Assembly: GCF_009662475.1 (NCBI RefSeq)
Contig: NZ_CP045571.1
Span: 1 to 64,000, forward strand
Source of the DNA: Acidithiobacillus thiooxidans ATCC 19377
GTDB taxonomy: Bacteria > Pseudomonadota > Gammaproteobacteria > Acidithiobacillales > Acidithiobacillaceae
Length of the DNA: 64,000 nucleotides
Direction: 5' to 3'
The translations under genes were made by a program, and so were the position numbers. Positions within the stretch are counted from its first letter, which is position 1; each line of letters starts with the position of its first letter. Of the stretch, positions 1 through 64,000 are shown piece by piece. The notes beneath the pieces are model-generated. The model saw only the letters and a program-made list of their open reading frames with translations, searched no databases and was not told the origin of the DNA.

Positions 1-7
1 GTTACGT

Positions 8-1366
8 ATGAGCCGTGATTCAAACTTATCCGCGCTGCACAACGGAGATGCCCTTTGGGAAGCGCTCTGCATACAGCTGCAGGAACAGACAACACCTCAG
101 CAGTTCAATACCTGGCTTCGCCCTTTGCGTGGCGAGCTGCATGGTAACGAATTTCATCTGTTTGCCCCCAACCCTTTTGTCATGCAGTGGGTCAGGGAAC
201 GGCTGATGGATTTGCTGGAAGCGGTTCTCGCCGAGCTGGCTCCAGGAATGCTGCTCCGCTTCAATCTGGATACGACAGCGGCGGCTCCTGCACCGGAGCC
301 CCAAAGCAGCGCTGCGCCCAGCCCGGTCAGTACAGATCCGCGTAACGGCAATCGCCTCAATCCCGGCTTTTCCTTTCAATCCTACGTTGAGGGCAAGTCC
401 AACCAGCTCGCCGTAGCAGCAGCGCGACAAGTTTCCGAGCATCCGGGTAAATCCTACAATCCCCTGTACATATATGGGGGAGTCGGTCTGGGTAAAACCC
501 ATCTCATGCAAGCCGTTGGCAATGCCATCCTCCAGCGCAACGCCGACGCCAAGGTGCTTTATGTCAGCGCCGAAGGTTTCATCATGGATATGGTGCGTTC
601 TCTGCAACATAACACCATCAACGATTTCAAGCAGCGTTATCGCAAACTCGATGCCCTACTTATTGATGATATTCAGTTTTTTGCTGGCAAGGATCGCACC
701 CAGGAAGAATTTTTTCATACCTTCAACGCCCTGTTTGATGGTGGCCGACAAATCATCATTACCTGTGATCGCTACCCCAAGGAAGTCGAACATCTCGAAG
801 AAAGACTCCAGTCGCGTTTCGGTTGGGGTCTCACCGTCGCCATTCAGCCTCATGATCTGGAAACCCGTATGGCGATTGTTCTATGCAAGGCTGAAGAAAT
901 TGGCATAGAACTGCCCGAAGAAGTAGCTTTTTTCATTGCCGAAAAAATCCGCTCCCATGTTCGTGAACTGGAAGGGGCGTTAAGGCGGGTCGTCGCCCAC
1001 GTTAACTTTACCCATAAGCCGTACAATCTGGATACTGCCCGGGAAGCCCTGCGGGATCTCATTGACGTCCAGAAACGCATGGTCAGCCTGGAAAATATCC
1101 AGAAAGTCGTTGCCGAATATTTTCATATACGTGGCTCTGACATGCAGTCCAAGCGGCGGAGTCGTAATATTGCCCGCCCCCGCCAAGTCGCCATGTCGCT
1201 CACCAAGGAACTCACCAATCACAGCCTGCCGGAAATCGGTGAGGCCTTTGGTGGTCGCGATCACACCACCGTACTGCATGCCTGCCGACAAATTGAAAAA
1301 CTTCGTCAGGAAGACTCTCAAATCAATGAAGATTATAACAATTTACTGCGGATACTCGGCGCATGA
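8..1366 (+). CDS. dnaA: Chromosomal replication initiator DnaA
   Basis: AAA+ ATPase that binds DnaA boxes and opens the origin. The 452 residues show all four family domains. There is an N-terminal helicase-loading domain (about 1-85), then an Ala/Pro-rich linker (about 90-115). The AAA+ core has Walker A GGVGLGKTHL near 157 and Walker B LLIDDIQFF near 218. The C-terminal DNA-binding domain carries the signature GGRDHTTVLHACRQI. Length is normal. The ATG at 8 is the only sensible start, but only seven bases precede it, so its promoter and ribosome site lie outside the window. It is followed by an origin-like spacer and dnaN, the classical order. Confidence 0.98.
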   Translation: MSRDSNLSALHNGDALWEALCIQLQEQTTPQQFNTWLRPLRGELHGNEFHLFAPNPFVMQWVRERLMDLLEAVLAELAPGMLLRFNLDTTAAAPAPEPQSSAAPSPVSTDPRNGNRLNPGFSFQSYVEGKSNQLAVAAARQVSEHPGKSYNPLYIYGGVGLGKTHLMQAVGNAILQRNADAKVLYVSAEGFIMDMVRSLQHNTINDFKQRYRKLDALLIDDIQFFAGKDRTQEEFFHTFNALFDGGRQIIITCDRYPKEVEHLEERLQSRFGWGLTVAIQPHDLETRMAIVLCKAEEIGIELPEEVAFFIAEKIRSHVRELEGALRRVVAHVNFTHKPYNLDTAREALRDLIDVQKRMVSLENIQKVVAEYFHIRGSDMQSKRRSRNIARPRQVAMSLTKELTNHSLPEIGEAFGGRDHTTVLHACRQIEKLRQEDSQINEDYNNLLRILGA

Positions 1367-1463
1367 CCGGATTAGGGAACAAGCTGTGGAAAAGCCCATG
1401 GAAAAGTACGGTGCTGAGCATGTATGAAAACTACCGCTCATTTTTATCCCCGATCATACCTGC

Positions 1464-1472
1464 TTATCCACA
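1464..1472 (+). promoter_or_regulatory. Perfect DnaA box
   Basis: TTATCCACA matches the high-affinity DnaA box exactly. It lies between dnaA and dnaN and is flanked by two poorer boxes at 1385-1393 (minus orientation) and 1530-1538. Confidence 0.75.
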
Positions 1473-1580
1473 GCTTGCCGGCGCTTTGTCTAATGCAATA
1501 AAAATATGCCAAACAAGGGCTTATATCGGTTTCCCACAGGCCTTCAGGCCCTTAATAATAATAGTAGTTAAAAAGAAGAA

Positions 1581-1586
1581 TATAAT
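1581..1586 (+). promoter_or_regulatory. Probable -10 element for dnaN
   Basis: A perfect TATAAT lies 33 bases before the dnaN start. The -35 position (about 1558-1563, ATAATA) is poor. The hexamer sits inside the AT-rich tract, so chance occurrence is possible. Confidence 0.4.
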
Positions 1587-1619
1587 TTATTTAGTTAACA
1601 CCATAAGGAGCATTTCCTG

Positions 1620-2717
1620 ATGAAACTCACCATGGATCGTGAAGATATACTGCCCATTTTGGCGAATATGGCGAATATTGCCGATCGCAGACCCATCCAA
1701 CCCATTCTTGCCCATGTGCTGATCGAAGCTGCCGGACAACATTGCCGTTTCATCGCCACAGATCAGGAAGTACAGCTCAGTGTGGACAAGGATCATCCGG
1801 TAGATACTCCCGGAAGCTGCGCGGTTCCTGCCCGTAAACTTTATGATATTTGCCGGGCCTTACCCGAACACACCCCTCTGGAGTTTCACAAGGATGGCGA
1901 AAAACTGTTACTGAAAGCAGTTAAAAGCCGCTTTACCCTGCATGTACTCCCCGCTGAACAATTTCCTTATCTCAATATTCACAGCAGTCGCTGCCAGGGT
2001 GATTGCGAAGCCACTTTATTTCGGGAAGCACTGGCAGTAACCGCCAACACCATGGCGCAAAATGACGCCCGCATCTTTCTGAATGGGGTGCTTCTCGAAG
2101 TACAAGGTCAGGAAATGCGCCTGGTAGCCACCGATGGTCATCGCCTTTCCATGATGACTTTGCCATTTGCCAATAGTCTGGAAGAAAAAAGTTTCCAGTG
2201 CATTCTTCCCCGCAAGGCCGTCATGGAATTACTGCGCATTGTCAACGGTGGAAATATTCATCTCTCGCTTTCTGATACCAGTTTTGTACTGGATGATGGT
2301 GATCAACAATTTGCCTGTAAACTGATTGATGCCAAGTATCCTGATTATCGGCGGGTTATTCCTCAGGGACATCCTTTTTCCGCAATGCTTGATCGCCAAA
2401 ACTTCAAATGCGCCCTGCAACAAAGTGAAGTACTGGTCAGTGATCGTAATCCCACCACCCAGGTCCATCTGGGCAAAAATCTGATGACCTTGAGCAGTCG
2501 TAACGAAGAACAGGAAGAAGGAGAAATCGAACTTTCTATAGAATATCAAAATGATGAAATGAACATTGCCTTCAACAGTCGCTATCTCACCGATAGCATC
2601 CAGATTTTTTCTCAGGAAAATATTCGCATGCGCATCAAGGACGGCAACAGTGCAGCCGTTTTCACACCGCCGGACTCAGATAATCCGGTTTACATTTTGA
2701 TGCCGGTGCGGCTCTGA
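1620..2717 (+). CDS. dnaN: DNA polymerase III beta sliding clamp
   Basis: Ring-shaped processivity clamp that holds DNA polymerase III on DNA. The 365 residues match the usual length and the three repeated clamp domains. Recognisable stretches are RPIQPILAHVL near the N-terminus, LVATDGHRLSMM in the middle and the C-terminal end YILMPVRL, which forms part of the partner-binding pocket. A good ribosome site (AAGGAG, 1604-1609) precedes the ATG. It is followed 24 bases later by recF, so co-transcription with recF and gyrB is likely. Confidence 0.98.
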   Translation: MKLTMDREDILPILANMANIADRRPIQPILAHVLIEAAGQHCRFIATDQEVQLSVDKDHPVDTPGSCAVPARKLYDICRALPEHTPLEFHKDGEKLLLKAVKSRFTLHVLPAEQFPYLNIHSSRCQGDCEATLFREALAVTANTMAQNDARIFLNGVLLEVQGQEMRLVATDGHRLSMMTLPFANSLEEKSFQCILPRKAVMELLRIVNGGNIHLSLSDTSFVLDDGDQQFACKLIDAKYPDYRRVIPQGHPFSAMLDRQNFKCALQQSEVLVSDRNPTTQVHLGKNLMTLSSRNEEQEEGEIELSIEYQNDEMNIAFNSRYLTDSIQIFSQENIRMRIKDGNSAAVFTPPDSDNPVYILMPVRL

Positions 2718-2741
2718 TCCAGTCCTGAAAATCCCTGCCTG

Positions 2742-6194
<3,453 letters not shown>

Positions 6195-6196
<2 letters not shown>

Positions 6197-6210
6197 CCGG
6201 TAAACCGGCT
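6195..6210. terminator. Small palindrome between convergent genes
   Basis: AGCCGGTAAACCGGCT forms a 6-bp GC-rich stem with a 4-base loop exactly between the ends of gyrB and the convergent phosphoesterase gene. It overlaps the gyrB stop. There is no T-run, so intrinsic termination is only a possibility. Confidence 0.35.
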
Positions 6211-7002
6211 TCAGGCGGCGACGTCCTGATCAAAACGCAATGTGATGGGCCAGTGGATAATTTCCATCCGGCCATCCATGTGTTCTACCAGCGCCGTACA
6301 GCTTTCCACCCAATCGCCATCATTATAGTAAAGTATGCCTTCAATGCTTTTTTGTTCAGCATGATGAATATGACCACAAATAACCCCGGCATAACCCCGG
6401 CGGGCGGTTTCTTCGGCAAGCAGATGTTCGTAGTCGTTGATAAATTGCACGGCCTTTTTGACCCGGTACTTGATGTAGGCACTCAGGGACCAGTGCCGGC
6501 GCAGACCCAGACGACGGAAGACGGACTGCAGCAGGCGATTGAGCCAGAGCAACAGGATATAACCATGATCACCGAGATGAATCAGCCAGGTAGCATAACG
6601 CATGGCCGCATCAAATTGATCCCCATGAATCACCCAGAGTTTTTTTCCATCGGCGGTTTCATGAACGGTCTCACTGAGAATGGCAATATCGCCCAGGGAA
6701 ATGCTCTCATCATCCTGACCCTGAACATAATCAGAGAGCAGCTCATAGACGGGGTCATGATTTCCGCGAATATAGCGGACCACGACACCCGAACGCGCCA
6801 GACGCAGGATTTTCTGGACGACAGTATTGTGGCTGCGCGGCCAGTACCAGCGTATTTTGAGTCGCCATAAATCAATGATGTCGCCGACCAGATATAATTG
6901 CTGGCAGGAATTGTGGCGCAGGAAGTCGAGCAGACTTTCTGCCTGACAGCCTCGGGTCCCGAGGTGGACATCGGACAGGAAAATACTGCGGTAATGAGGC
7001 AT
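6211..7002 (-). CDS. LpxH-like metallophosphoesterase
   Basis: Calcineurin-type metallophosphoesterase of the UDP-2,3-diacylglucosamine hydrolase group (COG2908). The full two-metal motif set is visible: SDVHLGTRG near the N-terminus, GDIIDLW, RGNHDPVYE, HGDQFD and GHIHHAE. Related proteins cleave the pyrophosphate of UDP-diacylglucosamine in lipid A synthesis, but this subfamily also has members of unknown substrate. The start at 7002 is preferred because AGGA stands 7 bases upstream; an in-frame ATG at 7026 would add 8 residues. It is convergent with gyrB and stands alone. Confidence 0.8.
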   Translation of the reverse strand: MPHYRSIFLSDVHLGTRGCQAESLLDFLRHNSCQQLYLVGDIIDLWRLKIRWYWPRSHNTVVQKILRLARSGVVVRYIRGNHDPVYELLSDYVQGQDDESISLGDIAILSETVHETADGKKLWVIHGDQFDAAMRYATWLIHLGDHGYILLLWLNRLLQSVFRRLGLRRHWSLSAYIKYRVKKAVQFINDYEHLLAEETARRGYAGVICGHIHHAEQKSIEGILYYNDGDWVESCTALVEHMDGRMEIIHWPITLRFDQDVAA

Positions 7003-7106
7003 AGTTTCGTCCTGAAAACGTGACATACGTCTATAATGCCAGCAAAATGTGACAGTTTGATGAAAGTGGATGGCGTGTATGCCTCTGCGCGAATGGGGAG
7101 ATACGG

Positions 7107-10100
7107 GTGCTGAATTTGGTTGGTTTTGAATATAAAGAACTTTTTACAGATGAGGGCATTGCGCGTCTGGATCAGGAATTTCTCGACAGTCTGAACAAAG
7201 CGGATAGTTCACTCGCCGAAGCCCTGCATGATTACCGGGCTCAGGGTTTGCTTCCGGCGAGCAAGGCACAAAGCGAATTTCTGCTGCGCCTGGCTCCCCA
7301 TGTGGAACAGTTTATTACCCGCTTATTCGCCCTGGAAAAAGAAGTCTCTGAATTACATACACAAACCCGCAGTCATGATGTGGTCATGGAATTCAAAAAG
7401 CATTTTGTGCTGCGTCGCGCCCGGCGTTATCGCGGAGAATTTCCGGAGACTTTTGCGGATTTGGATCAATGGCTGGATAGCCAGATACGCCAACGCGCCT
7501 GGCCCGATACGGATCGTGAGTGGGCGATTTCCCGGCTTGGTGAAGATTGGCTCAAGGATGAAAATACCCATGCTGAGGAGATTCAGCGCCTGACCCAATG
7601 GTGTGCCCTGATTCTTCAGGACCCACAGGCAGCTCTGGCGGTTACGGGGTGGTCGAGCTTCCGTTTGCCCCAGCGCGTAGATCATGAGGCCCTCGTGCCA
7701 CTCAAAAAGCTCGATCAGGTGCCCGGTACGCCATTTGTAGCGCCCGACGGTACCCTGCGTCGCCGCGACAGCTTTCATCTGACGGATTTGCGCATGGACC
7801 CGCGCAGCGTGCAGAGTGAAGTCCATTATTGTCTGTATTGTCATGATCATGATGGCGATTTTTGCTCCAGGGGATTCCCCGAGAAAAAAGGGGTGCCGGA
7901 ACTGGGCCTGAAGGTTGATCCTCTGGGCGTGACCCTGACGGGCTGTCCCCTCGAAGAAAAAATTTCGGAAATGCAGATTCTCAAACGGGACGGACTGAAT
8001 CTGGCGGCATTGGCCATGGCCATGGTCGATAATCCCATGGTTCCCGCTACCGGCCATCGCATCTGCAATGACTGCATGAAAGCCTGTGTGTACCAGAAGC
8101 AGGACCCGGTCAACATTCCGCAGGTTGAAACCCGCATTTTGACGGATGTCCTCAACCTTCCCTGGGGGATTGAGCTGTATGATTTGCTGACCCGCTGGAA
8201 TCCCTTGCGCGCCGTGCAATTTGCGGCACAACCGTATAATGGGCGCAAGGTGCTGGTGGCAGGCATGGGGCCGGCGGGGTTCACTATGGCCCAACATCTG
8301 CTGCAGGAAGGTTGTGCGGTAGTGGGTATTGATGGACTGAAAATCGAACCGCTGCCGGAAACCTGGTTGACCGCGCCGATTCGTGACTGGAGCACCTTGC
8401 AGGAAGACCTGGACGAGCGGATTCTGCTGGGTTTTGGCGGGGTGGCGGAATATGGTATCACCGTGCGTTGGGACAAGAACTTTCTCAAACTCATTTATCT
8501 GACTTTAGCCCGGCGTCCTGGGTTTCAGATTTTCGGGGGCGTGCGTTTGGGTGGCACCATCACCCTGGAAGATGCCTGGTCTCTGGGGTTTGATCATGTC
8601 TGTATTGCCACGGGTGCGGGTTTGCCCAGAGTGGTTCCTATGGGCGAAAGTCTGGCGCGGGGCATGCGTCAGGCCAGTGATTTCCTCATGGCCCTGCAGC
8701 TGACTGGTGCCGGGAAAAAGAGCAGTCTCGCCAATTTGCAGGTACGCTTGCCCGCAGTGGTCATTGGTGGTGGTCTCACAGCGGTGGATACTGCCACCGA
8801 AGTGCAGGCCTATTACATTCGTCAGGTTGAAAAAGTCCTTGAGCGTTATGAGCAGATGTCCCAGCGCGGCGGGGAGGAAAAAATGCGTGCCGGACTTTCT
8901 GCCGAAGACACGGAAATTCTCGAAGAATTTCTTGCCCACGGGCGCGCCGTTCGCCAGGAAAGGAAACGCGCGCAGGAAAGCGGAGAATCCCCGAATTTTG
9001 TCCCCCTGATTCAATCCTGGGGCGGGGTCACGCTGGCTTATCGCAAGGGTATGCGGCAATCCCCGGCTTATACGCGCAACCATGAAGAATTGATCAAGGC
9101 CATGGAAGAAGGCCTGTATTACGCAGAGGGTCTGGATCCTCTGCGTGCCGAACTGGATACCTATGGACACATCTCCCACATGGTATTCCGGCAGATGCGT
9201 GAAGCAGAAGGTCGTTGGCTGAGCAGTGACCAGGAGTTGCGTTTACCAGCTCGTGCGGTGTTTATTGCGGCGGGAACCGTACCGAATACCATTTATGAAA
9301 GAGAGTATCCCGGTACCCTGCTGCTGGATGGGGATCATTTTCAGACCCATGTGGCCCACGGCAAGAGTGCTCTTCAGGCTGTGCAGGTGGCTGAACACTG
9401 CAAGGCACCCGAAGCCGGCCCGTTTACTTCCTATACAGATGAGCAGGCGCATCGTGTCAGTTTCATTGGTGATACCCATCCGGTGTTTCATGGCAGCGTG
9501 GTCAAAGCTATTGCCTCGGCAAAAGCCAGTTATCCGCAGGTCATGCACAGTCTTAGCGCTCTCGCTCCGGTAGCCCAACATAAGCTGCCGGACTTTCAGG
9601 AAAGCTTGCGGGATTTGCTGACCATGCGGGTCCTGCGCGTGGATCGCAGTAATCCGGCGGTAACCGAAATGTGGATTAAAGCCCCTCTGGCCGCCCGCAA
9701 TTTCCGGCCGGGCCAGTTTTTCCGGCTGCAGACTTTTGAAAGCCATAGCCCGGTTGTGAATAATACCCGCTTGCAGATTCCGGTTCTGACCGTCAGTGGT
9801 GCTGGCGTTGAAGAGGATGCGGTGCGTCTGATGGTACTGCAATGGGGAACCGGGCCGCGTCTGGTAGGGAGCCTGGAACCCGGTGATCCCTTGATATTAA
9901 TGGGTCCCACTGGAGCACCGACGGATATTCCCCAGAATAAAACCATTCTGGTGGTGGCAGGACGCTGGGGCGCTGCGGTCATGCTGGATATCGGTCCCGC
10001 GCTCCGCGCTGCGGGTAATCGGGTCCTGTATGTCGCCGCTTTGGGTAAAGCCAGCGAACTGGATAATCAGGCGGAACTGGAAGAAGCGGCGGATCAGATT

Positions 10101-10595
10101 ATCTGGTGCACGGGGAGTGGTCCGCTGATTGCAACCCATCGTCCTCAGGACTTGAGTGTCGAAGCCAGTGATATGGTGGAGTTGTTACGTGCTTACGGAG
10201 CCGCCGAACTTCCCGGTCAGAGTAAGGTGCCGGGGGCGGTAGCCTTGGATCAGGTGGATCGCTTGATGGTCATGGGCTCTACTGGATTATTAAAAGGCTT
10301 TCAGCAGGCCCTGAAAGGATCTCTCAGTGCTTATTTCCGCAGTGATCTGGAAGCGGTAGCCACAGTAGGTAGCCCGATGCAGTGTATGCTCAAAGGCGTC
10401 TGCGCCCAATGTTTGCAGTGGCAGATTGATCCGGAAACCGGCAAACGGACCAAAGCGGTATTTTCCTGCGCCGGCCAGGACCAGCCCCTGGCATGGGTGG
10501 ATCTGGATAATCTGACCGCACGCCAGAGCCAGAATCGCTTGCTGGAAAGGATATCCAGTCAGTGGCTGGATCATTTACGCGCTGAGAGTAATTAG
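7107..10595 (+). CDS. Large FAD/NAD(P) and iron-sulfur oxidoreductase (GltD-like plus PyrK-like fusion)
   Basis: A 1162-residue multidomain redox protein. After an unassigned N-terminal region (about 1-230) comes a cysteine-rich stretch (YCLYCHDHDGDFC, TGCPLEE, ICNDCMKACVY) like the Fe-S region of glutamate synthase small chains. An FAD fold follows (VLVAGMGPAGF, near 378), then an NAD(P) fold (VVIGGGLTAVDTATE, near 550). From about 835 a ferredoxin-reductase-like domain begins (NFRPGQFFRLQ). It ends in a PyrK-type 2Fe-2S motif (CMLKGVCAQC plus a later Cys, near 1092). The start is GTG at 7107 behind GGGGAG. Substrate is unknown; electron bifurcation or transfer between NAD(P)H and ferredoxin is inference. 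Confidence 0.75.
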   Translation: MLNLVGFEYKELFTDEGIARLDQEFLDSLNKADSSLAEALHDYRAQGLLPASKAQSEFLLRLAPHVEQFITRLFALEKEVSELHTQTRSHDVVMEFKKHFVLRRARRYRGEFPETFADLDQWLDSQIRQRAWPDTDREWAISRLGEDWLKDENTHAEEIQRLTQWCALILQDPQAALAVTGWSSFRLPQRVDHEALVPLKKLDQVPGTPFVAPDGTLRRRDSFHLTDLRMDPRSVQSEVHYCLYCHDHDGDFCSRGFPEKKGVPELGLKVDPLGVTLTGCPLEEKISEMQILKRDGLNLAALAMAMVDNPMVPATGHRICNDCMKACVYQKQDPVNIPQVETRILTDVLNLPWGIELYDLLTRWNPLRAVQFAAQPYNGRKVLVAGMGPAGFTMAQHLLQEGCAVVGIDGLKIEPLPETWLTAPIRDWSTLQEDLDERILLGFGGVAEYGITVRWDKNFLKLIYLTLARRPGFQIFGGVRLGGTITLEDAWSLGFDHVCIATGAGLPRVVPMGESLARGMRQASDFLMALQLTGAGKKSSLANLQVRLPAVVIGGGLTAVDTATEVQAYYIRQVEKVLERYEQMSQRGGEEKMRAGLSAEDTEILEEFLAHGRAVRQERKRAQESGESPNFVPLIQSWGGVTLAYRKGMRQSPAYTRNHEELIKAMEEGLYYAEGLDPLRAELDTYGHISHMVFRQMREAEGRWLSSDQELRLPARAVFIAAGTVPNTIYEREYPGTLLLDGDHFQTHVAHGKSALQAVQVAEHCKAPEAGPFTSYTDEQAHRVSFIGDTHPVFHGSVVKAIASAKASYPQVMHSLSALAPVAQHKLPDFQESLRDLLTMRVLRVDRSNPAVTEMWIKAPLAARNFRPGQFFRLQTFESHSPVVNNTRLQIPVLTVSGAGVEEDAVRLMVLQWGTGPRLVGSLEPGDPLILMGPTGAPTDIPQNKTILVVAGRWGAAVMLDIGPALRAAGNRVLYVAALGKASELDNQAELEEAADQIIWCTGSGPLIATHRPQDLSVEASDMVELLRAYGAAELPGQSKVPGAVALDQVDRLMVMGSTGLLKGFQQALKGSLSAYFRSDLEAVATVGSPMQCMLKGVCAQCLQWQIDPETGKRTKAVFSCAGQDQPLAWVDLDNLTARQSQNRLLERISSQWLDHLRAESN

Positions 10596-10794
10596 CCTAA
10601 AAACGGCAGTTGCCATGGGTGCTTTTTGCTCCATTGTTCCTTGCCTGTTGTTCTAGGGCTCATCCTGCTGTCAGGAGAGAACTCGCCCTGCGGGCTCAAA
10701 CAGCTCTCCTGACGGGCGCAGGATTTCACCAAGAACAACAACGGCTCGAAACAAAAGTCGCTGCAAAGCACCCACAGCAACTGCCATTTTTAGG
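10596..10794. repeat. 199-bp palindromic MITE-like element
   Basis: Two imperfect inverted arms of about 85 bases face each other. The outer ends are CCTAAAAACGGCAGTTGC (10596-10613) and, on the minus strand from 10794, CCTAAAAATGGCAGTTGC. Inner matching blocks are TTGTTGTTCT, ATCCTGC and GTCAGGAGAG. The element begins directly after the stop codon of the oxidoreductase gene. The flanks ATTAG (left) and ATTAA (right) resemble a short target duplication. It could be a non-autonomous transposon or a strong bidirectional hairpin that ends the convergent transcripts. It contains no plausible gene. Confidence 0.65.
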
Positions 10795-10854
10795 ATTAAA
10801 GCTAATAAAACCCGAAAGCAGCAGTTGGCCTGGAGAGTGTTTTGCAGCGACTTT
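10754..10854. repeat. Second hairpin formed with a third copy of the arm motif
   Basis: AAAGTCGCTGCAAA (10754-10767), inside the right arm of the palindromic element, is matched perfectly by its inverse TTTGCAGCGACTTT (10841-10854). The segment from about 10818 is a degenerate third copy of the arm (GCAGTTGG, then GTTTTGCAGCGACTTTG), in the same orientation as the left arm. The tract thus holds three copies of one motif in orientations plus, minus, plus. Confidence 0.6.
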
Positions 10855-10876
10855 GCCCCGAGTCTTTGATAAAAAC

Positions 10877-11128
10877 TTAATGCTGATCAGGAAATAGGAT
10901 GTTCAGCTCCAGCACCTCAAAGTCGCCTTTGCGTTCCATACTGACCTTGATGTTGTTTTTATCCACGGGAATATACTTGGCGATAACCGTTAGTAATTCT
11001 TCTTGCAGGGCAGGTAAAAAATCAGGTCCCCCTTCTTCCCTTTCATGGGCAAGAATAAGTTTTAAACGGTCTTTGGCCACATTGGCCGTTTTTTTCCGGG
11101 AACCGAGAATATAATCAAGTATGGACAT
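10877..11128 (-). CDS. minE: Cell division topological specificity factor MinE
   Basis: Drives pole-to-pole oscillation of MinCD so that the division ring forms at mid-cell. The 83 residues align along their length with MinE: SILDYILGSRKKTANVAKDR (MinD-binding and membrane helix), then KYIPVDKNNIKVSME and LELNILFP (dimerisation sheet). The start at 11128 is chosen because GGAGG stands 5 bases upstream; a TTG 12 bases earlier would put the ribosome site inside the gene. Last gene of minCDE, 1 base after the minD stop. Confidence 0.93.
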   Translation of the reverse strand: MSILDYILGSRKKTANVAKDRLKLILAHEREEGGPDFLPALQEELLTVIAKYIPVDKNNIKVSMERKGDFEVLELNILFPDQH

Positions 11129-11129
11129 G

Positions 11130-11939
11130 TCAGCCTCCAAAAAGCTTTTTGAAAAAACCCACTTTCGGAGCCTGAATAAATCGGAGGGGTTTCTCTTCGC
11201 CCAGGAAGCGGGCTACTACATCCTTATAGGCTTCAGCCACATCGGTGTTTCCCATATGCACGGCGGGAATACCCTGGTTGGAAGCCTGCAGCACCACTTC
11301 TGACTCGGGAATGACACCCAGCAGTGGTGTCCTCAATAATTCCTTGACGTCTTCCAGGGAAAGCATTTCACCGTCTTCCACCCGCTTGGCGGAATAACGG
11401 GTCAACAACAAATGTTCCTTGACGGGTTCTTCTCCCTGTTCGGCTCGACGTGAGCGTGCAGCAAGAATCCCCAGAATCCGATCGGAGTCGCGTACTGAAG
11501 AAACTTCCGGGTTGGTGACGACAATCGCCTCATCCGCATGATACAAGGCCATCAGCGCTCCTGATTCAATGCCAGCCGGCGAATCACAGACAATATAATC
11601 AAAGTCTTTGCGCAGTTCGTCCATAACCGTGGTAACCCCTTCAACGGTCAAGGCATCCTTATCGCGGGTTTGTGATGTGGGGAGCACATACAGGTTTTCG
11701 CAGTGTTTGTCTTTGATCAGGGCCTGCTGGAGCTTTGCCTCACCCTGAATGACGTTGATGAGATCGTAAACTACCCGACGCTCGCAACCCATAATGAGAT
11801 CAAGATTGCGTAAACCCACGTCAAAATCTATGACGACCGTTTTATACCCGCGCAGCGCGAGGCCGCTGGCAAAAGCTGCGCTGGTGGTGGTTTTGCCGAC
11901 GCCACCTTTCCCTGAAGTTATGACGATTATTTTGGCCAC
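11130..11939 (-). CDS. minD: Septum site-determining ATPase MinD
   Basis: Membrane-associated ParA-family ATPase that carries MinC to the membrane and is released by MinE. The deviant Walker A motif (GKGGVGKTTTSAAFA) is at the N-terminus. DFDVGLRNLDLIMG and CDSPAGIESGA follow. The C-terminal amphipathic membrane anchor is VGFFKKLFGG. The length of 269 residues is standard. It lies 19 bases after minC and directly before minE. Confidence 0.97.
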   Translation of the reverse strand: MAKIIVITSGKGGVGKTTTSAAFASGLALRGYKTVVIDFDVGLRNLDLIMGCERRVVYDLINVIQGEAKLQQALIKDKHCENLYVLPTSQTRDKDALTVEGVTTVMDELRKDFDYIVCDSPAGIESGALMALYHADEAIVVTNPEVSSVRDSDRILGILAARSRRAEQGEEPVKEHLLLTRYSAKRVEDGEMLSLEDVKELLRTPLLGVIPESEVVLQASNQGIPAVHMGNTDVAEAYKDVVARFLGEEKPLRFIQAPKVGFFKKLFGG

Positions 11940-11958
11940 GTTTTTTTTCTCCGGATCA

Positions 11959-12702
11959 TTATGAATTTAAGGGGGTAATATGCAGTTGCTCGTCCCGGCT
12001 GTAAACCTGCGCAGGTTTTCCCCAAAGGGGGTGGTCCGGTTCGAGGGTCCGATATAATCCTGCGATGGAAACCAGTTCTGCCTCCAGTGCCATGCAAAAT
12101 ATACGGGCATTTTCATCTCCGTTGACTCCGGCCAAAGCGCGACCTCGCAGCGGTCCGTAAACATGAATGTTGCGGTCAGCGATGATTTCCGCTCCGGCGT
12201 TGACGGTTGCCATACAGACCAGATCGCCATTACGCGCGTAATTTCGTTGCCCACTGCGCACCGGGTGTTCAATCAGCAGGCTGGCAGATGGTGCTGGGCT
12301 GGGAGCAGTGGACGGCTGGCTTAAGGTTGCTTCGGGTTTTGCCGGAGCGCGCTGGGCTTGTCCACGCAATACCGGAAGGTGAAGGGATGTGGCCAGCAAC
12401 TGATGCGTTGTTGCGGCATTGCGAATGCCTACAGGCATCCAGCCTGCATCCCTTAATACCTGAATGATTTTTTCGAGAGCCAGTGGGGCTTCTTCAGGAA
12501 TGCCGCTCAGATCCAAGACCAGCGGTGATTCCTGATGGAATGCCGCAGCAGCAGGATGACGGCGGTGTTCTTCGTCAATGCGCGCCTTGAGCAAGGTCGG
12601 ATCATTACTTTCCAACTGTAAAACAGAAAGCGTAAAGACGCGTCCACTCAAGCGTAAGGGGGAAAATTCGTGAGAGCCCACTTCTGTTTTTTTAGCAGAC
12701 AT
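11959..12702 (-). CDS. minC: Septum site-determining protein MinC
   Basis: Inhibitor of FtsZ assembly, positioned by MinD. The N-terminal inhibitory domain is about residues 15-110. It is joined by a Pro/Ala/Ser-rich linker (about 125-145) to the beta-helix domain, which shows GDLVCMATVNAGAEIIADRN and VYGPLRGRALAGVNG. The length of 247 is normal. The ATG start codon overlaps a perfect parS palindrome, so ParB binding could affect min expression (inference). Confidence 0.93.
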   Translation of the reverse strand: MSAKKTEVGSHEFSPLRLSGRVFTLSVLQLESNDPTLLKARIDEEHRRHPAAAAFHQESPLVLDLSGIPEEAPLALEKIIQVLRDAGWMPVGIRNAATTHQLLATSLHLPVLRGQAQRAPAKPEATLSQPSTAPSPAPSASLLIEHPVRSGQRNYARNGDLVCMATVNAGAEIIADRNIHVYGPLRGRALAGVNGDENARIFCMALEAELVSIAGLYRTLEPDHPLWGKPAQVYSRDEQLHITPLNS

Positions 12703-12717
12703 GTTTCACGTGAAACA
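12702..12717. promoter_or_regulatory. Perfect parS centromere site
   Basis: TGTTTCACGTGAAACA is an exact match to the 16-bp ParB-binding palindrome. It lies about 12.7 kb from dnaA and about 37 kb from parAB, between fdxA and minC, touching the minC start codon. Origin-proximal parS sites are expected for a ParABS segregation system, and parA and parB are both in this window. Confidence 0.92.
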
Positions 12718-12732
12718 TTTCATGATCTCCGT

Positions 12733-13059
12733 TTATACCTCTTTCAGGAGTGGACGCTTATCGGTTTTGCCGTTCCAGGTTTCTGCATCGGGTAGAGCAC
12801 TTTTCTTGCGCAAAATGACAGGCCATTTTTTGGTGAGTTCAGCATTGATGGCGGTGAAGTCGCGCTGGTCTTCCGGCACATCGTCTTCGGCAAAAATGGC
12901 ATCTGCCGGGCATTCGGGAATACAGGCGGCGCAGTCAATACATTCGTCAGGATCAATAACCAGAAAATTGGGGCCTTCATGAAAGCATTCTACGGGACAC
13001 ACTTCTGCACAATCAGTGTATTTGCACTGGATACAGTTTTCGGTAACGACGTAAGTCAT
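12733..13059 (-). CDS. fdxA: Seven-iron ferredoxin (3Fe-4S/4Fe-4S)
   Basis: Small electron carrier of the FdxA / Azotobacter ferredoxin I type. The cysteine pattern is [19 protein letters not shown] for the first region and [14 protein letters not shown] for the second, followed by a C-terminal extension to 108 residues as usual for the family. Its redox partner is not evident here. The start overlaps the end of topA by four bases, so it is probably read on the topA transcript. Confidence 0.9.
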
Positions 13060-15575
13060 GGGTTGTCTACTTTTTTACTGGCGCGCTTGCGTGCTGCGGG
13101 CGCGGGTTTGTCGACGGTAGTTGTTGAGGCCTTGGTGGTTTTTTTGGCTGTGGTTTTCTTTGCAGAAGCCGTTTTCGTGGTCTTTTTCGCGGTACTTTTC
13201 GCTGTCTTGCTGGCGGCTTTGCGCGCTGGAGCTTTGGCGGGCGCGGCGCGTTTTTCCCGGGGAGGAGGCGGCGTATAGTCAACCAGCAGTGCAGCAATTT
13301 CTGCTTCACTGGCGGTTACCTGAAAATGGAATCCGCATTCTGGCTGAGGACAGGCGAGTTGTTCTCCCAGTCGTTTTCCACTTTTTTCAATCATGATCGG
13401 CCAGGCACAACGTGGACAGGCTTTGGCAACCGGAGGCCCCCAGACAGCGTAAGTGCATTTTGGATAAGTGTTGCAGGAATAAAATACTTTGCCATAACGA
13501 CTGCGCTTTTCTACCAGTTCGCCTTCTCCACATTGAGGACAGGTGACGCCGGAAGACTTGGGCTGGGTCAACGGTTCAATGTGCTTACATTCCGGATAAC
13601 CACTGCAGGAAATAAAGCGCCCGTAGCGCCCGGTTTTATACACCAGGGGTTTTCCGCAGTCGGGACAGTCGCGTCCAACGGGTTCAGGGGCTTCCCGGGG
13701 CCCGTCCACAGGACGGGTGTACTTGCAATCGGGGTATCCTGAACAGGCGACAAAACGACCATGCCGTCCAAGGCGCAGAAATAGTGGCTTTCCACATTCA
13801 GGACAATTTTCGTCCATGGCTTCGCTGGTGGCTTCGGCGCGACTGACGTTGGCTTTTTCATCCAGCAAGGAGCGAAATGGTCCCCAAAATTCGTTCAGTA
13901 CCGGCCGCCATTGCTTTTCGCCACGGGAGATGGCATCCAGCTCATCTTCCATACCTGCGGTAAAGTTGTAGTCCACATAACGCTCAAAATGATTGGACAG
14001 AAAGCGTCCAACGACTCTGCCCAGATCGGTGGGCCTAAAGCGACGTTGTTCCGTTTCTACATATTCGCGATTTTGCAGGGTCTGAATAATGCTGGCGTAA
14101 GTAGAGGGCCTCCCGATGCCATGGGCTTCCAGAGTTTTTACCAGCGTCGCATCACTGTAGCGGGGTGGCGGTTCGGTAAAATGCTGTTCCGGATCTACGC
14201 CCTGAACTTGCGGCTGGTCGCCTTGTTCCAGAGGCGGGAGAATACGATTATTTTCATCTTCGTCCGTATCATCTTTCCCTTCCAGATAAACCGCCATGAA
14301 GCCGGGGAAAGTAACGGTCGAACCGTTGGCACGTAGCGTCCAGTGGGTCCCGGCATCCATGTCTACAGCGACCATATCCAGGCGGGCCGGAGCCATCTGA
14401 CAGGCGACGCTGCGTTTCCAGATCAGATCATATAGCCGCCACAAATCCTTTTCGAGAATACCCTGCAGCATTTCCGGCGTTCGACTGATGTCCGTCGGGC
14501 GCACAGCTTCATGGGCTTCCTGGGCATTTTTGGTTTTGGTTTTGTAACGACGTGGGCTTTCAGGGACAAATTCATGACCATAATGCCCGTCGATGAAACC
14601 GCGAATATCGGCAATGGCTTCTTCGGAAAGGTTGACGGCATCCGTACGCATGTAACTGATCAGGCCGACGGTTTCACTCCCAATGTTTATGCCTTCATAA
14701 AGCTGCTGGGCGACGCGCATGGTGCGGCTGGCGTTGAAACCCAGTTTGCGGGAGGCTTCCTGCTGCAGGGTGGAGGTTGTAAAAGGCGCGGCAGGCTGAC
14801 GTTGCCGGCTTTTACGCTCCACTTCGCGGACCTGAAGCGCTTGCTGCTGCATATCCGCTTCCATACTGCTGCGTATGGATTCTGCCTGGGTTTCATTGTT
14901 GATATCAAATTGTTCCAGTTTTTTGTTTTGCCAGTGCGTCAAACGCCCGGAAAACTCACTGTCGGCGTGCAGCAGGCGTGCCGCAATCGTCCAATATTCC
15001 TGGCTGACAAATGCCTCAATTTCGTCTTCCCGCTCGCAGATCAGACGCAGAGCGGCGCTTTGCACCCGACCGGCAGAAAGCCCGGGACGCACTTTGCGCC
15101 ACAGCAGCGGCGACAAATTGAAGCCCACCAGATAGTCCAAGGCGCGCCGGGCCTGTTGGGCATTGACCAGATCCATGGCGATTTCGCGGGGATTGGCAAT
15201 GGCTTCCTGCACGGCCTTTTTGGTGATTTCGTGAAAAACCACGCGCTGGGCGGGCTTGTTTCCCAACTGCTTGCGCTCGCGCAGCAGTTCTACCAAATGC
15301 CAGGAAATGGCCTCGCCTTCGCGGTCCGGATCGGTGGCGAGCCAGAGTTTATCAGCCTTGCGCAATGCCTTGATAATGGCTTCTACATGCCGTTCATTGC
15401 GCTCGATGGCTTCATAACGCATGGCAAAATCCTGCTCAGGATCAACGGCCCCTTCTTTGGGGCGAAGATCACGAACGTGACCATAAGAGGCTAGAACTTC
15501 AAAATCATCCCCGAGATATTTCTGGATGGTTTTGGCTTTGGCAGGAGATTCGACAATTACGAGCTGATGGGCCAT
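13056..15575 (-). CDS. topA: DNA topoisomerase I
   Basis: Type IA topoisomerase that relaxes negative supercoils. The TOPRIM domain has [17 protein letters not shown] and [14 protein letters not shown]. The active-site tyrosine lies in [11 protein letters not shown]. The C-terminus has four Cys4 zinc-ribbon modules ([36 protein letters not shown]). It ends with a Lys/Ala/Thr-rich tail of about 65 residues resembling histone H1, likely a non-specific DNA-binding tail. The length is 839 residues. It follows smg by 3 bases and overlaps fdxA. Confidence 0.96.
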
Positions 15576-15578
15576 AGG

Positions 15579-16016
15579 TCAGTGCAGTATCCGGGTTCCG
15601 TCTGTGTCCAGTAAGGCGTCTACCCAGAGTGCTTCCGGGCCGGGATCGTTGGCCATTACCATGAAGGCAACCCAGTCAAGGGTTTCCATATCCATATCCT
15701 CAAGGTCGAGGGCCAGTAAGCGATCAATGATCCGCTCCCGCATGGCGCCGTTAATGACGCCTAGGCGTTCCCAGTCATGCAGTTGACCGCGTGCTGCCAC
15801 AGAAAGGTTCTGCAGCTCGTAGGGATGATAGGCGCGCAGCGCTCGGGGACTGGTATCTTCCTGTTCTTCAACAGCAAAACCTTCCATCCAGTCGAGGGCG
15901 CGCTGAATGTCCGCGTCGGGAAAACCCACGGCACGAAGATGATCTTCAATGACCGCGTCGTCTTCGTCGTCGAGGTGATCCAGTAGGTATGTAATTATGT
16001 CTATGACGTCTTCCAT
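15579..16016 (-). CDS. smg: Smg / DUF494 family protein
   Basis: A 145-residue acidic protein matching the Smg family (DUF494): EDVIDIITYLLDHL at the N-terminus and a conserved C-terminal part with LDWVAFMVMAN. The family is usually found between dprA and topA, as here, and its function is unknown. It is 10 bases after dprA and 3 before topA, clearly in the same transcript. Confidence 0.88.
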   Translation of the reverse strand: MEDVIDIITYLLDHLDDEDDAVIEDHLRAVGFPDADIQRALDWMEGFAVEEQEDTSPRALRAYHPYELQNLSVAARGQLHDWERLGVINGAMRERIIDRLLALDLEDMDMETLDWVAFMVMANDPGPEALWVDALLDTDGTRILH

Positions 16017-16026
16017 GCCAGAGCCT

Positions 16027-17124
16027 TCAGGGTGCAGGAGGGAGGCGACAGAACCGGCCGCCGGGGCTGGCCGTGAGGTAACCTGATATTTCCATTTCCA
16101 AGAGGATGGCCGAAAGCTCGCCCAGCGTCAATCCACAACGCGTAGCAATTTCTTCTGCTGTCAGCGGATCAAAGTTCATGGCTGCCCAGACTTTCGCCTG
16201 ATGGGGATCGTCAGGTTGCCAATGATCCGCTGCTGTTACCGGTCGGGCCTGGCATAATGCGCCAAATAGCGGCCCCAGCTCGCTCAACACATCCTCGGCA
16301 CTTTCCACCAGTTTGGCACCGTCACGAATCAGACGATGCGGACCTCGGGACAGCGGTGAGTGGATCGAACCGGGTACCGCAAATACTTCTCGCCCCTGCT
16401 CCATAGCCAGGCGGGCAGTAATCAGGGAGCCGCTGTTTTCTGCCGCCTCAACAATCAGTACCCCCAGACTGAGTCCGCTGATGATGCGGTTGCGACGTGG
16501 AAACAGGCCACTATGCGGTCCGGTTTCCGGGGCCTGTTCACTGACGAGCAGGCCATGCTCGATAATCTGGTGCGCTAACTGTAAATGCGTGCGCGGATAA
16601 ATCAGATCGGCACCGGTGCCCAGTACGGCAACAGTGCCGCTGACTAGTGCACCGCGATGGGCGGCAGCGTCAATGCCCAAGGCCAGGCCACTGGTAATGA
16701 TCAGCCCGGTTTCACCAAGACTACGGGCAAAAGCCTCGGCGGTAGCTGCCCCTACAGCCGTTGCCGAGCGGCTGCCGACAATAGCCAGCATGGGCTGGTT
16801 CAGACAGGAACGCTGTCCCCGAATAAATAACAGGGGCGGTGGGTCGGGAATTTGTCGCAGCAAAGGCGGATAATCGGGATCCGTCCAGCGACATAAATCC
16901 GTATCGGGACTATTCAGCCAGCGCCGGTCAGCAGGACGGATAAGGTCTTCGGGGTCTTTTTGCAGAGCCTGGATCTGCTTTGCGGACAAACCGAGGTCTT
17001 GTAACAGGCCGGCCCCCGTTTGAAAGCAGGCGGCGGCATGGCTAAATCGCTCCAGTAAAGCCTGTTGCCGCTGTGGCCCCAAACCGTTAATTCGGCAAAG
17101 TGCCAGCCAGGCGGCATCAGACAT
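16027..17124 (-). CDS. dprA: DNA-processing protein DprA
   Basis: Binds incoming single-stranded DNA and loads RecA during transformation. It has the DprA/Smf Rossmann fold with VGSRSATAVGAATAEAF, TSGLALGIDAAAHRGAL, AVLGTGADLIYP and FPRRNRIISGLS. A C-terminal winged-helix module (LTAEEIATRCGLTLGELSAIL) and an N-terminal helix-hairpin-helix-like region are present. The length of 365 is normal. Its first base is the last base of the upstream LysM gene frame, so translation is probably coupled. Confidence 0.93.
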   Translation of the reverse strand: MSDAAWLALCRINGLGPQRQQALLERFSHAAACFQTGAGLLQDLGLSAKQIQALQKDPEDLIRPADRRWLNSPDTDLCRWTDPDYPPLLRQIPDPPPLLFIRGQRSCLNQPMLAIVGSRSATAVGAATAEAFARSLGETGLIITSGLALGIDAAAHRGALVSGTVAVLGTGADLIYPRTHLQLAHQIIEHGLLVSEQAPETGPHSGLFPRRNRIISGLSLGVLIVEAAENSGSLITARLAMEQGREVFAVPGSIHSPLSRGPHRLIRDGAKLVESAEDVLSELGPLFGALCQARPVTAADHWQPDDPHQAKVWAAMNFDPLTAEEIATRCGLTLGELSAILLEMEISGYLTASPGGRFCRLPPAP

Positions 17125-18191
17125 TATTTTTGCACAGTGCCATCGGCTGAGGCAGGACTGTGAATTGCATCTCCCAGGCGGATGCTCTGACTGGCCATGG
17201 TGATGACTGCATAGGAAACCGAGGGGAAAACCCGGAACACCATGATATCGCCGATGGTTTGGTCCGGCAGTGTAAAGGCCTTGCCGGTAACCGCATTGGT
17301 CGTTACCCCACTACGCTGGATCTGCAGGATATTACCGGGCTTGAGATCATCCCGGGCACCCTGATCAATGATGACTACCTGACCGACGGTCAGCGCCGGG
17401 TTCCCATCCAGTTGGCCAATGATATGACCCGCGACAGCATGGAGGGGTGCACTGGGAAAATAATGAGGGATTGCCGTTGTGACGACGGGTACCAGGCGTG
17501 CACCAAGATCAATTTCTTTGCGGAGTTTGGTGATTTGCACCGCAGCGTGATGACCACTCTGGGTGACCGTCACTTGCCCCAGGTCTTCCAGAGCATAGCC
17601 TAAAGAACGATGGGTTTTGGCCTGGAATAACTCCGGTCCCAGGGTGACGACTTGGTAGCGGCTGCCAACAGAGGCTTTTTCCAGTCCGACTGTGTAGAGC
17701 GTATCCCCGGTCACATAGGTGGGTCTTTGCTTGGCGGCTGCAGCCAGATAAGGCAGTTGCGCGAAGACTTTTTTACTGTCGATTACTCCGGGAGTACCGA
17801 GAAAGGGCATCACTTCACCAGTAGAAACCGAGGGTACAGCCTCTTTCGACATTTGTGGACGCAGCTCCACAAAATTGCTTCCGTTTTCACTGAAAGACGA
17901 TGCGAGACCCAGTTCGGGTTCACCATTGGCCCCATAGTGGATGACAATGCGATCGCCGGGATAAATCAGGTTGGGGTTTTGAATGTAGGGATTTTTATGC
18001 CATATCTGTGGCCACTGCCAGGGATGAACCAGAAAATGGCCGGCAATGCCCCAGAGGGTATCTCCAGGTTTTACGGTATAACTTTGTTGTGTGCGCAGTT
18101 GAATACCGGCAGGCGCCGCCTGGGCCATTACCGGAGCCAGGGCGCTCAGGCCGAGGGTAAAAACAAGGTTGCGCCATATGTGTTTGTACAT
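17124..18191 (-). CDS. LysM-domain protein, probably periplasmic
   Basis: A 355-residue protein with an N-terminal signal peptide (hydrophobic run ending in APVMAQA) and one LysM peptidoglycan-binding domain at about 37-90 (YTVKPGDTLWGIAGHF, then NLIYPGDRIVI). The remainder is unassigned and resembles proteins found upstream of dprA in many gammaproteobacteria. The start at 18191 has GGAG about 10 bases upstream. It is divergent from def and first gene of a long minus-strand run. Confidence 0.87.
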   Translation of the reverse strand: MYKHIWRNLVFTLGLSALAPVMAQAAPAGIQLRTQQSYTVKPGDTLWGIAGHFLVHPWQWPQIWHKNPYIQNPNLIYPGDRIVIHYGANGEPELGLASSFSENGSNFVELRPQMSKEAVPSVSTGEVMPFLGTPGVIDSKKVFAQLPYLAAAAKQRPTYVTGDTLYTVGLEKASVGSRYQVVTLGPELFQAKTHRSLGYALEDLGQVTVTQSGHHAAVQITKLRKEIDLGARLVPVVTTAIPHYFPSAPLHAVAGHIIGQLDGNPALTVGQVVIIDQGARDDLKPGNILQIQRSGVTTNAVTGKAFTLPDQTIGDIMVFRVFPSVSYAVITMASQSIRLGDAIHSPASADGTVQK

Positions 18192-18281
18192 GTAATGATC
18201 TCCGCTGGACTTCCGCAGGGGATAGTATTAGTCCAAGATACGTTTTTTGCCGGATAGCCCTTCATTAATTTGGTGGTAAAA

Positions 18282-18785
18282 ATGTCGCTCCTGAAAATAC
18301 TCGAATTTCCCGATCAGCGCCTCAAGAATATGGCGCAGCCTATTGTCCGGGTGGACAAGCAGGTTCAGCAGCTTGCCGATGACATGGCGGAAACCATGTA
18401 CGATGCTCCGGGGATCGGTTTGGCGGCTCCTCAGGTGGCCGCCGGACAACGCCTGATTGTCGTGGATGTTTCTGAAAATCGCAATGATTTGATGGTGCTG
18501 GTGAACCCCGAAATCATCGCCCATAGTGGCGAGGAAGAAATGAAAGAAGGTTGTCTGTCGGTTCCCGGTGTTCTGGAAACGGTTCGGCGGGCCGAAAAAA
18601 TTACCCTGCGGGCAACGACCGTACAGGGGAAACTCATTGAGCTCGAAGCTGATGGCCTGCTGGCGGTATGCATTCAGCATGAAATTGATCATCTCAATGG
18701 CACCTTGTTTGTGGATCATCTGTCGCGCCTGAAACAGAATCTGATCCGTCGCAAGGCGGAAAAGCGGGTGCGTCAGGGTGAGTAA
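18282..18785 (+). CDS. def: Peptide deformylase
   Basis: Metalloenzyme that removes the formyl group from new proteins. The three conserved motifs are present: [16 protein letters not shown] (metal Cys) and QHEIDHLNG (metal His residues). The length of 167 residues is standard. An in-frame TTG at 18270 would add four residues, but the ATG at 18282 gives the normal N-terminus [10 protein letters not shown]. It overlaps fmt by 8 bases, the usual partner. Confidence 0.96.
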
Positions 18786-19713
18786 ACGCATTGTTTTTGC
18801 GGGAACTCCAGAATTCGCCCGCATCGTTCTTGAAGAATTACTGGTCGGTCCAGAGGTTCTGGTGGGGGTATTGACGCAGCCCGACCGACCTGCCGGGCGC
18901 GGCCGCCATCTGCAGGAAAGCCCGGTCAAGCAATTGGCCAGGGAGGCGGGTATTCCGGTTTTTCAGCCGGAGTCCTGCAAAACTCCCGAGGCTCTGGATT
19001 TGTTGCGCAGCCTGCAGCCGGATCTCCTGATTGTCGTGGCCTATGGACAGATACTTCCGCAGACAGTTCTCGATACACCCCGCCTTGGCGCCATTAATGT
19101 CCACGCCAGTCTGTTACCCGCCTGGCGTGGTGCCGCCCCCATTGCCCGCGCCATTGCTGCCGGAGACGCGGAAAGCGGGGTGGCCATTATGCAAATGGAA
19201 GCCGGGCTGGATTCTGGACCGGTGCTAAACGTACTTACCTGTCCCATACATCCTGAAGACACGGCGGCCAGCCTCCATGATCGTCTGGCACTGCTGGGCA
19301 AAGCCGCCTTGCGGCAGGCTCTGGACGCGCTCTGGGCAGGGACCGCAACAGCACTGGTTCAGGATGAAAGCCGGGTAAGCTACGCGCGTAAGCTGAAGAA
19401 AGAAGAAGCCTTGCTGGACTGGCAGCTTCCCGCTGCAATGCTGGACCGTCAGGTGCGCGCCTTTAATCCCAGCCCCATTGCGCATACGCTGTTTCGGGAG
19501 AAAGGATTGCGCGTCTGGCAAGTCAGACCGATAGCGACAACGGTGGATATTGCGCCAGGAAGCATCACCGCCATCCACAAGGAGAGTTTCACGGTAGCCT
19601 GTGGTGACGGGCAACTCGAATTGCTGCTTTTGCAACCGGCGGGCAAGGGAAAACTCAGCGCGGGAGATTTCATCCGTGGATATCATCCTGTGCAGGGAGA
19701 AAAGTTGGGATGA
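18778..19713 (+). CDS. fmt: Methionyl-tRNA formyltransferase
   Basis: Formylates initiator Met-tRNA. Family signatures are FAGTPEFA at the N-terminus, the catalytic region [17 protein letters not shown], and [12 protein letters not shown]. The length of 311 is standard. The start is GTG, overlapping the def stop, and the stop overlaps the rsmB start (ATGA), so def-fmt-rsmB are coupled. Confidence 0.96.
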
Positions 19714-21008
19714 GTAAAAAACCAAATCACCAGGGAAGCCCCGGCATGCCCGGCGGAACCCTGCTGCGGCAAGCAGCCATCAAGGTATTGCAAGCCGTGG
19801 ATGAAGGCGAAAAAGTGGATCAGGCCCTGGCCGCTACGACAGTCAGCGGCCCGGAGCGCGCCACATTGCAGTGGCTGGTGCTGGGAACCTTGCGGGAATA
19901 TTTGTTACTGCAGAAATTATCCGGATTACTGCTGCGCAAAAGCTGGCGGGAAGAAGACCAGAATCTGGGTTTTCTTCTGCATCTGGCACTTTTTGAATTG
20001 CGGCATGGACAGCGCCCCGCTTTTGCGGTGGTGAACGATTGGGTGGAGATGGTCGAAACCCTCCAGAAAACCTGGGCTAAGGGTCTGATGAATGCGGTTT
20101 TGCGCCGCTTTCTGCGTGAACGTGAAGCCCTGGAAGCGCAATTAGCGGATCCTGATCTGAGTCATCCGGCCTGGCTGGCCGCGCGCCTCAGGGAAGCCTA
20201 TCCGGAAGAATGGTCAGCCATAGCCGCCGCCAACAATCGTCCCGCACCCCTCTGGCTGCGCGTCAATACGCAGCGGGTCAGCCCGGAAAACTACCGCGAG
20301 TTGCTGCTGGCACAAGGTTTGTCCTGTCATGGGGTGGACTGGAGTGACGCCGCTCTTTGTCTTCCCGAAAGCATTCCGGTCGCCACGCTTCCGGGTTGGG
20401 ACGCGGGCTGGGTGGCCGTGCAGGATGCGGCGGCCCAGATGGCCGCGCACATTCTGGCTCCCCAATCCGAAGAACGAATACTGGATGCTTGTGCCGCACC
20501 GGGAGGAAAAACTGCGCATCTTTGGGCATTGGGCGCACGCCGTCTGGATGCCTTGGACCGCTCTGCAGAACGTCTCCAGAAATTACGGGAAGCGCTATTC
20601 CGGCAGGGGGCTATTGCCCATCTCCAGGCTGCCGATGCGGGTGATCCGGAAAGCTGGTGGAATGGTGAACCATATGACGCCATTCTCCTGGATGCGCCCT
20701 GTACGGGCGTTGGCGTCATTCGCCGGCATCCCGATATCCGCCTGCGCCGTCAAGCCGAAGATGTCCAGCAGGCCGTGGCCCAACAGCAACGCCTTCTAGA
20801 GGCATTATGGGGTTGTTTGCGCCCTGGCGGTCGTCTTCTTTATGCGACCTGTTCGATTCTGCCCGAAGAAAATCTGTTGCAGATTCGGGCGTTTCTGGCA
20901 CGCCACGAGGATGCCCGCCAGCAGGCCCATCCCCTCACCGGACAACATTTGCCGGGTCAGAATGACATGGATGGTTTTTACTATGCCCTCCTGGTGAAAG
21001 CTGGATGA
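19710..21008 (+). CDS. rsmB: 16S rRNA m5C967 methyltransferase RsmB
   Basis: SAM-dependent RNA methyltransferase with an N-terminal NusB-like RNA-binding domain. Its Rossmann fold carries LDACAAPGGKTAHL (SAM binding), LDAPCTGVGVIRRHPDI and YATCSILPEEN, which holds the catalytic cysteine. The length of 432 residues is typical. It sits in the def-fmt-rsmB order and overlaps the next gene by four bases. Confidence 0.95.
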   Translation: MSKKPNHQGSPGMPGGTLLRQAAIKVLQAVDEGEKVDQALAATTVSGPERATLQWLVLGTLREYLLLQKLSGLLLRKSWREEDQNLGFLLHLALFELRHGQRPAFAVVNDWVEMVETLQKTWAKGLMNAVLRRFLREREALEAQLADPDLSHPAWLAARLREAYPEEWSAIAAANNRPAPLWLRVNTQRVSPENYRELLLAQGLSCHGVDWSDAALCLPESIPVATLPGWDAGWVAVQDAAAQMAAHILAPQSEERILDACAAPGGKTAHLWALGARRLDALDRSAERLQKLREALFRQGAIAHLQAADAGDPESWWNGEPYDAILLDAPCTGVGVIRRHPDIRLRRQAEDVQQAVAQQQRLLEALWGCLRPGGRLLYATCSILPEENLLQIRAFLARHEDARQQAHPLTGQHLPGQNDMDGFYYALLVKAG

Positions 21009-21610
21009 CCTCTGTGCTGGTTTTTGCGCGAGCGGGTGGCATGATGCGCAAGCGCGGCGCGGTTTGGCTGGGCCTGATCCTGGGCTTGTGGTGTTTTGTG
21101 GGTTCTGGCTGGGCTTTGGCAGGTACCGCGTTTCACGTGGAACAGTTACAGGTCGCGCCAGAAATGAACCGGGTGAAAATCAATGCTCAGGTGCAAATCA
21201 CTAAAGAAGACCTGCTGCAGGAAATTCTCGATCAGGGCCAGACCCTGATCTGGGTCGTAAAAGCGGAATGGCGGGAACCCGAACCATTTTCCTTTATTAC
21301 CGGTCTGGGCACCCATGCGCAAAAAGAAGCCCGCTGGCAAATTCACTATTATCCGCTGACCAATCAATACGCACTGAAAAATGCAGCAGGCACCATGCGC
21401 TTATTCAATCATTGGCAGGATGTTGTCAGCGTCCTGAAGCAGATTCATGATTTCGAGTTGCCTTTGCAACAGGGCGCGGCACGGGGACGGGTAGCGCTGC
21501 GGGTTTATGTGGATATACAGGCTCTGCCTGTCCCTCTGCGCCTGCGTGCATTGCTGGATCACTGGAAACTGGAGTCCCCATGGACCGTCAGCGCGCTCCT
21601 TTCAAACTGA
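21005..21610 (+). CDS. DUF4390 family exported protein
   Basis: A 201-residue protein with a signal-like hydrophobic segment (GAVWLGLILGLWCFVGSGWA) and an extracytoplasmic remainder. It matches the DUF4390 family, commonly located between rsmB and ntrY. Function is unknown; the context suggests a link to NtrY sensing (inference). ATG 21005 overlaps rsmB; ATG 21041 would shorten the positively charged leader and is also possible. The end overlaps ntrY by 31 bases. A parS-like sequence lies inside it. Confidence 0.8.
   Translation: MTSVLVFARAGGMMRKRGAVWLGLILGLWCFVGSGWALAGTAFHVEQLQVAPEMNRVKINAQVQITKEDLLQEILDQGQTLIWVVKAEWREPEPFSFITGLGTHAQKEARWQIHYYPLTNQYALKNAAGTMRLFNHWQDVVSVLKQIHDFELPLQQGAARGRVALRVYVDIQALPVPLRLRALLDHWKLESPWTVSALLSN
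21129..21144. promoter_or_regulatory. parS-like site (14 of 16)
   Basis: CGTTTCACGTGGAACA differs from the perfect parS by two bases (positions 1 and 12). It lies inside the DUF4390 gene. Natural parS sites with two mismatches are often bound by ParB, but one occurrence could be chance. Confidence 0.45.
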
Positions 21611-23790
21611 GAAACTGGTTACGCGCCCTCAGTGCCGGCGCGGCGCCGGAACGCCAGAAGGTTGGCCCTCGCTGGGGTGCCATTTTATTGCTTCTGGCCA
21701 TTTTAGGCTTTCTGGCGATCAATTTTTTTACCAGCGCGGGCGGGCCCCTGAGCCGCTATTTTGTCCCTATGCTGGTCATTTCAGCGGGTATTGTCCTTTT
21801 TCTACTGATTTTGGTGCTCGTTTCCGTGGTGGCGCTATTGGTCCGGCTGCGTCGGGGAGAAGTAGGCAGTCAGCTCGCCACGCGTTTGGTGATCATCATC
21901 ACCCTGTTGAGTTTTCTGCCTGCGGCCGTGGTTTTCGGATTTTCCTGGCAGTATCTGAATCGGGGGGTCGATTCCTGGTTTAGTTCGGCCGTGCAAAGTG
22001 CTCTGGACCAGGCTTTGAATGTAGCCAAGGCCGGCATTGACCGTTATCGCAATTCGACGCTGCTGGCTGCCGAGAGCATCGCCCAGGCTTTGGTGGGTGA
22101 ATCAGACAGTAACGCCATCCTCACCGTCATTGCCTTGCGTGATCAGTACCATTTGAGCAGTGTCACCCTGTTTTCCAGTGATAACCGGATTATTGCCACC
22201 AGCAGTAATAATCTGGCCCTGGCACCGCGCCTGCCGCGTCAGGAAATTCTGTCTGATGAAGGGCATCCAACCGCAAATATTGAGCCTGAAGCGGATGGCA
22301 GCCTGCTGGTCAAGGCGCTGATTCCCGTTCTGAGCCCACATCTGGGTGAAAGTAACCGCATGCTCTATGTGGAGCAGCCCATTCCCGAACAGCTTACCAA
22401 GGCGGCAGAAGCCGTACAGGTGGCCTATACCCGCTACCATCAGCTCATGCTGATGCGTGAGCCCATGAAAACGGCTTTTCAGCTCAGTCTGGCCGTAGCG
22501 CTGCTCCTGGCAGTTTTGTCTGCGGTGTGGATGGGGCTGCATCTGGCCAGGCGGCTGACGGCCCCTATTGCCCGGCTGGCTGCAGGCACCCAGGCCGTAG
22601 CCCGGGGCGAATTTATCCCCCTGCAAACCATTGCCAGTCAGGATGAGTTGGGCGTTTTGCTGCACTCCTTCAACAATATGACGCGCCAGCTTGCCCGCGC
22701 CAAACAGCAGGCGGCCGCCGCTCAGGAGCAGGCAGAGCAGCGCCGGCTCTATCTGGAAACCATGTTGGGACAATTATCCAGCGGCATTCTCACCTTTGAT
22801 GGCGAGCATTGCCTGGCAGAAATCAATGCGGCAGCTGTCCAGATTCTGCAGGAAGATTTACCCAAGGGCCGGGCTTTGCAAGAACTGCAGGACGGGGCCG
22901 TTCTCGAACCGCTCTGGAAGCTGGTGACCGAGTGGGTGGAACATCCCCGCACCGGTATGCAAAAAGAGCTGCAACTGGAACGCAGTGATGGACCGCAAAC
23001 CCTGATTGTACATGGTGCGCAATTTGCCGACGAAGCCGGCAGTAAAGGCTTTGTTCTGGTATTTGATGACATCAGCACCCTGGTTTCCGCCCAGCGCAGC
23101 GCCGCCTGGAGCGAGGTAGCCCGCCGTCTGGCCCATGAAATCAAAAATCCGCTGACGCCCATCCAGCTTTCGGCCGAACGCCTGCGCCGCAAATATCTGG
23201 AGCGTCTGGGTGATGAAGGTGAAACCCTGGATCGGGCGACGCGAACCATTATTCATCAGGTGGATGCCCTGAAAGTGCTGGTAGATGCTTTCTCCGAGTA
23301 TGCCCGGCAACCGCAAATCGAGCTTCGGCCGCTGGAGATCAATCCTTTGATTCTCGATGTTCTGGACCTCTATCGAGGGCAGGAAAATGGTATTGAAATC
23401 CGTGCGGAGCTGGCTGCGGATCTGCCCAGTATTCGCGCGGATGTGCATCGCCTGCGCCAGATTCTCAACAATTTACTGCGTAACGCCATGGATGCCCTGC
23501 AAGGTACGGAACAAAGTCCTGCCGGAAAACATATTCTGATTCGCACCGGCTTGACGGACAGCGGCTCGGCAAAGATGCTAGAGTTGAGCGTAATGGATGA
23601 CGGTCCTGGTTTTCCGGCAGAACTCCTGGCCCGGGTATTTGAGCCCTATGTGACCAGCAAGGTCAAAGGTTCGGGCTTGGGCCTGGCCATTGTCCGCCGC
23701 ATTGTCGAAGAGCATGGCGGAGTGATTATTGCCGATAATCAGGGCCTTAATGGTGGCGCGCGGATTGTGATGGATTTCCCCCTGGGTTGA
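21580..23790 (+). CDS. ntrY: Nitrogen/redox sensor histidine kinase NtrY
   Basis: Membrane histidine kinase paired with NtrX. Order of domains: four predicted membrane helices (the last near 305-325, AVALLLAVLSAVWMGLHLA), a HAMP domain (RRLTAPIARLAAGTQAVARG), a PAS region, an H-box with the phospho-acceptor His519 in ARRLAHEIKNPLTPIQ, then ATPase motifs DDGPGFP and SGLGLAIVRRIVEEHGG. The length of 736 is normal. The signal is not known from the sequence; in related bacteria NtrYX responds to nitrogen or redox state. Confidence 0.92.
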   Translation: MDRQRAPFKLRNWLRALSAGAAPERQKVGPRWGAILLLLAILGFLAINFFTSAGGPLSRYFVPMLVISAGIVLFLLILVLVSVVALLVRLRRGEVGSQLATRLVIIITLLSFLPAAVVFGFSWQYLNRGVDSWFSSAVQSALDQALNVAKAGIDRYRNSTLLAAESIAQALVGESDSNAILTVIALRDQYHLSSVTLFSSDNRIIATSSNNLALAPRLPRQEILSDEGHPTANIEPEADGSLLVKALIPVLSPHLGESNRMLYVEQPIPEQLTKAAEAVQVAYTRYHQLMLMREPMKTAFQLSLAVALLLAVLSAVWMGLHLARRLTAPIARLAAGTQAVARGEFIPLQTIASQDELGVLLHSFNNMTRQLARAKQQAAAAQEQAEQRRLYLETMLGQLSSGILTFDGEHCLAEINAAAVQILQEDLPKGRALQELQDGAVLEPLWKLVTEWVEHPRTGMQKELQLERSDGPQTLIVHGAQFADEAGSKGFVLVFDDISTLVSAQRSAAWSEVARRLAHEIKNPLTPIQLSAERLRRKYLERLGDEGETLDRATRTIIHQVDALKVLVDAFSEYARQPQIELRPLEINPLILDVLDLYRGQENGIEIRAELAADLPSIRADVHRLRQILNNLLRNAMDALQGTEQSPAGKHILIRTGLTDSGSAKMLELSVMDDGPGFPAELLARVFEPYVTSKVKGSGLGLAIVRRIVEEHGGVIIADNQGLNGGARIVMDFPLG

Positions 23791-23811
23791 CCTGGATTTT
23801 CTGGAGGTGGC

Positions 23812-25215
23812 ATGGAAGCGGCAAGATTGAAGATTCTGATCGTCGATGATGAACCCGATATCTGCCAGACCCTGGCGGATATTCTCGAAGATGAAGGGTA
23901 TCAGGTACAAACGGCAGGCAGCGCAGCGGCGGCAGAGGAATTTCTGCGCGACCAGATGGTGGATCTGGTCCTGCTGGATATCTGGATGCCCGGTGAAGAT
24001 GGCATCACCCTGTTGCGGCGCTGGGCGGATGCGGGTCTGGAGCAGCCCGTGGTGATGATGTCCGGACACGCCACCATTGAAACCGCCGTCCAGGCCACCA
24101 AGCTGGGTGCTTATGATTTTGTCGAAAAGCCGCTGTCTTTGGACAAAACCCTGCTGACGGTTGCCCACGCCCTGGAGGCCAGCCGCCTGCAGCGCGAAAA
24201 TCGCGACCTGCGTGCCCAAACCGGCTGGGTAGAACGGCCCAGCGGGGATAGTCCGGCTATCCGCCAGTTTCGGGAGCAGCTCACCCGGGTCGCTGCGGTA
24301 GACTCCTGGGCCCTGTTGCTCGGCGAAGCGGGAAGCGGCAAGGAAGTTGCGGCCCGTTATCTGCACCGGCAGAGCCGTCGGGCACAGGGGCCTTTTGTGG
24401 ACCTGCGTGCTGCCGCCATTGCCCGGCCCAATGTGGCTACGGAACTTTTTGGTAATGAAACCCAGGGCAAACTCATTCGTGGACGTCTGGAAGTCGCCCA
24501 TGGCGGGACTCTGTTTATCGACGAAATAGCCGATATGGATCTGGAAACCCAGGCCCGTCTGTTTTCAGCCTTGCAGGAAAAACGCATCATCCGGGTGGGG
24601 GGCAGTACCCCCGTACCGGTCGATGTGCGGGTCATTGCCGGCAGTGCCCATGATTTATCCCAGGCTGTACAAAACGGCCAGTTTCGCAGTGACCTGTACT
24701 ATCGGCTGAGTGCCTTGCCCTTGCGGGTCCCGCCCTTGGCGGCGCGAACGGCGGATATCCCGGTACTCATTGAAGAATTTGTGCGTTTTTATGGTGCCCG
24801 GGATGGTCTGCCCGGCCGCCGTTTTGCGCCGGACAGCATGGATGTTCTCAACCACTATCCCTGGCCGGGGAATGTTCGCGAACTGCAAAATCTGGTGGAA
24901 CGCCTGCTGATTCTGGCTGAAGGTCCGGAAATCAGCGCGGCAGAAATCGAAGGCGCGCTGGGTCTGGATAACCGCATGGCTCTCGCCAACAGCAACTTCG
25001 ACGAGGACGACTTCGGCGGCACCCTCAAACGGGCCCGCGAACGCTTTGAACGGGCTTTTCTTGAGTATCATCTGGCGCGCAATGACTGGAATATTGCCCG
25101 CACCGCTGAAATCGTCGGGCTTGAACGGACCCATCTGTATCGTAAGCTGAAAAATCTCAGCATTGCCCTCAAGGGCGAAAGAAGAGTTGGCGAAGACGGC
25201 GAAGAAGAGGATTGA
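23812..25215 (+). CDS. ntrX: Response regulator NtrX
   Basis: Response regulator with receiver domain (phospho-acceptor Asp56 in LLDIWMPGEDG), AAA+ domain (GEAGSGKE and GGTLFIDEIADM) and C-terminal Fis-type helix-turn-helix (NDWNIARTAEIVGLERTHLY). The sigma-54 contact loop GAFTGA is absent: after LFGNE the sequence goes straight to TQGKLIRGRLEVA. This is a known trait of NtrX and argues against direct sigma-54 activation. It lies 21 bases after ntrY. The length of 467 is usual. Confidence 0.92.
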   Translation: MEAARLKILIVDDEPDICQTLADILEDEGYQVQTAGSAAAAEEFLRDQMVDLVLLDIWMPGEDGITLLRRWADAGLEQPVVMMSGHATIETAVQATKLGAYDFVEKPLSLDKTLLTVAHALEASRLQRENRDLRAQTGWVERPSGDSPAIRQFREQLTRVAAVDSWALLLGEAGSGKEVAARYLHRQSRRAQGPFVDLRAAAIARPNVATELFGNETQGKLIRGRLEVAHGGTLFIDEIADMDLETQARLFSALQEKRIIRVGGSTPVPVDVRVIAGSAHDLSQAVQNGQFRSDLYYRLSALPLRVPPLAARTADIPVLIEEFVRFYGARDGLPGRRFAPDSMDVLNHYPWPGNVRELQNLVERLLILAEGPEISAAEIEGALGLDNRMALANSNFDEDDFGGTLKRARERFERAFLEYHLARNDWNIARTAEIVGLERTHLYRKLKNLSIALKGERRVGEDGEEED

Positions 25216-25239
25216 ATTCAATACCAAAAACCCGCTCTA

Positions 25240-25268
25240 TTGCGGATTCCTGTGATCCTGCTTAGAGT
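25240..25268 (+). promoter_or_regulatory. Probable sigma-70 promoter of the carbon operon
   Basis: TTGCGG (25240-25245), a 17-base spacer and TAGAGT (25263-25268) stand 34 bases before the start of the transketolase-like gene. It is the only good promoter in the short gap after ntrX. Confidence 0.5.
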
Positions 25269-25301
25269 GGGCGCAATATTTTTAGCTACAGGAAGCCCGT
25301 T

Positions 25302-27521
25302 ATGACCCAGCAAAATACTTTGCCCACCAATGCCCCCGAGTTTTGTGCGGGAATGCTCTACTTTGGTGAGAACTGGCCGGATTTCCACGAATATGGCAAA
25401 TCCTCTGCCATTGCTGCGGATCATAAGGCGATTGCGAACCCCCAGGCACGGGAGGCGGTGTACCAGTCGCTGTTGTTGGCCGATGCTCTGCGTTATTGCA
25501 CGCTGCAGGTCTGTACCGCCAAGTCGTCCGGCCATCCCGGGGGTTTTGCCTCCAGCGCGGAGGCCTATGCGGCCATGGTCATGCTTGGTCATACCAACAT
25601 TGTCACGGAAGTGGGGCACCACGCGCCCGGCTTTTACAGTGCCATGTTTCTCGACCGCTCCCTGGAAGCCATGGGTATTCAGAACATGAATGACATGATG
25701 GCGCGCTTCCGCGAACAGCATGGTCTGCTGGGTCATCTCTCCGGCGCCATTCCGGGTTTGTTGGCGCCTGCCGGTCCGCTGGGACAGGGGCAACATTTCG
25801 CCATGGCCGGAGCACTGCTGCATCCCGGCACGCTGTTCCCGGTCACCATCGGCGATGGCGGCTTTGGCGAACCGTATGTACTGAGCTCCATGAAACATTT
25901 TCACTTTGCCTATCCCCGGGTGACCAACTATCTGCCGATCTTGGTCTGGAATGGTTTCAGCCAGGAACATCATTCCATGGTTTCGCTGATGAGCAACGCG
26001 GAAATGATGGCCTACTGGCGGGCGCATGACTTTGATGAGGTCATTCTGATTGATGCCAAGGATTATGATGACGCCGGACAGGAAGGCGCCTATGTGGATT
26101 CCACGCGCTTCTCTTTCGGGCAACGCATGGCTTTCATGGAAGCGGTCCTGAGTGCTGCCGCCAAGGCCGCGCAAAATGCCTTGAATGGTCGTCACACCGC
26201 CTTCATCCTCAAACAGTTGAAGGGTGCCGGGGTGCATGTCTCCGGTGCCAAATCCCACAATTTGTATCCCAAAGACACTTTTGAGTCACCGGAAATCAAA
26301 GCTGCTTTGCAAAAGCGCGCGCTGAGTCCGGAGGCCTGGGCGCTGGTCCGCGACAATTTCTCCCGTGCCGGAGGGGGTCCTGCTGCCAAAACAGCGGTGA
26401 CCGAGCATGTGCTGGAAATCGCCCAATTGGGTGAGTTTCCTTTGCAGGATTTTCCCGTCGGAGAACAGGCCGTGCCGGCCACCGCCATGGGCGCACTGGT
26501 CGCCTGGCTGGGACAGCAGGACCCGCGCTTTGTGGTGAGCAATGCCGATGGTAATGAAGCTTCAGCCATGAAGAACATTAACGATGCCCTGAAAATCCGC
26601 CATCCCACGGAAGATCCGCTCTACAACCAGCAGCCCGGAGGGCAGGTTTACGAGCCCCTCAACGAAGATGCCTGCGCGGGTCTGGCAGCGGGTCTGGCCC
26701 TGTTTGGCAGTCGTTCCCTGTGGTTATCCTATGAGTCCTTTGCCATCAACGGCTGGCCGATTATGCAGACAGTGGGTCAGGCGATGGCCGAGCTACGCCG
26801 CAAGACTCCCTCTACGGTATGCATGTTCACGGCGGGAGCTCTGGAGCAGGGTCGCAACGGCTGGACTCACCAACGTCCGGAAATCGAAAACTATTTCGCC
26901 GCGCAAATGCGCAATGGCAATGTGTTTCTGCTCTATCCCACGGATGCCAACGTCATCCAGGCCGCCTATGAATACGCCGTGAATAGCGTCAACAAGTCGA
27001 TGATTATCATTGCCTCGAAAAGCCCGCTGCCCGTGCATCTGAGCATGGCCGAAGCGCGTGCGGCAGTCCGCAAGGGCGCGGCAGTTCTATATGAAGGGGC
27101 TGGCGGCACGCGCGGCACGGTAACTTTTGCCGTCACCGGTGACATGGTGTTGATGCCGGTGTTCGCCGCCCGCGAGATCCTGGAAAAAGAAGGGTACGGG
27201 GTGCGCATTGTTTCCGTCATCAATCCCCGTCAGTTGTATCGCCCCTCGGATGTGGCTGCGCATACCGTATCCGAGCCGGATACGGATTTCATGGCTGATG
27301 CGGAATTCCACCAGTTGTTTGCCGGCGACATGTTACTGACCATCGGCGGTGGCGGTTCCGGAGCGCTGGAGCCGGTGCTCTTACGCAGTCGCGCGGCGTA
27401 TCGCGATACCCTGGCCTGGCAGCGCGGTGAAACCACCGCCAGCGCGGGTGAACTGATGGCTTTCAATGGGATTACGGCGGATGCCATTCTCAGCAAGGTG
27501 CGGAGTTTTGGTGGGCAGTAA
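25302..27521 (+). CDS. Transketolase/phosphoketolase-family thiamine diphosphate enzyme
   Basis: A 739-residue ThDP-dependent enzyme acting on sugar phosphates. The first half is transketolase-like (KSSGHPGGFASSAEAYAAM; cofactor motif GDGGFGEP). The second half resembles phosphoketolases (LNEDACAGLAAGLALFGSRS, WLSYESFAING, GWTHQRPEIENYFAAQM). It is longer than transketolase (about 665) and shorter than phosphoketolase (about 790). Whether it transfers a C2 unit or makes acetyl phosphate cannot be told. It heads an operon with a DUF1537 kinase and glycolate oxidase, which suggests two- or four-carbon metabolism. SD AGGA precedes the ATG. Confidence 0.78.
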   Translation: MTQQNTLPTNAPEFCAGMLYFGENWPDFHEYGKSSAIAADHKAIANPQAREAVYQSLLLADALRYCTLQVCTAKSSGHPGGFASSAEAYAAMVMLGHTNIVTEVGHHAPGFYSAMFLDRSLEAMGIQNMNDMMARFREQHGLLGHLSGAIPGLLAPAGPLGQGQHFAMAGALLHPGTLFPVTIGDGGFGEPYVLSSMKHFHFAYPRVTNYLPILVWNGFSQEHHSMVSLMSNAEMMAYWRAHDFDEVILIDAKDYDDAGQEGAYVDSTRFSFGQRMAFMEAVLSAAAKAAQNALNGRHTAFILKQLKGAGVHVSGAKSHNLYPKDTFESPEIKAALQKRALSPEAWALVRDNFSRAGGGPAAKTAVTEHVLEIAQLGEFPLQDFPVGEQAVPATAMGALVAWLGQQDPRFVVSNADGNEASAMKNINDALKIRHPTEDPLYNQQPGGQVYEPLNEDACAGLAAGLALFGSRSLWLSYESFAINGWPIMQTVGQAMAELRRKTPSTVCMFTAGALEQGRNGWTHQRPEIENYFAAQMRNGNVFLLYPTDANVIQAAYEYAVNSVNKSMIIIASKSPLPVHLSMAEARAAVRKGAAVLYEGAGGTRGTVTFAVTGDMVLMPVFAAREILEKEGYGVRIVSVINPRQLYRPSDVAAHTVSEPDTDFMADAEFHQLFAGDMLLTIGGGGSGALEPVLLRSRAAYRDTLAWQRGETTASAGELMAFNGITADAILSKVRSFGGQ

Positions 27522-28851
27522 TCCCCGGGAAACCCGTACCAAAATCATCGTCATTGATGATGATCCCACCGGCTCGCAGACGGTCCATTCCTGCCTGCTG
27601 CTGACCCGATGGGATCCTGAGACCCTGCGGGAAGCCTTGCAGGATGATTCCCCGCTCTTTTTTGTTTTGAGTAATACCCGGGGCATGAGCGCCGTCCGTG
27701 CCGAACAGGTCACCCGGGAAATCTGCCGCAACCTGCATGTGGCTCTGGTGCAGGTGGCCAATAACGGACAGCCGGTGCAACCGTTGCTGGTGAGCCGTTC
27801 GGATTCGACCTTGCGCGGCCATTATCCGGTTGAAACTGATGTGATGGCTGAGGAGTTGGGACCTTTTGATGCGCATTTTCTGGTTCCGGCATTTTTTGAA
27901 GGAGGGCGCATTACCCGTGACAGCACCCATTATGTCATCCAGAACGGGGTAGAAGTTCCCGCCCATGAAACCGAATTTGCCCGGGATTCGGTGTTTGCCT
28001 TTCAGCATAGTTATCTGCCCGATTATGTGGCCGAAAAAACCCACGGACGCATTCCTGCGGAGCAGGTGCAACGCTTGCGTCTGGCGGACTTGCGCGCCGG
28101 TTGCCTACCGCAGCTTTTGGCACTCAAAAATAATACCTGTGTGGTCGTGGACGCCGTGGAAGCGGCAGATCTGCACACCTTTGCCCGGGATTTGCGGGCT
28201 GCTGCCGGGCAGGGCAAGCGTTTTCTGTTCCGGAGTGCGGCCAGCTTGCTGACCGCACTGGCCGATCTGCCGCCCCAGCCGGTATCTGCGGAAAACATGG
28301 CACAACTGGTACGCGGGGGTAAAGCCGGAGCCATTCTGGTCGGTTCTCATGTGCGTAAAACCACCGAGCAGCTCAGCCGCTTGCTGGAGGAATCGGGTCT
28401 GCAAGGACTGGAGGTAGAGGTGGATGCCTGCAGCGGGGAGGCGGGCAAGAAGCAGTTAACCCATCTTCTCGATCAGGCTGCCAGGCTTCACGCTCAGGGC
28501 CTGGATCTGGTGATTTTTACCAGCCGCAGTGAACGCCAGTTTGCCGATCAGGCGACACGTTTGGCTTTCGGTGAAACCGTATCGGCTTTTCTCATGGATC
28601 TGTTGCGTGGTCTGCCCGAAGATCTGGGTTTCCTCATCAGCAAGGGTGGTATCACGTCCAATGATGTTCTGAGTAGCGGGCTGGCGCTGCGCAAGGCGCG
28701 GGTCATGGGGCAGATTTTGCCCGGCTGCTCTGTGGTTCAGTGTCCGCATGATCATCCACGCTATCCGGATCTGCCGGTGGTGATATTTCCCGGTAATGTC
28801 GGGGATGCCGAAAGTCTTGCCTTGGCACGCCGTCGCCTGCGCGGTCGGTGA
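27511..28851 (+). CDS. Four-carbon acid sugar kinase family protein (DUF1537)
   Basis: A 446-residue member of the DUF1537 / four-carbon acid sugar kinase family. The N-terminal substrate domain has IIVIDDDPTGSQTVHS and SRSDSTLRGHYPVE. The C-terminal nucleotide domain has SKGGITSNDVL and VIFPGNVG. Characterised relatives phosphorylate erythronate, threonate or similar acids, but the substrate here is unknown. The start is set at GTG 27511 because GGAG lies 5 bases upstream and it overlaps the upstream stop by 11 bases; a longer frame from 27466 would run deep into that gene. It is followed by glcD. Confidence 0.8.
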   Translation: MGSNPRETRTKIIVIDDDPTGSQTVHSCLLLTRWDPETLREALQDDSPLFFVLSNTRGMSAVRAEQVTREICRNLHVALVQVANNGQPVQPLLVSRSDSTLRGHYPVETDVMAEELGPFDAHFLVPAFFEGGRITRDSTHYVIQNGVEVPAHETEFARDSVFAFQHSYLPDYVAEKTHGRIPAEQVQRLRLADLRAGCLPQLLALKNNTCVVVDAVEAADLHTFARDLRAAAGQGKRFLFRSAASLLTALADLPPQPVSAENMAQLVRGGKAGAILVGSHVRKTTEQLSRLLEESGLQGLEVEVDACSGEAGKKQLTHLLDQAARLHAQGLDLVIFTSRSERQFADQATRLAFGETVSAFLMDLLRGLPEDLGFLISKGGITSNDVLSSGLALRKARVMGQILPGCSVVQCPHDHPRYPDLPVVIFPGNVGDAESLALARRRLRGR

Positions 28852-28863
28852 CGGGCGCAACTC

Positions 28864-30336
28864 ATGGCGGGCAGTCCTGATTCCGAGCATGCCGCATTTC
28901 TCAGCGCCCTCCGCGCCCTATTGCCGGACGATGGCCTGCTGACGCAGAGCGAGGACCTGCATCCTTACGAATGTGATGGTTTGTCGGTGCTCAGGGAGCT
29001 GCCTCTGGCGGTGGTCCTCCCCCGTCATCGAGCAGAGGTACAGGCTGTTCTGAAAATCTGTCAGCAGTATGGTGTAGCGGTGGTTCCCAGAGGGGCGGGT
29101 ACTGGATTGTCCGGTGGCGCTCGTCCCAGCGCCGGGGCCATTGTGCTTTCCCTGGCGCGACTCAAGCAGATTCGGGCGCTGGACACCAGCAACCGTACGG
29201 CCCGGGTGCAGCCGGGGGTGCGCAATCTGGCCATCAGTGAAGCAGCGCGGCCCATGGGCCTGTACTATGCGCCGGATCCTTCCTCCCAGATCGCCTGTAC
29301 CATTGGCGGCAATGTGGCAGAAAATTCCGGTGGGGTACATTGTCTGAAATACGGCTTGACGGTCCACAATGTGCTGGCTCTGGAAGTGCTGGATGTATCG
29401 GGTGAACGTCTGGAAATCGGCAGTCAGGCGCCCGACAGTCCCGGCTATGATCTGCTGGCGCTGATGATGGGTTCGGAAGGATTGTTGGGTATCGTGACGG
29501 AATGTACGTTGCGCTTGCTGCCGGTTCCCGAAAATACCCTGGTGTTGCTGGCGGCTTTTGCCTCGGTGGTTGCGGCGGCAGACGCTGTGAGTGCCATCAT
29601 TGCGGCGGGAATCATTCCGGCCGGGCTGGAAATGATGGACCAACTCGCCATAGAAGCCGCCGAAGATTTTGTGCATGCCGGTTACCCCCGCGATGCCGCT
29701 GCCATTTTGCTCTGCGAACTGGATGGGACCGAGGCAGAACTTCAGGAACGCCTGCGCGCCGTGGAAAAGCTGTTACAGCGGCAAGGGGCTACCAGCATCC
29801 GTATTGCCGCTGATGCCGAAACCCGGCTGTTACTCTGGAAAGGCCGCAAGGCCGCGTTTCCGGCGGTGGGTCGTCTGGCCCCGGATTATTACTGTATGGA
29901 TGGGACCATCCCGCGCAGGCGTTTGGCGGAAGTGCTCGAACAAATCGCGATCTGGTCGGCCGAATATGGTTTGCGGGTCGCCAATGTGTTTCATGCTGGC
30001 GATGGCAACCTGCACCCGCTCATCCTCTATGACGCCAATGTGGAAGAGCAGTTGTATGCTGCAGAAGCCCTTGGTCAACGCATTCTCGAACTGTGTGTGG
30101 CGGTCGGTGGCAGTATCACCGGAGAGCACGGTGTCGGCGTAGAAAAACTGGACAGCATGTGCGCCCAGTTTACGCCTACCGAGCTGGCTCAGTTGCACCG
30201 CATCAAGGCGGCCTTTGATCCCGAAGGGCGACTGAATCCGGGCAAGGCCGTCCCCAGTCTGCATCGCTGCGCAGAACTGGGTGCCATGCATGTGCATCAT
30301 GGTCAATTACCTTTCCCGGAACTGGAGCGCTTTTAA
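28864..30336 (+). CDS. glcD: Glycolate oxidase FAD subunit GlcD
   Basis: FAD-linked 2-hydroxyacid dehydrogenase subunit that oxidises glycolate to glyoxylate with GlcE and GlcF. The FAD-binding PCMH fold shows VVPRGAGTGLSGGARPS and GGNVAENSGGVHCLKYG. The C-terminal part shows NVFHAGDGNLHP, GEHGVGVEKL and LNPGKAVPS. The length of 490 is typical. In an autotroph this complex would recover Rubisco-derived glycolate; a D-lactate dehydrogenase role is the main alternative. Confidence 0.9.
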   Translation: MAGSPDSEHAAFLSALRALLPDDGLLTQSEDLHPYECDGLSVLRELPLAVVLPRHRAEVQAVLKICQQYGVAVVPRGAGTGLSGGARPSAGAIVLSLARLKQIRALDTSNRTARVQPGVRNLAISEAARPMGLYYAPDPSSQIACTIGGNVAENSGGVHCLKYGLTVHNVLALEVLDVSGERLEIGSQAPDSPGYDLLALMMGSEGLLGIVTECTLRLLPVPENTLVLLAAFASVVAAADAVSAIIAAGIIPAGLEMMDQLAIEAAEDFVHAGYPRDAAAILLCELDGTEAELQERLRAVEKLLQRQGATSIRIAADAETRLLLWKGRKAAFPAVGRLAPDYYCMDGTIPRRRLAEVLEQIAIWSAEYGLRVANVFHAGDGNLHPLILYDANVEEQLYAAEALGQRILELCVAVGGSITGEHGVGVEKLDSMCAQFTPTELAQLHRIKAAFDPEGRLNPGKAVPSLHRCAELGAMHVHHGQLPFPELERF

Positions 30337-30337
30337 G

Positions 30338-31402
30338 ATGGATCAGCGCGAGCGTTTGCAGGAACAGGTCCGCGAAGCCTGTCAGCAGTCGCGCCCCCTG
30401 CAGATTCAGGGGGCCGGGACCAAGCGCTTTTACGGCAGAAAAACTGCTGATGCGGAACCGTTGCTATTGCGGGAGCATCAAGGGATTGTGGATTACGAAC
30501 CCAGTGAACTGTTTGTGACCCTGCGAGCCGGGACGAGCCTGCAGACCTTGCAGGAACAGTTGGCCGAAGCCGGCCAGATGCTGCCCTTCGAGCCGCCTTT
30601 TTTCGGGGCGGAAGCTACCATCGGTGGCACCTTGGCCTGTGGTTTTTCCGGACCACGGCGGCCTTATGCGGGTTCTGCCCGGGATTACGTGCTGGGTGTG
30701 CACATGCTCAATGGTCTGGGAGAATCCTTGCGCTTTGGCGGACAGGTCATGAAAAATGTGGCGGGCTATGATGTATCCCGTCTACTGGTAGGGTCTTTGG
30801 GTACCCTCGGCATTTTGCTGGAAGTGACGCTCAAAGTGTTGCCGCGTCCCGAGCGGGAGCTGACACTGGTACACGACACCGACATGGCTACAGCCATTGT
30901 CCGGATGAATCAATGGGCGGGCCAGCCCCTGCCCTTGTCAGCCAGTGCCTGGGATGGGGCCCACTTGTACCTGCGTCTGTCGGGGACGGAGAAAGCCGTC
31001 GCAGCGGCGCAGAGCAAAATCGGTGGAGCGGTGCTGGACGAAAACGACGGCATCCTTTTCTGGAAAAATCTGCGTGAACATCGCCATGTATTTTTTCAGG
31101 GAAGCGCAGCACTCTGGCGGCTGGCCGTAGCGCCCGCCACGCCCCCCCTGGCTCTGCCCGGACAGACGCTTATTGAATGGGGTGGTGGACAGCGCTGGCT
31201 GCGCGGTCAACGGGATGCCAGCGCCCTGCAGACGCTGGCGGCTGAGCATGGCGGACACGCCACCCTGTTTCGCGGCGGTGACCATGCCAAAGAGGTGTTC
31301 CAGCCTTTGCCGCCAGCCCTGTTCGCCCTGCATCAACGCCTGAAAAATGCGTTTGATCCGCACGGTATTTTGAATCCTGGTCGCCTGTACGCGGCCCTTT
31401 AG
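30338..31402 (+). CDS. glcE: Glycolate oxidase FAD-binding subunit GlcE
   Basis: Second flavin-fold subunit of glycolate oxidase. It keeps QIQGAGTKRFYG, GGTLACGFSGPRRPYAG and the C-terminal FDPHGILNPGRLYA. The length is 354 residues. The start is ATG 30338, one base after the glcD stop; a longer in-frame start at 30281 lies wholly inside glcD and is rejected. Order glcD-glcE-glcF is the standard operon. Confidence 0.9.
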   Translation: MDQRERLQEQVREACQQSRPLQIQGAGTKRFYGRKTADAEPLLLREHQGIVDYEPSELFVTLRAGTSLQTLQEQLAEAGQMLPFEPPFFGAEATIGGTLACGFSGPRRPYAGSARDYVLGVHMLNGLGESLRFGGQVMKNVAGYDVSRLLVGSLGTLGILLEVTLKVLPRPERELTLVHDTDMATAIVRMNQWAGQPLPLSASAWDGAHLYLRLSGTEKAVAAAQSKIGGAVLDENDGILFWKNLREHRHVFFQGSAALWRLAVAPATPPLALPGQTLIEWGGGQRWLRGQRDASALQTLAAEHGGHATLFRGGDHAKEVFQPLPPALFALHQRLKNAFDPHGILNPGRLYAAL

Positions 31403-31410
31403 AGAAGCCT

Positions 31411-32661
31411 ATGCAAACCCGGATTGCTCCCCGTTTTGAGAATGACGCCGACATTGTCGAAGCGGACAGTATTTTGCGGAGTTGCGTCCATTGCGGTTTT
31501 TGCACGGCAACCTGTCCCACCTATCAGCTACTGGGTGACGAACTGGACGGTCCCCGTGGCCGTATTTATCTCATCAAAGAGTTCCTGGCCGGCACGCCCG
31601 CCAGCGCTGAAACACTCAAGCATCTGGATCGTTGCCTGACTTGCCGCGCTTGTGAAACGACCTGTCCCTCCGGGGTACGCTATGCCCGCCTGGCGGAAAT
31701 TGGCCGCGAACATCTGGAAAACGAAATTCCGCGTCCGGACCTCGAGCGCCTGAAGCGCAGTATGCTGCGTGCGGTGGTTCCTCATCCCGCGCGTTTTCGT
31801 CTGGCGCTGCAACTGGGGACTCTGTTCAAACCCTTTTTGCCGGAAGCCCTGGCCCGGAACATCCCCGAATGGCCTGGCACAGCGCTTCCGGTGCCGCATC
31901 CGCTGCAAGCCGCGACGTCCGACCACCGGCCCACGGTGCTTGCCCTTGCGGGTTGTGTGCAAAGCGTCATGACTCCGCAAACCGAAGCGGCTCTGGAGCA
32001 GATTGCTGACCGGCTCGGTTATCACGTGGAAGTTCCCCCCGAGGCGGGGTGTTGTGGTGCCCTGAGTTTGCATCTCAACGCCCGCGCCGAAGCGCAGGAT
32101 TACATGCGTCGGAATATTGATGCCTGGTGGCCGCATATCATAGCCGGTGCGGAGGCTATTCTGCTGAGCGCCAGTGGTTGTGGCAGCATGGTCAAGGAGT
32201 ATGCCGAGGCTCTGCAAAACGACCCCGATTATGCCGAAAAAGCCCGGCAAGTAGCGGCGTTGGCACGGGACCCCAGTGAATGGCTGCTCGAACACCTGGA
32301 AGCCCTGCCCCTGGAGCACAAAAATCGTGGCCCGTTGGCCTTTCACGCGCCGTGTTCACTGCAACATGCGCAACGGGTGCAGGGTAAGGTCGAAGCCTTG
32401 CTGGAACGCGCAGGCTACCAGTTGACGGCGGTTGCCGATGCGCATCTTTGTTGTGGTTCAGCCGGCACCTACTCCATTTTGCAGCCGGATTTATCCCGGC
32501 AACTCCGTCAGCAAAAGCTGGACGCCCTGCAACAGGGCGAACCCTGCGCTATTGCTACCGCCAATGTCGGTTGCCAGCTGCATTTACAGGGGGGTACGGA
32601 GCTGCCGGTCCGCCATTGGCTGGAGTTGCTGGCGGAGACCTTGCTGCCTGAAAAATCCTAA
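31411..32661 (+). CDS. glcF: Glycolate oxidase iron-sulfur subunit GlcF
   Basis: Carries electrons from the flavin subunits to the quinone pool. Two 4Fe-4S motifs are present (CVHCGFCTATCPTY and CLTCRACETTCPSG). Two CCG-type heterodisulfide-reductase-like motifs follow (GCCGALSLH and CCGSAGTY). The length of 416 is usual. The gene end overlaps the convergent CorA-family gene by four bases. Confidence 0.92.
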   Translation: MQTRIAPRFENDADIVEADSILRSCVHCGFCTATCPTYQLLGDELDGPRGRIYLIKEFLAGTPASAETLKHLDRCLTCRACETTCPSGVRYARLAEIGREHLENEIPRPDLERLKRSMLRAVVPHPARFRLALQLGTLFKPFLPEALARNIPEWPGTALPVPHPLQAATSDHRPTVLALAGCVQSVMTPQTEAALEQIADRLGYHVEVPPEAGCCGALSLHLNARAEAQDYMRRNIDAWWPHIIAGAEAILLSASGCGSMVKEYAEALQNDPDYAEKARQVAALARDPSEWLLEHLEALPLEHKNRGPLAFHAPCSLQHAQRVQGKVEALLERAGYQLTAVADAHLCCGSAGTYSILQPDLSRQLRQQKLDALQQGEPCAIATANVGCQLHLQGGTELPVRHWLELLAETLLPEKS

Positions 32662-33572
32662 TCCAGCCGCAACCAGCCCTTGCGGTAAAAGATCCAGGCA
32701 GTGAGCGCTTCCACCAGTACCAGGCCACCGGTGACGGCGACAAATCCATAACGCCAGTGGGGTAGCGGTCCCAGGGGGACGTTCATGGCCGCCGCGCCCG
32801 GTATGAACAACGGAATGGTGACCAGAATAATCAGTGCCGCCATGAACTTGAACAAATGATTCACATTGTTGTGCACCACATAAGCGTAAGATTCCAGTAA
32901 TTCATTGATGGTTTCCTGGTCGCTATCCACCTGATCACGAACCTGTGACAGTTCAATGCGCGTATCTTCATGAATTTCTATGAGATCATGGTCTTCCTTG
33001 GGCAGGAACAGACCAATTTCACTGACTACGTACTCCAGCTGCAACAAGCCCAGATCCAGGGCCAGGAGGCGGTCGTGGATATCCAGGCCCCGGTACACCA
33101 CATCATGGCGCTGGGCCTGCCGTAAATCCCGTTCGACCATGGCCATTTCCCTGGCCACAGCGCGCGCGGTGGGCAGGTACAGGCGGGTCACCTCGGCGAT
33201 AATACGCAGGACGAGTTCCCAGCGTTTACGTGGTTTATCTGGATCAATCAACTGGTTGAGAAAGGGGATTTCCTGATCCGCCAGGGTCACGAAATAACCC
33301 GGTACAAAATAAACGCTGAGAGGCACCAGGGAAAACTGGCCGATGCGCCCATCTTCCGGTATCGGCACCTGAAATTGCAGGGAAATCAGTCGTTCTTCCT
33401 TGATCAGCGGCCGCGATGCCTCGCCTTCCAGGCGTTTGCGCAAGAAGCTTTCGGGAATATCCAGAGTCATGGCCGCCTGGCTCAGTTCCAGGGCCGAAGG
33501 GTTGACCAGGGCCATCCAGCTGCGCCGGTTGGCGTTGCCCGACAGCAGACAGTCGCGGGTAATTCGCAGCAT
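32658..33572 (-). CDS. CorA-family transporter, variant AMN motif
   Basis: A 304-residue CorA-type divalent cation channel homologue: long cytoplasmic helical domain, then two C-terminal membrane helices (FMAALIILVTIPLFIPGAA; FVAVTGGLVLVEALTAWIF) and a basic tail. The selectivity motif between the helices reads AMNVPL instead of GMN. The start at 33572 has GGGAG about 8 bases upstream; a longer frame to 33626 overlaps the neighbour. Last of four tandem CorA-like genes. Transport activity with the altered motif is uncertain. Confidence 0.8.
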   Translation of the reverse strand: MLRITRDCLLSGNANRRSWMALVNPSALELSQAAMTLDIPESFLRKRLEGEASRPLIKEERLISLQFQVPIPEDGRIGQFSLVPLSVYFVPGYFVTLADQEIPFLNQLIDPDKPRKRWELVLRIIAEVTRLYLPTARAVAREMAMVERDLRQAQRHDVVYRGLDIHDRLLALDLGLLQLEYVVSEIGLFLPKEDHDLIEIHEDTRIELSQVRDQVDSDQETINELLESYAYVVHNNVNHLFKFMAALIILVTIPLFIPGAAAMNVPLGPLPHWRYGFVAVTGGLVLVEALTAWIFYRKGWLRLD

Positions 33573-33585
33573 GGCTCGCTTCTCC

Positions 33586-34488
33586 CTACATCGCAAAAAA
33601 GCCGTGTTTTCTGGCCCAGATGGCAAACATCAGGGTGGCTCCGAAAACATAGGCAAGCAGGCCGAACCACAGATAATGCCAGTGTTCCAGCGGGAGAATG
33701 GTCATCATGTGAAAAGGCATGATAAAGGCAATGGGCATCATCAGCAGCGCCAGCCATACCGTCATGACTTTCATGACGGTATGGGCATTATTCTGAATGA
33801 TGCCGTTGTAGGCATTGGTGACGGTCAAATAACGCTCATAGACCAGATTGACGACATCTTCCATGCGCCGTTGTTCGCGCAGGGCAGCATCCAGCAAGGG
33901 ATAAGTCGAAGCATCGCCGGGCGTGGCCCGCAAGGCGTCGCGCAAAATCAGTCCGGTTTCGCGCAAGGCGATGACCAGTTCTCCCAGATCCCGGTTCAGG
34001 ACCACAATTTCGCGCAGCTCACGGTTACCCATGGCGGTTTTCAGGGCCATACGCAGTTCCTGGAGACGGTCCACCAACACCCGGGCGACCCGTTCATGAC
34101 TGTAGATGATGTTGAGCAGAATTCTTTGCAGAAGATCGCCACGGGCATTTTGCTGCAGGCTGCCGAGCCAATCCTGCTGCAGGGTTGCCAGCAGGGCGTC
34201 TTCAGCGATGATGACCAGGCGCCCGGGGCTGTCGTGCTGCACAATCAGGTGGCTTACCCGTGCGACAGTCCCAAATCGGGCATCTTCTTCCAGCAGGGCA
34301 ACGGGCAGCCGCAGGATGATTTCTTCGCCTTCACAATACAGGCGCTGGTCTTCACTATGGCGCAGCAGATTTCCCAGTCCGCTGCAGGAGGGGGCCTGTT
34401 CCGGGTTGAGCAGAAATAATCCCGGACCCGTGCAAGATGTACTGGAATTCCAGTCACCAACCGCCATGTCGAAATAACGGGCCGTCAT
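33586..34488 (-). CDS. CorA-family protein without GMN motif
   Basis: A 300-residue CorA homologue with the membrane-proximal signature (IIQNNAHTVMKVMTVW) and two terminal helices. The GMN selectivity motif is missing: the loop reads IMPFHMMTILPLEHW. Without it Mg2+ transport is doubtful, so a regulatory or mixed-oligomer subunit is possible (inference). The start at 34488 follows TGAGG by 6 bases. It lies 13 bases before the next family member. Confidence 0.75.
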   Translation of the reverse strand: MTARYFDMAVGDWNSSTSCTGPGLFLLNPEQAPSCSGLGNLLRHSEDQRLYCEGEEIILRLPVALLEEDARFGTVARVSHLIVQHDSPGRLVIIAEDALLATLQQDWLGSLQQNARGDLLQRILLNIIYSHERVARVLVDRLQELRMALKTAMGNRELREIVVLNRDLGELVIALRETGLILRDALRATPGDASTYPLLDAALREQRRMEDVVNLVYERYLTVTNAYNGIIQNNAHTVMKVMTVWLALLMMPIAFIMPFHMMTILPLEHWHYLWFGLLAYVFGATLMFAIWARKHGFFAM

Positions 34489-34495
34489 CGTTGCC

Positions 34496-35437
34496 TCAGA
34501 TCCAGTCTTTTTTGCGGAAAAATACAAAGAGCAGCCCGGAAATGAGAAAACCCCCGCCCATCAGTACCGGCCAGGCATAAGTCCAGTCCTGCAGGGGTAA
34601 AGGAACGTTCATCCCGTAAATACTGGCCACCGTAGCGGGCGATGCCACCACCACGGTCCAGGCGGTAATGATTTTCAGGGTGTTGCTGATGTTGTTCTGG
34701 AGTACGCCCACATAAGCATCCATCATGTTGGTAATGGTGGATGCATAAATTTCCGTCATGTCCCGGGCCTGCTGCAAGTCAATCAGCGCATCGGCAATGT
34801 CTTCCAGATCGCCTTCATCCTGAAGGAGCATGGGCAGACGCAGGGTTTGCTGGGCCACGGAAATGTTGCCCTTGAGCGCGGCAGAAAACAGAATCAGACT
34901 TTTGTTCAGCGCCAGCAGCCGGAAAAATTCATTATTGTTCTGCGAGTGGCGGAGGATTTTTTCGGTGGCGGCTATTTCTGCGTTGATGATGCGCAATGCC
35001 CGCAGAAAATCCCGGGCAATAGCCTGGAAAATTTCAGCGAGCAGGCCCCGGACATGGAGGATTTTGCCGCGCTGACGCTGACTGCGGAGTTCGTCCCATA
35101 ATGCCAGGGGATGCGCGCTGGCGGTGACCATCTGCTGGGGCAGCAGCCAGAGTCCAACCGGCAGGGTCCGGAAGCGGAGTTCCGCATCGTCCTGCATGGG
35201 GGCCGGTACTTTCAAAATGATCAGGGCCACATCGCCGTCGCGTTCCAGACGCGGGCGTTCATCTTCATCGGAAACGTCCTGAAACAGATAGTCGGGTACC
35301 TGCAGATGCTTGGCGACAAATTCCAGTTCGGCCTGGCTGGGGGCAACCACCTGAATCCAGGTGGCACGGGGGGGCCACTGAAAATCACTGGTGATTTCCA
35401 GCTGGGCATCCGTTTTATCGTCAAACCAGTGCAGCAT
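34496..35437 (-). CDS. corA: Magnesium/cobalt transporter CorA
   Basis: A 313-residue CorA with the canonical pore motif (SIYGMNVPLPLQ), the preceding helix signature QNNISNTLKIITAW and a C-terminal basic cap (FFRKKDWI). CorA forms pentameric Mg2+/Co2+/Ni2+ channels in the inner membrane. Of the four tandem paralogues this is the only one with an intact GMN, so it is the best candidate for a working channel. It lies 7 bases before the next gene and 30 after the previous one. Confidence 0.87.
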   Translation of the reverse strand: MLHWFDDKTDAQLEITSDFQWPPRATWIQVVAPSQAELEFVAKHLQVPDYLFQDVSDEDERPRLERDGDVALIILKVPAPMQDDAELRFRTLPVGLWLLPQQMVTASAHPLALWDELRSQRQRGKILHVRGLLAEIFQAIARDFLRALRIINAEIAATEKILRHSQNNNEFFRLLALNKSLILFSAALKGNISVAQQTLRLPMLLQDEGDLEDIADALIDLQQARDMTEIYASTITNMMDAYVGVLQNNISNTLKIITAWTVVVASPATVASIYGMNVPLPLQDWTYAWPVLMGGGFLISGLLFVFFRKKDWI

Positions 35438-35467
35438 CCTGCCTCTCCTTTATAGACTCCTGCCCGA

Positions 35468-36403
35468 TCATATCCAGCCCTTGCGCTTGAAAAGTGCGGC
35501 CAATCCCCCGGAAATACCCAGCCCCGAACACACTATCACCCAGAAAATCCAGTGGGTTTTCTGAAAGGGCAGGGTCGTGTTCACCCCATACAGGGTGGCC
35601 AGCATACTCGGTACATAAAATATCATGGCCAGTACGGTCACCACCTTGAGCCCGTGGTTGATATTGTTCTGGACCATGCCGGCATAGGCATCCATCATCG
35701 ACGTGCTGGTTCCGGCATACACCCGGGCGCGTTCATGGGCCACCTGCAACTCCAGTAAGGCCGTATCGACCTGTCGAGTCGCCGGCAGGTCATCGCGAAT
35801 TTCCGCCAGACGCGAAATCTTGAAGGCCGTGGCAATGTTGCCGACCAGAGCCACTTCAAAACGGGTCAGACTTTTACTGATTTCCAGCAAAGTGAAAAAG
35901 TCACCATTACTTTGCGTCCAGTCCAGTTGCCGTTCATTTTCATGGATGGCCATGTTCAGTTGATGCAGGGCGTCTTCATAACTCTGGGCCAGTATTTTAA
36001 GAATCGCCGCCAGTATCTCGATGCTTTCCGGAGGGCTGGAAAGATGCTCCATCTGCTCAAAAAAAGGCGAGAGCGAGGGCAGGTCTTCGGCCAGCAAAGT
36101 AGTCAGGCTTTGCTGGTGCAGAACCATTCCCAATGGCCGCAAAGTCCAGGCATCGTCGACGATGCCCCGCACCGGAAACTGCAAGGTGAGAAACACCCGA
36201 TTTTCTTCGCGCCGCAGCCAGGAGCGTTCATCGGGGTCGAGAATGTCCTGGGCAAAATCCCAGTCATCCGCAAGCTGCCCGGCCTGCACCCAGTCGGCGG
36301 GTTTCGGCGCCGTCAGATGTTGCCAGCCCTTCACCTGATCCGGAATAATTTGCTCTTCCGAATAGGCGGTTACGGGATGATCTGCCGGGGGAAATACATC
36401 CAT
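35468..36403 (-). CDS. CorA-family transporter, GVN motif
   Basis: A 311-residue CorA homologue and first gene of the four-member cluster. The second-helix region reads [19 protein letters not shown] and the pore motif is [11 protein letters not shown], a GVN variant. The C-terminus is basic (LFKRKGWI). GMN variants occur in the wider family, including Zn2+ exporters of the ZntB type, so substrate may differ from Mg2+. It is divergent from moaB. Confidence 0.8.
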
Positions 36404-36483
36404 GGATGTTCTCCAGATCAGAGGCGGGCGTTAGGGCACCAGTGTCTGGCCTGTTCCCGGTCAGGGGTAATCAGCCGGCACAT

Positions 36484-36512
36484 TTGGAGCACGGGACGAG
36501 GCCTTTTATACT
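36484..36512 (+). promoter_or_regulatory. Sigma-70 promoter for moaB
   Basis: TTGGAG (36484-36489), a 17-base spacer and TATACT (36507-36512) lie 34 bases before the moaB start in the divergent gap between the CorA cluster and moaB. Confidence 0.55.
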
Positions 36513-36546
36513 GGACTTCCGTGTCGCCTGTAAAGGAAATTCCGCT

Positions 36547-37089
36547 GTGAGTAATGTGCATTCTGCAACTGATAGTAAAGTCTTTAATCCTCTCGCCATT
36601 GCCATCCTCACTGTTTCCGATACCCGCACCCCGGAAACCGACAAATCCGGCGACAAAATTGCGGAGCTGGCCCTGGCCGCTGGGCACCAGATAGCGGCGC
36701 GCTGCATCCTGCCCGATACGGCGGAAACCCTTCGCCAGCAGATGCAAAGCTGGATAAGCGACCCGGCCATTGACGTCATCATCGCCACCGGCGGCACCGG
36801 AGTCACCGGACGGGACGTAACCCCGGAGGCTCTCGCACCCCTGATCAGCAAACCCATTCCGGGCTTTGGTGAATTATTCCGCATGTTGTCCTATGAAGAA
36901 ATTGGCACTAGCACCATTCAGTCCCGGGCCGAAGCCGCCATTTGTACGGGCACCATCGTCTTTCTGCTGCCCGGTTCTACCGGAGGCGTCCGCCTGGGTA
37001 TGGAAGCCATCATCATTCCGCAACTGGATAACCGGCATCGCCCCTGCAATCTCAGTGAGTTGTTACCGCGTATTCGTCATGAACACTGA
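36547..37089 (+). CDS. moaB: Molybdenum cofactor biosynthesis protein MoaB/Mog family
   Basis: A 180-residue member of the MoaB/Mog fold, which adenylylates molybdopterin before metal insertion. Conserved stretches are [36 protein letters not shown] and [15 protein letters not shown]. The GTG start at 36547 follows AAGGAA; an upstream in-frame ATG at 36406 would lie in the promoter region and add 47 unrelated residues. It is followed 8 bases later by a methyltransferase gene. Confidence 0.88.
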
Positions 37090-37097
37090 TCTTTTTC

Positions 37098-37667
37098 ATG
37101 TCTGAAGACGCAGCAGATCGGCAGGCGCGCTGGAATAACTGCTATGCCCGGAGCGACCCCCAACAAGCACCGCCTCTGCCCCTGCTCAAGGCGCAGGCGG
37201 CTTTGCTACCCGCACAGGGCAAGGCGCTGGATCTTGCCTGTGGTCGGGGGGCTAATGCCTTGTTCCTCGCCAGACGGGGCCTGGAAACCTGGGCCTGGGA
37301 TTACGCCGACCCGGCCATTGCCGCCGTCCAGCAGGCAGCGGCGGGGCTGTCCCTCCATGCCCAATGCCGGGATGTGCTGGCGCAGCCACCGGAGCCGGAC
37401 TGCTTCGACGTGATCGTGGTTGCCCATTTTTTACACCGCCCGCTTTTCCCGATATTGGCGCAGGCCATAAAAGCCCACGGTTTGCTGTTCTACGAAACCT
37501 GGGCCGGGCCTTATGCCGGGCGCGGACCACAAAATCCGGATTTTCGTCTGCGTCCGGGTGAACTGAACCATGCCTTTCCGGGCTTAAAGTTGCTGATGCT
37601 GGAGGAAGACGCCGACCGCAGCGCTGGCGTCTGGAGAGCGCCTGCCCGCCCTGTTACACTGACGTAA
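37098..37667 (+). CDS. Class I SAM-dependent methyltransferase (TehB-like)
   Basis: A 189-residue small methyltransferase. Motif I is LDLACGRGANALFLARRG, followed by an acidic end of strand 2 (WDYADPAI) and CFDVIVVAHFLHRPLFP. It resembles the TehB/tellurite-resistance group in size and motif spacing. The substrate is unknown. It is probably co-transcribed with moaB. Confidence 0.78.
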   Translation: MSEDAADRQARWNNCYARSDPQQAPPLPLLKAQAALLPAQGKALDLACGRGANALFLARRGLETWAWDYADPAIAAVQQAAAGLSLHAQCRDVLAQPPEPDCFDVIVVAHFLHRPLFPILAQAIKAHGLLFYETWAGPYAGRGPQNPDFRLRPGELNHAFPGLKLLMLEEDADRSAGVWRAPARPVTLT

Positions 37668-37697
37668 TTTACTGATCTACAAAGAGGAAGACCAGCA

Positions 37698-38174
37698 ATG
37701 ACCCGGAATGGCCGTTTGAGCATTATTGTCTTCGCCATCATTTCCCTGAGTGCCTGCGCCAAGCTGCCCGTCAAGGTGGCTGAACCCGCTGCGCCAGCAG
37801 CCAAAGCAAATACCAAGGCCGCCGCGCCGGACATGCACAGCAGCCAGACGGCCCTCGACTGGGCCGGAACCTACGTGGGGACCCTGCCCTGTGCCGATTG
37901 TCCCGGAGTGCGCGAAACCCTGGTGCTGCACAAAGACCAAACCTATGCCCTGAGCACTCACTATGTAGACCGTCCGGGTTCGGCCTTTTCGCGCAGTAAC
38001 AGCTTCACCTGGATCAATGGTCAAACTATCCGGCTGGAAGGCATGCAACAACCCATGTACTTTCGGGTAGGAGAAAACCAGCTTATTCAGTTGGGAATGG
38101 ATGGCCAGCCCATTACCGGACCAATGGCGGCAAAAATGGTGTTGAAGAAAATGCAAACAGGAAAAATCCAATGA
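37698..38174 (+). CDS. NlpE-like outer-membrane lipoprotein
   Basis: A 158-residue lipoprotein. The signal peptide ends in a lipobox (SLSAC, lipidated Cys about residue 19), followed by an Ala/Pro/Lys-rich linker. The NlpE N-terminal beta-barrel domain shows [21 protein letters not shown] with the family's CxxC. NlpE senses envelope or copper stress in enterobacteria; that role here is inference. The stop overlaps the hsdM start by four bases (ATGA). It marks the left boundary of the restriction island. Confidence 0.82.
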
Positions 38175-39727
38175 CCAGCATCCAGCAACGCGCCGCCCTG
38201 CAACGACAAATATGGGCGATTGCCAATGATGTACGCGGCGCAGTCGATGGCTGGGATTTCAAGCAATACGTGCTAGGCACCCTGTTTTACCGCTTCATCA
38301 GCGAAAACTTCGCTATTTATATCGAAGCCGATGACGACAGCATCCACTACGCCGAGTTGCCGGACAACATCATCACCCCGGACATCAAAGACGATGCCAT
38401 CAAAACCAAGGGCTATTTTATTTACCCCAGCCAGTTGTTTGCCAATGTGGCCGCCCGCGCCAACAGCAACGAAAGCCTGAATACGGATTTGGCCGATATT
38501 TTTGCCGCTATCGAAAATTCTGCCAGCGGTTACCCCTCCGGGCGCGACATCAAAGGCCTGTTTGCCGACTTCGACACCACCAGCAATCGTCTGGGCAACA
38601 CCGTCAAAGATAAAAACACCCGCCTCGCTGCCGTGCTCAAAGGTGTTGCCGGTCTGGATTTTGGTGATGCGCATAGCGGTGACTTTGAAAGTAACCACAT
38701 CGACTTGTTTGGCGATGCCTACGAATTTCTCATTTCCAACTACGCCGCCAATGCCGGTAAATCGGGCGGTGAGTTTTTTACACCACAACATGTTTCCAAA
38801 CTCATCGCCCAGTTGGCCATGCACAAGCAAACCCGCGTCAACAAGATTTACGATCCTGCCTGCGGCTCCGGCTCCCTGCTACTGCAAGCCAAAAAGCATT
38901 TTGACGCGCACATTATCGAAGACGGGTTTTACGGGCAGGAACTCAACCACACCACCTACAACCTGGCGCGGATGAATATGTTCCTGCACAACATCAATTA
39001 CGACAAATTCAACATCCAGTTGGGGGACACCCTCATCGCCCCCCATTTTGACGGCGACAAGCCCTTTGATGCCATCGTCTCCAATCCGCCCTATTCCGTA
39101 AAATGGATCGGCAGTGACGACCCCACCCTCATCAACGACGACCGCTTTGCCCCGGCGGGCGTACTGGCCCCCAAATCCAAAGCCGACTTTGCCTTTGTAC
39201 TGCACGCCCTCAGTTACCTTTCAAGCCGTGGCCGCGCCGCCATCGTCTGTTTTCCTGGTATTTTTTACCGGGGCGGTGCCGAGCAGAAAATCCGTCAATA
39301 TCTGGTGGATAACAATTTCGTCGAAACCGTCATCTCACTCGCGCCCAACCTGTTTTATGGCACCACCATCGCCGTGACCATTTTGGTGCTCTCCAAACAC
39401 AAGACAGACACCACCACCCAGTTCATTGATGCCAGTGGCCTGTTCAAAAAAGAAACCAACAACAACCTGCTGCTGGATACCCACATCGACGAGATCATGG
39501 CCGTGTTCGACAGCAAGGCGAATGTCGAGCACTTTGCCCGTTCCGTACCGTTTGAGCAGGTTGCCGCCAATGATTACAACCTCTCGGTGAGCAGCTATGT
39601 CGAAGCCCGCGACACCCGCGAGGTGGTGGATATTGCAGAGCTCAATAGCGATTTGAAAACCACCGTGGCAAGAATCGACCAGCTACGCAAAGAGATAGAT
39701 GCCATTGTGGCCGAGATTGAGGCATGA
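38171..39727 (+). CDS. hsdM: Type I restriction-modification DNA methyltransferase HsdM
   Basis: N6-adenine methyltransferase subunit. An N-terminal helical domain ([20 protein letters not shown]) precedes the SAM motif ([14 protein letters not shown]) and the catalytic motif NPPYSVKW. The length of 518 is standard. It pairs with HsdS for specificity and with HsdR for cleavage. The HsdR gene here is frameshifted, so HsdM-HsdS may work only as a methylase. Four-base overlaps couple it to the genes on both sides. Confidence 0.96.
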
Positions 39728-40764
39728 ACGATCACCCCATCGCACTCACACAACCGCCCGCAGGCTATGCCGACTGGCTGGCCGAATTAAAAGCGCGCAT
39801 TCACCGCGCCCAACAACACGCCACGCTCGCCGTCAACCGCGAACTGGTTTTGTTGTACTGGCAAATTGGCCAAGACATCCTGACACGGCAGGCCGCACAA
39901 GGCTGGGGCGCGAAAGTGATCGAGCGGCTGGCGCATGATTTGCGCAACGCTTTTCCCGAGATGAAGGGCTTCTCCCGCGCCAACCTCATGTATATGCGTG
40001 CCTTTGCCGAGGCCTGGCCAGACGAGCAAATTGTCCAACAGGCTGTTGGACAATTGCCTTGGGGACACAATCTGGTCTTGCTGACCCGACTGAAGCAACC
40101 GGAACAGCGTCTGGCCTATGCCCAGGCCGCCATCGAACAGGGTTGGTCGCGCAATGTGCTGAATATCCACATTGAAACCCGACTTCTTGAACGCACCGGC
40201 AAAGCGGTTACCAACTTTGCCGAACGCCTGCCCCCGCCGGGTAGTGATTTAGCGCGGGAATCGCTCAAAGACCCCTATCTGTTCGATTTTCTCAATGTGG
40301 GCAAAGAAGCCGACGAACGCGAAATTGAATCGGCGCTAGTCGAGCACATTACCCACTTTTTGCTGGAATTAGGCGCAGGCTTTGCCTTTGTGGGGCGGCA
40401 GGTGTTGCTGGATGTAGGCGGTGACGAATTCTTTATTGACCTGCTGTTTTATCACCTCAAATTGCGCTGCTATGTCGTGATTGAACTCAAGACCGGTAAA
40501 TTCAAGCCCGAGCATCTAGGGCAATTGGGTTTTTACATGACGGCGGTGGACAAGCAAATCAAGCATGAACTCGATAACGCCACCATCGGCCTGCTGCTGT
40601 GCAAAAGCAAAAACAAAGTGGTGGCTGAATATGCCCTGGGCGATAAAACCCAGCCCATGGGCATAGCTGAATATAAACTCGTGGAAGCCCTCCCCGAAAA
40701 CCTTAAAACCAACCTGCCCAGCATTGAACAGATAGAGCGGGAATTGCAGGGAGATGAGGCATGA
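39724..40764 (+). CDS. DUF1016 / YhcG-type PD-(D/E)XK nuclease
   Basis: A 346-residue protein of the YhcG family. The N-terminal DUF1016 domain has [15 protein letters not shown] and [17 protein letters not shown]. The C-terminal nuclease-like domain has [21 protein letters not shown], consistent with a PD-(D/E)XK core. Members often sit inside type I restriction operons, but their role is unsettled. It overlaps hsdM and hsdS by four bases each. A perfect 13-bp inverted repeat lies inside at about 40030-40056. Confidence 0.85.
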
Positions 40765-41993
40765 GCAGCGGGAATTTTTTGGACAAGCTGCTGGATGGGG
40801 TGGCGGTGGAGTGGATCGAGGTGGGCGAGTTAATTTCACCCCAGCGCGGGAGAAGACTCGTCAAAAGCCAATTAGAAGAAGTCGGTAGTTATGCTGTCTA
40901 TCAGAACAGCATGAAGCCGCTCGGCTACTACCATAAAAGTAATGCTCAAGCCGGGGCAACCTTTGTGATTGTTGCCGGCGCGGCGGGCGAGATTGGTTTT
41001 AGCGATGTTGCTTTCTGGGCCGCAGATGATGTCTATTTCTTCCCAGAAGCAAATGCTGTTAATAACAAATATCTGTATCACTTTCTTCTAACGAAACAGC
41101 ATGAAATTTCATCTCAAGTACGCAGGACAAGTGTTCCTCGCCTATCAATAGCTGCGGTTGAAAAGCTAAAAATCCCCATCCCCTGCCCAGAAAACCCCAA
41201 AAAATCGTTGGAAATCCAAGCCGAAATCGTTCGCATTCTGGACACCTTCACCGAGCTGACCACCGAGCTGACCACCGAGCTGACCACCGAGCTGACCACC
41301 GAGCTGACCACCGAGCTTAATCTACGCAAAAAACAATACAACCACTACCGCGACCAATTGTTGAGTTTTGAAAACGGCGAAGTGGAGTGGAAGACGTTGG
41401 GAGAAGTGGCCTTAGATTTTGGTAGAGGCAAATCTAAACATCGTCCTAGAAATGATGAAAAATTGTATGGCGGTGATATACCTTTCATCCAGACCGGAGA
41501 TATTAGAAATGCGGCGCATGTCATTACACAATATAGCCAGACCTATAGCGAGCTTGGGCTAATACAAAGCAAATTGTGGCCTAAAGGGACATTGTGCGTA
41601 ACTATTGCTGCTAATATTGCTGAAACATCCATTTTAGGATTTGATGCATGTTTTCCTGATAGCGTCATCGGTTTTATAGCTAATCCTGAAAAGACCAGTT
41701 CAGGTTATGTTGAATACCTACTGTCTTCATTAAAAACAAAGCTAGAAGAAAAAGGCCAGGGCAGTGCCCAAAGCAATATAAATCTAGGCACATTTGAAAA
41801 TCTAAAATTACCTTTCCCCTCATTGGCCGAACAAGCCCGCATCGTCGCCATCCTCGACAAGTTCGACGCACTGACCACCTCCCTCACCGAAGGCCTACCC
41901 TGCGAAATCGAACTGCGCCAAAAGCAATACGATTATTACCGCGATCTGCTGCTCCGCTTTCCCAAGCCAACTCAAGCAGGAGAATGCCCATGA
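40761..41993 (+). CDS. hsdS: Type I restriction specificity subunit HsdS
   Basis: Sequence-recognition subunit of 410 residues with two target-recognition domains: about 1-160 (ending in KLKIPIPCPE) and about 210-365 (ending in NLKLPFPSLAEQARIV). Each is followed by a conserved helical spacer (KKQYNHYRDQLL and QKQYDYYRDLL). The central spacer has a repeated Thr-Glu-Leu-Thr run encoded by a 12-bp tandem repeat. Base composition in the second recognition domain is more AT-rich than the neighbours, as is common for hsdS exchanged by recombination. Confidence 0.95.
   Translation: MSSGNFLDKLLDGVAVEWIEVGELISPQRGRRLVKSQLEEVGSYAVYQNSMKPLGYYHKSNAQAGATFVIVAGAAGEIGFSDVAFWAADDVYFFPEANAVNNKYLYHFLLTKQHEISSQVRRTSVPRLSIAAVEKLKIPIPCPENPKKSLEIQAEIVRILDTFTELTTELTTELTTELTTELTTELNLRKKQYNHYRDQLLSFENGEVEWKTLGEVALDFGRGKSKHRPRNDEKLYGGDIPFIQTGDIRNAAHVITQYSQTYSELGLIQSKLWPKGTLCVTIAANIAETSILGFDACFPDSVIGFIANPEKTSSGYVEYLLSSLKTKLEEKGQGSAQSNINLGTFENLKLPFPSLAEQARIVAILDKFDALTTSLTEGLPCEIELRQKQYDYYRDLLLRFPKPTQAGECP
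41250..41318 (+). repeat. hsdS: 12-bp tandem repeat in the HsdS spacer
   Basis: ACCACCGAGCTG is repeated five times (41259-41318; the last copy ends in T), preceded by a partial 9-base unit (41250-41258). It encodes six TEL triplets separated by Thr. The repeat lies exactly between the two recognition domains. Unit-number change keeps the frame and alters the spacer by four residues, as in the EcoR124I/R124II pair. Confidence 0.9.
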
Positions 41994-42997
41994 ATCATGA
42001 AAACACGCAGATTCAAATCTATCAGTCCGACGATGGTCAGCTTGAGCTGAAGGTGGCCTTTGACCAAGACACCGTTTGGTTGTCGCAATCACAAATGGCT
42101 GATTTGTTCGGCACCAAGCGACCAGCCATTACCAAACATTTGAGCAATATTTATAAATCGGGTGAGTTGTCTGAAGATAGCACCTGTTCCATTTTGGAAC
42201 ATATGGCTGACCATGGCCAAAGCTACAAAACCAAACAGTACAATCTTGATGCCATTATTTCGGTGGGATATCGCGTTAACTCCAGTCGCGCCACTCAATT
42301 TCGTATCTGGGCCACTCGCACCCTCAAACAACATTTGGTGCAGGGGTACACCCTTAATCAACGCCGCTTGCAAGAGCGCGGCATCGAATTTGAGCAAGCG
42401 ATGGCGCTTTTATCCCAGACCCTCAGCAACCAGCAGTTGGTGAACGCTGAAGGCGCAGCGGTGCTTTCGGTGATCAGCGACTATGCCCGGAGCTGGAGTC
42501 TGTTGCAGGGCTATGATGAACAAAGTCTGGGGGAGCTGAACAGTAAACAGTCGGCCATGCTGGCGCTGAATCTGGACGAGGCGCTAAACGCCATCCATGA
42601 ATTAAAACAAGCACTGATCACCAAGGGTGAAGCCACGGAATTATTTGGTCAGTTGCGCGGCAATGGCCTCGAATCGGCTATTGCCACCATCGAGCAGGGT
42701 TATGGTGACGAACTTTTTTATCCGAATGTCGCAAGTCGCGCCGCGCACCTGCTGTATTTTGTGATTAAAAATCACCCGTTGGCTGATGGTAATAAGCGCA
42801 GCGGTTCATTTTTGTTTTTATGGTACTTGCGCCGCAATCAGCATTTATTGGCCAGGCCCGTGGAGCGATTGATTAACGACAACACGCTGGTCGCCTTGGC
42901 CTTGCTGGTCGCGGAAAGCGATCCAGCGCAAAAATCGCTGATGATTCGCCTGATCGAGCATTTTATTTTGCTGAAAGAGGACGGCAATGCCTTATAA
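41990..42997 (+). CDS. RhuM-Fic fusion protein
   Basis: A 335-residue protein combining an N-terminal RhuM-type DNA-binding-like domain (TVWLSQSQMADLFGTKRPAI; SYKTKQYNLDAIISVGYRVNS) with a C-terminal Fic/Doc domain. The Fic motif reads NHPLADGNKRSGSFLF near residue 260. Fic proteins usually transfer AMP or phosphate groups. The start at 41990 is preferred over 41984 because GGAG stands 7 bases upstream. It overlaps the hsdS stop and lies inside the restriction operon. Toxin, regulator or defence role is unproven. Confidence 0.85.
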   Translation: MNHENTQIQIYQSDDGQLELKVAFDQDTVWLSQSQMADLFGTKRPAITKHLSNIYKSGELSEDSTCSILEHMADHGQSYKTKQYNLDAIISVGYRVNSSRATQFRIWATRTLKQHLVQGYTLNQRRLQERGIEFEQAMALLSQTLSNQQLVNAEGAAVLSVISDYARSWSLLQGYDEQSLGELNSKQSAMLALNLDEALNAIHELKQALITKGEATELFGQLRGNGLESAIATIEQGYGDELFYPNVASRAAHLLYFVIKNHPLADGNKRSGSFLFLWYLRRNQHLLARPVERLINDNTLVALALLVAESDPAQKSLMIRLIEHFILLKEDGNAL

Positions 42998-43532
42998 ACC
43001 GCCCTTTACCATTACCAGCGAAATCCTGAATCTGGTAGCAGAGATCAGCCAGCAAGTAGGGCGGCTGGACGCCAGTGCGTTAAATGCCAATGGCCGTATG
43101 GGGCGCTTGTGGCAAACCTTAATTTTGTCTCGGTGGCACCCGCTGTTTTTGTCGTTACCCTTGGAAAGCGTGATTAAAGATCATCAACAGACGTATTACC
43201 AGGCACTTGAACAGGGTGACGAGCAAGCCGATAGTACGCCGTTTATTCGCTTCATGTTGTCGATAATTGCCCGGACGCTAACCCAAAACGCCTCTGTAAG
43301 CGCCCCTGCAAACGCCTCTGCAAATCCGGAGCGTGATGTACGTGGACTCAAAACCCCCGAAGCGATTCTGGTGTTACTGGCGTATAACCCGCAGCGGACA
43401 CGCCAGCAGCTCGCCGAACTGATGGGCAAAGACCTGCGCACCATTGGCCGGGCTTTAGCCAAATTGCAGCAGGCGGGAAAAATTAAACGCGTCGGTTCCG
43501 ATAAAACCGGCCATTGGGAGGTACAGCCGTGA
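42987..43532 (+). CDS. Internally deleted Fic-family remnant
   Basis: A 181-residue frame that begins like a Fic protein ([20 protein letters not shown]). After about 32 residues it jumps to the tail of the Fic motif ([16 protein letters not shown]). The C-terminal winged helix is intact ([21 protein letters not shown]). Intact relatives are roughly 350-380 residues, so most of the Fic core, including the HPFxDG half of the motif, is missing in frame. It is probably catalytically dead but may still bind DNA. It overlaps both neighbours. Confidence 0.75.
43287..43322 (+). repeat. Three imperfect 12-bp repeats in the Fic remnant
   Basis: AACGCCTCTGTA, AGCGCCCCTGCA and AACGCCTCTGCA stand in tandem and encode the linker [12 protein letters not shown] between the residual Fic part and the winged helix. 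Similar low-complexity linkers occur at this position in Fic relatives. Confidence 0.6.
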
Positions 43533-46500
43533 CAGACTACAAAACTATTGCCGAATCCAACAACTTCATTGTTCTGGATCAATACAACCGGGACTGGAAG
43601 GTGGCCGATAGCTACCAGAGCGAAGGGGACCTGGAACGCGAACTGATTCAGGATTTGACGAATCAGGGCTATGAATACCTGCCCGGCCTGAATCATACCG
43701 AGGCAATGCTCGCCAACCTGCGTGTGCAGTTGCAGGCACTGAATAATCTGGAGTTTCTGGAAGGTGAATGGTTGCGTTTTGTGGAAACCTGGCTGGACAA
43801 ACCCAGCGACAGCATCGTGGACAAAACCCGCAAAATTCACGATGACTATATTCACGATTTTGTGTTTGATGATGGCCATATTCAGAATATTTACCTGCTG
43901 GATAAAAAGAATATCGCCCGCAACAAGGTACAGGTCATCAATCAGTTTGAGCAATCTGGCAGCCACGCCAACCGCTACGATGTGACCATTCTGGTCAACG
44001 GCCTGCCGTTGGTACAGGTAGAGCTGAAAAAGCGCGGAGTGGCCATCCGCGAGGCCTTTAATCAGGTGCATCGCTACAGCAAGGAGAGTTTTAACAGTGA
44101 ACATTCCCTGTTCAAGTATCTGCAACTCTTTGTGATTTCCAACGGTACGGACACCCGCTACTTTGCCAACACCACCCAGCGCAATAAAAACAGCTTCGAT
44201 TTCACCATGAACTGGGCAAAGGCGGATAACAGTCTGATCAAAGACCTGAAGGACTTTACGGCTACTTTCTTTCAGAAAAACACCCTGCTGCATGTGCTCC
44301 TGCATTATTCGGTATTTGATGTAAACAATACCCTGCTGGTGATGCGCCCTTACCAGATTGCCGCCACCGAACGCATCATGTGGAAAATCAACAGCGCGTA
44401 TCAGGCGAAAAACTGGCGCAGCACGGAAAGTGGCGGTTATGTATGGCATACCACCGGTTCCGGCAAAACCCTGACCAGTTTCAAGGCGGCGCGTCTGGCC
44501 ACCGGGCTGGACTTTATCGACAAGGTATTTTTTGTGGTGGACCGCAAGGATCTGGATTATCAGACCATGAAGGAATATCAGCGTTTTTCGCCCGATAGCG
44601 TCAATGGCTCGGATAGCACCGCCGGACTCAAACGCAATCTGGATAAAAATGATAACAAAATCATCGTCACCACCATCCAGAAGCTCAACCGGCTGATCAA
44701 AAGCGAAAATGACCTGCCGGTGTATAACCAGCAGGTGGTGTTTATTTTTGATGAATGCCATCGCAGCCAGTTTGGCGAAGCCCAGAAAAACCTGAAAAAA
44801 CGCTTCAGAAAGTTCTATCAGTTCGGTTTTACCGGCACCCCCATTTTTCCGCAAAACGCCCTGGGAGCCGATACCACGGCCAGCTATTTGGCCGCGAACT
44901 GCATGCCTATGTGATTACCGATGCTATCCGCGACGAAAAAGTGCTGAAGTTCAAGGTGGACTACAACGATGTCCGTCCCCAGTTCAAGGCGCTGGAAGCC
45001 GAGCAGGATGCGAAAAAACTCAGTGCCGCCGAAAATCGCCAGGCCTTGTTGCATCCCGACCGTATCCGCGAAATTACCCAGTACATTTTGAATAACTTCC
45101 GGCAAAAAACCCATCGTTTGCAGGCCGGTGGTAAAGGCTTTAATGCCATGCTGGCCGTCAGCAGCGTAGAAGCCGCCAAGTGGTATTATGAGTCCTTCAA
45201 AACCGTGCAAAAAGACCGCGAAAAACCCTTGAAGGTCGCCACCATTTTCTCCTTTGCAGCCAACGAAGAACAAGATGCCGTGGGCGATATTATTGATGAA
45301 AGCTTTGATGTTTCGGCCATGAACAGCAGTGCCAAGGAGTTTTTGGCGGCAGCAATTGCCGACTATAACGCACTGTTCAAAACCAGCTTCAGATTGGATA
45401 GCGACGGTTTTCAGAACTACTACCGCGATTTGGCCAAGCAAATGAAGGCCGGGGAAGTTGATCTGCTGATTGTGGTGGGCATGTTTCTGACCGGTTTTGA
45501 TGCGCCGACGCTCAACACCTTGTTTGTCGACAAAAACCTGCGTTATCACGGCTTGATTCAGGCTTACTCACGCACCAACCGCATTTATGATGCGACCAAA
45601 ACCTTTGGCAATATCATCACGTTCCGCAATCTCGAACAGGCGACTATCGACGCCATCACCCTGTTTGGGGACAAAAACACCAAAAATGTCGTGCTCGAAA
45701 AAAGCTTCAGGGAGTACATGGAAGGCTTTACCGATGTGGTCACTGGCGAAGCGCGGCGCGGCTTTGTGGATGTGGTGAAAGAACTGGAGCAGCGTTTTCC
45801 TGATCCTGCTGCCATTGAAAAAGAATCGGATAAAAAAGCCTTTGTGAAGTTGTTTGGCGAATTTTTGCGCGTGGAAAATGTGCTGCAAAACTTTGATGAA
45901 TTCGCCAGCCTGAAAGCTTTGCAAAATGTCGATATGGATGACCCCGCAGCCTTAGAAGCCTTCAAGGCCAAGTATTATGTGACGGATGAGGAGTTGCCTG
46001 CGTTGCAGGCTGTTCAAATCCCATCCGAACGCAAAACCCAGGACTACCGTTCTACCTACAATGATGTGCGCGATTGGTTGCGGCGGGAAAAATCCGCTTC
46101 GGAAAAAGCAGAGTCCAGCATCGATTGGGATGACGTGGTGTTTGAGGTAGATTTGCTCAAATCTCAGGAAATCAATCTGGATTACATTCTCGAGCTGATT
46201 TTTGAGAACAACAAAAAAATCAAAGACAAGGTGGCCCTGGTGGAAGATGTGCGCCGGGTGATCCGTGCCAGCCTCGGGAATCGTGCCAAAGAAACGCTCC
46301 TGGTGGATTTCATCAATCAAACCGATCTGGATCAGCTTGGTGACAAAACCAGCCTGATTGAGGCCTTTTTTACCTTTGCCCAGGGCGAACAGCGGCGCGA
46401 AGCCGATGCGCTTATCGCTGACGAAAACCTGAATGTCGAAGCCGCGCGCCGCTATATCAGCGTTTCCCTGAAACGGGAGTTTGCCAGCGATAATGGCACC

Positions 46501-46626
46501 GAGCTCAATGCCCTGCTCCCCAAAATGAGCCCACTGAATCCTCAGTACCTGAGTAAAAAGCAGAGTGTGTTCCAGAAAATCGCAGCCTTTGTCGAGAAGT
46601 TCAAAGGCGTGGGCGGACAGGTTTAA
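43529..46626 (+). pseudogene. hsdR: Type I restriction endonuclease subunit HsdR, frameshifted
   Basis: Motor and nuclease subunit. The first frame (43529-44914) has the N-terminal nuclease domain (VQVELKKRG), Walker A-like [27 protein letters not shown] and GFTGTPIF. The second frame continues from about 44881 with [19 protein letters not shown] and runs to 46626 with [17 protein letters not shown] and SRTNRIYD. One missing base near 44884 (the family expects TTAS followed by LFGREL) separates them. Together they give about 1030 residues, a normal HsdR. The GTG start follows GGGAGG. It is inactive unless the shift is a sequencing error or is bypassed. Confidence 0.88.
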
Positions 46627-46676
46627 CACTTTTTTGGATATTGCAAAAACCACCCCCGGGCGCGGATAATCAGCGG

Positions 46677-48551
46677 ATGCAAAACGAATTTGATGTCATT
46701 GTTGTCGGTGGAGGTCATGCCGGCACCGAGGCTGCCGCTGCCGCAGCCCGTTTGGGTGTGCGTACTCTGCTTCTGACCCAGAATCTCGATACCATTGGGC
46801 AGATGTCCTGTAATCCGGCCATTGGCGGTATTGGCAAAGGGCATCTGGTCAAGGAAATCGACGCCCTGGGGGGCATCATGGCCCTCGCCATTGATCAGGC
46901 GGGCATCCAGTTTCGGACCCTGAACGCCAGCAAAGGGCCAGCGGTGCGGGCGACCCGCGCCCAGGCCGACCGGAGTTTGTATAAACGCGCAGTGCGTCGT
47001 CTTCTCGAAAACATTACCAATTTGCAATTGTTTCAGGGCATGGCGGGCGACTTGTTAATGGAAAACGGGCATCTGGCCGGTGTGCGCACGGAAACCGGCC
47101 TGGAGCTGCGTGCGGGTCAGGTGATTTTGACTACCGGGACTTTTCTCGGCGGGCGCGTGCACATGGGTGACCAGAATTATGCGGCCGGACGGGCAGGCGA
47201 TCCGCCATCCAACGCCCTGTCCCTGCGCCTGCGGGAAATGGCTTTTCCGGTTGCCCGTCTGAAAACCGGCACGCCGCCCCGCATTGATGGACGCAGCATC
47301 GACTATAGCGTGCTCGAAGCCCAGCCCGGAGATGATCCACTCCCCGCATTTTCCTTCATGACCCGGCAGGTGGATATCCCCCAGCGCGCTTGCCATATCA
47401 CCCACACCAATGCGCGCACCCATGAAATCATTGCCGCCAACTTGCACCAGTCGGCCATGTATGGCGGGCACATTCAGTCCGTAGGGCCGCGCTACTGTCC
47501 TTCCATTGAGGACAAAGTGGTGCGCTTTGCCGAAAAAACCTCGCACCAGATATTTCTCGAACCTGAAGGACTGGATACGCACGAAGTCTATCCCAACGGC
47601 ATTTCCACCAGTTTGCCTTTTCCCGTGCAGGTGGATTTGGTGCGGAGCATGCGCGGTCTGGAAAATGCCGTTTTGCTGCGTCCGGGTTATGCCATTGAAT
47701 ACGATTTTCTCGATCCGCGTGATTTGCACGCCAGTCTGGAAAGCCAGCGCCTGCCCGGACTTTTTTGTGCCGGCCAGATCAACGGCACCACCGGCTATGA
47801 AGAAGCCGCCGCACAGGGCCTGCTGGCGGGCCTTAATGCCGCACGGCGGGCGCGGTCACAGTCTGCCTGGGTGCCGGGGCGTCATGAGGCGTATCTGGGC
47901 GTAATGGTGGACGATCTGGTCACCCGGGGGCTGGATGAACCCTATCGGATGTTTACCAGCCGGGCCGAATATCGCCTGCAATTGCGTGAAGATAATGCCG
48001 ATATTCGCCTGACCCCGCAGGGTCGCGAACTTGGGTTGGTGGATGATGCACGCTGGGCGGGCTTCAGCCGCAAACAGGATGATCTGGAAGCCGAGCGCGG
48101 GCGTTTCCAGAGTGTGCGCATTCGCCCCGAAGATGCAGCAGCGCAGCGGGTTGCCGCGCATGTGGGTCAGGCCCTGAACCGGGACGTAACCGCGCTGGAA
48201 TTGTTGCGCCGTCCGGATTGGGATTACGCCAGCCTGACGACGGCTCTGGACATCCCGGTTTGTGCGGACCCACGTGTCAGCGAACAGTTGGAGATTGAGT
48301 GCAAATATTCGGGTTACATTGCCAGGCAGCAGGACGAAATTGAGCGGGCCGTCCGCTGGGAGGGCATGGCCATTCCTGAGGACATGGATTATGCCTCGGT
48401 GCGCGGGTTGTCCACGGAAGTCAGGCAACGCCTGAGTCGCCAGCGTCCGCAAACCATTGGTCTGGCCAGCCGCATTCCGGGCGTCACTCCGGCAGCCGTG
48501 TCGCTGTTGTTGATTCACGTGAAACGCCGCAGCTTGCTGCAGGCAGGCTGA
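46677..48551 (+). CDS. mnmG: tRNA uridine-5-carboxymethylaminomethyl modification enzyme MnmG
   Basis: FAD enzyme that, with MnmE, modifies wobble uridine 34 of several tRNAs. The FAD motif [19 protein letters not shown] is at the N-terminus. Family blocks include [34 protein letters not shown] and [19 protein letters not shown]. The length from ATG 46677 is 624 residues, as expected; an upstream in-frame start at 46641 adds residues not found in the family. It restores the core chromosome 50 bases after the restriction island. Confidence 0.96.
48511..48526. promoter_or_regulatory. parS-like site (14 of 16)
   Basis: TGATTCACGTGAAACG differs from perfect parS at positions 3 and 16. It lies at the 3' end of mnmG, under 1 kb before parA. 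In many bacteria parS sites cluster near parAB, which supports it. Confidence 0.5.
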
Positions 48552-49213
48552 TGCCGTCCGCTTCTGCCCTGCCAGAACCACTGGCCGAGGCTCTGGACGC
48601 CGGTCTTGCGCTCATGCAACTGGATTCAGTTCATCCCGATCAGCGCCAGTTGCTGATTCAGTATGTGTTACTCCTTCAGCGCTGGAACAGTACCCACAAT
48701 CTGACCGCCGTGCGCGACCCGCTCGAAATGATCTCCCGTCATCTGCTGGACAGTCTTGCCGTGCTGCCTTTTCTGGATGCCGGGCGGGTGGCAGATATTG
48801 GCAGTGGTGCGGGTTTGCCGGGAATCCCCTTGGCCATTTGCCGATCCACTCAGGCCTTTACGCTGGTGGAGCCCGCCAGCAAGCGCGTGGCTTTTTTGCG
48901 CAGTGTGCTGGCCGAGCTCGGCCTGAGCCATGTGCAGGTGGTCCCCACGACCAGCGAAAAATACGAGCCTGAAAAGTTGCCAGACATCCTCATCAGCCGC
49001 GCTACCGCCCCTCTCGCGCGCCTGGATGCAATGACCATCCATCTGCAGGGTCCGCAGAGCAGGGTGCTGGCTATGAAGGGGCCCGGTGTCGAAGAAGAGC
49101 TGGCCGATTGGCCCCGCGCGGCTGCGCTGGAGCTGCGTTGTCACGACTTGCAGGTACCGGGTTCACCCCTGCGCAAGCTCTTGATTTGGACGAATCCGCT
49201 GCAGATGCCCTAG
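48551..49213 (+). CDS. rsmG: 16S rRNA m7G527 methyltransferase RsmG
   Basis: SAM-dependent methyltransferase for G527 of 16S rRNA. The motif VADIGSGAGLPGIPLAI binds SAM, and the family region KWNSTHNLTAVRDP has the variant RWNSTHNLTAVRDP. SRATAPLARL is also present. The length of 220 residues is typical. The ATG shares one base with the mnmG stop. The order mnmG-rsmG-parA-parB-atp is a well-known origin-proximal cluster. Confidence 0.95.
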   Translation: MPSASALPEPLAEALDAGLALMQLDSVHPDQRQLLIQYVLLLQRWNSTHNLTAVRDPLEMISRHLLDSLAVLPFLDAGRVADIGSGAGLPGIPLAICRSTQAFTLVEPASKRVAFLRSVLAELGLSHVQVVPTTSEKYEPEKLPDILISRATAPLARLDAMTIHLQGPQSRVLAMKGPGVEEELADWPRAAALELRCHDLQVPGSPLRKLLIWTNPLQMP

Positions 49214-49278
49214 CCCCCCGCGAGCTGACAGGGTATTCTTGCGCGATTGTAGACTTCATCGGGAAATCACCCCAAAAC

Positions 49279-50040
49279 ATGCGCATCGTTGCTGTTGCCA
49301 ATCAGAAAGGTGGCGTGGGAAAAACCACGACTGCCGTCAATCTGGCTGCCGGACTTGTCCAGACGGGCAAGCGGGTGCTGCTGGTTGATCTGGATCCGCA
49401 AGCCAATGCCAGCACCGGGTTGGGCCAGGTGGGTAATACGGCGAGCAGCATTTATCACGTATTGCTGGGGGAATTACCGCTCTGCGCGGTGCTGCATGCA
49501 GTATCCCCTGCCGGACTTTTTCTCGCACCCTCCAGCCCCGATCTGGCCGGGGCCGAAGTGGAAATCTACCCGCGCGCAGATCGTGAACAGCATCTGAAAA
49601 GAGCTTTGGCCGAGGCGTCGGGCTTTGATTATGTCCTCATTGATTGCCCGCCAGCCCTGAATATGCTGACCATCAATGCCCTGGTAGCGGCAAACCGTGT
49701 GCTGATTCCCATGCAATGCGAATATTATGCCCTGGAAGGCCTCACGCAGTTGCTGAATACCGTCCGGCGGGTGCGCGCCCAGCTGAACCCTCATCTGGAA
49801 GTGGATGGCCTGTTGCGGACTATGTTCGACAACCGCAACCGTCTTTCCTCGGAGGTCGGTCAGGAGTTGGAACGGCATTTTCCGGATAAGCTCTATCAAA
49901 CGGTTATCCCCCGCAATATTCGCCTTGCCGAAGCCCCCAGCTTTGGCCGCGCTGCTCTGGAATACGATCCTTCCTGCGCGGGTTCCCTGGCCTATCAGGG
50001 TTTGGCCAAAGAATTCCTGCAACGGGAGGGGCCAAAATGA
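49279..50040 (+). CDS. parA: Chromosome partitioning ATPase ParA (Soj)
   Basis: Walker-type ATPase that moves ParB-parS complexes. The deviant Walker A motif NQKGGVGKTTTAVNLAA lies at residues about 7-23; DLDPQANAST and LIDCPPALNMLTINAL follow. From ATG 49279 the protein is 253 residues, the chromosomal ParA size. A longer frame from 49108 overlaps rsmG and is rejected. The stop overlaps the parB start (ATGA). Confidence 0.95.
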   Translation: MRIVAVANQKGGVGKTTTAVNLAAGLVQTGKRVLLVDLDPQANASTGLGQVGNTASSIYHVLLGELPLCAVLHAVSPAGLFLAPSSPDLAGAEVEIYPRADREQHLKRALAEASGFDYVLIDCPPALNMLTINALVAANRVLIPMQCEYYALEGLTQLLNTVRRVRAQLNPHLEVDGLLRTMFDNRNRLSSEVGQELERHFPDKLYQTVIPRNIRLAEAPSFGRAALEYDPSCAGSLAYQGLAKEFLQREGPK

Positions 50041-50885
50041 AGCGAGTGGGTTTGGGTCGGGGTCTCGATGCACTGTTTGCCAATGAAGATTCGGGTACCG
50101 GATCCATGCGGGAAATCCCGGTCGATCTGCTCCAGCGTGGTCGTTACCAACCGCGCGGCGTGATTGCCGAGGAATCCCTGCAGGAATTGGCGGAGTCCAT
50201 ACGCCATCAGGGAGTGGTGCAACCCATCGTGGTGCGCGCCGTGGGCGGCGGTCGCTATGAAATCATTGCCGGCGAGCGCCGCTGGCGTGCCGCACAACTG
50301 GCGGGTTTGACCCAAATACCTGCGGTAGTCCGCGATTGTGGCGATGAGCAGGCCCTGGCCATCGGCATCATCGAAAATATACAACGTCAGGATCTGAATC
50401 CGCTGGAAGAAGCCCAGGCTCTGCAGCGCTTGCTGGATGAATTTGGCCTCAGCCACGAAGCGCTGGCCGGAACGCTGGGACGTTCGCGGGCGGCCATCAG
50501 TAACCAGCTCCGGCTCTTGCGCCTTTGTCCCGCGTTGCATCCGCACGTGGAAAGTGGTGCCCTCAGTGCCGGACATGCCCGCGCCCTGTTGACCCTCAGT
50601 GACGAGCGGCAACAGGTTCTGGCCGAAAAAGTGGTCCAGGAAAACCTGAGCGTCCGCGCCACCGAAAAGCTGGCTCAAAAAGACCTGAATCCGCCAGCAC
50701 CCCTGCCGGAACCGGACCCCAACACGGCCGCTCTCAAAGCACTGATTCAATCCAGTCTGGGACTTGGTGTGGATTTGCGCGCCCGTGGCCAGGGGGGGGA
50801 ACTGCGTATTCGCTGGGAAAGTCCGGAGCAGGAGGCCATGCTCCTGAAACGTCTGGGCGTATCGCTCAATGACGACGAAAGCTGA
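50037..50885 (+). CDS. parB: Chromosome partitioning protein ParB
   Basis: CTP-dependent parS-binding clamp. The N-terminal domain contains GERRWRAAQLAGL (the ParB/Srx CTPase fold with GERR). The helix-turn-helix region reads SHEALAGTLGRSRAAISNQL. The C-terminus is a dimerisation domain. The length of 282 residues is standard. Its likely targets are the perfect parS at 12702-12717 and the two near-matches in the window. Confidence 0.95.
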   Translation: MKRVGLGRGLDALFANEDSGTGSMREIPVDLLQRGRYQPRGVIAEESLQELAESIRHQGVVQPIVVRAVGGGRYEIIAGERRWRAAQLAGLTQIPAVVRDCGDEQALAIGIIENIQRQDLNPLEEAQALQRLLDEFGLSHEALAGTLGRSRAAISNQLRLLRLCPALHPHVESGALSAGHARALLTLSDERQQVLAEKVVQENLSVRATEKLAQKDLNPPAPLPEPDPNTAALKALIQSSLGLGVDLRARGQGGELRIRWESPEQEAMLLKRLGVSLNDDES

Positions 50886-50895
50886 TGGATCACTC

Positions 50896-50924
50896 TTGAC
50901 GCTGGGCATCTGCGTGTTTAGACT
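50896..50924 (+). promoter_or_regulatory. Sigma-70 promoter of the atp operon
   Basis: TTGACG (50896-50901), a 17-base spacer and TAGACT (50919-50924) stand in the 80-base gap between parB and atpI. This is the best -35/-10 pair in the region and would drive atpIBEFHAGDC. Confidence 0.65.
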
Positions 50925-50969
50925 CCGCCTGTATTTGAGTTTTGCCCATTGAAAGAGCAAGAAAAACAA

Positions 50970-51347
50970 ATGGGCATGGTGAACTTCTCGTCCTATGTAG
51001 GGCGAGTCACTGCGACAGTGTTGACGTTGGCCCTGTTCCTGGCTGCCTTGCTGGCATGGCTCTGGGGACGACAAGAAGCCTACGCACTGCTTTTTGCGGC
51101 ATTTTTGGGCGTAATCAACATGCTCATCCTGGGTGGTCGCCTGATCGCGCTCCCCGCTTCTACGCATCTTGCCGCACGGCGGCTGGGTGGGGCGGTGTTG
51201 CAGCGCTGGATCATCACCATTCTGGGTCTCATCTTGGCAATTTTCTGGCTGCATCTGCCTGTTATCGGGTTGGTTGCCGGGTTTTTGCTGGCCCATTTCG
51301 TATTTTTGGCATTTCTGATGCGGGAACGTATCAGGCAAAGGAGTTAA
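50970..51347 (+). CDS. atpI: ATP synthase subunit I (AtpI)
   Basis: Small membrane protein that helps assemble the c-ring. About 125 residues with four hydrophobic segments (VLTLALFLAALLAWLWG; YALLFAAFLGVINMLIL; WIITILGLILAIFWL; VIGLVAGFLLAHFVFLAFLM). The start is uncertain: ATG 50970 and 50976 are in frame, as is a TTG at 50949, and none has a strong ribosome site. The position before atpB is the usual one. Confidence 0.8.
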   Translation: MGMVNFSSYVGRVTATVLTLALFLAALLAWLWGRQEAYALLFAAFLGVINMLILGGRLIALPASTHLAARRLGGAVLQRWIITILGLILAIFWLHLPVIGLVAGFLLAHFVFLAFLMRERIRQRS

Positions 51348-51349
51348 GT

Positions 51350-52099
51350 GTGGCTTCAGGCGATATCGCCCATCATCTCGTCAACTGGACTATCGGTTCC
51401 GGTTTCTGGACGTTTGATCTGGACACCATTGTCATGGGCTGGATCATGGCGGCCATTCTGGTCATTACCGGCATGGTAGTCGGCGCAAAATTGCAGACCA
51501 GTACCCCCAGCGGCATGCAAAACTGGCTGGAAGGCGTCGTCGATTTTATTGATGATCTGGTCCAGGGCAGTTTCCCGGTCAAGGACCCCTTGATTGCACC
51601 CATGGCCATCACGGTATTTTTGTGGATACTGCTGATGAACAGCCTGGACGTCATCCCTGCCTACTTGCCCGGCATTATTGCGCACTGGTTTGGTATTCCA
51701 GAATTTCGGATAACCCCGACCGTCAACCTCAACACCACCCTCGGCGTTTCCATCACGGTATTTCTGGTGATGATTGCCACCAATTTGCGGGTGAAGGGTT
51801 TCGGCTACTTCAAGACCTACCTGACCCATCCCTTCGGTATCTGGCTGTTTCCGATGAACATCATCATGTCCCTGATCGAAGAAATCACCAAGCCGTTAAG
51901 CCTGGGGCTGCGACTTTTCGGCAACATGTTTGCCGGCGAGCTGGTATTTTTGCTGCTGGCCATGTTGCCCTGGTGGGGCGAACTGGTGATGGGTACGGTC
52001 TGGTCCCTGTTTGAAAGTTTGATCATTGTCCTGCAGGCGTTTATTTTCACCGTGTTGACCGTGGTTTACCTCGGCATGGCGAATATGCAGGATCATTAA
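51350..52099 (+). CDS. atpB: ATP synthase F0 subunit a
   Basis: Membrane stator that forms the proton half-channels. It is a 249-residue, multi-helix protein. The essential arginine lies in LSLGLRLFGNMFAGELVFLL, and WRITPT-like context is replaced by FRITPTVNLNTTLG. The GTG start at 51350 follows AAGGAG by 6 bases and comes two bases after the atpI stop. A longer frame back to 50942 lies over atpI and is not credible. Confidence 0.95.
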   Translation: MASGDIAHHLVNWTIGSGFWTFDLDTIVMGWIMAAILVITGMVVGAKLQTSTPSGMQNWLEGVVDFIDDLVQGSFPVKDPLIAPMAITVFLWILLMNSLDVIPAYLPGIIAHWFGIPEFRITPTVNLNTTLGVSITVFLVMIATNLRVKGFGYFKTYLTHPFGIWLFPMNIIMSLIEEITKPLSLGLRLFGNMFAGELVFLLLAMLPWWGELVMGTVWSLFESLIIVLQAFIFTVLTVVYLGMANMQDH

Positions 52100-52144
52100 T
52101 ACAGTTTTTATATTTCACTTTTGCGACACTTGTAAGGAGTTATC

Positions 52145-52399
52145 ATGGACGCACACACCATTATCGTAGCTGCTACAGCCATTGCTGTGGGTATTATTTT
52201 TGGCGCCGCTGGACTGGGTTCCGCCATTGGCTGGGGTCTGATTACCTCCAAGACCATTGAAGGCATTACCCGTCAACCCGAAATGCGTCCCCAGTTGTTG
52301 GTGAATACCTTCATTTTTGCCGGCTTGATGGAATCTTTCCCCTTCATCATTCTGGCCTTCGGTTTCTGGTTCCTCTTCGCCAACCCGTTCCTGGGCTGA
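52145..52399 (+). CDS. atpE: ATP synthase F0 subunit c
   Basis: Proteolipid that forms the rotating ring. The 84 residues make two helices joined by a polar loop (TRQPEMRPQL). The first helix has the Gly/Ala packing run IFGAAGLGSAIG. The proton-binding carboxylate is the Glu in FAGLMESFPFIILAFG; a Glu rather than Asp at this place differs from E. coli. AAGGAG precedes the ATG. No Na+-binding signature is obvious, so H+ coupling is assumed. Confidence 0.95.
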   Translation: MDAHTIIVAATAIAVGIIFGAAGLGSAIGWGLITSKTIEGITRQPEMRPQLLVNTFIFAGLMESFPFIILAFGFWFLFANPFLG

Positions 52400-52441
52400 T
52401 GCGGGCCCGGTTGATCCGGCCCTCTTGCAAGTGAGGTAGTC

Positions 52442-52921
52442 ATGAATCCAGTAGGTATCAATGGAACACTGATCATACAGCTGATCACCTTCGTCATTTT
52501 GGTGGTGTTGTTGTACAAGTATATGTATGGTCCCCTGCGTAAGGTAATGGACGCCCGCCGCGCGAAAATCGCTGACGGGCTGGCCGCTGCTGAACGTGGT
52601 AAGGAAGAAATGGCCCTGGCCCAGAAACGCGCTGCAGAAATGCTGCGGGAGGCCAAGGACAAGGCGGCAGAGATTATTGCCAACGCCGAGCGTCGTGGTG
52701 TGGAGCTGCGTGAAGAAGCTCAGGTCAAGGCCCGTGAGGAAGCCGACCGGATTATTGCCGGAGCCCGTGCAGAAATTGATGTGGAAACCAACCGGGCCCG
52801 TGAAGTCCTGCGTGGTCAGGTGGTGGAGCTGGTGGTCGACGGCACCCAGCGTATTCTGCATCGTGAAATTGATCAGAATGCCCATCGCGACATCATCGAC
52901 CGTATGGTCGGCCAACTGTGA
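52442..52921 (+). CDS. atpF: ATP synthase F0 subunit b
   Basis: Peripheral stalk subunit of 159 residues. One N-terminal membrane helix ([19 protein letters not shown]) is followed by a long charged coiled-coil rich in Ala, Glu, Arg and Lys. Only a single b gene is present, so the stalk is a homodimer. Order and spacing fit the operon. Confidence 0.94.
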
Positions 52922-52930
52922 GGATCTGAA

Positions 52931-53470
52931 ATGGCAGATCTGATCACGGTGGCGCGACCCTACGCCGAGGCGCTTTACGGGCTGGCCAAAGAGTCTGGTC
53001 AGCAACAGGCTTGGGCAGACGCTTTGCAGGTGCTTACCGCCATGGTTGCAGACGACCAGGCCCAGGCATTTTTGAATGACCCTGAACGCCCGGAAGCGGA
53101 CAAGGTGGCCTTGCTCGCCGCCGCTCCTGTTACTCTGGAACAGTCGGGCTGGCAGGCCTTTCTGACTCTTCTGGTGCATAACGATCGCTGGGCAGCGGCA
53201 GCAGAAATTGCCGTCCTCTTCGCTGAGGCTCTGCGCCATGACGAAGGCATTGTCGACGTTCTGGTAACCAGTGCGGTGGCTATGGACGCGCAGCAGAAAA
53301 GCTCGGTTCAGGCGGCGCTTGAACAGCGTTTCAGCGGTCGCAAAGTCGCTTTTCGTGAGTCGGTAGATGCCTCGCTGATTGGCGGTCTCGTAATTCATAC
53401 GGGTGATCTCACCATAGATGCTTCCGTGCGTGGACAAGTGCAGCAACTTGCCCGAACCCTTCGCAGCTAA
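52931..53470 (+). CDS. atpH: ATP synthase F1 subunit delta
   Basis: Links the b stalk to the top of the alpha-beta ring. The 179 residues begin with the family signature VARPYAEALYGLA and end with GGLVIHTGDLTIDASVRGQVQQL. It lies 9 bases after atpF and 18 before atpA. Confidence 0.94.
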   Translation: MADLITVARPYAEALYGLAKESGQQQAWADALQVLTAMVADDQAQAFLNDPERPEADKVALLAAAPVTLEQSGWQAFLTLLVHNDRWAAAAEIAVLFAEALRHDEGIVDVLVTSAVAMDAQQKSSVQAALEQRFSGRKVAFRESVDASLIGGLVIHTGDLTIDASVRGQVQQLARTLRS

Positions 53471-53488
53471 AGTCTTGAGGAACAAAGT

Positions 53489-55033
53489 ATGCAACAACTG
53501 AATCCATCGGAAATCAGTGACCTGATCCGCGCACGCATCGCTGGCTTTGAAGGCCGTGTCGAGACGCGCTCCCAGGGCACTATCATCAGCCTGAGCGACG
53601 GTATCCTGCGCATTCACGGTCTGGAAGACGTCATGTATGGCGAGATGCTTGAACTTCCCGGCGGGCGCTATGCGCTGGCCATGAATCTGGAGCAGGACAA
53701 TGTCGGTGCCGTGGTACTGGGAGAATTCTCCGGCCTTGAAGAAGGTGGCATTGTTAAATGCACCGGCAAGGTCATGCAGGTTCCTATCGGCAAGGAATTA
53801 CTGGGTCGTGTGGTCAATGCCCTGGGACAGCCCATTGATGGCAAAGGCCCGGTAGATGCCAAGGAATTTGACGTTCTCGAAAAAATCGCGCCCGGCGTGG
53901 TGGATCGTCAAAGTGTGGACGAGCCCATGCAGACCGGCGTCAAATCCATTGATGCCATGGTACCGGTGGGACGCGGACAGCGCGAACTGATCATTGGTGA
54001 CCGCCAGACCGGCAAGACTGCTGTGGCAGTGGATGCCATCATCAACCAGAAAGGCAAGGGTGTTTACTGCATTTACGTTGCGGTGGGCCAGAAGGCTTCA
54101 ACCGTGGCTGGAGTGGTCCGCAAGCTGGAAGAATACGGCGCCATGGAATACACCACGGTCATCGCCGCCAACGCTTCCGAATCAGCGGCCATGCAGTATC
54201 TGGCGCCTTATTCCGGCTGCACAATGGGTGAATTCTTCCGCGATCGCGGCATGGACGCGCTGATTGTGTATGACGATCTGACCAAGCAGGCCTGGGCCTA
54301 CCGGCAGATTTCCCTGTTGCTGCGGCGTCCTCCGGGTCGCGAAGCGTATCCGGGCGATGTGTTTTACCTGCACTCCCGTTTGCTGGAGCGCGCTGCGCGT
54401 GTCAATACGGATTTTGTAGAAAAATTCACCCATGGTGAAGTGAAGGGTAAGACCGGTTCATTGACCGCCCTGCCCATCATTGAAACCCAGGCCGGCGACG
54501 TTTCTGCCTTCGTGCCGACCAACGTGATTTCCATCACCGACGGCCAGATTTATCTCGAAACCGATTTGTTCAACTCCGGTATCCGTCCCGCCATTAACGC
54601 CGGTTTGTCCGTGTCGCGCGTCGGTGGCGCTGCCCAGACCAAGATCATCAAGAAGTTGGGTGGGGGTATTCGTCTGGATCTGGCGCAGTATCGTGAACTG
54701 GCGGCTTTCGCCCAGTTTGCTTCTGATCTGGATGAAATAACCCGCAAACAAATTGAACGGGGCAAACGGGTTACTGAACTGCTGAAACAGGATCAGTTCT
54801 CACCCATGTCGGTCGCAGAACAGGCTGTTGCCCTGTTCGCCGCCAGCAGCGGTGCCCTGGATGACGTGGAAGTGGCCAAGGTGCGGCCTTTTGAGAAGGC
54901 CTTGCTGGCTTATCTGCACAGCAATAACAAGGATCTGATGGCTGGGCTCGAAGACAAAAAAGAGCTCACCGATGACTTCAAAAAGCAGCTCGACGCGGCA
55001 GTCAAGCAGTTCAAGTCCAGTTCGACGTACTAG
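53489..55033 (+). CDS. atpA: ATP synthase F1 subunit alpha
   Basis: Non-catalytic nucleotide-binding subunit of 514 residues. Walker A is [15 protein letters not shown] (about 170-184), and the signature [17 protein letters not shown] is near 370. It keeps [17 protein letters not shown]. Length is standard for proteobacteria. Confidence 0.98.
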
Positions 55034-55042
55034 GAGAGCAGC

Positions 55043-55909
55043 ATGGCCAATGCCAAGGAAATTCGCGGTCAGATCAAGAGCGTAAAAAATACGCGCAAGA
55101 TCACCCGCGCCATGGAAATGGTGGCTGCAAGCAAGATGCGGCGCGCGCAGGAACGGATGCGCGCTGCCCGGCCCTATGCGGAGAAAATTCGCGAAGTACT
55201 GGGCCATCTGGCGCTGGCACACCCGGAGTATGAACATCCTTTGATGCAGGTTCGGCCCGTTAAAAAAGCGGGTTTTCTGGTCATCACTACCGATCGTGGC
55301 CTTTGCGGTGCGCTGAATGTCAATGTGCTTCGGCAGGTTGTCCATAAAATGCACGACCTGCACGAACAGGGCGTCAGTTCGGATCTCGCGGTCATGGGGA
55401 ACAAGGGGCTGGGTTTTTTGCGTCGGCATGGCGCCCATCTGGTCGCTGAACTGAATGGACTGGGCGACAAGCCCAATCTGGCGGACATGATCGGACCCAT
55501 CAAGGCCATGGCCGATGCTTACGCCAAGGGTGAGGTCGATGTGGTTTATATGGTCTCTTCCCGCTTCGTCAATACCATGCTGCAACGCGCCACTCTGGAG
55601 CAGTTGCTACCCGTAGCCAAGCCGGAAGTGCCTGCCGAAAAACCGGCGGAGATGTGGGATTACATTTACGAGCCGGAGGCTCGCCCGGTTCTCGACAAGC
55701 TGATGCATCGCTATGTGGAGTCTGTCGTTTATCAGGCGGTCATTGAGCATCTGGCCTGCGAGCAAAGTGCGCGCATGGTGGCCATGAAAAATGCCTCGGA
55801 CAACGCCAAACGGATGGTGGGCGATCTGCAGTTGGCTTACAACAAGGCCCGTCAGGCAGCCATTACACAGGAAATCGCCGAAATCAGCGCCGGTGCGGCG
55901 GCGGTTTGA
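55043..55909 (+). CDS. atpG: ATP synthase F1 subunit gamma
   Basis: Central rotating shaft. 288 residues with the N-terminal coiled helix [20 protein letters not shown] and the conserved C-terminal helix [35 protein letters not shown] is also typical. GGAG precedes the start. Confidence 0.97.
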
Positions 55910-55947
55910 CGATTAAGCACAGCATTTTTGGATTTTTTGAGGGTTAA

Positions 55948-57360
<1,413 letters not shown>

Positions 57361-57363
57361 GGT

Positions 57364-57789
57364 ATGGCCATGACCATTGATGTGCGGGTCGTCAGTGCTG
57401 AAGGGAGTATTTACGAAGGCGTTGCCACCATGGTGGTAGCCCCCGGTGAAATGGGTGAGTTGGGTATTTTGCCGCGCCACGCTCCCTTGCTGACCGGATT
57501 ACGTCCCGGCGAGTTACGGATTATCAACGGTGAAAACACCGAATATTTGTTCGTAAACGGCGGCATGCTCGAAATCCAGCCGGACGTGGTCACGGTTCTG
57601 GCAGATTCAGCAGAACGGGCTACGGATATTGACGAAGCCAAGGCGCTTGCTGCCAAACAGGCGGCTGAGGCGCGTCTGGCCGGTAATCTGGATCAGATGG
57701 ATTATGCTGCAGCTCAGGGTGAACTATTGGCTCAGATTGCCCGTTTGAAAGCCGTTCAGCGCTTGCGCGAGCAAGGCCTGCTGCGCTAG
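57364..57789 (+). CDS. atpC: ATP synthase F1 subunit epsilon
   Basis: Regulatory shaft subunit of 141 residues: N-terminal beta-sandwich (VVAPGEMGELGILPRHAPLL; VNGGMLEIQPDVVTVLAD) and a C-terminal helical arm (QGELLAQIARLKAVQRLRE). It starts three bases after the atpD stop. Last gene of the operon before a terminator-like hairpin. Confidence 0.95.
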   Translation: MAMTIDVRVVSAEGSIYEGVATMVVAPGEMGELGILPRHAPLLTGLRPGELRIINGENTEYLFVNGGMLEIQPDVVTVLADSAERATDIDEAKALAAKQAAEARLAGNLDQMDYAAAQGELLAQIARLKAVQRLREQGLLR

Positions 57790-57830
57790 TTTCGAAAGCA
57801 GCGATGCTCCTGTCTTTGGGCAGGTTTCAT

Positions 57831-57870
57831 AAACCCCGGTCGCTCATGGTGACTGGGGTTTGTGCGTTTT
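57831..57870 (+). terminator. Terminator-like hairpin after atpC
   Basis: AAACCCC-G-GTC (57831-57841) pairs with GAC-T-GGGGTTT (57851-57861) around a 9-base loop, followed by TGTGCGTTTT. The stem is about 10 bp with one mismatch. The U-run is short, so it may be a weak terminator that separates atp from glmU or lets part of the transcripts through. Confidence 0.6.
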
Positions 57871-57882
57871 GAGGAAGAGATC

Positions 57883-59265
57883 ATGGATCAGGTGATTACC
57901 GATATTGTCGTGTTGGCGGCCGGTCAGGGTACCCGCATGCGTTCTGCCCGGCCCAAAGTGTTGCAGGCTTTGGGCGGCAAGCCTTTACTGGAGCATGTGC
58001 TGGATACGGCGCAGGCCTTGCAACCGCGACACTTGCATGTGGTGATTGGCAATGGCGCTGAGCTTGTTCAAGAGCATTTCAGTCAGTGGCCCGTGCAGTG
58101 GTGGCATCAGCAGGAGCAACGTGGCACCGGCGATGCCCTGAAAGCGGCTTTACCCGGTCTGCGGGGTGCTGACCGGGTACTAGTGCTGTATGGGGATGTT
58201 CCCTTGCTCACCGCTGACACCTTGCGCGCATTTCAGGCAAAAACTCCGCAAAACGCTCTGGGACTGAGTACCGCCATTCTTGAACAGGCCCAGGGTTACG
58301 GTCGTATTGTCCGCGACGCCCAAGGCCAGGTACAGGCCATTCGTGAACAGAAAGACTGCAGCAGCACAGAGCATGCTATCCGGGAAGTGAATCTAGGCAT
58401 GATGATATTGCCAGTCGCTTCACTTCAGGGCTGGTTATCGGACTTGTCAGCCAATAATGCCCAGGGTGAGTTATATCTGACGGATGTGGTTGCCATCGCC
58501 CGGAGCAGTCATCACGAGGTCTGGCCTTTTACTTTTAGCGATGCCAGCGAAGCCCTGGGCGTCAATGACCCGGTTCAGCTGGCGACGCTGGAGAGAATTT
58601 ATCAGCGCCGGCAGCTGCGTCATTTGCAGGTTCAGGGGCTGCGCCTGGCGGATCCGGAGCGTGTGGATATTCGCGGAACTCTGGAATGCGGTCAGGATTG
58701 CTGGATGGACCCCAATGTTCTGTGTATCGGCAAGGTGCGTCTGGGAGATCGGGTGCGCATCGGTATGGGCGTGGTTCTGCAGGATGTGGAAATTGGCGAT
58801 GATGCAGAAGTACTGCCCTACAGTGTACTCGAAGGCGCCCGTATAGGCGCTAGTGCACGGATCGGCCCATTCGCCAGAGTTCGTCCGGGTAGTGATATTG
58901 GCGTGGCGGCACATATCGGTAATTATGTGGAAGTGAAAGCCTCGACCATTGGCAATGGTTCCAAGGCTAATCATCTGACCTATATTGGTGACTCGGAAAT
59001 CGGTTCCGGAGTAAATGTGGGCGCAGGGAGCATCACCTGCAATTATGATGGGGTGAACAAGCACAAGACCGTGATCGGAAATGATGTGTTTGTCGGTTCG
59101 GCGACGCAGTTGATTGCGCCAGTCAGTGTGGGTGACGGCGCGACTATTGGTGCCGGAAGCACGATCACCAAGGATGTGCCCGCCGGTGGGTTGACCCTCA
59201 GCCGCAGCCCCCAGCGTTCCATTCCGGATTGGCAGCGCCCGCAACGAAAAATCAAGGAAAGCTGA
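57883..59265 (+). CDS. glmU: Bifunctional UDP-GlcNAc pyrophosphorylase / GlcN-1-P acetyltransferase GlmU
   Basis: Makes UDP-GlcNAc for peptidoglycan and LPS. The N-terminal uridyltransferase has LAAGQGTRMRSARPKVLQ and YGDVPLLTADTL. The C-terminal left-handed beta-helix acetyltransferase has hexapeptide repeats and SITCNYDGVNKHKTVIG. From ATG 57883 (GAGGAAGAGA upstream) it has 460 residues, the normal length; a GTG at 57862 lies in the hairpin tail. It is followed by glmS. Confidence 0.96.
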   Translation: MDQVITDIVVLAAGQGTRMRSARPKVLQALGGKPLLEHVLDTAQALQPRHLHVVIGNGAELVQEHFSQWPVQWWHQQEQRGTGDALKAALPGLRGADRVLVLYGDVPLLTADTLRAFQAKTPQNALGLSTAILEQAQGYGRIVRDAQGQVQAIREQKDCSSTEHAIREVNLGMMILPVASLQGWLSDLSANNAQGELYLTDVVAIARSSHHEVWPFTFSDASEALGVNDPVQLATLERIYQRRQLRHLQVQGLRLADPERVDIRGTLECGQDCWMDPNVLCIGKVRLGDRVRIGMGVVLQDVEIGDDAEVLPYSVLEGARIGASARIGPFARVRPGSDIGVAAHIGNYVEVKASTIGNGSKANHLTYIGDSEIGSGVNVGAGSITCNYDGVNKHKTVIGNDVFVGSATQLIAPVSVGDGATIGAGSTITKDVPAGGLTLSRSPQRSIPDWQRPQRKIKES

Positions 59266-59421
59266 CGGCAGCAGGTGTGCCTGTTCCTGACGAAAGGGCT
59301 AAGTCGGCGCGTAGCCTAAGGCAGCACAACGGGTCCAAGAGGAAACCATCCAGCCGGTGGGCTGATGTCAGGATAAATTCAGTGCGGGCAGGATGCCCCT
59401 CGTCTTCGGGAGACAGAGCTT

Positions 59422-61269
59422 ATGTGCGGTATTGTCGGTGGTGTCAGTAAGACGGATTTGGTGCCCATGATTCTGGAAGGTTTGCGGCGCCTGGAATATC
59501 GCGGCTACGATTCGGCGGGTTTGGCGATGCTCCAACAGGTTCCAGGACAGCAGCCAAGCCTGGAGCGCGTGCGGAGCGTGGGTCGGGTGGCGGAATTGAC
59601 GGCGGCAACCAGCGAGCGGGCTTTGCAAGGCATGCTGGGCATTGGTCACACCCGTTGGGCGACCCATGGGGGGGTGGCAGAATGTAATGCCCATCCCATG
59701 TTGTCTCATGAACAAATTGCGGTGGTGCACAACGGTATTATCGAAAATTTTCATGCCCTGCGTGCCCGTCTGGAACAGGCAGGTTATGTATTCACTTCCG
59801 AAACAGATACGGAAGTCATTGCCCATCTGGTCCATTTTTATCGACAGACAGCGCCTGATTTGTTTACAGCGGTACGGCAAACCGTGGCGGAATTGCGCGG
59901 CGCTTATGCCATTGCCGTTTTGTCGCTTGCAGACCCGGACCGGCTTTGTGTGGCGCGGATGGGTTGCCCTCTGTTGCTGGGGATTGCGGATGAAGGCCAT
60001 TATTTCGCCTCGGACGTGGCCGCCCTGTTGCCCGTAACCCGTCGGGTGCTGTATCTGGATGATGGCGACGTAGCCTTGTTGGAGCGGGACAAGCTGTCCA
60101 TTACCGATCAGGCGGGGCAGCCCCAGAAACGTGAAGAACATTGGAGTGAACTCAGTGCTGCCGCTGTCGATTTGGGACCGTACCGGCACTTTATGCAAAA
60201 GGAAATCCACGAGCAGCCCCGGGCCTTGGCGGATACCCTGGAAGGGGCGTTGAACAGCCAGTTGAATCTGGGCGATTTGTGGGGAGCGCAGGCGGAAGCC
60301 ATTTTCAAGGATGTGAACAGCGTGCTGTTTCTGGCTTCCGGCACCAGTCATTACGCGACCCTGGTGGGACGGCAATGGCTGGAGAGCATTGCCGGGATTC
60401 CCGCTCAGGCAGAGCTCGGTCATGAATACCGCTACCGCGACTCCATTCCCAACCCGCGTCAGCTCATTGTGACCCTCTCCCAGTCGGGCGAAACGCTGGA
60501 TACGTTTGAAGCCCTGAAACGGGCCAAGGAGCTGGGTCACGACTATACCCTGTCCATTTGCAATGTCGCGGAAAGTGCCATCCCCAGAGCCTCGGCACTG
60601 CGTTTTCTGACCCGCGCCGGCCCCGAAATCGGGGTGGCGTCCACCAAGGCGTTTACGACCCAACTGGTCGCTTTGTATTTGCTGGCGATTTCTCTGGCCA
60701 AGGCGCAGGGCAAACTGGATGCGGATACCCAGGCTACCCATCTGGAGGCTCTCCGCCAGCTTCCCGGCAGCGTCCAGCATGCCCTGAATCTGGAACCACA
60801 AATCCAGGGTTGGGCAGCACGTTTTGCGGGCAAGGAACATGCGCTTTTTCTGGGACGTGGACTGCATTATCCCATCGCCCTGGAAGGCGCCCTCAAGCTC
60901 AAGGAAATCTCCTACATTCACGCCGAAGCCTATCCCGCAGGGGAGCTCAAACATGGCCCACTGGCTTTGGTGGACAGCAATATGCCCGTCGTGGTTATTG
61001 CCCCCAATGACCGTTTGCTGGAAAAAGTGGCCGCAAACATGCAGGAAGTGCATGCCCGAGGCGGAGAGTTGTATGTGTTCGCTGATGCAGACAGTCACTT
61101 CAGCGCCAGCGCGGGTATTCACGTCATGCGTCTGCCCCGCCACACCGGTCTGCTTTCACCGGTGGTACACGTCATTCCGGTACAGCTCCTAGCCTATCAT
61201 GCCGCGCTGGTAAAAGGCACCGATGTGGACCGTCCCCGCAATCTGGCCAAGGCGGTTACGGTGGAATGA
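59422..61269 (+). CDS. glmS: Glutamine-fructose-6-phosphate aminotransferase GlmS
   Basis: Makes glucosamine-6-phosphate from fructose-6-phosphate and glutamine. The N-terminal nucleophile cysteine is residue 2 (MCGIVGG). The glutaminase domain has [12 protein letters not shown]. Two SIS sugar-binding domains show [24 protein letters not shown] and [18 protein letters not shown]. The C-terminus [13 protein letters not shown] is the conserved end whose DNA serves as the Tn7 target. Length is 615. The 156-base gap upstream holds nothing recognisable beyond weak repeats. Confidence 0.97.
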
Positions 61270-61294
61270 TCGGGTAGGTGCTGTTACGGATGTT
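61231..61294 (+). other. attTn7 target site
   Basis: The glmS 3' end (61231-61269) encodes [12 protein letters not shown] plus stop and resembles the TnsD-recognised attTn7 sequence, including GGTTACGGT. Tn7 normally inserts about 25 bases after the stop codon. Here the Tn7-like end starts 25 bases after it, at 61294. Confidence 0.75.
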
Positions 61295-61300
61295 GTTAAA

Positions 61301-61359
61301 GGACAAAAAAGTATCATCCCGAACAAAATAGTTTCATCCTGAACAATAAAGTATCATCC
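61301..61359 (+). repeat. Three contiguous TnsB-type sites (right-end type)
   Basis: GGACAAAAAAGTATCATCC (61301-61319), GAACAAAATAGTTTCATCC (61321-61339) and GAACAATAAAGTATCATCC (61341-61359) repeat with a 20-base period. Tight packing of sites is typical of Tn7 right ends, which face glmS. Confidence 0.85.
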
Positions 61360-61427
61360 TAGAGTACAGCAAAAACGTGAAAGAAAGTATGTATCGGACA
61401 AAGAATCAACGAGTTAAGTTGCTATCA

Positions 61428-61568
61428 GGATGACACTTTATTGTTCTGCGCCCCCGTCAGTGGCGTGTTTGATAGGCAACTCAGGATGATACTTACCCCA
61501 CTAGGCCAACCAAACGGCGACCCATAATCAATAAGTTGCATGCCAATCAGGATGATACTTTTTTGTCA
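61428..61568 (-). repeat. Three spaced inverted TnsB-type sites (left-end type)
   Basis: Sites at 61428-61446, 61484-61502 and 61550-61568 read, on the minus strand, GAACAATAAAGTGTCATCC, a half-conserved copy ending AAGTATCATCC, and TGACAAAAAAGTATCATCC. Their starts are 56 and 66 bases apart, as in Tn7 left ends. Confidence 0.8.
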
Positions 61569-61576
61569 CTGAACAC

Positions 61577-61735
61577 TGGGTAGAACAATATGCCCGTCAG
61601 CAAGGCTGCGAAATCATGGTGTTGGATGCGTATGTCACCAACCATTCGGCACGCCGGTTTTATGAGCGAATGGGTTATCAGGTGCTTGACACCCCGACCC
61701 ATGCAGCGAAAATTTACCAGTCAATTGTAGCGTAA
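61577..61735 (+). pseudogene. C-terminal fragment of a GNAT acetyltransferase
   Basis: The only coding-like stretch between the mini-element and the WYL gene. It reads WVEQYARQQGCEIMVLDAY, then VTNHSARRFYERMGYQV and ends in a stop at 61735. The pattern N-x-S-A-x-x-F-Y-x-x-x-G-Y is the acetyl-CoA fold end of GNAT N-acetyltransferases. About 52 residues remain of the usual 140-170. The frame begins right at the Tn7-like end, so the 5' part was lost where the element joins. Confidence 0.75.
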
Positions 61736-61799
61736 AGCATAGGAACACGGCCTCCCAAAGGCGCTCGTGAATCTCACTTTTCTGACGGAAATTTCCCCT

Positions 61800-62420
61800 A
61801 TGTCACGCGCCCAACGCCTCCTTACCCTGATTCAAATTTTGCGCCGACACCGATTTGCAGTTACCGGGACGAGTCTCGCTGAAGAGCTCGGGATCAGTGT
61901 GCGCACGCTCTATCGCGACATTGCGACATTGCAGGAACAGGGGGCGAACATAGAGGGAGAACCTGGAATCGGCTATGTGCTATGGCCTGGCTTCATGCTT
62001 CCGCCGTTGATGTTTTCGAAAGAGGAAATTGAGGCACTGGTCCTTGGGGCTCGCTGGGTGGCTGATCGTGGTGATGAACGGCTTGGTGCTGCTGCCCGGA
62101 GTGCTGTCAGCAAAATTGCAGCGGTTTTACCCGGTGATTTGCGGGAAATGCTGGATGCTTCTGCGCTACTGATTGGACCGGGGAAGACCATCCCTACGGT
62201 TGCCGTTGACTTGTCTGAGCTCCGCCTGGCGATCCGCGCCGAACACAAGGTCACCATCCATTATCGGGATCTCAAGGACAGAGAAACCAAACGGACTGTC
62301 TGGCCATTTGCACTGGGGTATTTTGATCATGTCCGGATACTCATAGCCTGGTGCGAATTTCGCCAGGGATTTCGGCACTTCCGAACAGATCGCATCTTTG
62401 CCTTGAGCGTGGAAGATTAG
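61800..62420 (+). CDS. YafY-type WYL-domain transcription regulator, truncated by an amber stop
   Basis: A 206-residue DNA-binding regulator. The N-terminal helix-turn-helix is AQRLLTLIQILRRHRFAV followed by SLAEELGISVRTLYRDI. A WYL ligand-sensing domain follows (VTIHYRDLKDRETKRTVWPF). After residue 206 a TAG interrupts. The same frame continues to 62489 with RYPRRRQSLLKEWRAIE, which looks like the usual YafY C-terminus of about 230 residues. The first change was probably GAG to TAG. The start at 61800 gives the family N-terminus; GTG 61767 is an alternative. Confidence 0.8.
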   Translation: MSRAQRLLTLIQILRRHRFAVTGTSLAEELGISVRTLYRDIATLQEQGANIEGEPGIGYVLWPGFMLPPLMFSKEEIEALVLGARWVADRGDERLGAAARSAVSKIAAVLPGDLREMLDASALLIGPGKTIPTVAVDLSELRLAIRAEHKVTIHYRDLKDRETKRTVWPFALGYFDHVRILIAWCEFRQGFRHFRTDRIFALSVED

Positions 62421-62570
62421 CGCTACCCGCGACGTAGGCAATCTCTGCTCAAGGAATGGCGCGCAATCGAAAGTATCCCTCCGCAGTAGCAACACTACTG
62501 ACAGAAACTGACAGCGGCTACCACTATTGTGGCGCTGCGGTCACTCAACGTCTGACAGGAGGTACACATT

Positions 62571-62945
62571 ATGGCTGGTAACGAAGTGCTGGGGTTAAGC
62601 TTTGCATCACTGGAGGTCCGAGACCTCGAAAAATCGAAAACCTTTTTTGAAAACATTCTGGGTTTTCAGGTCGCACCTATCGCCAGGCCCAACGCTGTTG
62701 TCATGCAGACCGAAGAGAATCTGGGTGCTTTTGCGCTGCGATGGATGCCCGATTTGGCAACATCCGCTTCTATAAAAAACTGCGGCATCGCAATATGGTT
62801 TCGGTGCAAGGATGTCGATGCACTGGAGCACAGTGTGCGTGAGGCCGGCGCAATCGTGGTGTCACCTGCTCAGGACGGTCCGTTTGGCCGTATGGTGGTT
62901 ATCCGGGAACCCGATGGGCGCAACATTACTTTTCATAGCGCCTGA
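62571..62945 (+). CDS. VOC/glyoxalase-fold protein
   Basis: A 124-residue protein of the vicinal oxygen chelate superfamily: two beta-alpha-beta-beta-beta units, [20 protein letters not shown] and [20 protein letters not shown], ending in [14 protein letters not shown]. The final Glu motif (REPDGR) is typical. Substrate unknown. A strong ribosome site CAGGAGG precedes the ATG. It is 4 bases before the EVE gene and might be co-regulated with the WYL regulator upstream (inference). Confidence 0.85.
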
Positions 62946-62949
62946 ACCA

Positions 62950-63879
62950 ATGTCAGCCATGCGTCGCAACTGGATTGCGGTGGTCTCCGCCGAGCATGTA
63001 CGAATCGGACGCGCCGCCGGATTTATGCAAGTCTGCCACGGTAAAGCGGCACGCCTTCGCCGCATAAAACCCGGTGATCGTGTTGCCTATTATTCCCCTA
63101 CTGTTGAATTCGGCAGTAAGAATAAATTACAGGCTTTCACGGCAATCGGGTTCGTGCTGGGCGGTGATCCATACCAGGTGGATATGGGAGGAGGATTCCA
63201 ACCCTATCGACGGGGCGTGTACTGGCTCCCTGCTGAAGAAGCCCCCATTCGGCCCATCCTTGGGATGCTGGAGTTCTCCGCCGAAAAACAAAACTGGGGC
63301 TACCAATTCCGCTTTGGGGTTTTCGTCATTAGCGAGCACGATATGAATGTAATCGCTGCGGCAATGGGGGCTGATTTCGCTCTATCGATGACGGACCGAC
63401 AGACCAAACAGGTAGTCAATCCGCCAAATGACCGTCCCTCTGCCCAGCCGCCACTGAGCCTTGATGGTGGGCAAGTAGACAGTTATCTTGCGCTGTGTAT
63501 AAAATATGATACATTATTGTTGGGGAGGTGTATGAGCGAAAAACCGATTGACTGGCGAGGATCTTCGCTGCGAGACATCAAGGACGACGACATCTTCACC
63601 CCTAATGCGCGCAAGGAGGCTGGACACCAGCTTAGTCAGGTGCAGGCAGGACTTGAACCTGATGACTGGAAGCCCTTTGACGTGGTAGGCGCGGGAACCA
63701 AAGAAATTCGCATCAATCTCGACGATGGTTGGTTCCGCGTGATGTACGTCGCCAAGTTTCCGGAGGCGGTTTATGTGTTGCACTGCTTCAAGAAGAAGAC
63801 GAGTTCAACCAGCAAACACGACAAGGACATCACGGCTGCGCGTTACAAGTCTGTTATCCAGGAAAGGAGTAAGCAATGA
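62950..63879 (+). CDS. EVE-domain protein fused in frame to a HigB-type toxin
   Basis: One uninterrupted 309-residue frame. Residues about 6-145 form an EVE domain ([44 protein letters not shown]), a fold related to PUA and YTH domains that binds modified bases. Residues about 195-309 are a HigB/Gp49-like (DUF891) toxin. Between them about 45 residues resemble translated intergenic DNA and contain a promoter/operator-like palindrome and ribosome site. It may be a true fusion or an EVE gene that lost its stop. ATG 62959 is an alternative start. Confidence 0.65.
63496..63513. promoter_or_regulatory. Candidate higBA operator
   Basis: TGTAT-AAAATATG-ATACA is an imperfect palindrome 19 bases before the internal toxin start. 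AT-rich palindromes of this kind are typical HigA operators. It is positioned to control higBA although it lies inside the long EVE-toxin frame. Confidence 0.5.
63532..63879 (+). CDS. higB: HigB-type toxin (Gp49-like), internal start
   Basis: A 116-residue RelE/HigB-fold mRNA interferase homologue (DUF891). Family features are [36 protein letters not shown] and [19 protein letters not shown] followed by a Lys-rich end. The ATG at 63532 has a strong GGGGAGG site and the complete family length, so this is probably the real toxin gene even though the frame is open upstream. Its stop overlaps the antitoxin start (ATGA). Confidence 0.8.
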
Positions 63880-64000
63880 GCATCGAAACCAAATCCATGC
63901 ACATCACCCCTGTCGGCGGCAACGTGTTCGCGGACTTGGGATTTGCACCAGAAGAAGCGGCAGCCCTGAAGGCCGAATCACAACGCATCATCTCTGAAAA
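63876..64000 (+). CDS. higA: HigA-type antitoxin, partial
   Basis: The first 41 residues are visible: [20 protein letters not shown] and then [15 protein letters not shown], which is the start of the XRE-family antitoxin that follows Gp49-like toxins. The helix-turn-helix lies beyond the window. AAGGAG precedes the ATG at 63876 and the gene overlaps the toxin by four bases. It should neutralise the toxin and repress the operon. Confidence 0.8.

Follow-up and report, generated by a model that had tools for sequence, protein, structure and literature searches.

A predicted chromosomal parS site fused to the minC start codon in the Acidithiobacillus-like family

Gene content of the origin region and its parS sites

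The window (the whole stretch of DNA analysed, bases 1-64000 of a 3,415,726-base single-contig genome) contains dnaA, dnaN, recF, gyrB, minCDE, fdxA, topA, smg, dprA, fmt, rsmB, ntrY, mnmG, rsmG, parA, parB, and the atp operon; gene names beyond the profile-scanned ones come from reading the translations. The genes and sites on which the analysis centres are listed below, and genomes and loci of relatives are cited by G and L numbers.

8-1366, plus strand: dnaA (TIGR00362, 581.6 bits, cut-off 343.9), origin marker and start of the chromosome
1367-1619: dnaA-dnaN intergenic region, the likely oriC, with DnaA-box-like sites at 1385 (one mismatch) and 1464 (exact)
10877-11140, minus strand: minE (TIGR01215, 93.4 bits, cut-off 49.3)
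11130-11939, minus strand: minD (TIGR01968, 352.4 bits, cut-off 212.9)
11959-12702, minus strand: minC (TIGR01222, 170.5 bits, cut-off 95.25)
12702-12717: perfect 16-bp parS TGTTTCACGTGAAACA, an exact consensus match
12733-13059, minus strand: fdxA, a ferredoxin gene directly upstream of parS-minC (NF045490, 163.3 bits, cut-off 135)
13056-15575, minus strand: topA, overlapping fdxA (TIGR01051, 853.9 bits)
21129-21144: second parS, two mismatches, in the 5' part of a gene between rsmB and ntrY that we take to be DUF4390-like; conserved in orthologues
48511-48526: third, weaker parS-like site, two mismatches, at the 3' end of mnmG; 28 orthologues compared
49279-50040, plus strand: parA, adjoining parB (ParA-family matches, NF041546, below the curated cut-off)
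50037-50885, plus strand: parB, of chromosomal type and carrying the specificity residues R and G (TIGR00180, 192.8 bits, cut-off 58.45)

Beside minE, positions 7107-10595 encode a 1162-aa flavoprotein, part glutamate-synthase-beta-like and part dihydroorotate-dehydrogenase-electron-transfer-like, whose best match, NF005128, stays under the cut-off; orthologues of the protein were found in G007 and G017. A type I restriction-modification cluster, read from translations as HsdM/HsdS-like plus RhuM-like, occupies 38171-42997, close to where the cumulative GC skew falls (36-40 kb), and is possibly an insertion. The mnmG gene of the window (46641-48551) belongs to an mnmG-rsmG-parAB-atp block 46-57 kb to the right of dnaA, while in G007 mnmG (G007:C1:2895397-2895945) lies on the other side, some 85 kb left of dnaA, indicating a rearrangement of the origin region within the genus.

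The exact parS match at 12702-12717 lies 11-13 kb from dnaA and oriC, and together with the sites at 21129-21144 and 48511-48526 it makes up all matches to the parS consensus with at most two mismatches in the 3,415,726-base genome, where a reversed control pattern gave none. A search of the whole genome with three mismatches reached noise level (10 places vs 12 in the control). All three sites fall in the first 49 kb of the 3.4 Mb chromosome, which starts at dnaA; since the cumulative GC skew (80 kb examined) has its minimum near 2.8 kb and DnaA-box-like sites are present in the dnaA-dnaN gap, each of them is located about 50 kb or less from the likely origin. The dispersed, origin-near parS set that had been predicted from the sequence is therefore borne out. 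In the Acidithiobacillus-like family, 29 of 29 genomes possess a parS match with at most two mismatches and nine of the 29 have a control match. In view of these counts, a chance match that is no ParB site can practically be set aside.

The predicted ParB has its best PDB matches among ParB/Spo0J proteins, and KorB also matches. According to a hand-read alignment, it keeps the R and G equivalent to Caulobacter R173 and G201, which were described as absolutely conserved in ParB orthologues (PMC7383237), where the Noc pattern is given as Q173/K179/K184/R201. At the four positions of that pattern the protein has R, Q, R, and G, and it scores 218 bits against a Noc cut-off of 315, so that a Noc/NBS identity was rejected. 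The 16-bp palindrome, the clustering of sites at the origin, a chromosomal parAB pair with parS-type residues, and evolutionary conservation, which are among the features by which the parS class is recognised, were found here. Five more ParB-family matches occur elsewhere in this chromosome, G000:C1 (628527, 1743658, 1769140, 2171223, and 2380365), of which four are over the cut-off, and they possibly mark integrated plasmid-like elements.

The junction between parS and minC

The minC gene runs along the minus strand from an ATG at 12702-12700 and therefore shares one base of its start codon with the palindrome. Features of the junction are as follows.

12700-12702, minus strand: minC start codon ATG, whose A is the last base of parS; register read in 28 genomes
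12706-12708, minus strand: TGA within parS that is in frame with minC in all 28 genomes and precedes its ATG by two codons
12706-12709, minus strand: GTGA in the minC-side half of parS, Shine-Dalgarno-like, 3 nt from the ATG; duplex energy -4.0 kcal/mol
12706-12723, minus strand: possible five-codon leader ORF (MKCFT, then stop) ending on the parS TGA, with GGAG at 12727-12730; seen in close relatives

The minus strand reads TGTTTCACGTGAAACATG, the terminal ATG of which is the minC start. The original prediction had placed a perfect parS at the minC start codon; the match proved exact and the overlap closer than claimed, the site being fused to the codon itself. ParB loading at 12702-12717 would accordingly cover the minC start, as had also been proposed.

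The arrangement was compared in 29 genomes of the family. A minC gene was found in 28 of them, from four genera; the remaining one, G027, is 69% complete and gave no minC match, and L044 was dropped, being another minC fragment in G012. Every one of the 28 minC genes begins at a parS with 0-2 mismatches whose last base is the A of the ATG, so the position in relatives, which had been suggested as a check, turned out to be kept throughout. The stretch CGTGAAACATG is invariant over these genes, while in the flanks of parS the commonest base reaches 0.32-0.89 in ungapped columns (60 upstream, 43 downstream), a range in which length changes inflate the apparent divergence because the columns were anchored on parS without gaps. 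All 28 genomes keep parS at one and the same distance from the ATG, although the spacing between the fdxA stop and parS ranges from -19 to 15 nt and minC carries an N-terminal extension of 8 to 24 codons ahead of the MinC domain (measurable in 25 of 28). An fdx start lies upstream of minC at all 28 loci, and the closest named minC relatives, among the best 80 of 157, are on Acidithiobacillus contigs with 92-95% identity, which marks the genome of the window as Acidithiobacillus-like.

The in-frame TGA inside parS rules out a start upstream of the minC ATG. Downstream of it, no other in-frame start precedes the MinC domain in 24 of the 28 genes (in one of the 24 the motif was not found, and the judgement covers the part before codon 30); an alternative start occurs in G008, G003, G020, and the window's own genome (GTG at codon 8), which counts against a double role of parS as minC start. 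Over codons 2-19 of minC, variation falls mostly on third positions (52 vs 21 and 12 at the other two, in 14 hand-picked, non-independent pairs).

Variation of parS at minC is confined to the distal half, with T replaced by G or C at position 1 and changes at positions 3, 5, and 7. A by-eye count by genus groups gave about six presumed independent substitution events in the distal half and none in the minC-side half; such a split has a probability of about 0.016 if both halves were equally free (0.5^6, one-sided), and it is a small count. In L042 (G024) and L043 (G023) the fdxA frame crosses parS and stops at an ATGA over the minC start, so that in these two genomes the site also codes for the C-terminal end of the ferredoxin. 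In L040 (G017) and L041 (G018) the fdxA start also reads GCGTGAAACATG, which is the minC start context, without the palindrome.

GTGA matches a generic anti-Shine-Dalgarno string, one not taken from this genome, over 4 bp, and its distance to the ATG is the standard aligned spacing. The pairing is weak: among 18 other genes of the window scored likewise against that string, 12 pair better than minC (minD -6.6 and parB -10.8 kcal/mol, for example) and six pair worse (fdxA -2.0, mnmG -3.1), a result that speaks against ribosomal use of the segment. With the 15 bases upstream of the ATG all taken up by parS, no room is left for another ribosome-binding segment; the half-site GTGAAAC is then the only sequence that can serve minC in this capacity, and on this basis we call parS the putative translation-initiation region of minC. 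The leader ORF, which ends 3 nt before the minC ATG, suggests that termination-reinitiation might contribute.

A palindrome in a leader might alternatively act as an RNA hairpin that controls minC translation, with ParB playing no part. The 16-mer can indeed fold into a 6-bp stem extending to the start codon (-3.9 kcal/mol), but four of the 28 genomes lose the stem with no compensating change, which argues that the palindrome is not kept by RNA folding; the exact parS consensus, the clustering at the origin, and the sibling sites all point to ParB. The hairpin reading was therefore rejected, and we regard it as highly improbable.

We read 12702-12717 as a genuine chromosomal parS, the most conserved of its set, which became fused to minC in the family ancestor and doubles as the minC translation-initiation region, and we put the probability of this reading at roughly 0.85. 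According to this model, ParB-CTP would load at the site and slide outwards over minC and fdxA, and ParB together with ParA, and probably SMC, would segregate the origin region. On the mRNA, GTGA of the minC-side half would act as a weak Shine-Dalgarno segment and AAC as spacer, with the ATG overlapping the last parS base. Serving at once at the DNA and the mRNA level, the sequence would be fixed in its position. Both ParB binding at this parS, expected from established ParABS biology, and the ribosomal use of GTGA are what we infer, and the invariance of the minC-side half could also reflect ParB constraint plus shared ancestry, as the 28 genomes represent one family and 17 of them one genus.

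Sibling sites and the taxonomic range of the fusion

The gene around 21129-21144 gave no NCBIfam match in the profile scan. Its parS site has one to three mismatches in 14 of 14 readable orthologues, and the codons TTT CAC GTG are kept in 13 of the 14, with protein identity down to 54%; the orthologues L263 and L264 are too short at the site, and the gene was unmatched in 13 of 29 genomes. In G002, G017, G018, G023, and G024, where the gene was not found, a parS with one or two mismatches is present in the rsmB-ntrY gap, suggesting an old age for the second position as well. The second parS of G024 (L265) reads GGTTTCACGTGAAACATG and its ATG opens ntrY; according to starts read by hand, ntrY begins 3 nt beyond this point in G023 and at a greater distance in G017 and G018. 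The fusion of a parS to a start codon is thus not strictly limited to minC: the fused context has apparently been used twice as a start (minC and ntrY), and the constant register appears at minC alone. The ntrY case cuts both ways for our reading, as it indicates that parS can abut a start codon with no link to Min.

The mnmG site has two to four mismatches in 28 of 28 orthologues (three or four in 10 of them), and its conservation may partly reflect the protein motif IHVKR. This overlap with a conserved protein motif, along with the mismatches, weakens the case for it as a strong centromere site. Of the whole set, the minC site alone has at most two mismatches wherever its gene was found. It is the lone match at this threshold in G007, G008, G014, G015, and G028 (the last judged from a single match being counted there), whereas G003 and G004 each have just one other such match, with a broken CACGTG core.

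Further sites were observed in several relatives. In G022 (L170, 10694-10709) a second parS with two mismatches follows the minE match at a distance of about 40 bp, which places a parS at either end of minCDE; G021, G025, and G026 also show a second match, spaced by the same 1.8 kb from the minC site. A one-mismatch parS, TGTTCCACGTGAAACA, is found in L272 (G005:C13:1600-4600), a stretch without rsmB or ntrY matches.

In two genomes of the sister family, G029 and G030, minCDE and parS are on different contigs, neither topA nor fdxA adjoins minCDE, and no parS site with up to three mismatches was detected in the 9 kb read around each minCDE; the parS of G030 lies within recF. Among the best 80 of 157 minC relatives from named genomes, 21 loci carry parS at minC, all from Acidithiobacillus and look-alike MAGs; these loci (L075-L095) mostly sit on contigs of the family genomes already counted and so are not independent of the 28 of 28 count. 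The other 59 of those 80 loci, from Halomonas-group, Coxiellaceae, Mariprofundaceae, Chromatiaceae, and others, have no parS-like site better than four mismatches up to 5 kb on each side.

A survey of 369 genomes of the class for exact parS followed by TG, an 18-mer search that misses degenerate parS and in which the Acidithiobacillus-like family is represented by G000 and G018 only, returned 23 genomes and 25 places. The ATG opens at least 100 codons at three of the 25 places (six frames scanned): minC, a frame running into gyrB from 14 codons before its usual-looking start (L216), and a 113-codon frame with no Pfam match. The possible extended gyrB is the sole recognisable gene besides minC that is opened in this way in the class. 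In the order, seven further parS-like places end in ATG, and one of them opens a gene, the ntrY of G024; the place in G002, also in the rsmB-ntrY gap, is out of the ntrY frame and opens 190 codons overlapping ntrY, and five open 2-41 codons. A general habit of parS to precede an ATG was rejected, as such an ATG rarely opens a gene in either sample. In the samples searched, parS fused at minC is by sequence comparison a derived trait of the Acidithiobacillus-like family.

These surveys bear on a simpler explanation, namely that parS is kept as a centromere only, that minC happens to start at its edge with neither affecting the other, and that the coincidence was frozen by descent. One ancestral event would suffice, and the carriers found belong to one family; parS followed by TG arises by chance in the class, mostly with no gene behind it, and the single gene-opening place in the order tells the same way. 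Against this stand the constant register amid variable gaps, the one-sided conservation, the want of any other ribosome-binding segment, and the ntrY start, which, unlike that of minC, shifts between genomes. We consider a purely passive coincidence unlikely.

Possible consequences for minCDE expression

Transcription of minCDE was considered from the layout upstream. A sigma-70-type consensus scan of 10600-16200 gave seven sites in all vs 3.7 (sd 2.1) in shuffles, with no sigma-70-like minus-strand match between the fdxA start and minC, and so gave no sign of a dedicated minC promoter of this type. The overlap of fdxA with topA, the 30-nt gap to minC, and the lack of a promoter-like site in between suggest that minCDE would be transcribed by read-through from topA-fdxA. 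RNA polymerase would then run into loaded ParB immediately ahead of minC, which makes a roadblock likelier than promoter occlusion. By hindering polymerase that arrives from topA-fdxA, ParB on parS could make minCDE output track its occupancy; that this effect is of measurable size we propose tentatively, at less than even odds.

A further explanation is that parS serves as a regulatory operator, at which ParB controls minCDE by roadblock or local silencing and ties division inhibition to origin duplication and ParB occupancy, the fusion being kept for this control. It is compatible with the reading of the site as a parS that doubles as translation start. The position kept in 28 of 28 genes accords with it, as do the second parS past minE in G022 and the 1.8 kb-spaced sites of G021, G025, and G026. 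There are precedents as well: ParB bound to the intergenic parS3 and parS4 was reported to repress adjacent Pseudomonas aeruginosa promoters (PMC5521831), comCDE of Streptococcus pneumoniae to respond to a parS 5 kb away, and deletion of parB1 in Vibrio cholerae to alter three genes in the bound region (PMC7022226). However, the V. cholerae effect was lost when the promoters were placed on a plasmid, and genes adjacent to parS were described as unchanged for Bacillus subtilis Spo0J (PMC7022226). The lack of a sigma-70-like match between fdxA and minC and the location of the sibling sites, in coding sequence (mnmG and the DUF4390-like gene) or, in one case, at ntrY, also count against an operator. 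On balance we find this role possible and somewhat doubtful.

At its furthest, the idea would turn the centromere into a division switch: the more ParB is loaded at the origin, the more its presence on the minC start would reduce minCDE output, so that MinCDE dosage would read out the state of replication and segregation, the fusion being kept for the coupling; in some relatives both ends of minCDE would apparently be under ParB. We rate this as unlikely.

Known systems resemble the arrangement in part. The P. aeruginosa sites parS3 and parS4, upstream of PA0011 and PA0013, are likewise origin-proximal, intergenic, and directly before genes (PMC5521831); they act on promoters of other genes, whereas the parS studied here takes in the first base of the start codon of a division-site gene and apparently lies within an operon. 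In S. pneumoniae, the single parS(-1.6 deg) was also reported to modulate a nearby operon via ParB, but that operon, comCDE, is a competence operon 5 kb away, and the account in PMC7022226 reports no overlap with a start codon. KorB of plasmid RK2, which was described as a ParB-family DNA-sliding clamp doubling as a transcriptional repressor (PMC11790492) and which matches this ParB in the PDB search, differs in being a plasmid regulator with its own operators and the partner KorA.

Noc and SlmA link nucleoid position to the division site via DNA-bound division inhibitors. To our knowledge, the known links between segregation and division site are mostly protein-protein, and the coordination of the two processes is an open question. 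MipZ is described as another such link, which differs from a centromere sequence at a min gene start, and in Deinococcus radiodurans the reported link is a protein-protein interaction of ParB with MinC (PMC7022226). Set beside these protein-protein links and DNA-bound inhibitors, the case here stands apart in that a min gene start and a centromere share their sequence. In the literature searched, which was judged by titles and left subscription papers mostly outside, no title reports a parS overlapping the minC start. We regard the site as probably a true parS in a new arrangement, for which ParB control of minCDE is plausible.

An 18-bp sequence would thus be both a centromere site and the start of the gene for a Z-ring inhibitor, throughout the family and, in the samples searched, not at minC outside it. 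It is a clear-cut example of two unrelated constraints acting on a single stretch of DNA, and the fusion makes a cis-acting link from ParB to Min testable by point mutations that separate the functions. For these acid-loving bacteria, it may give chromosome segregation a possible handle on the place of division.
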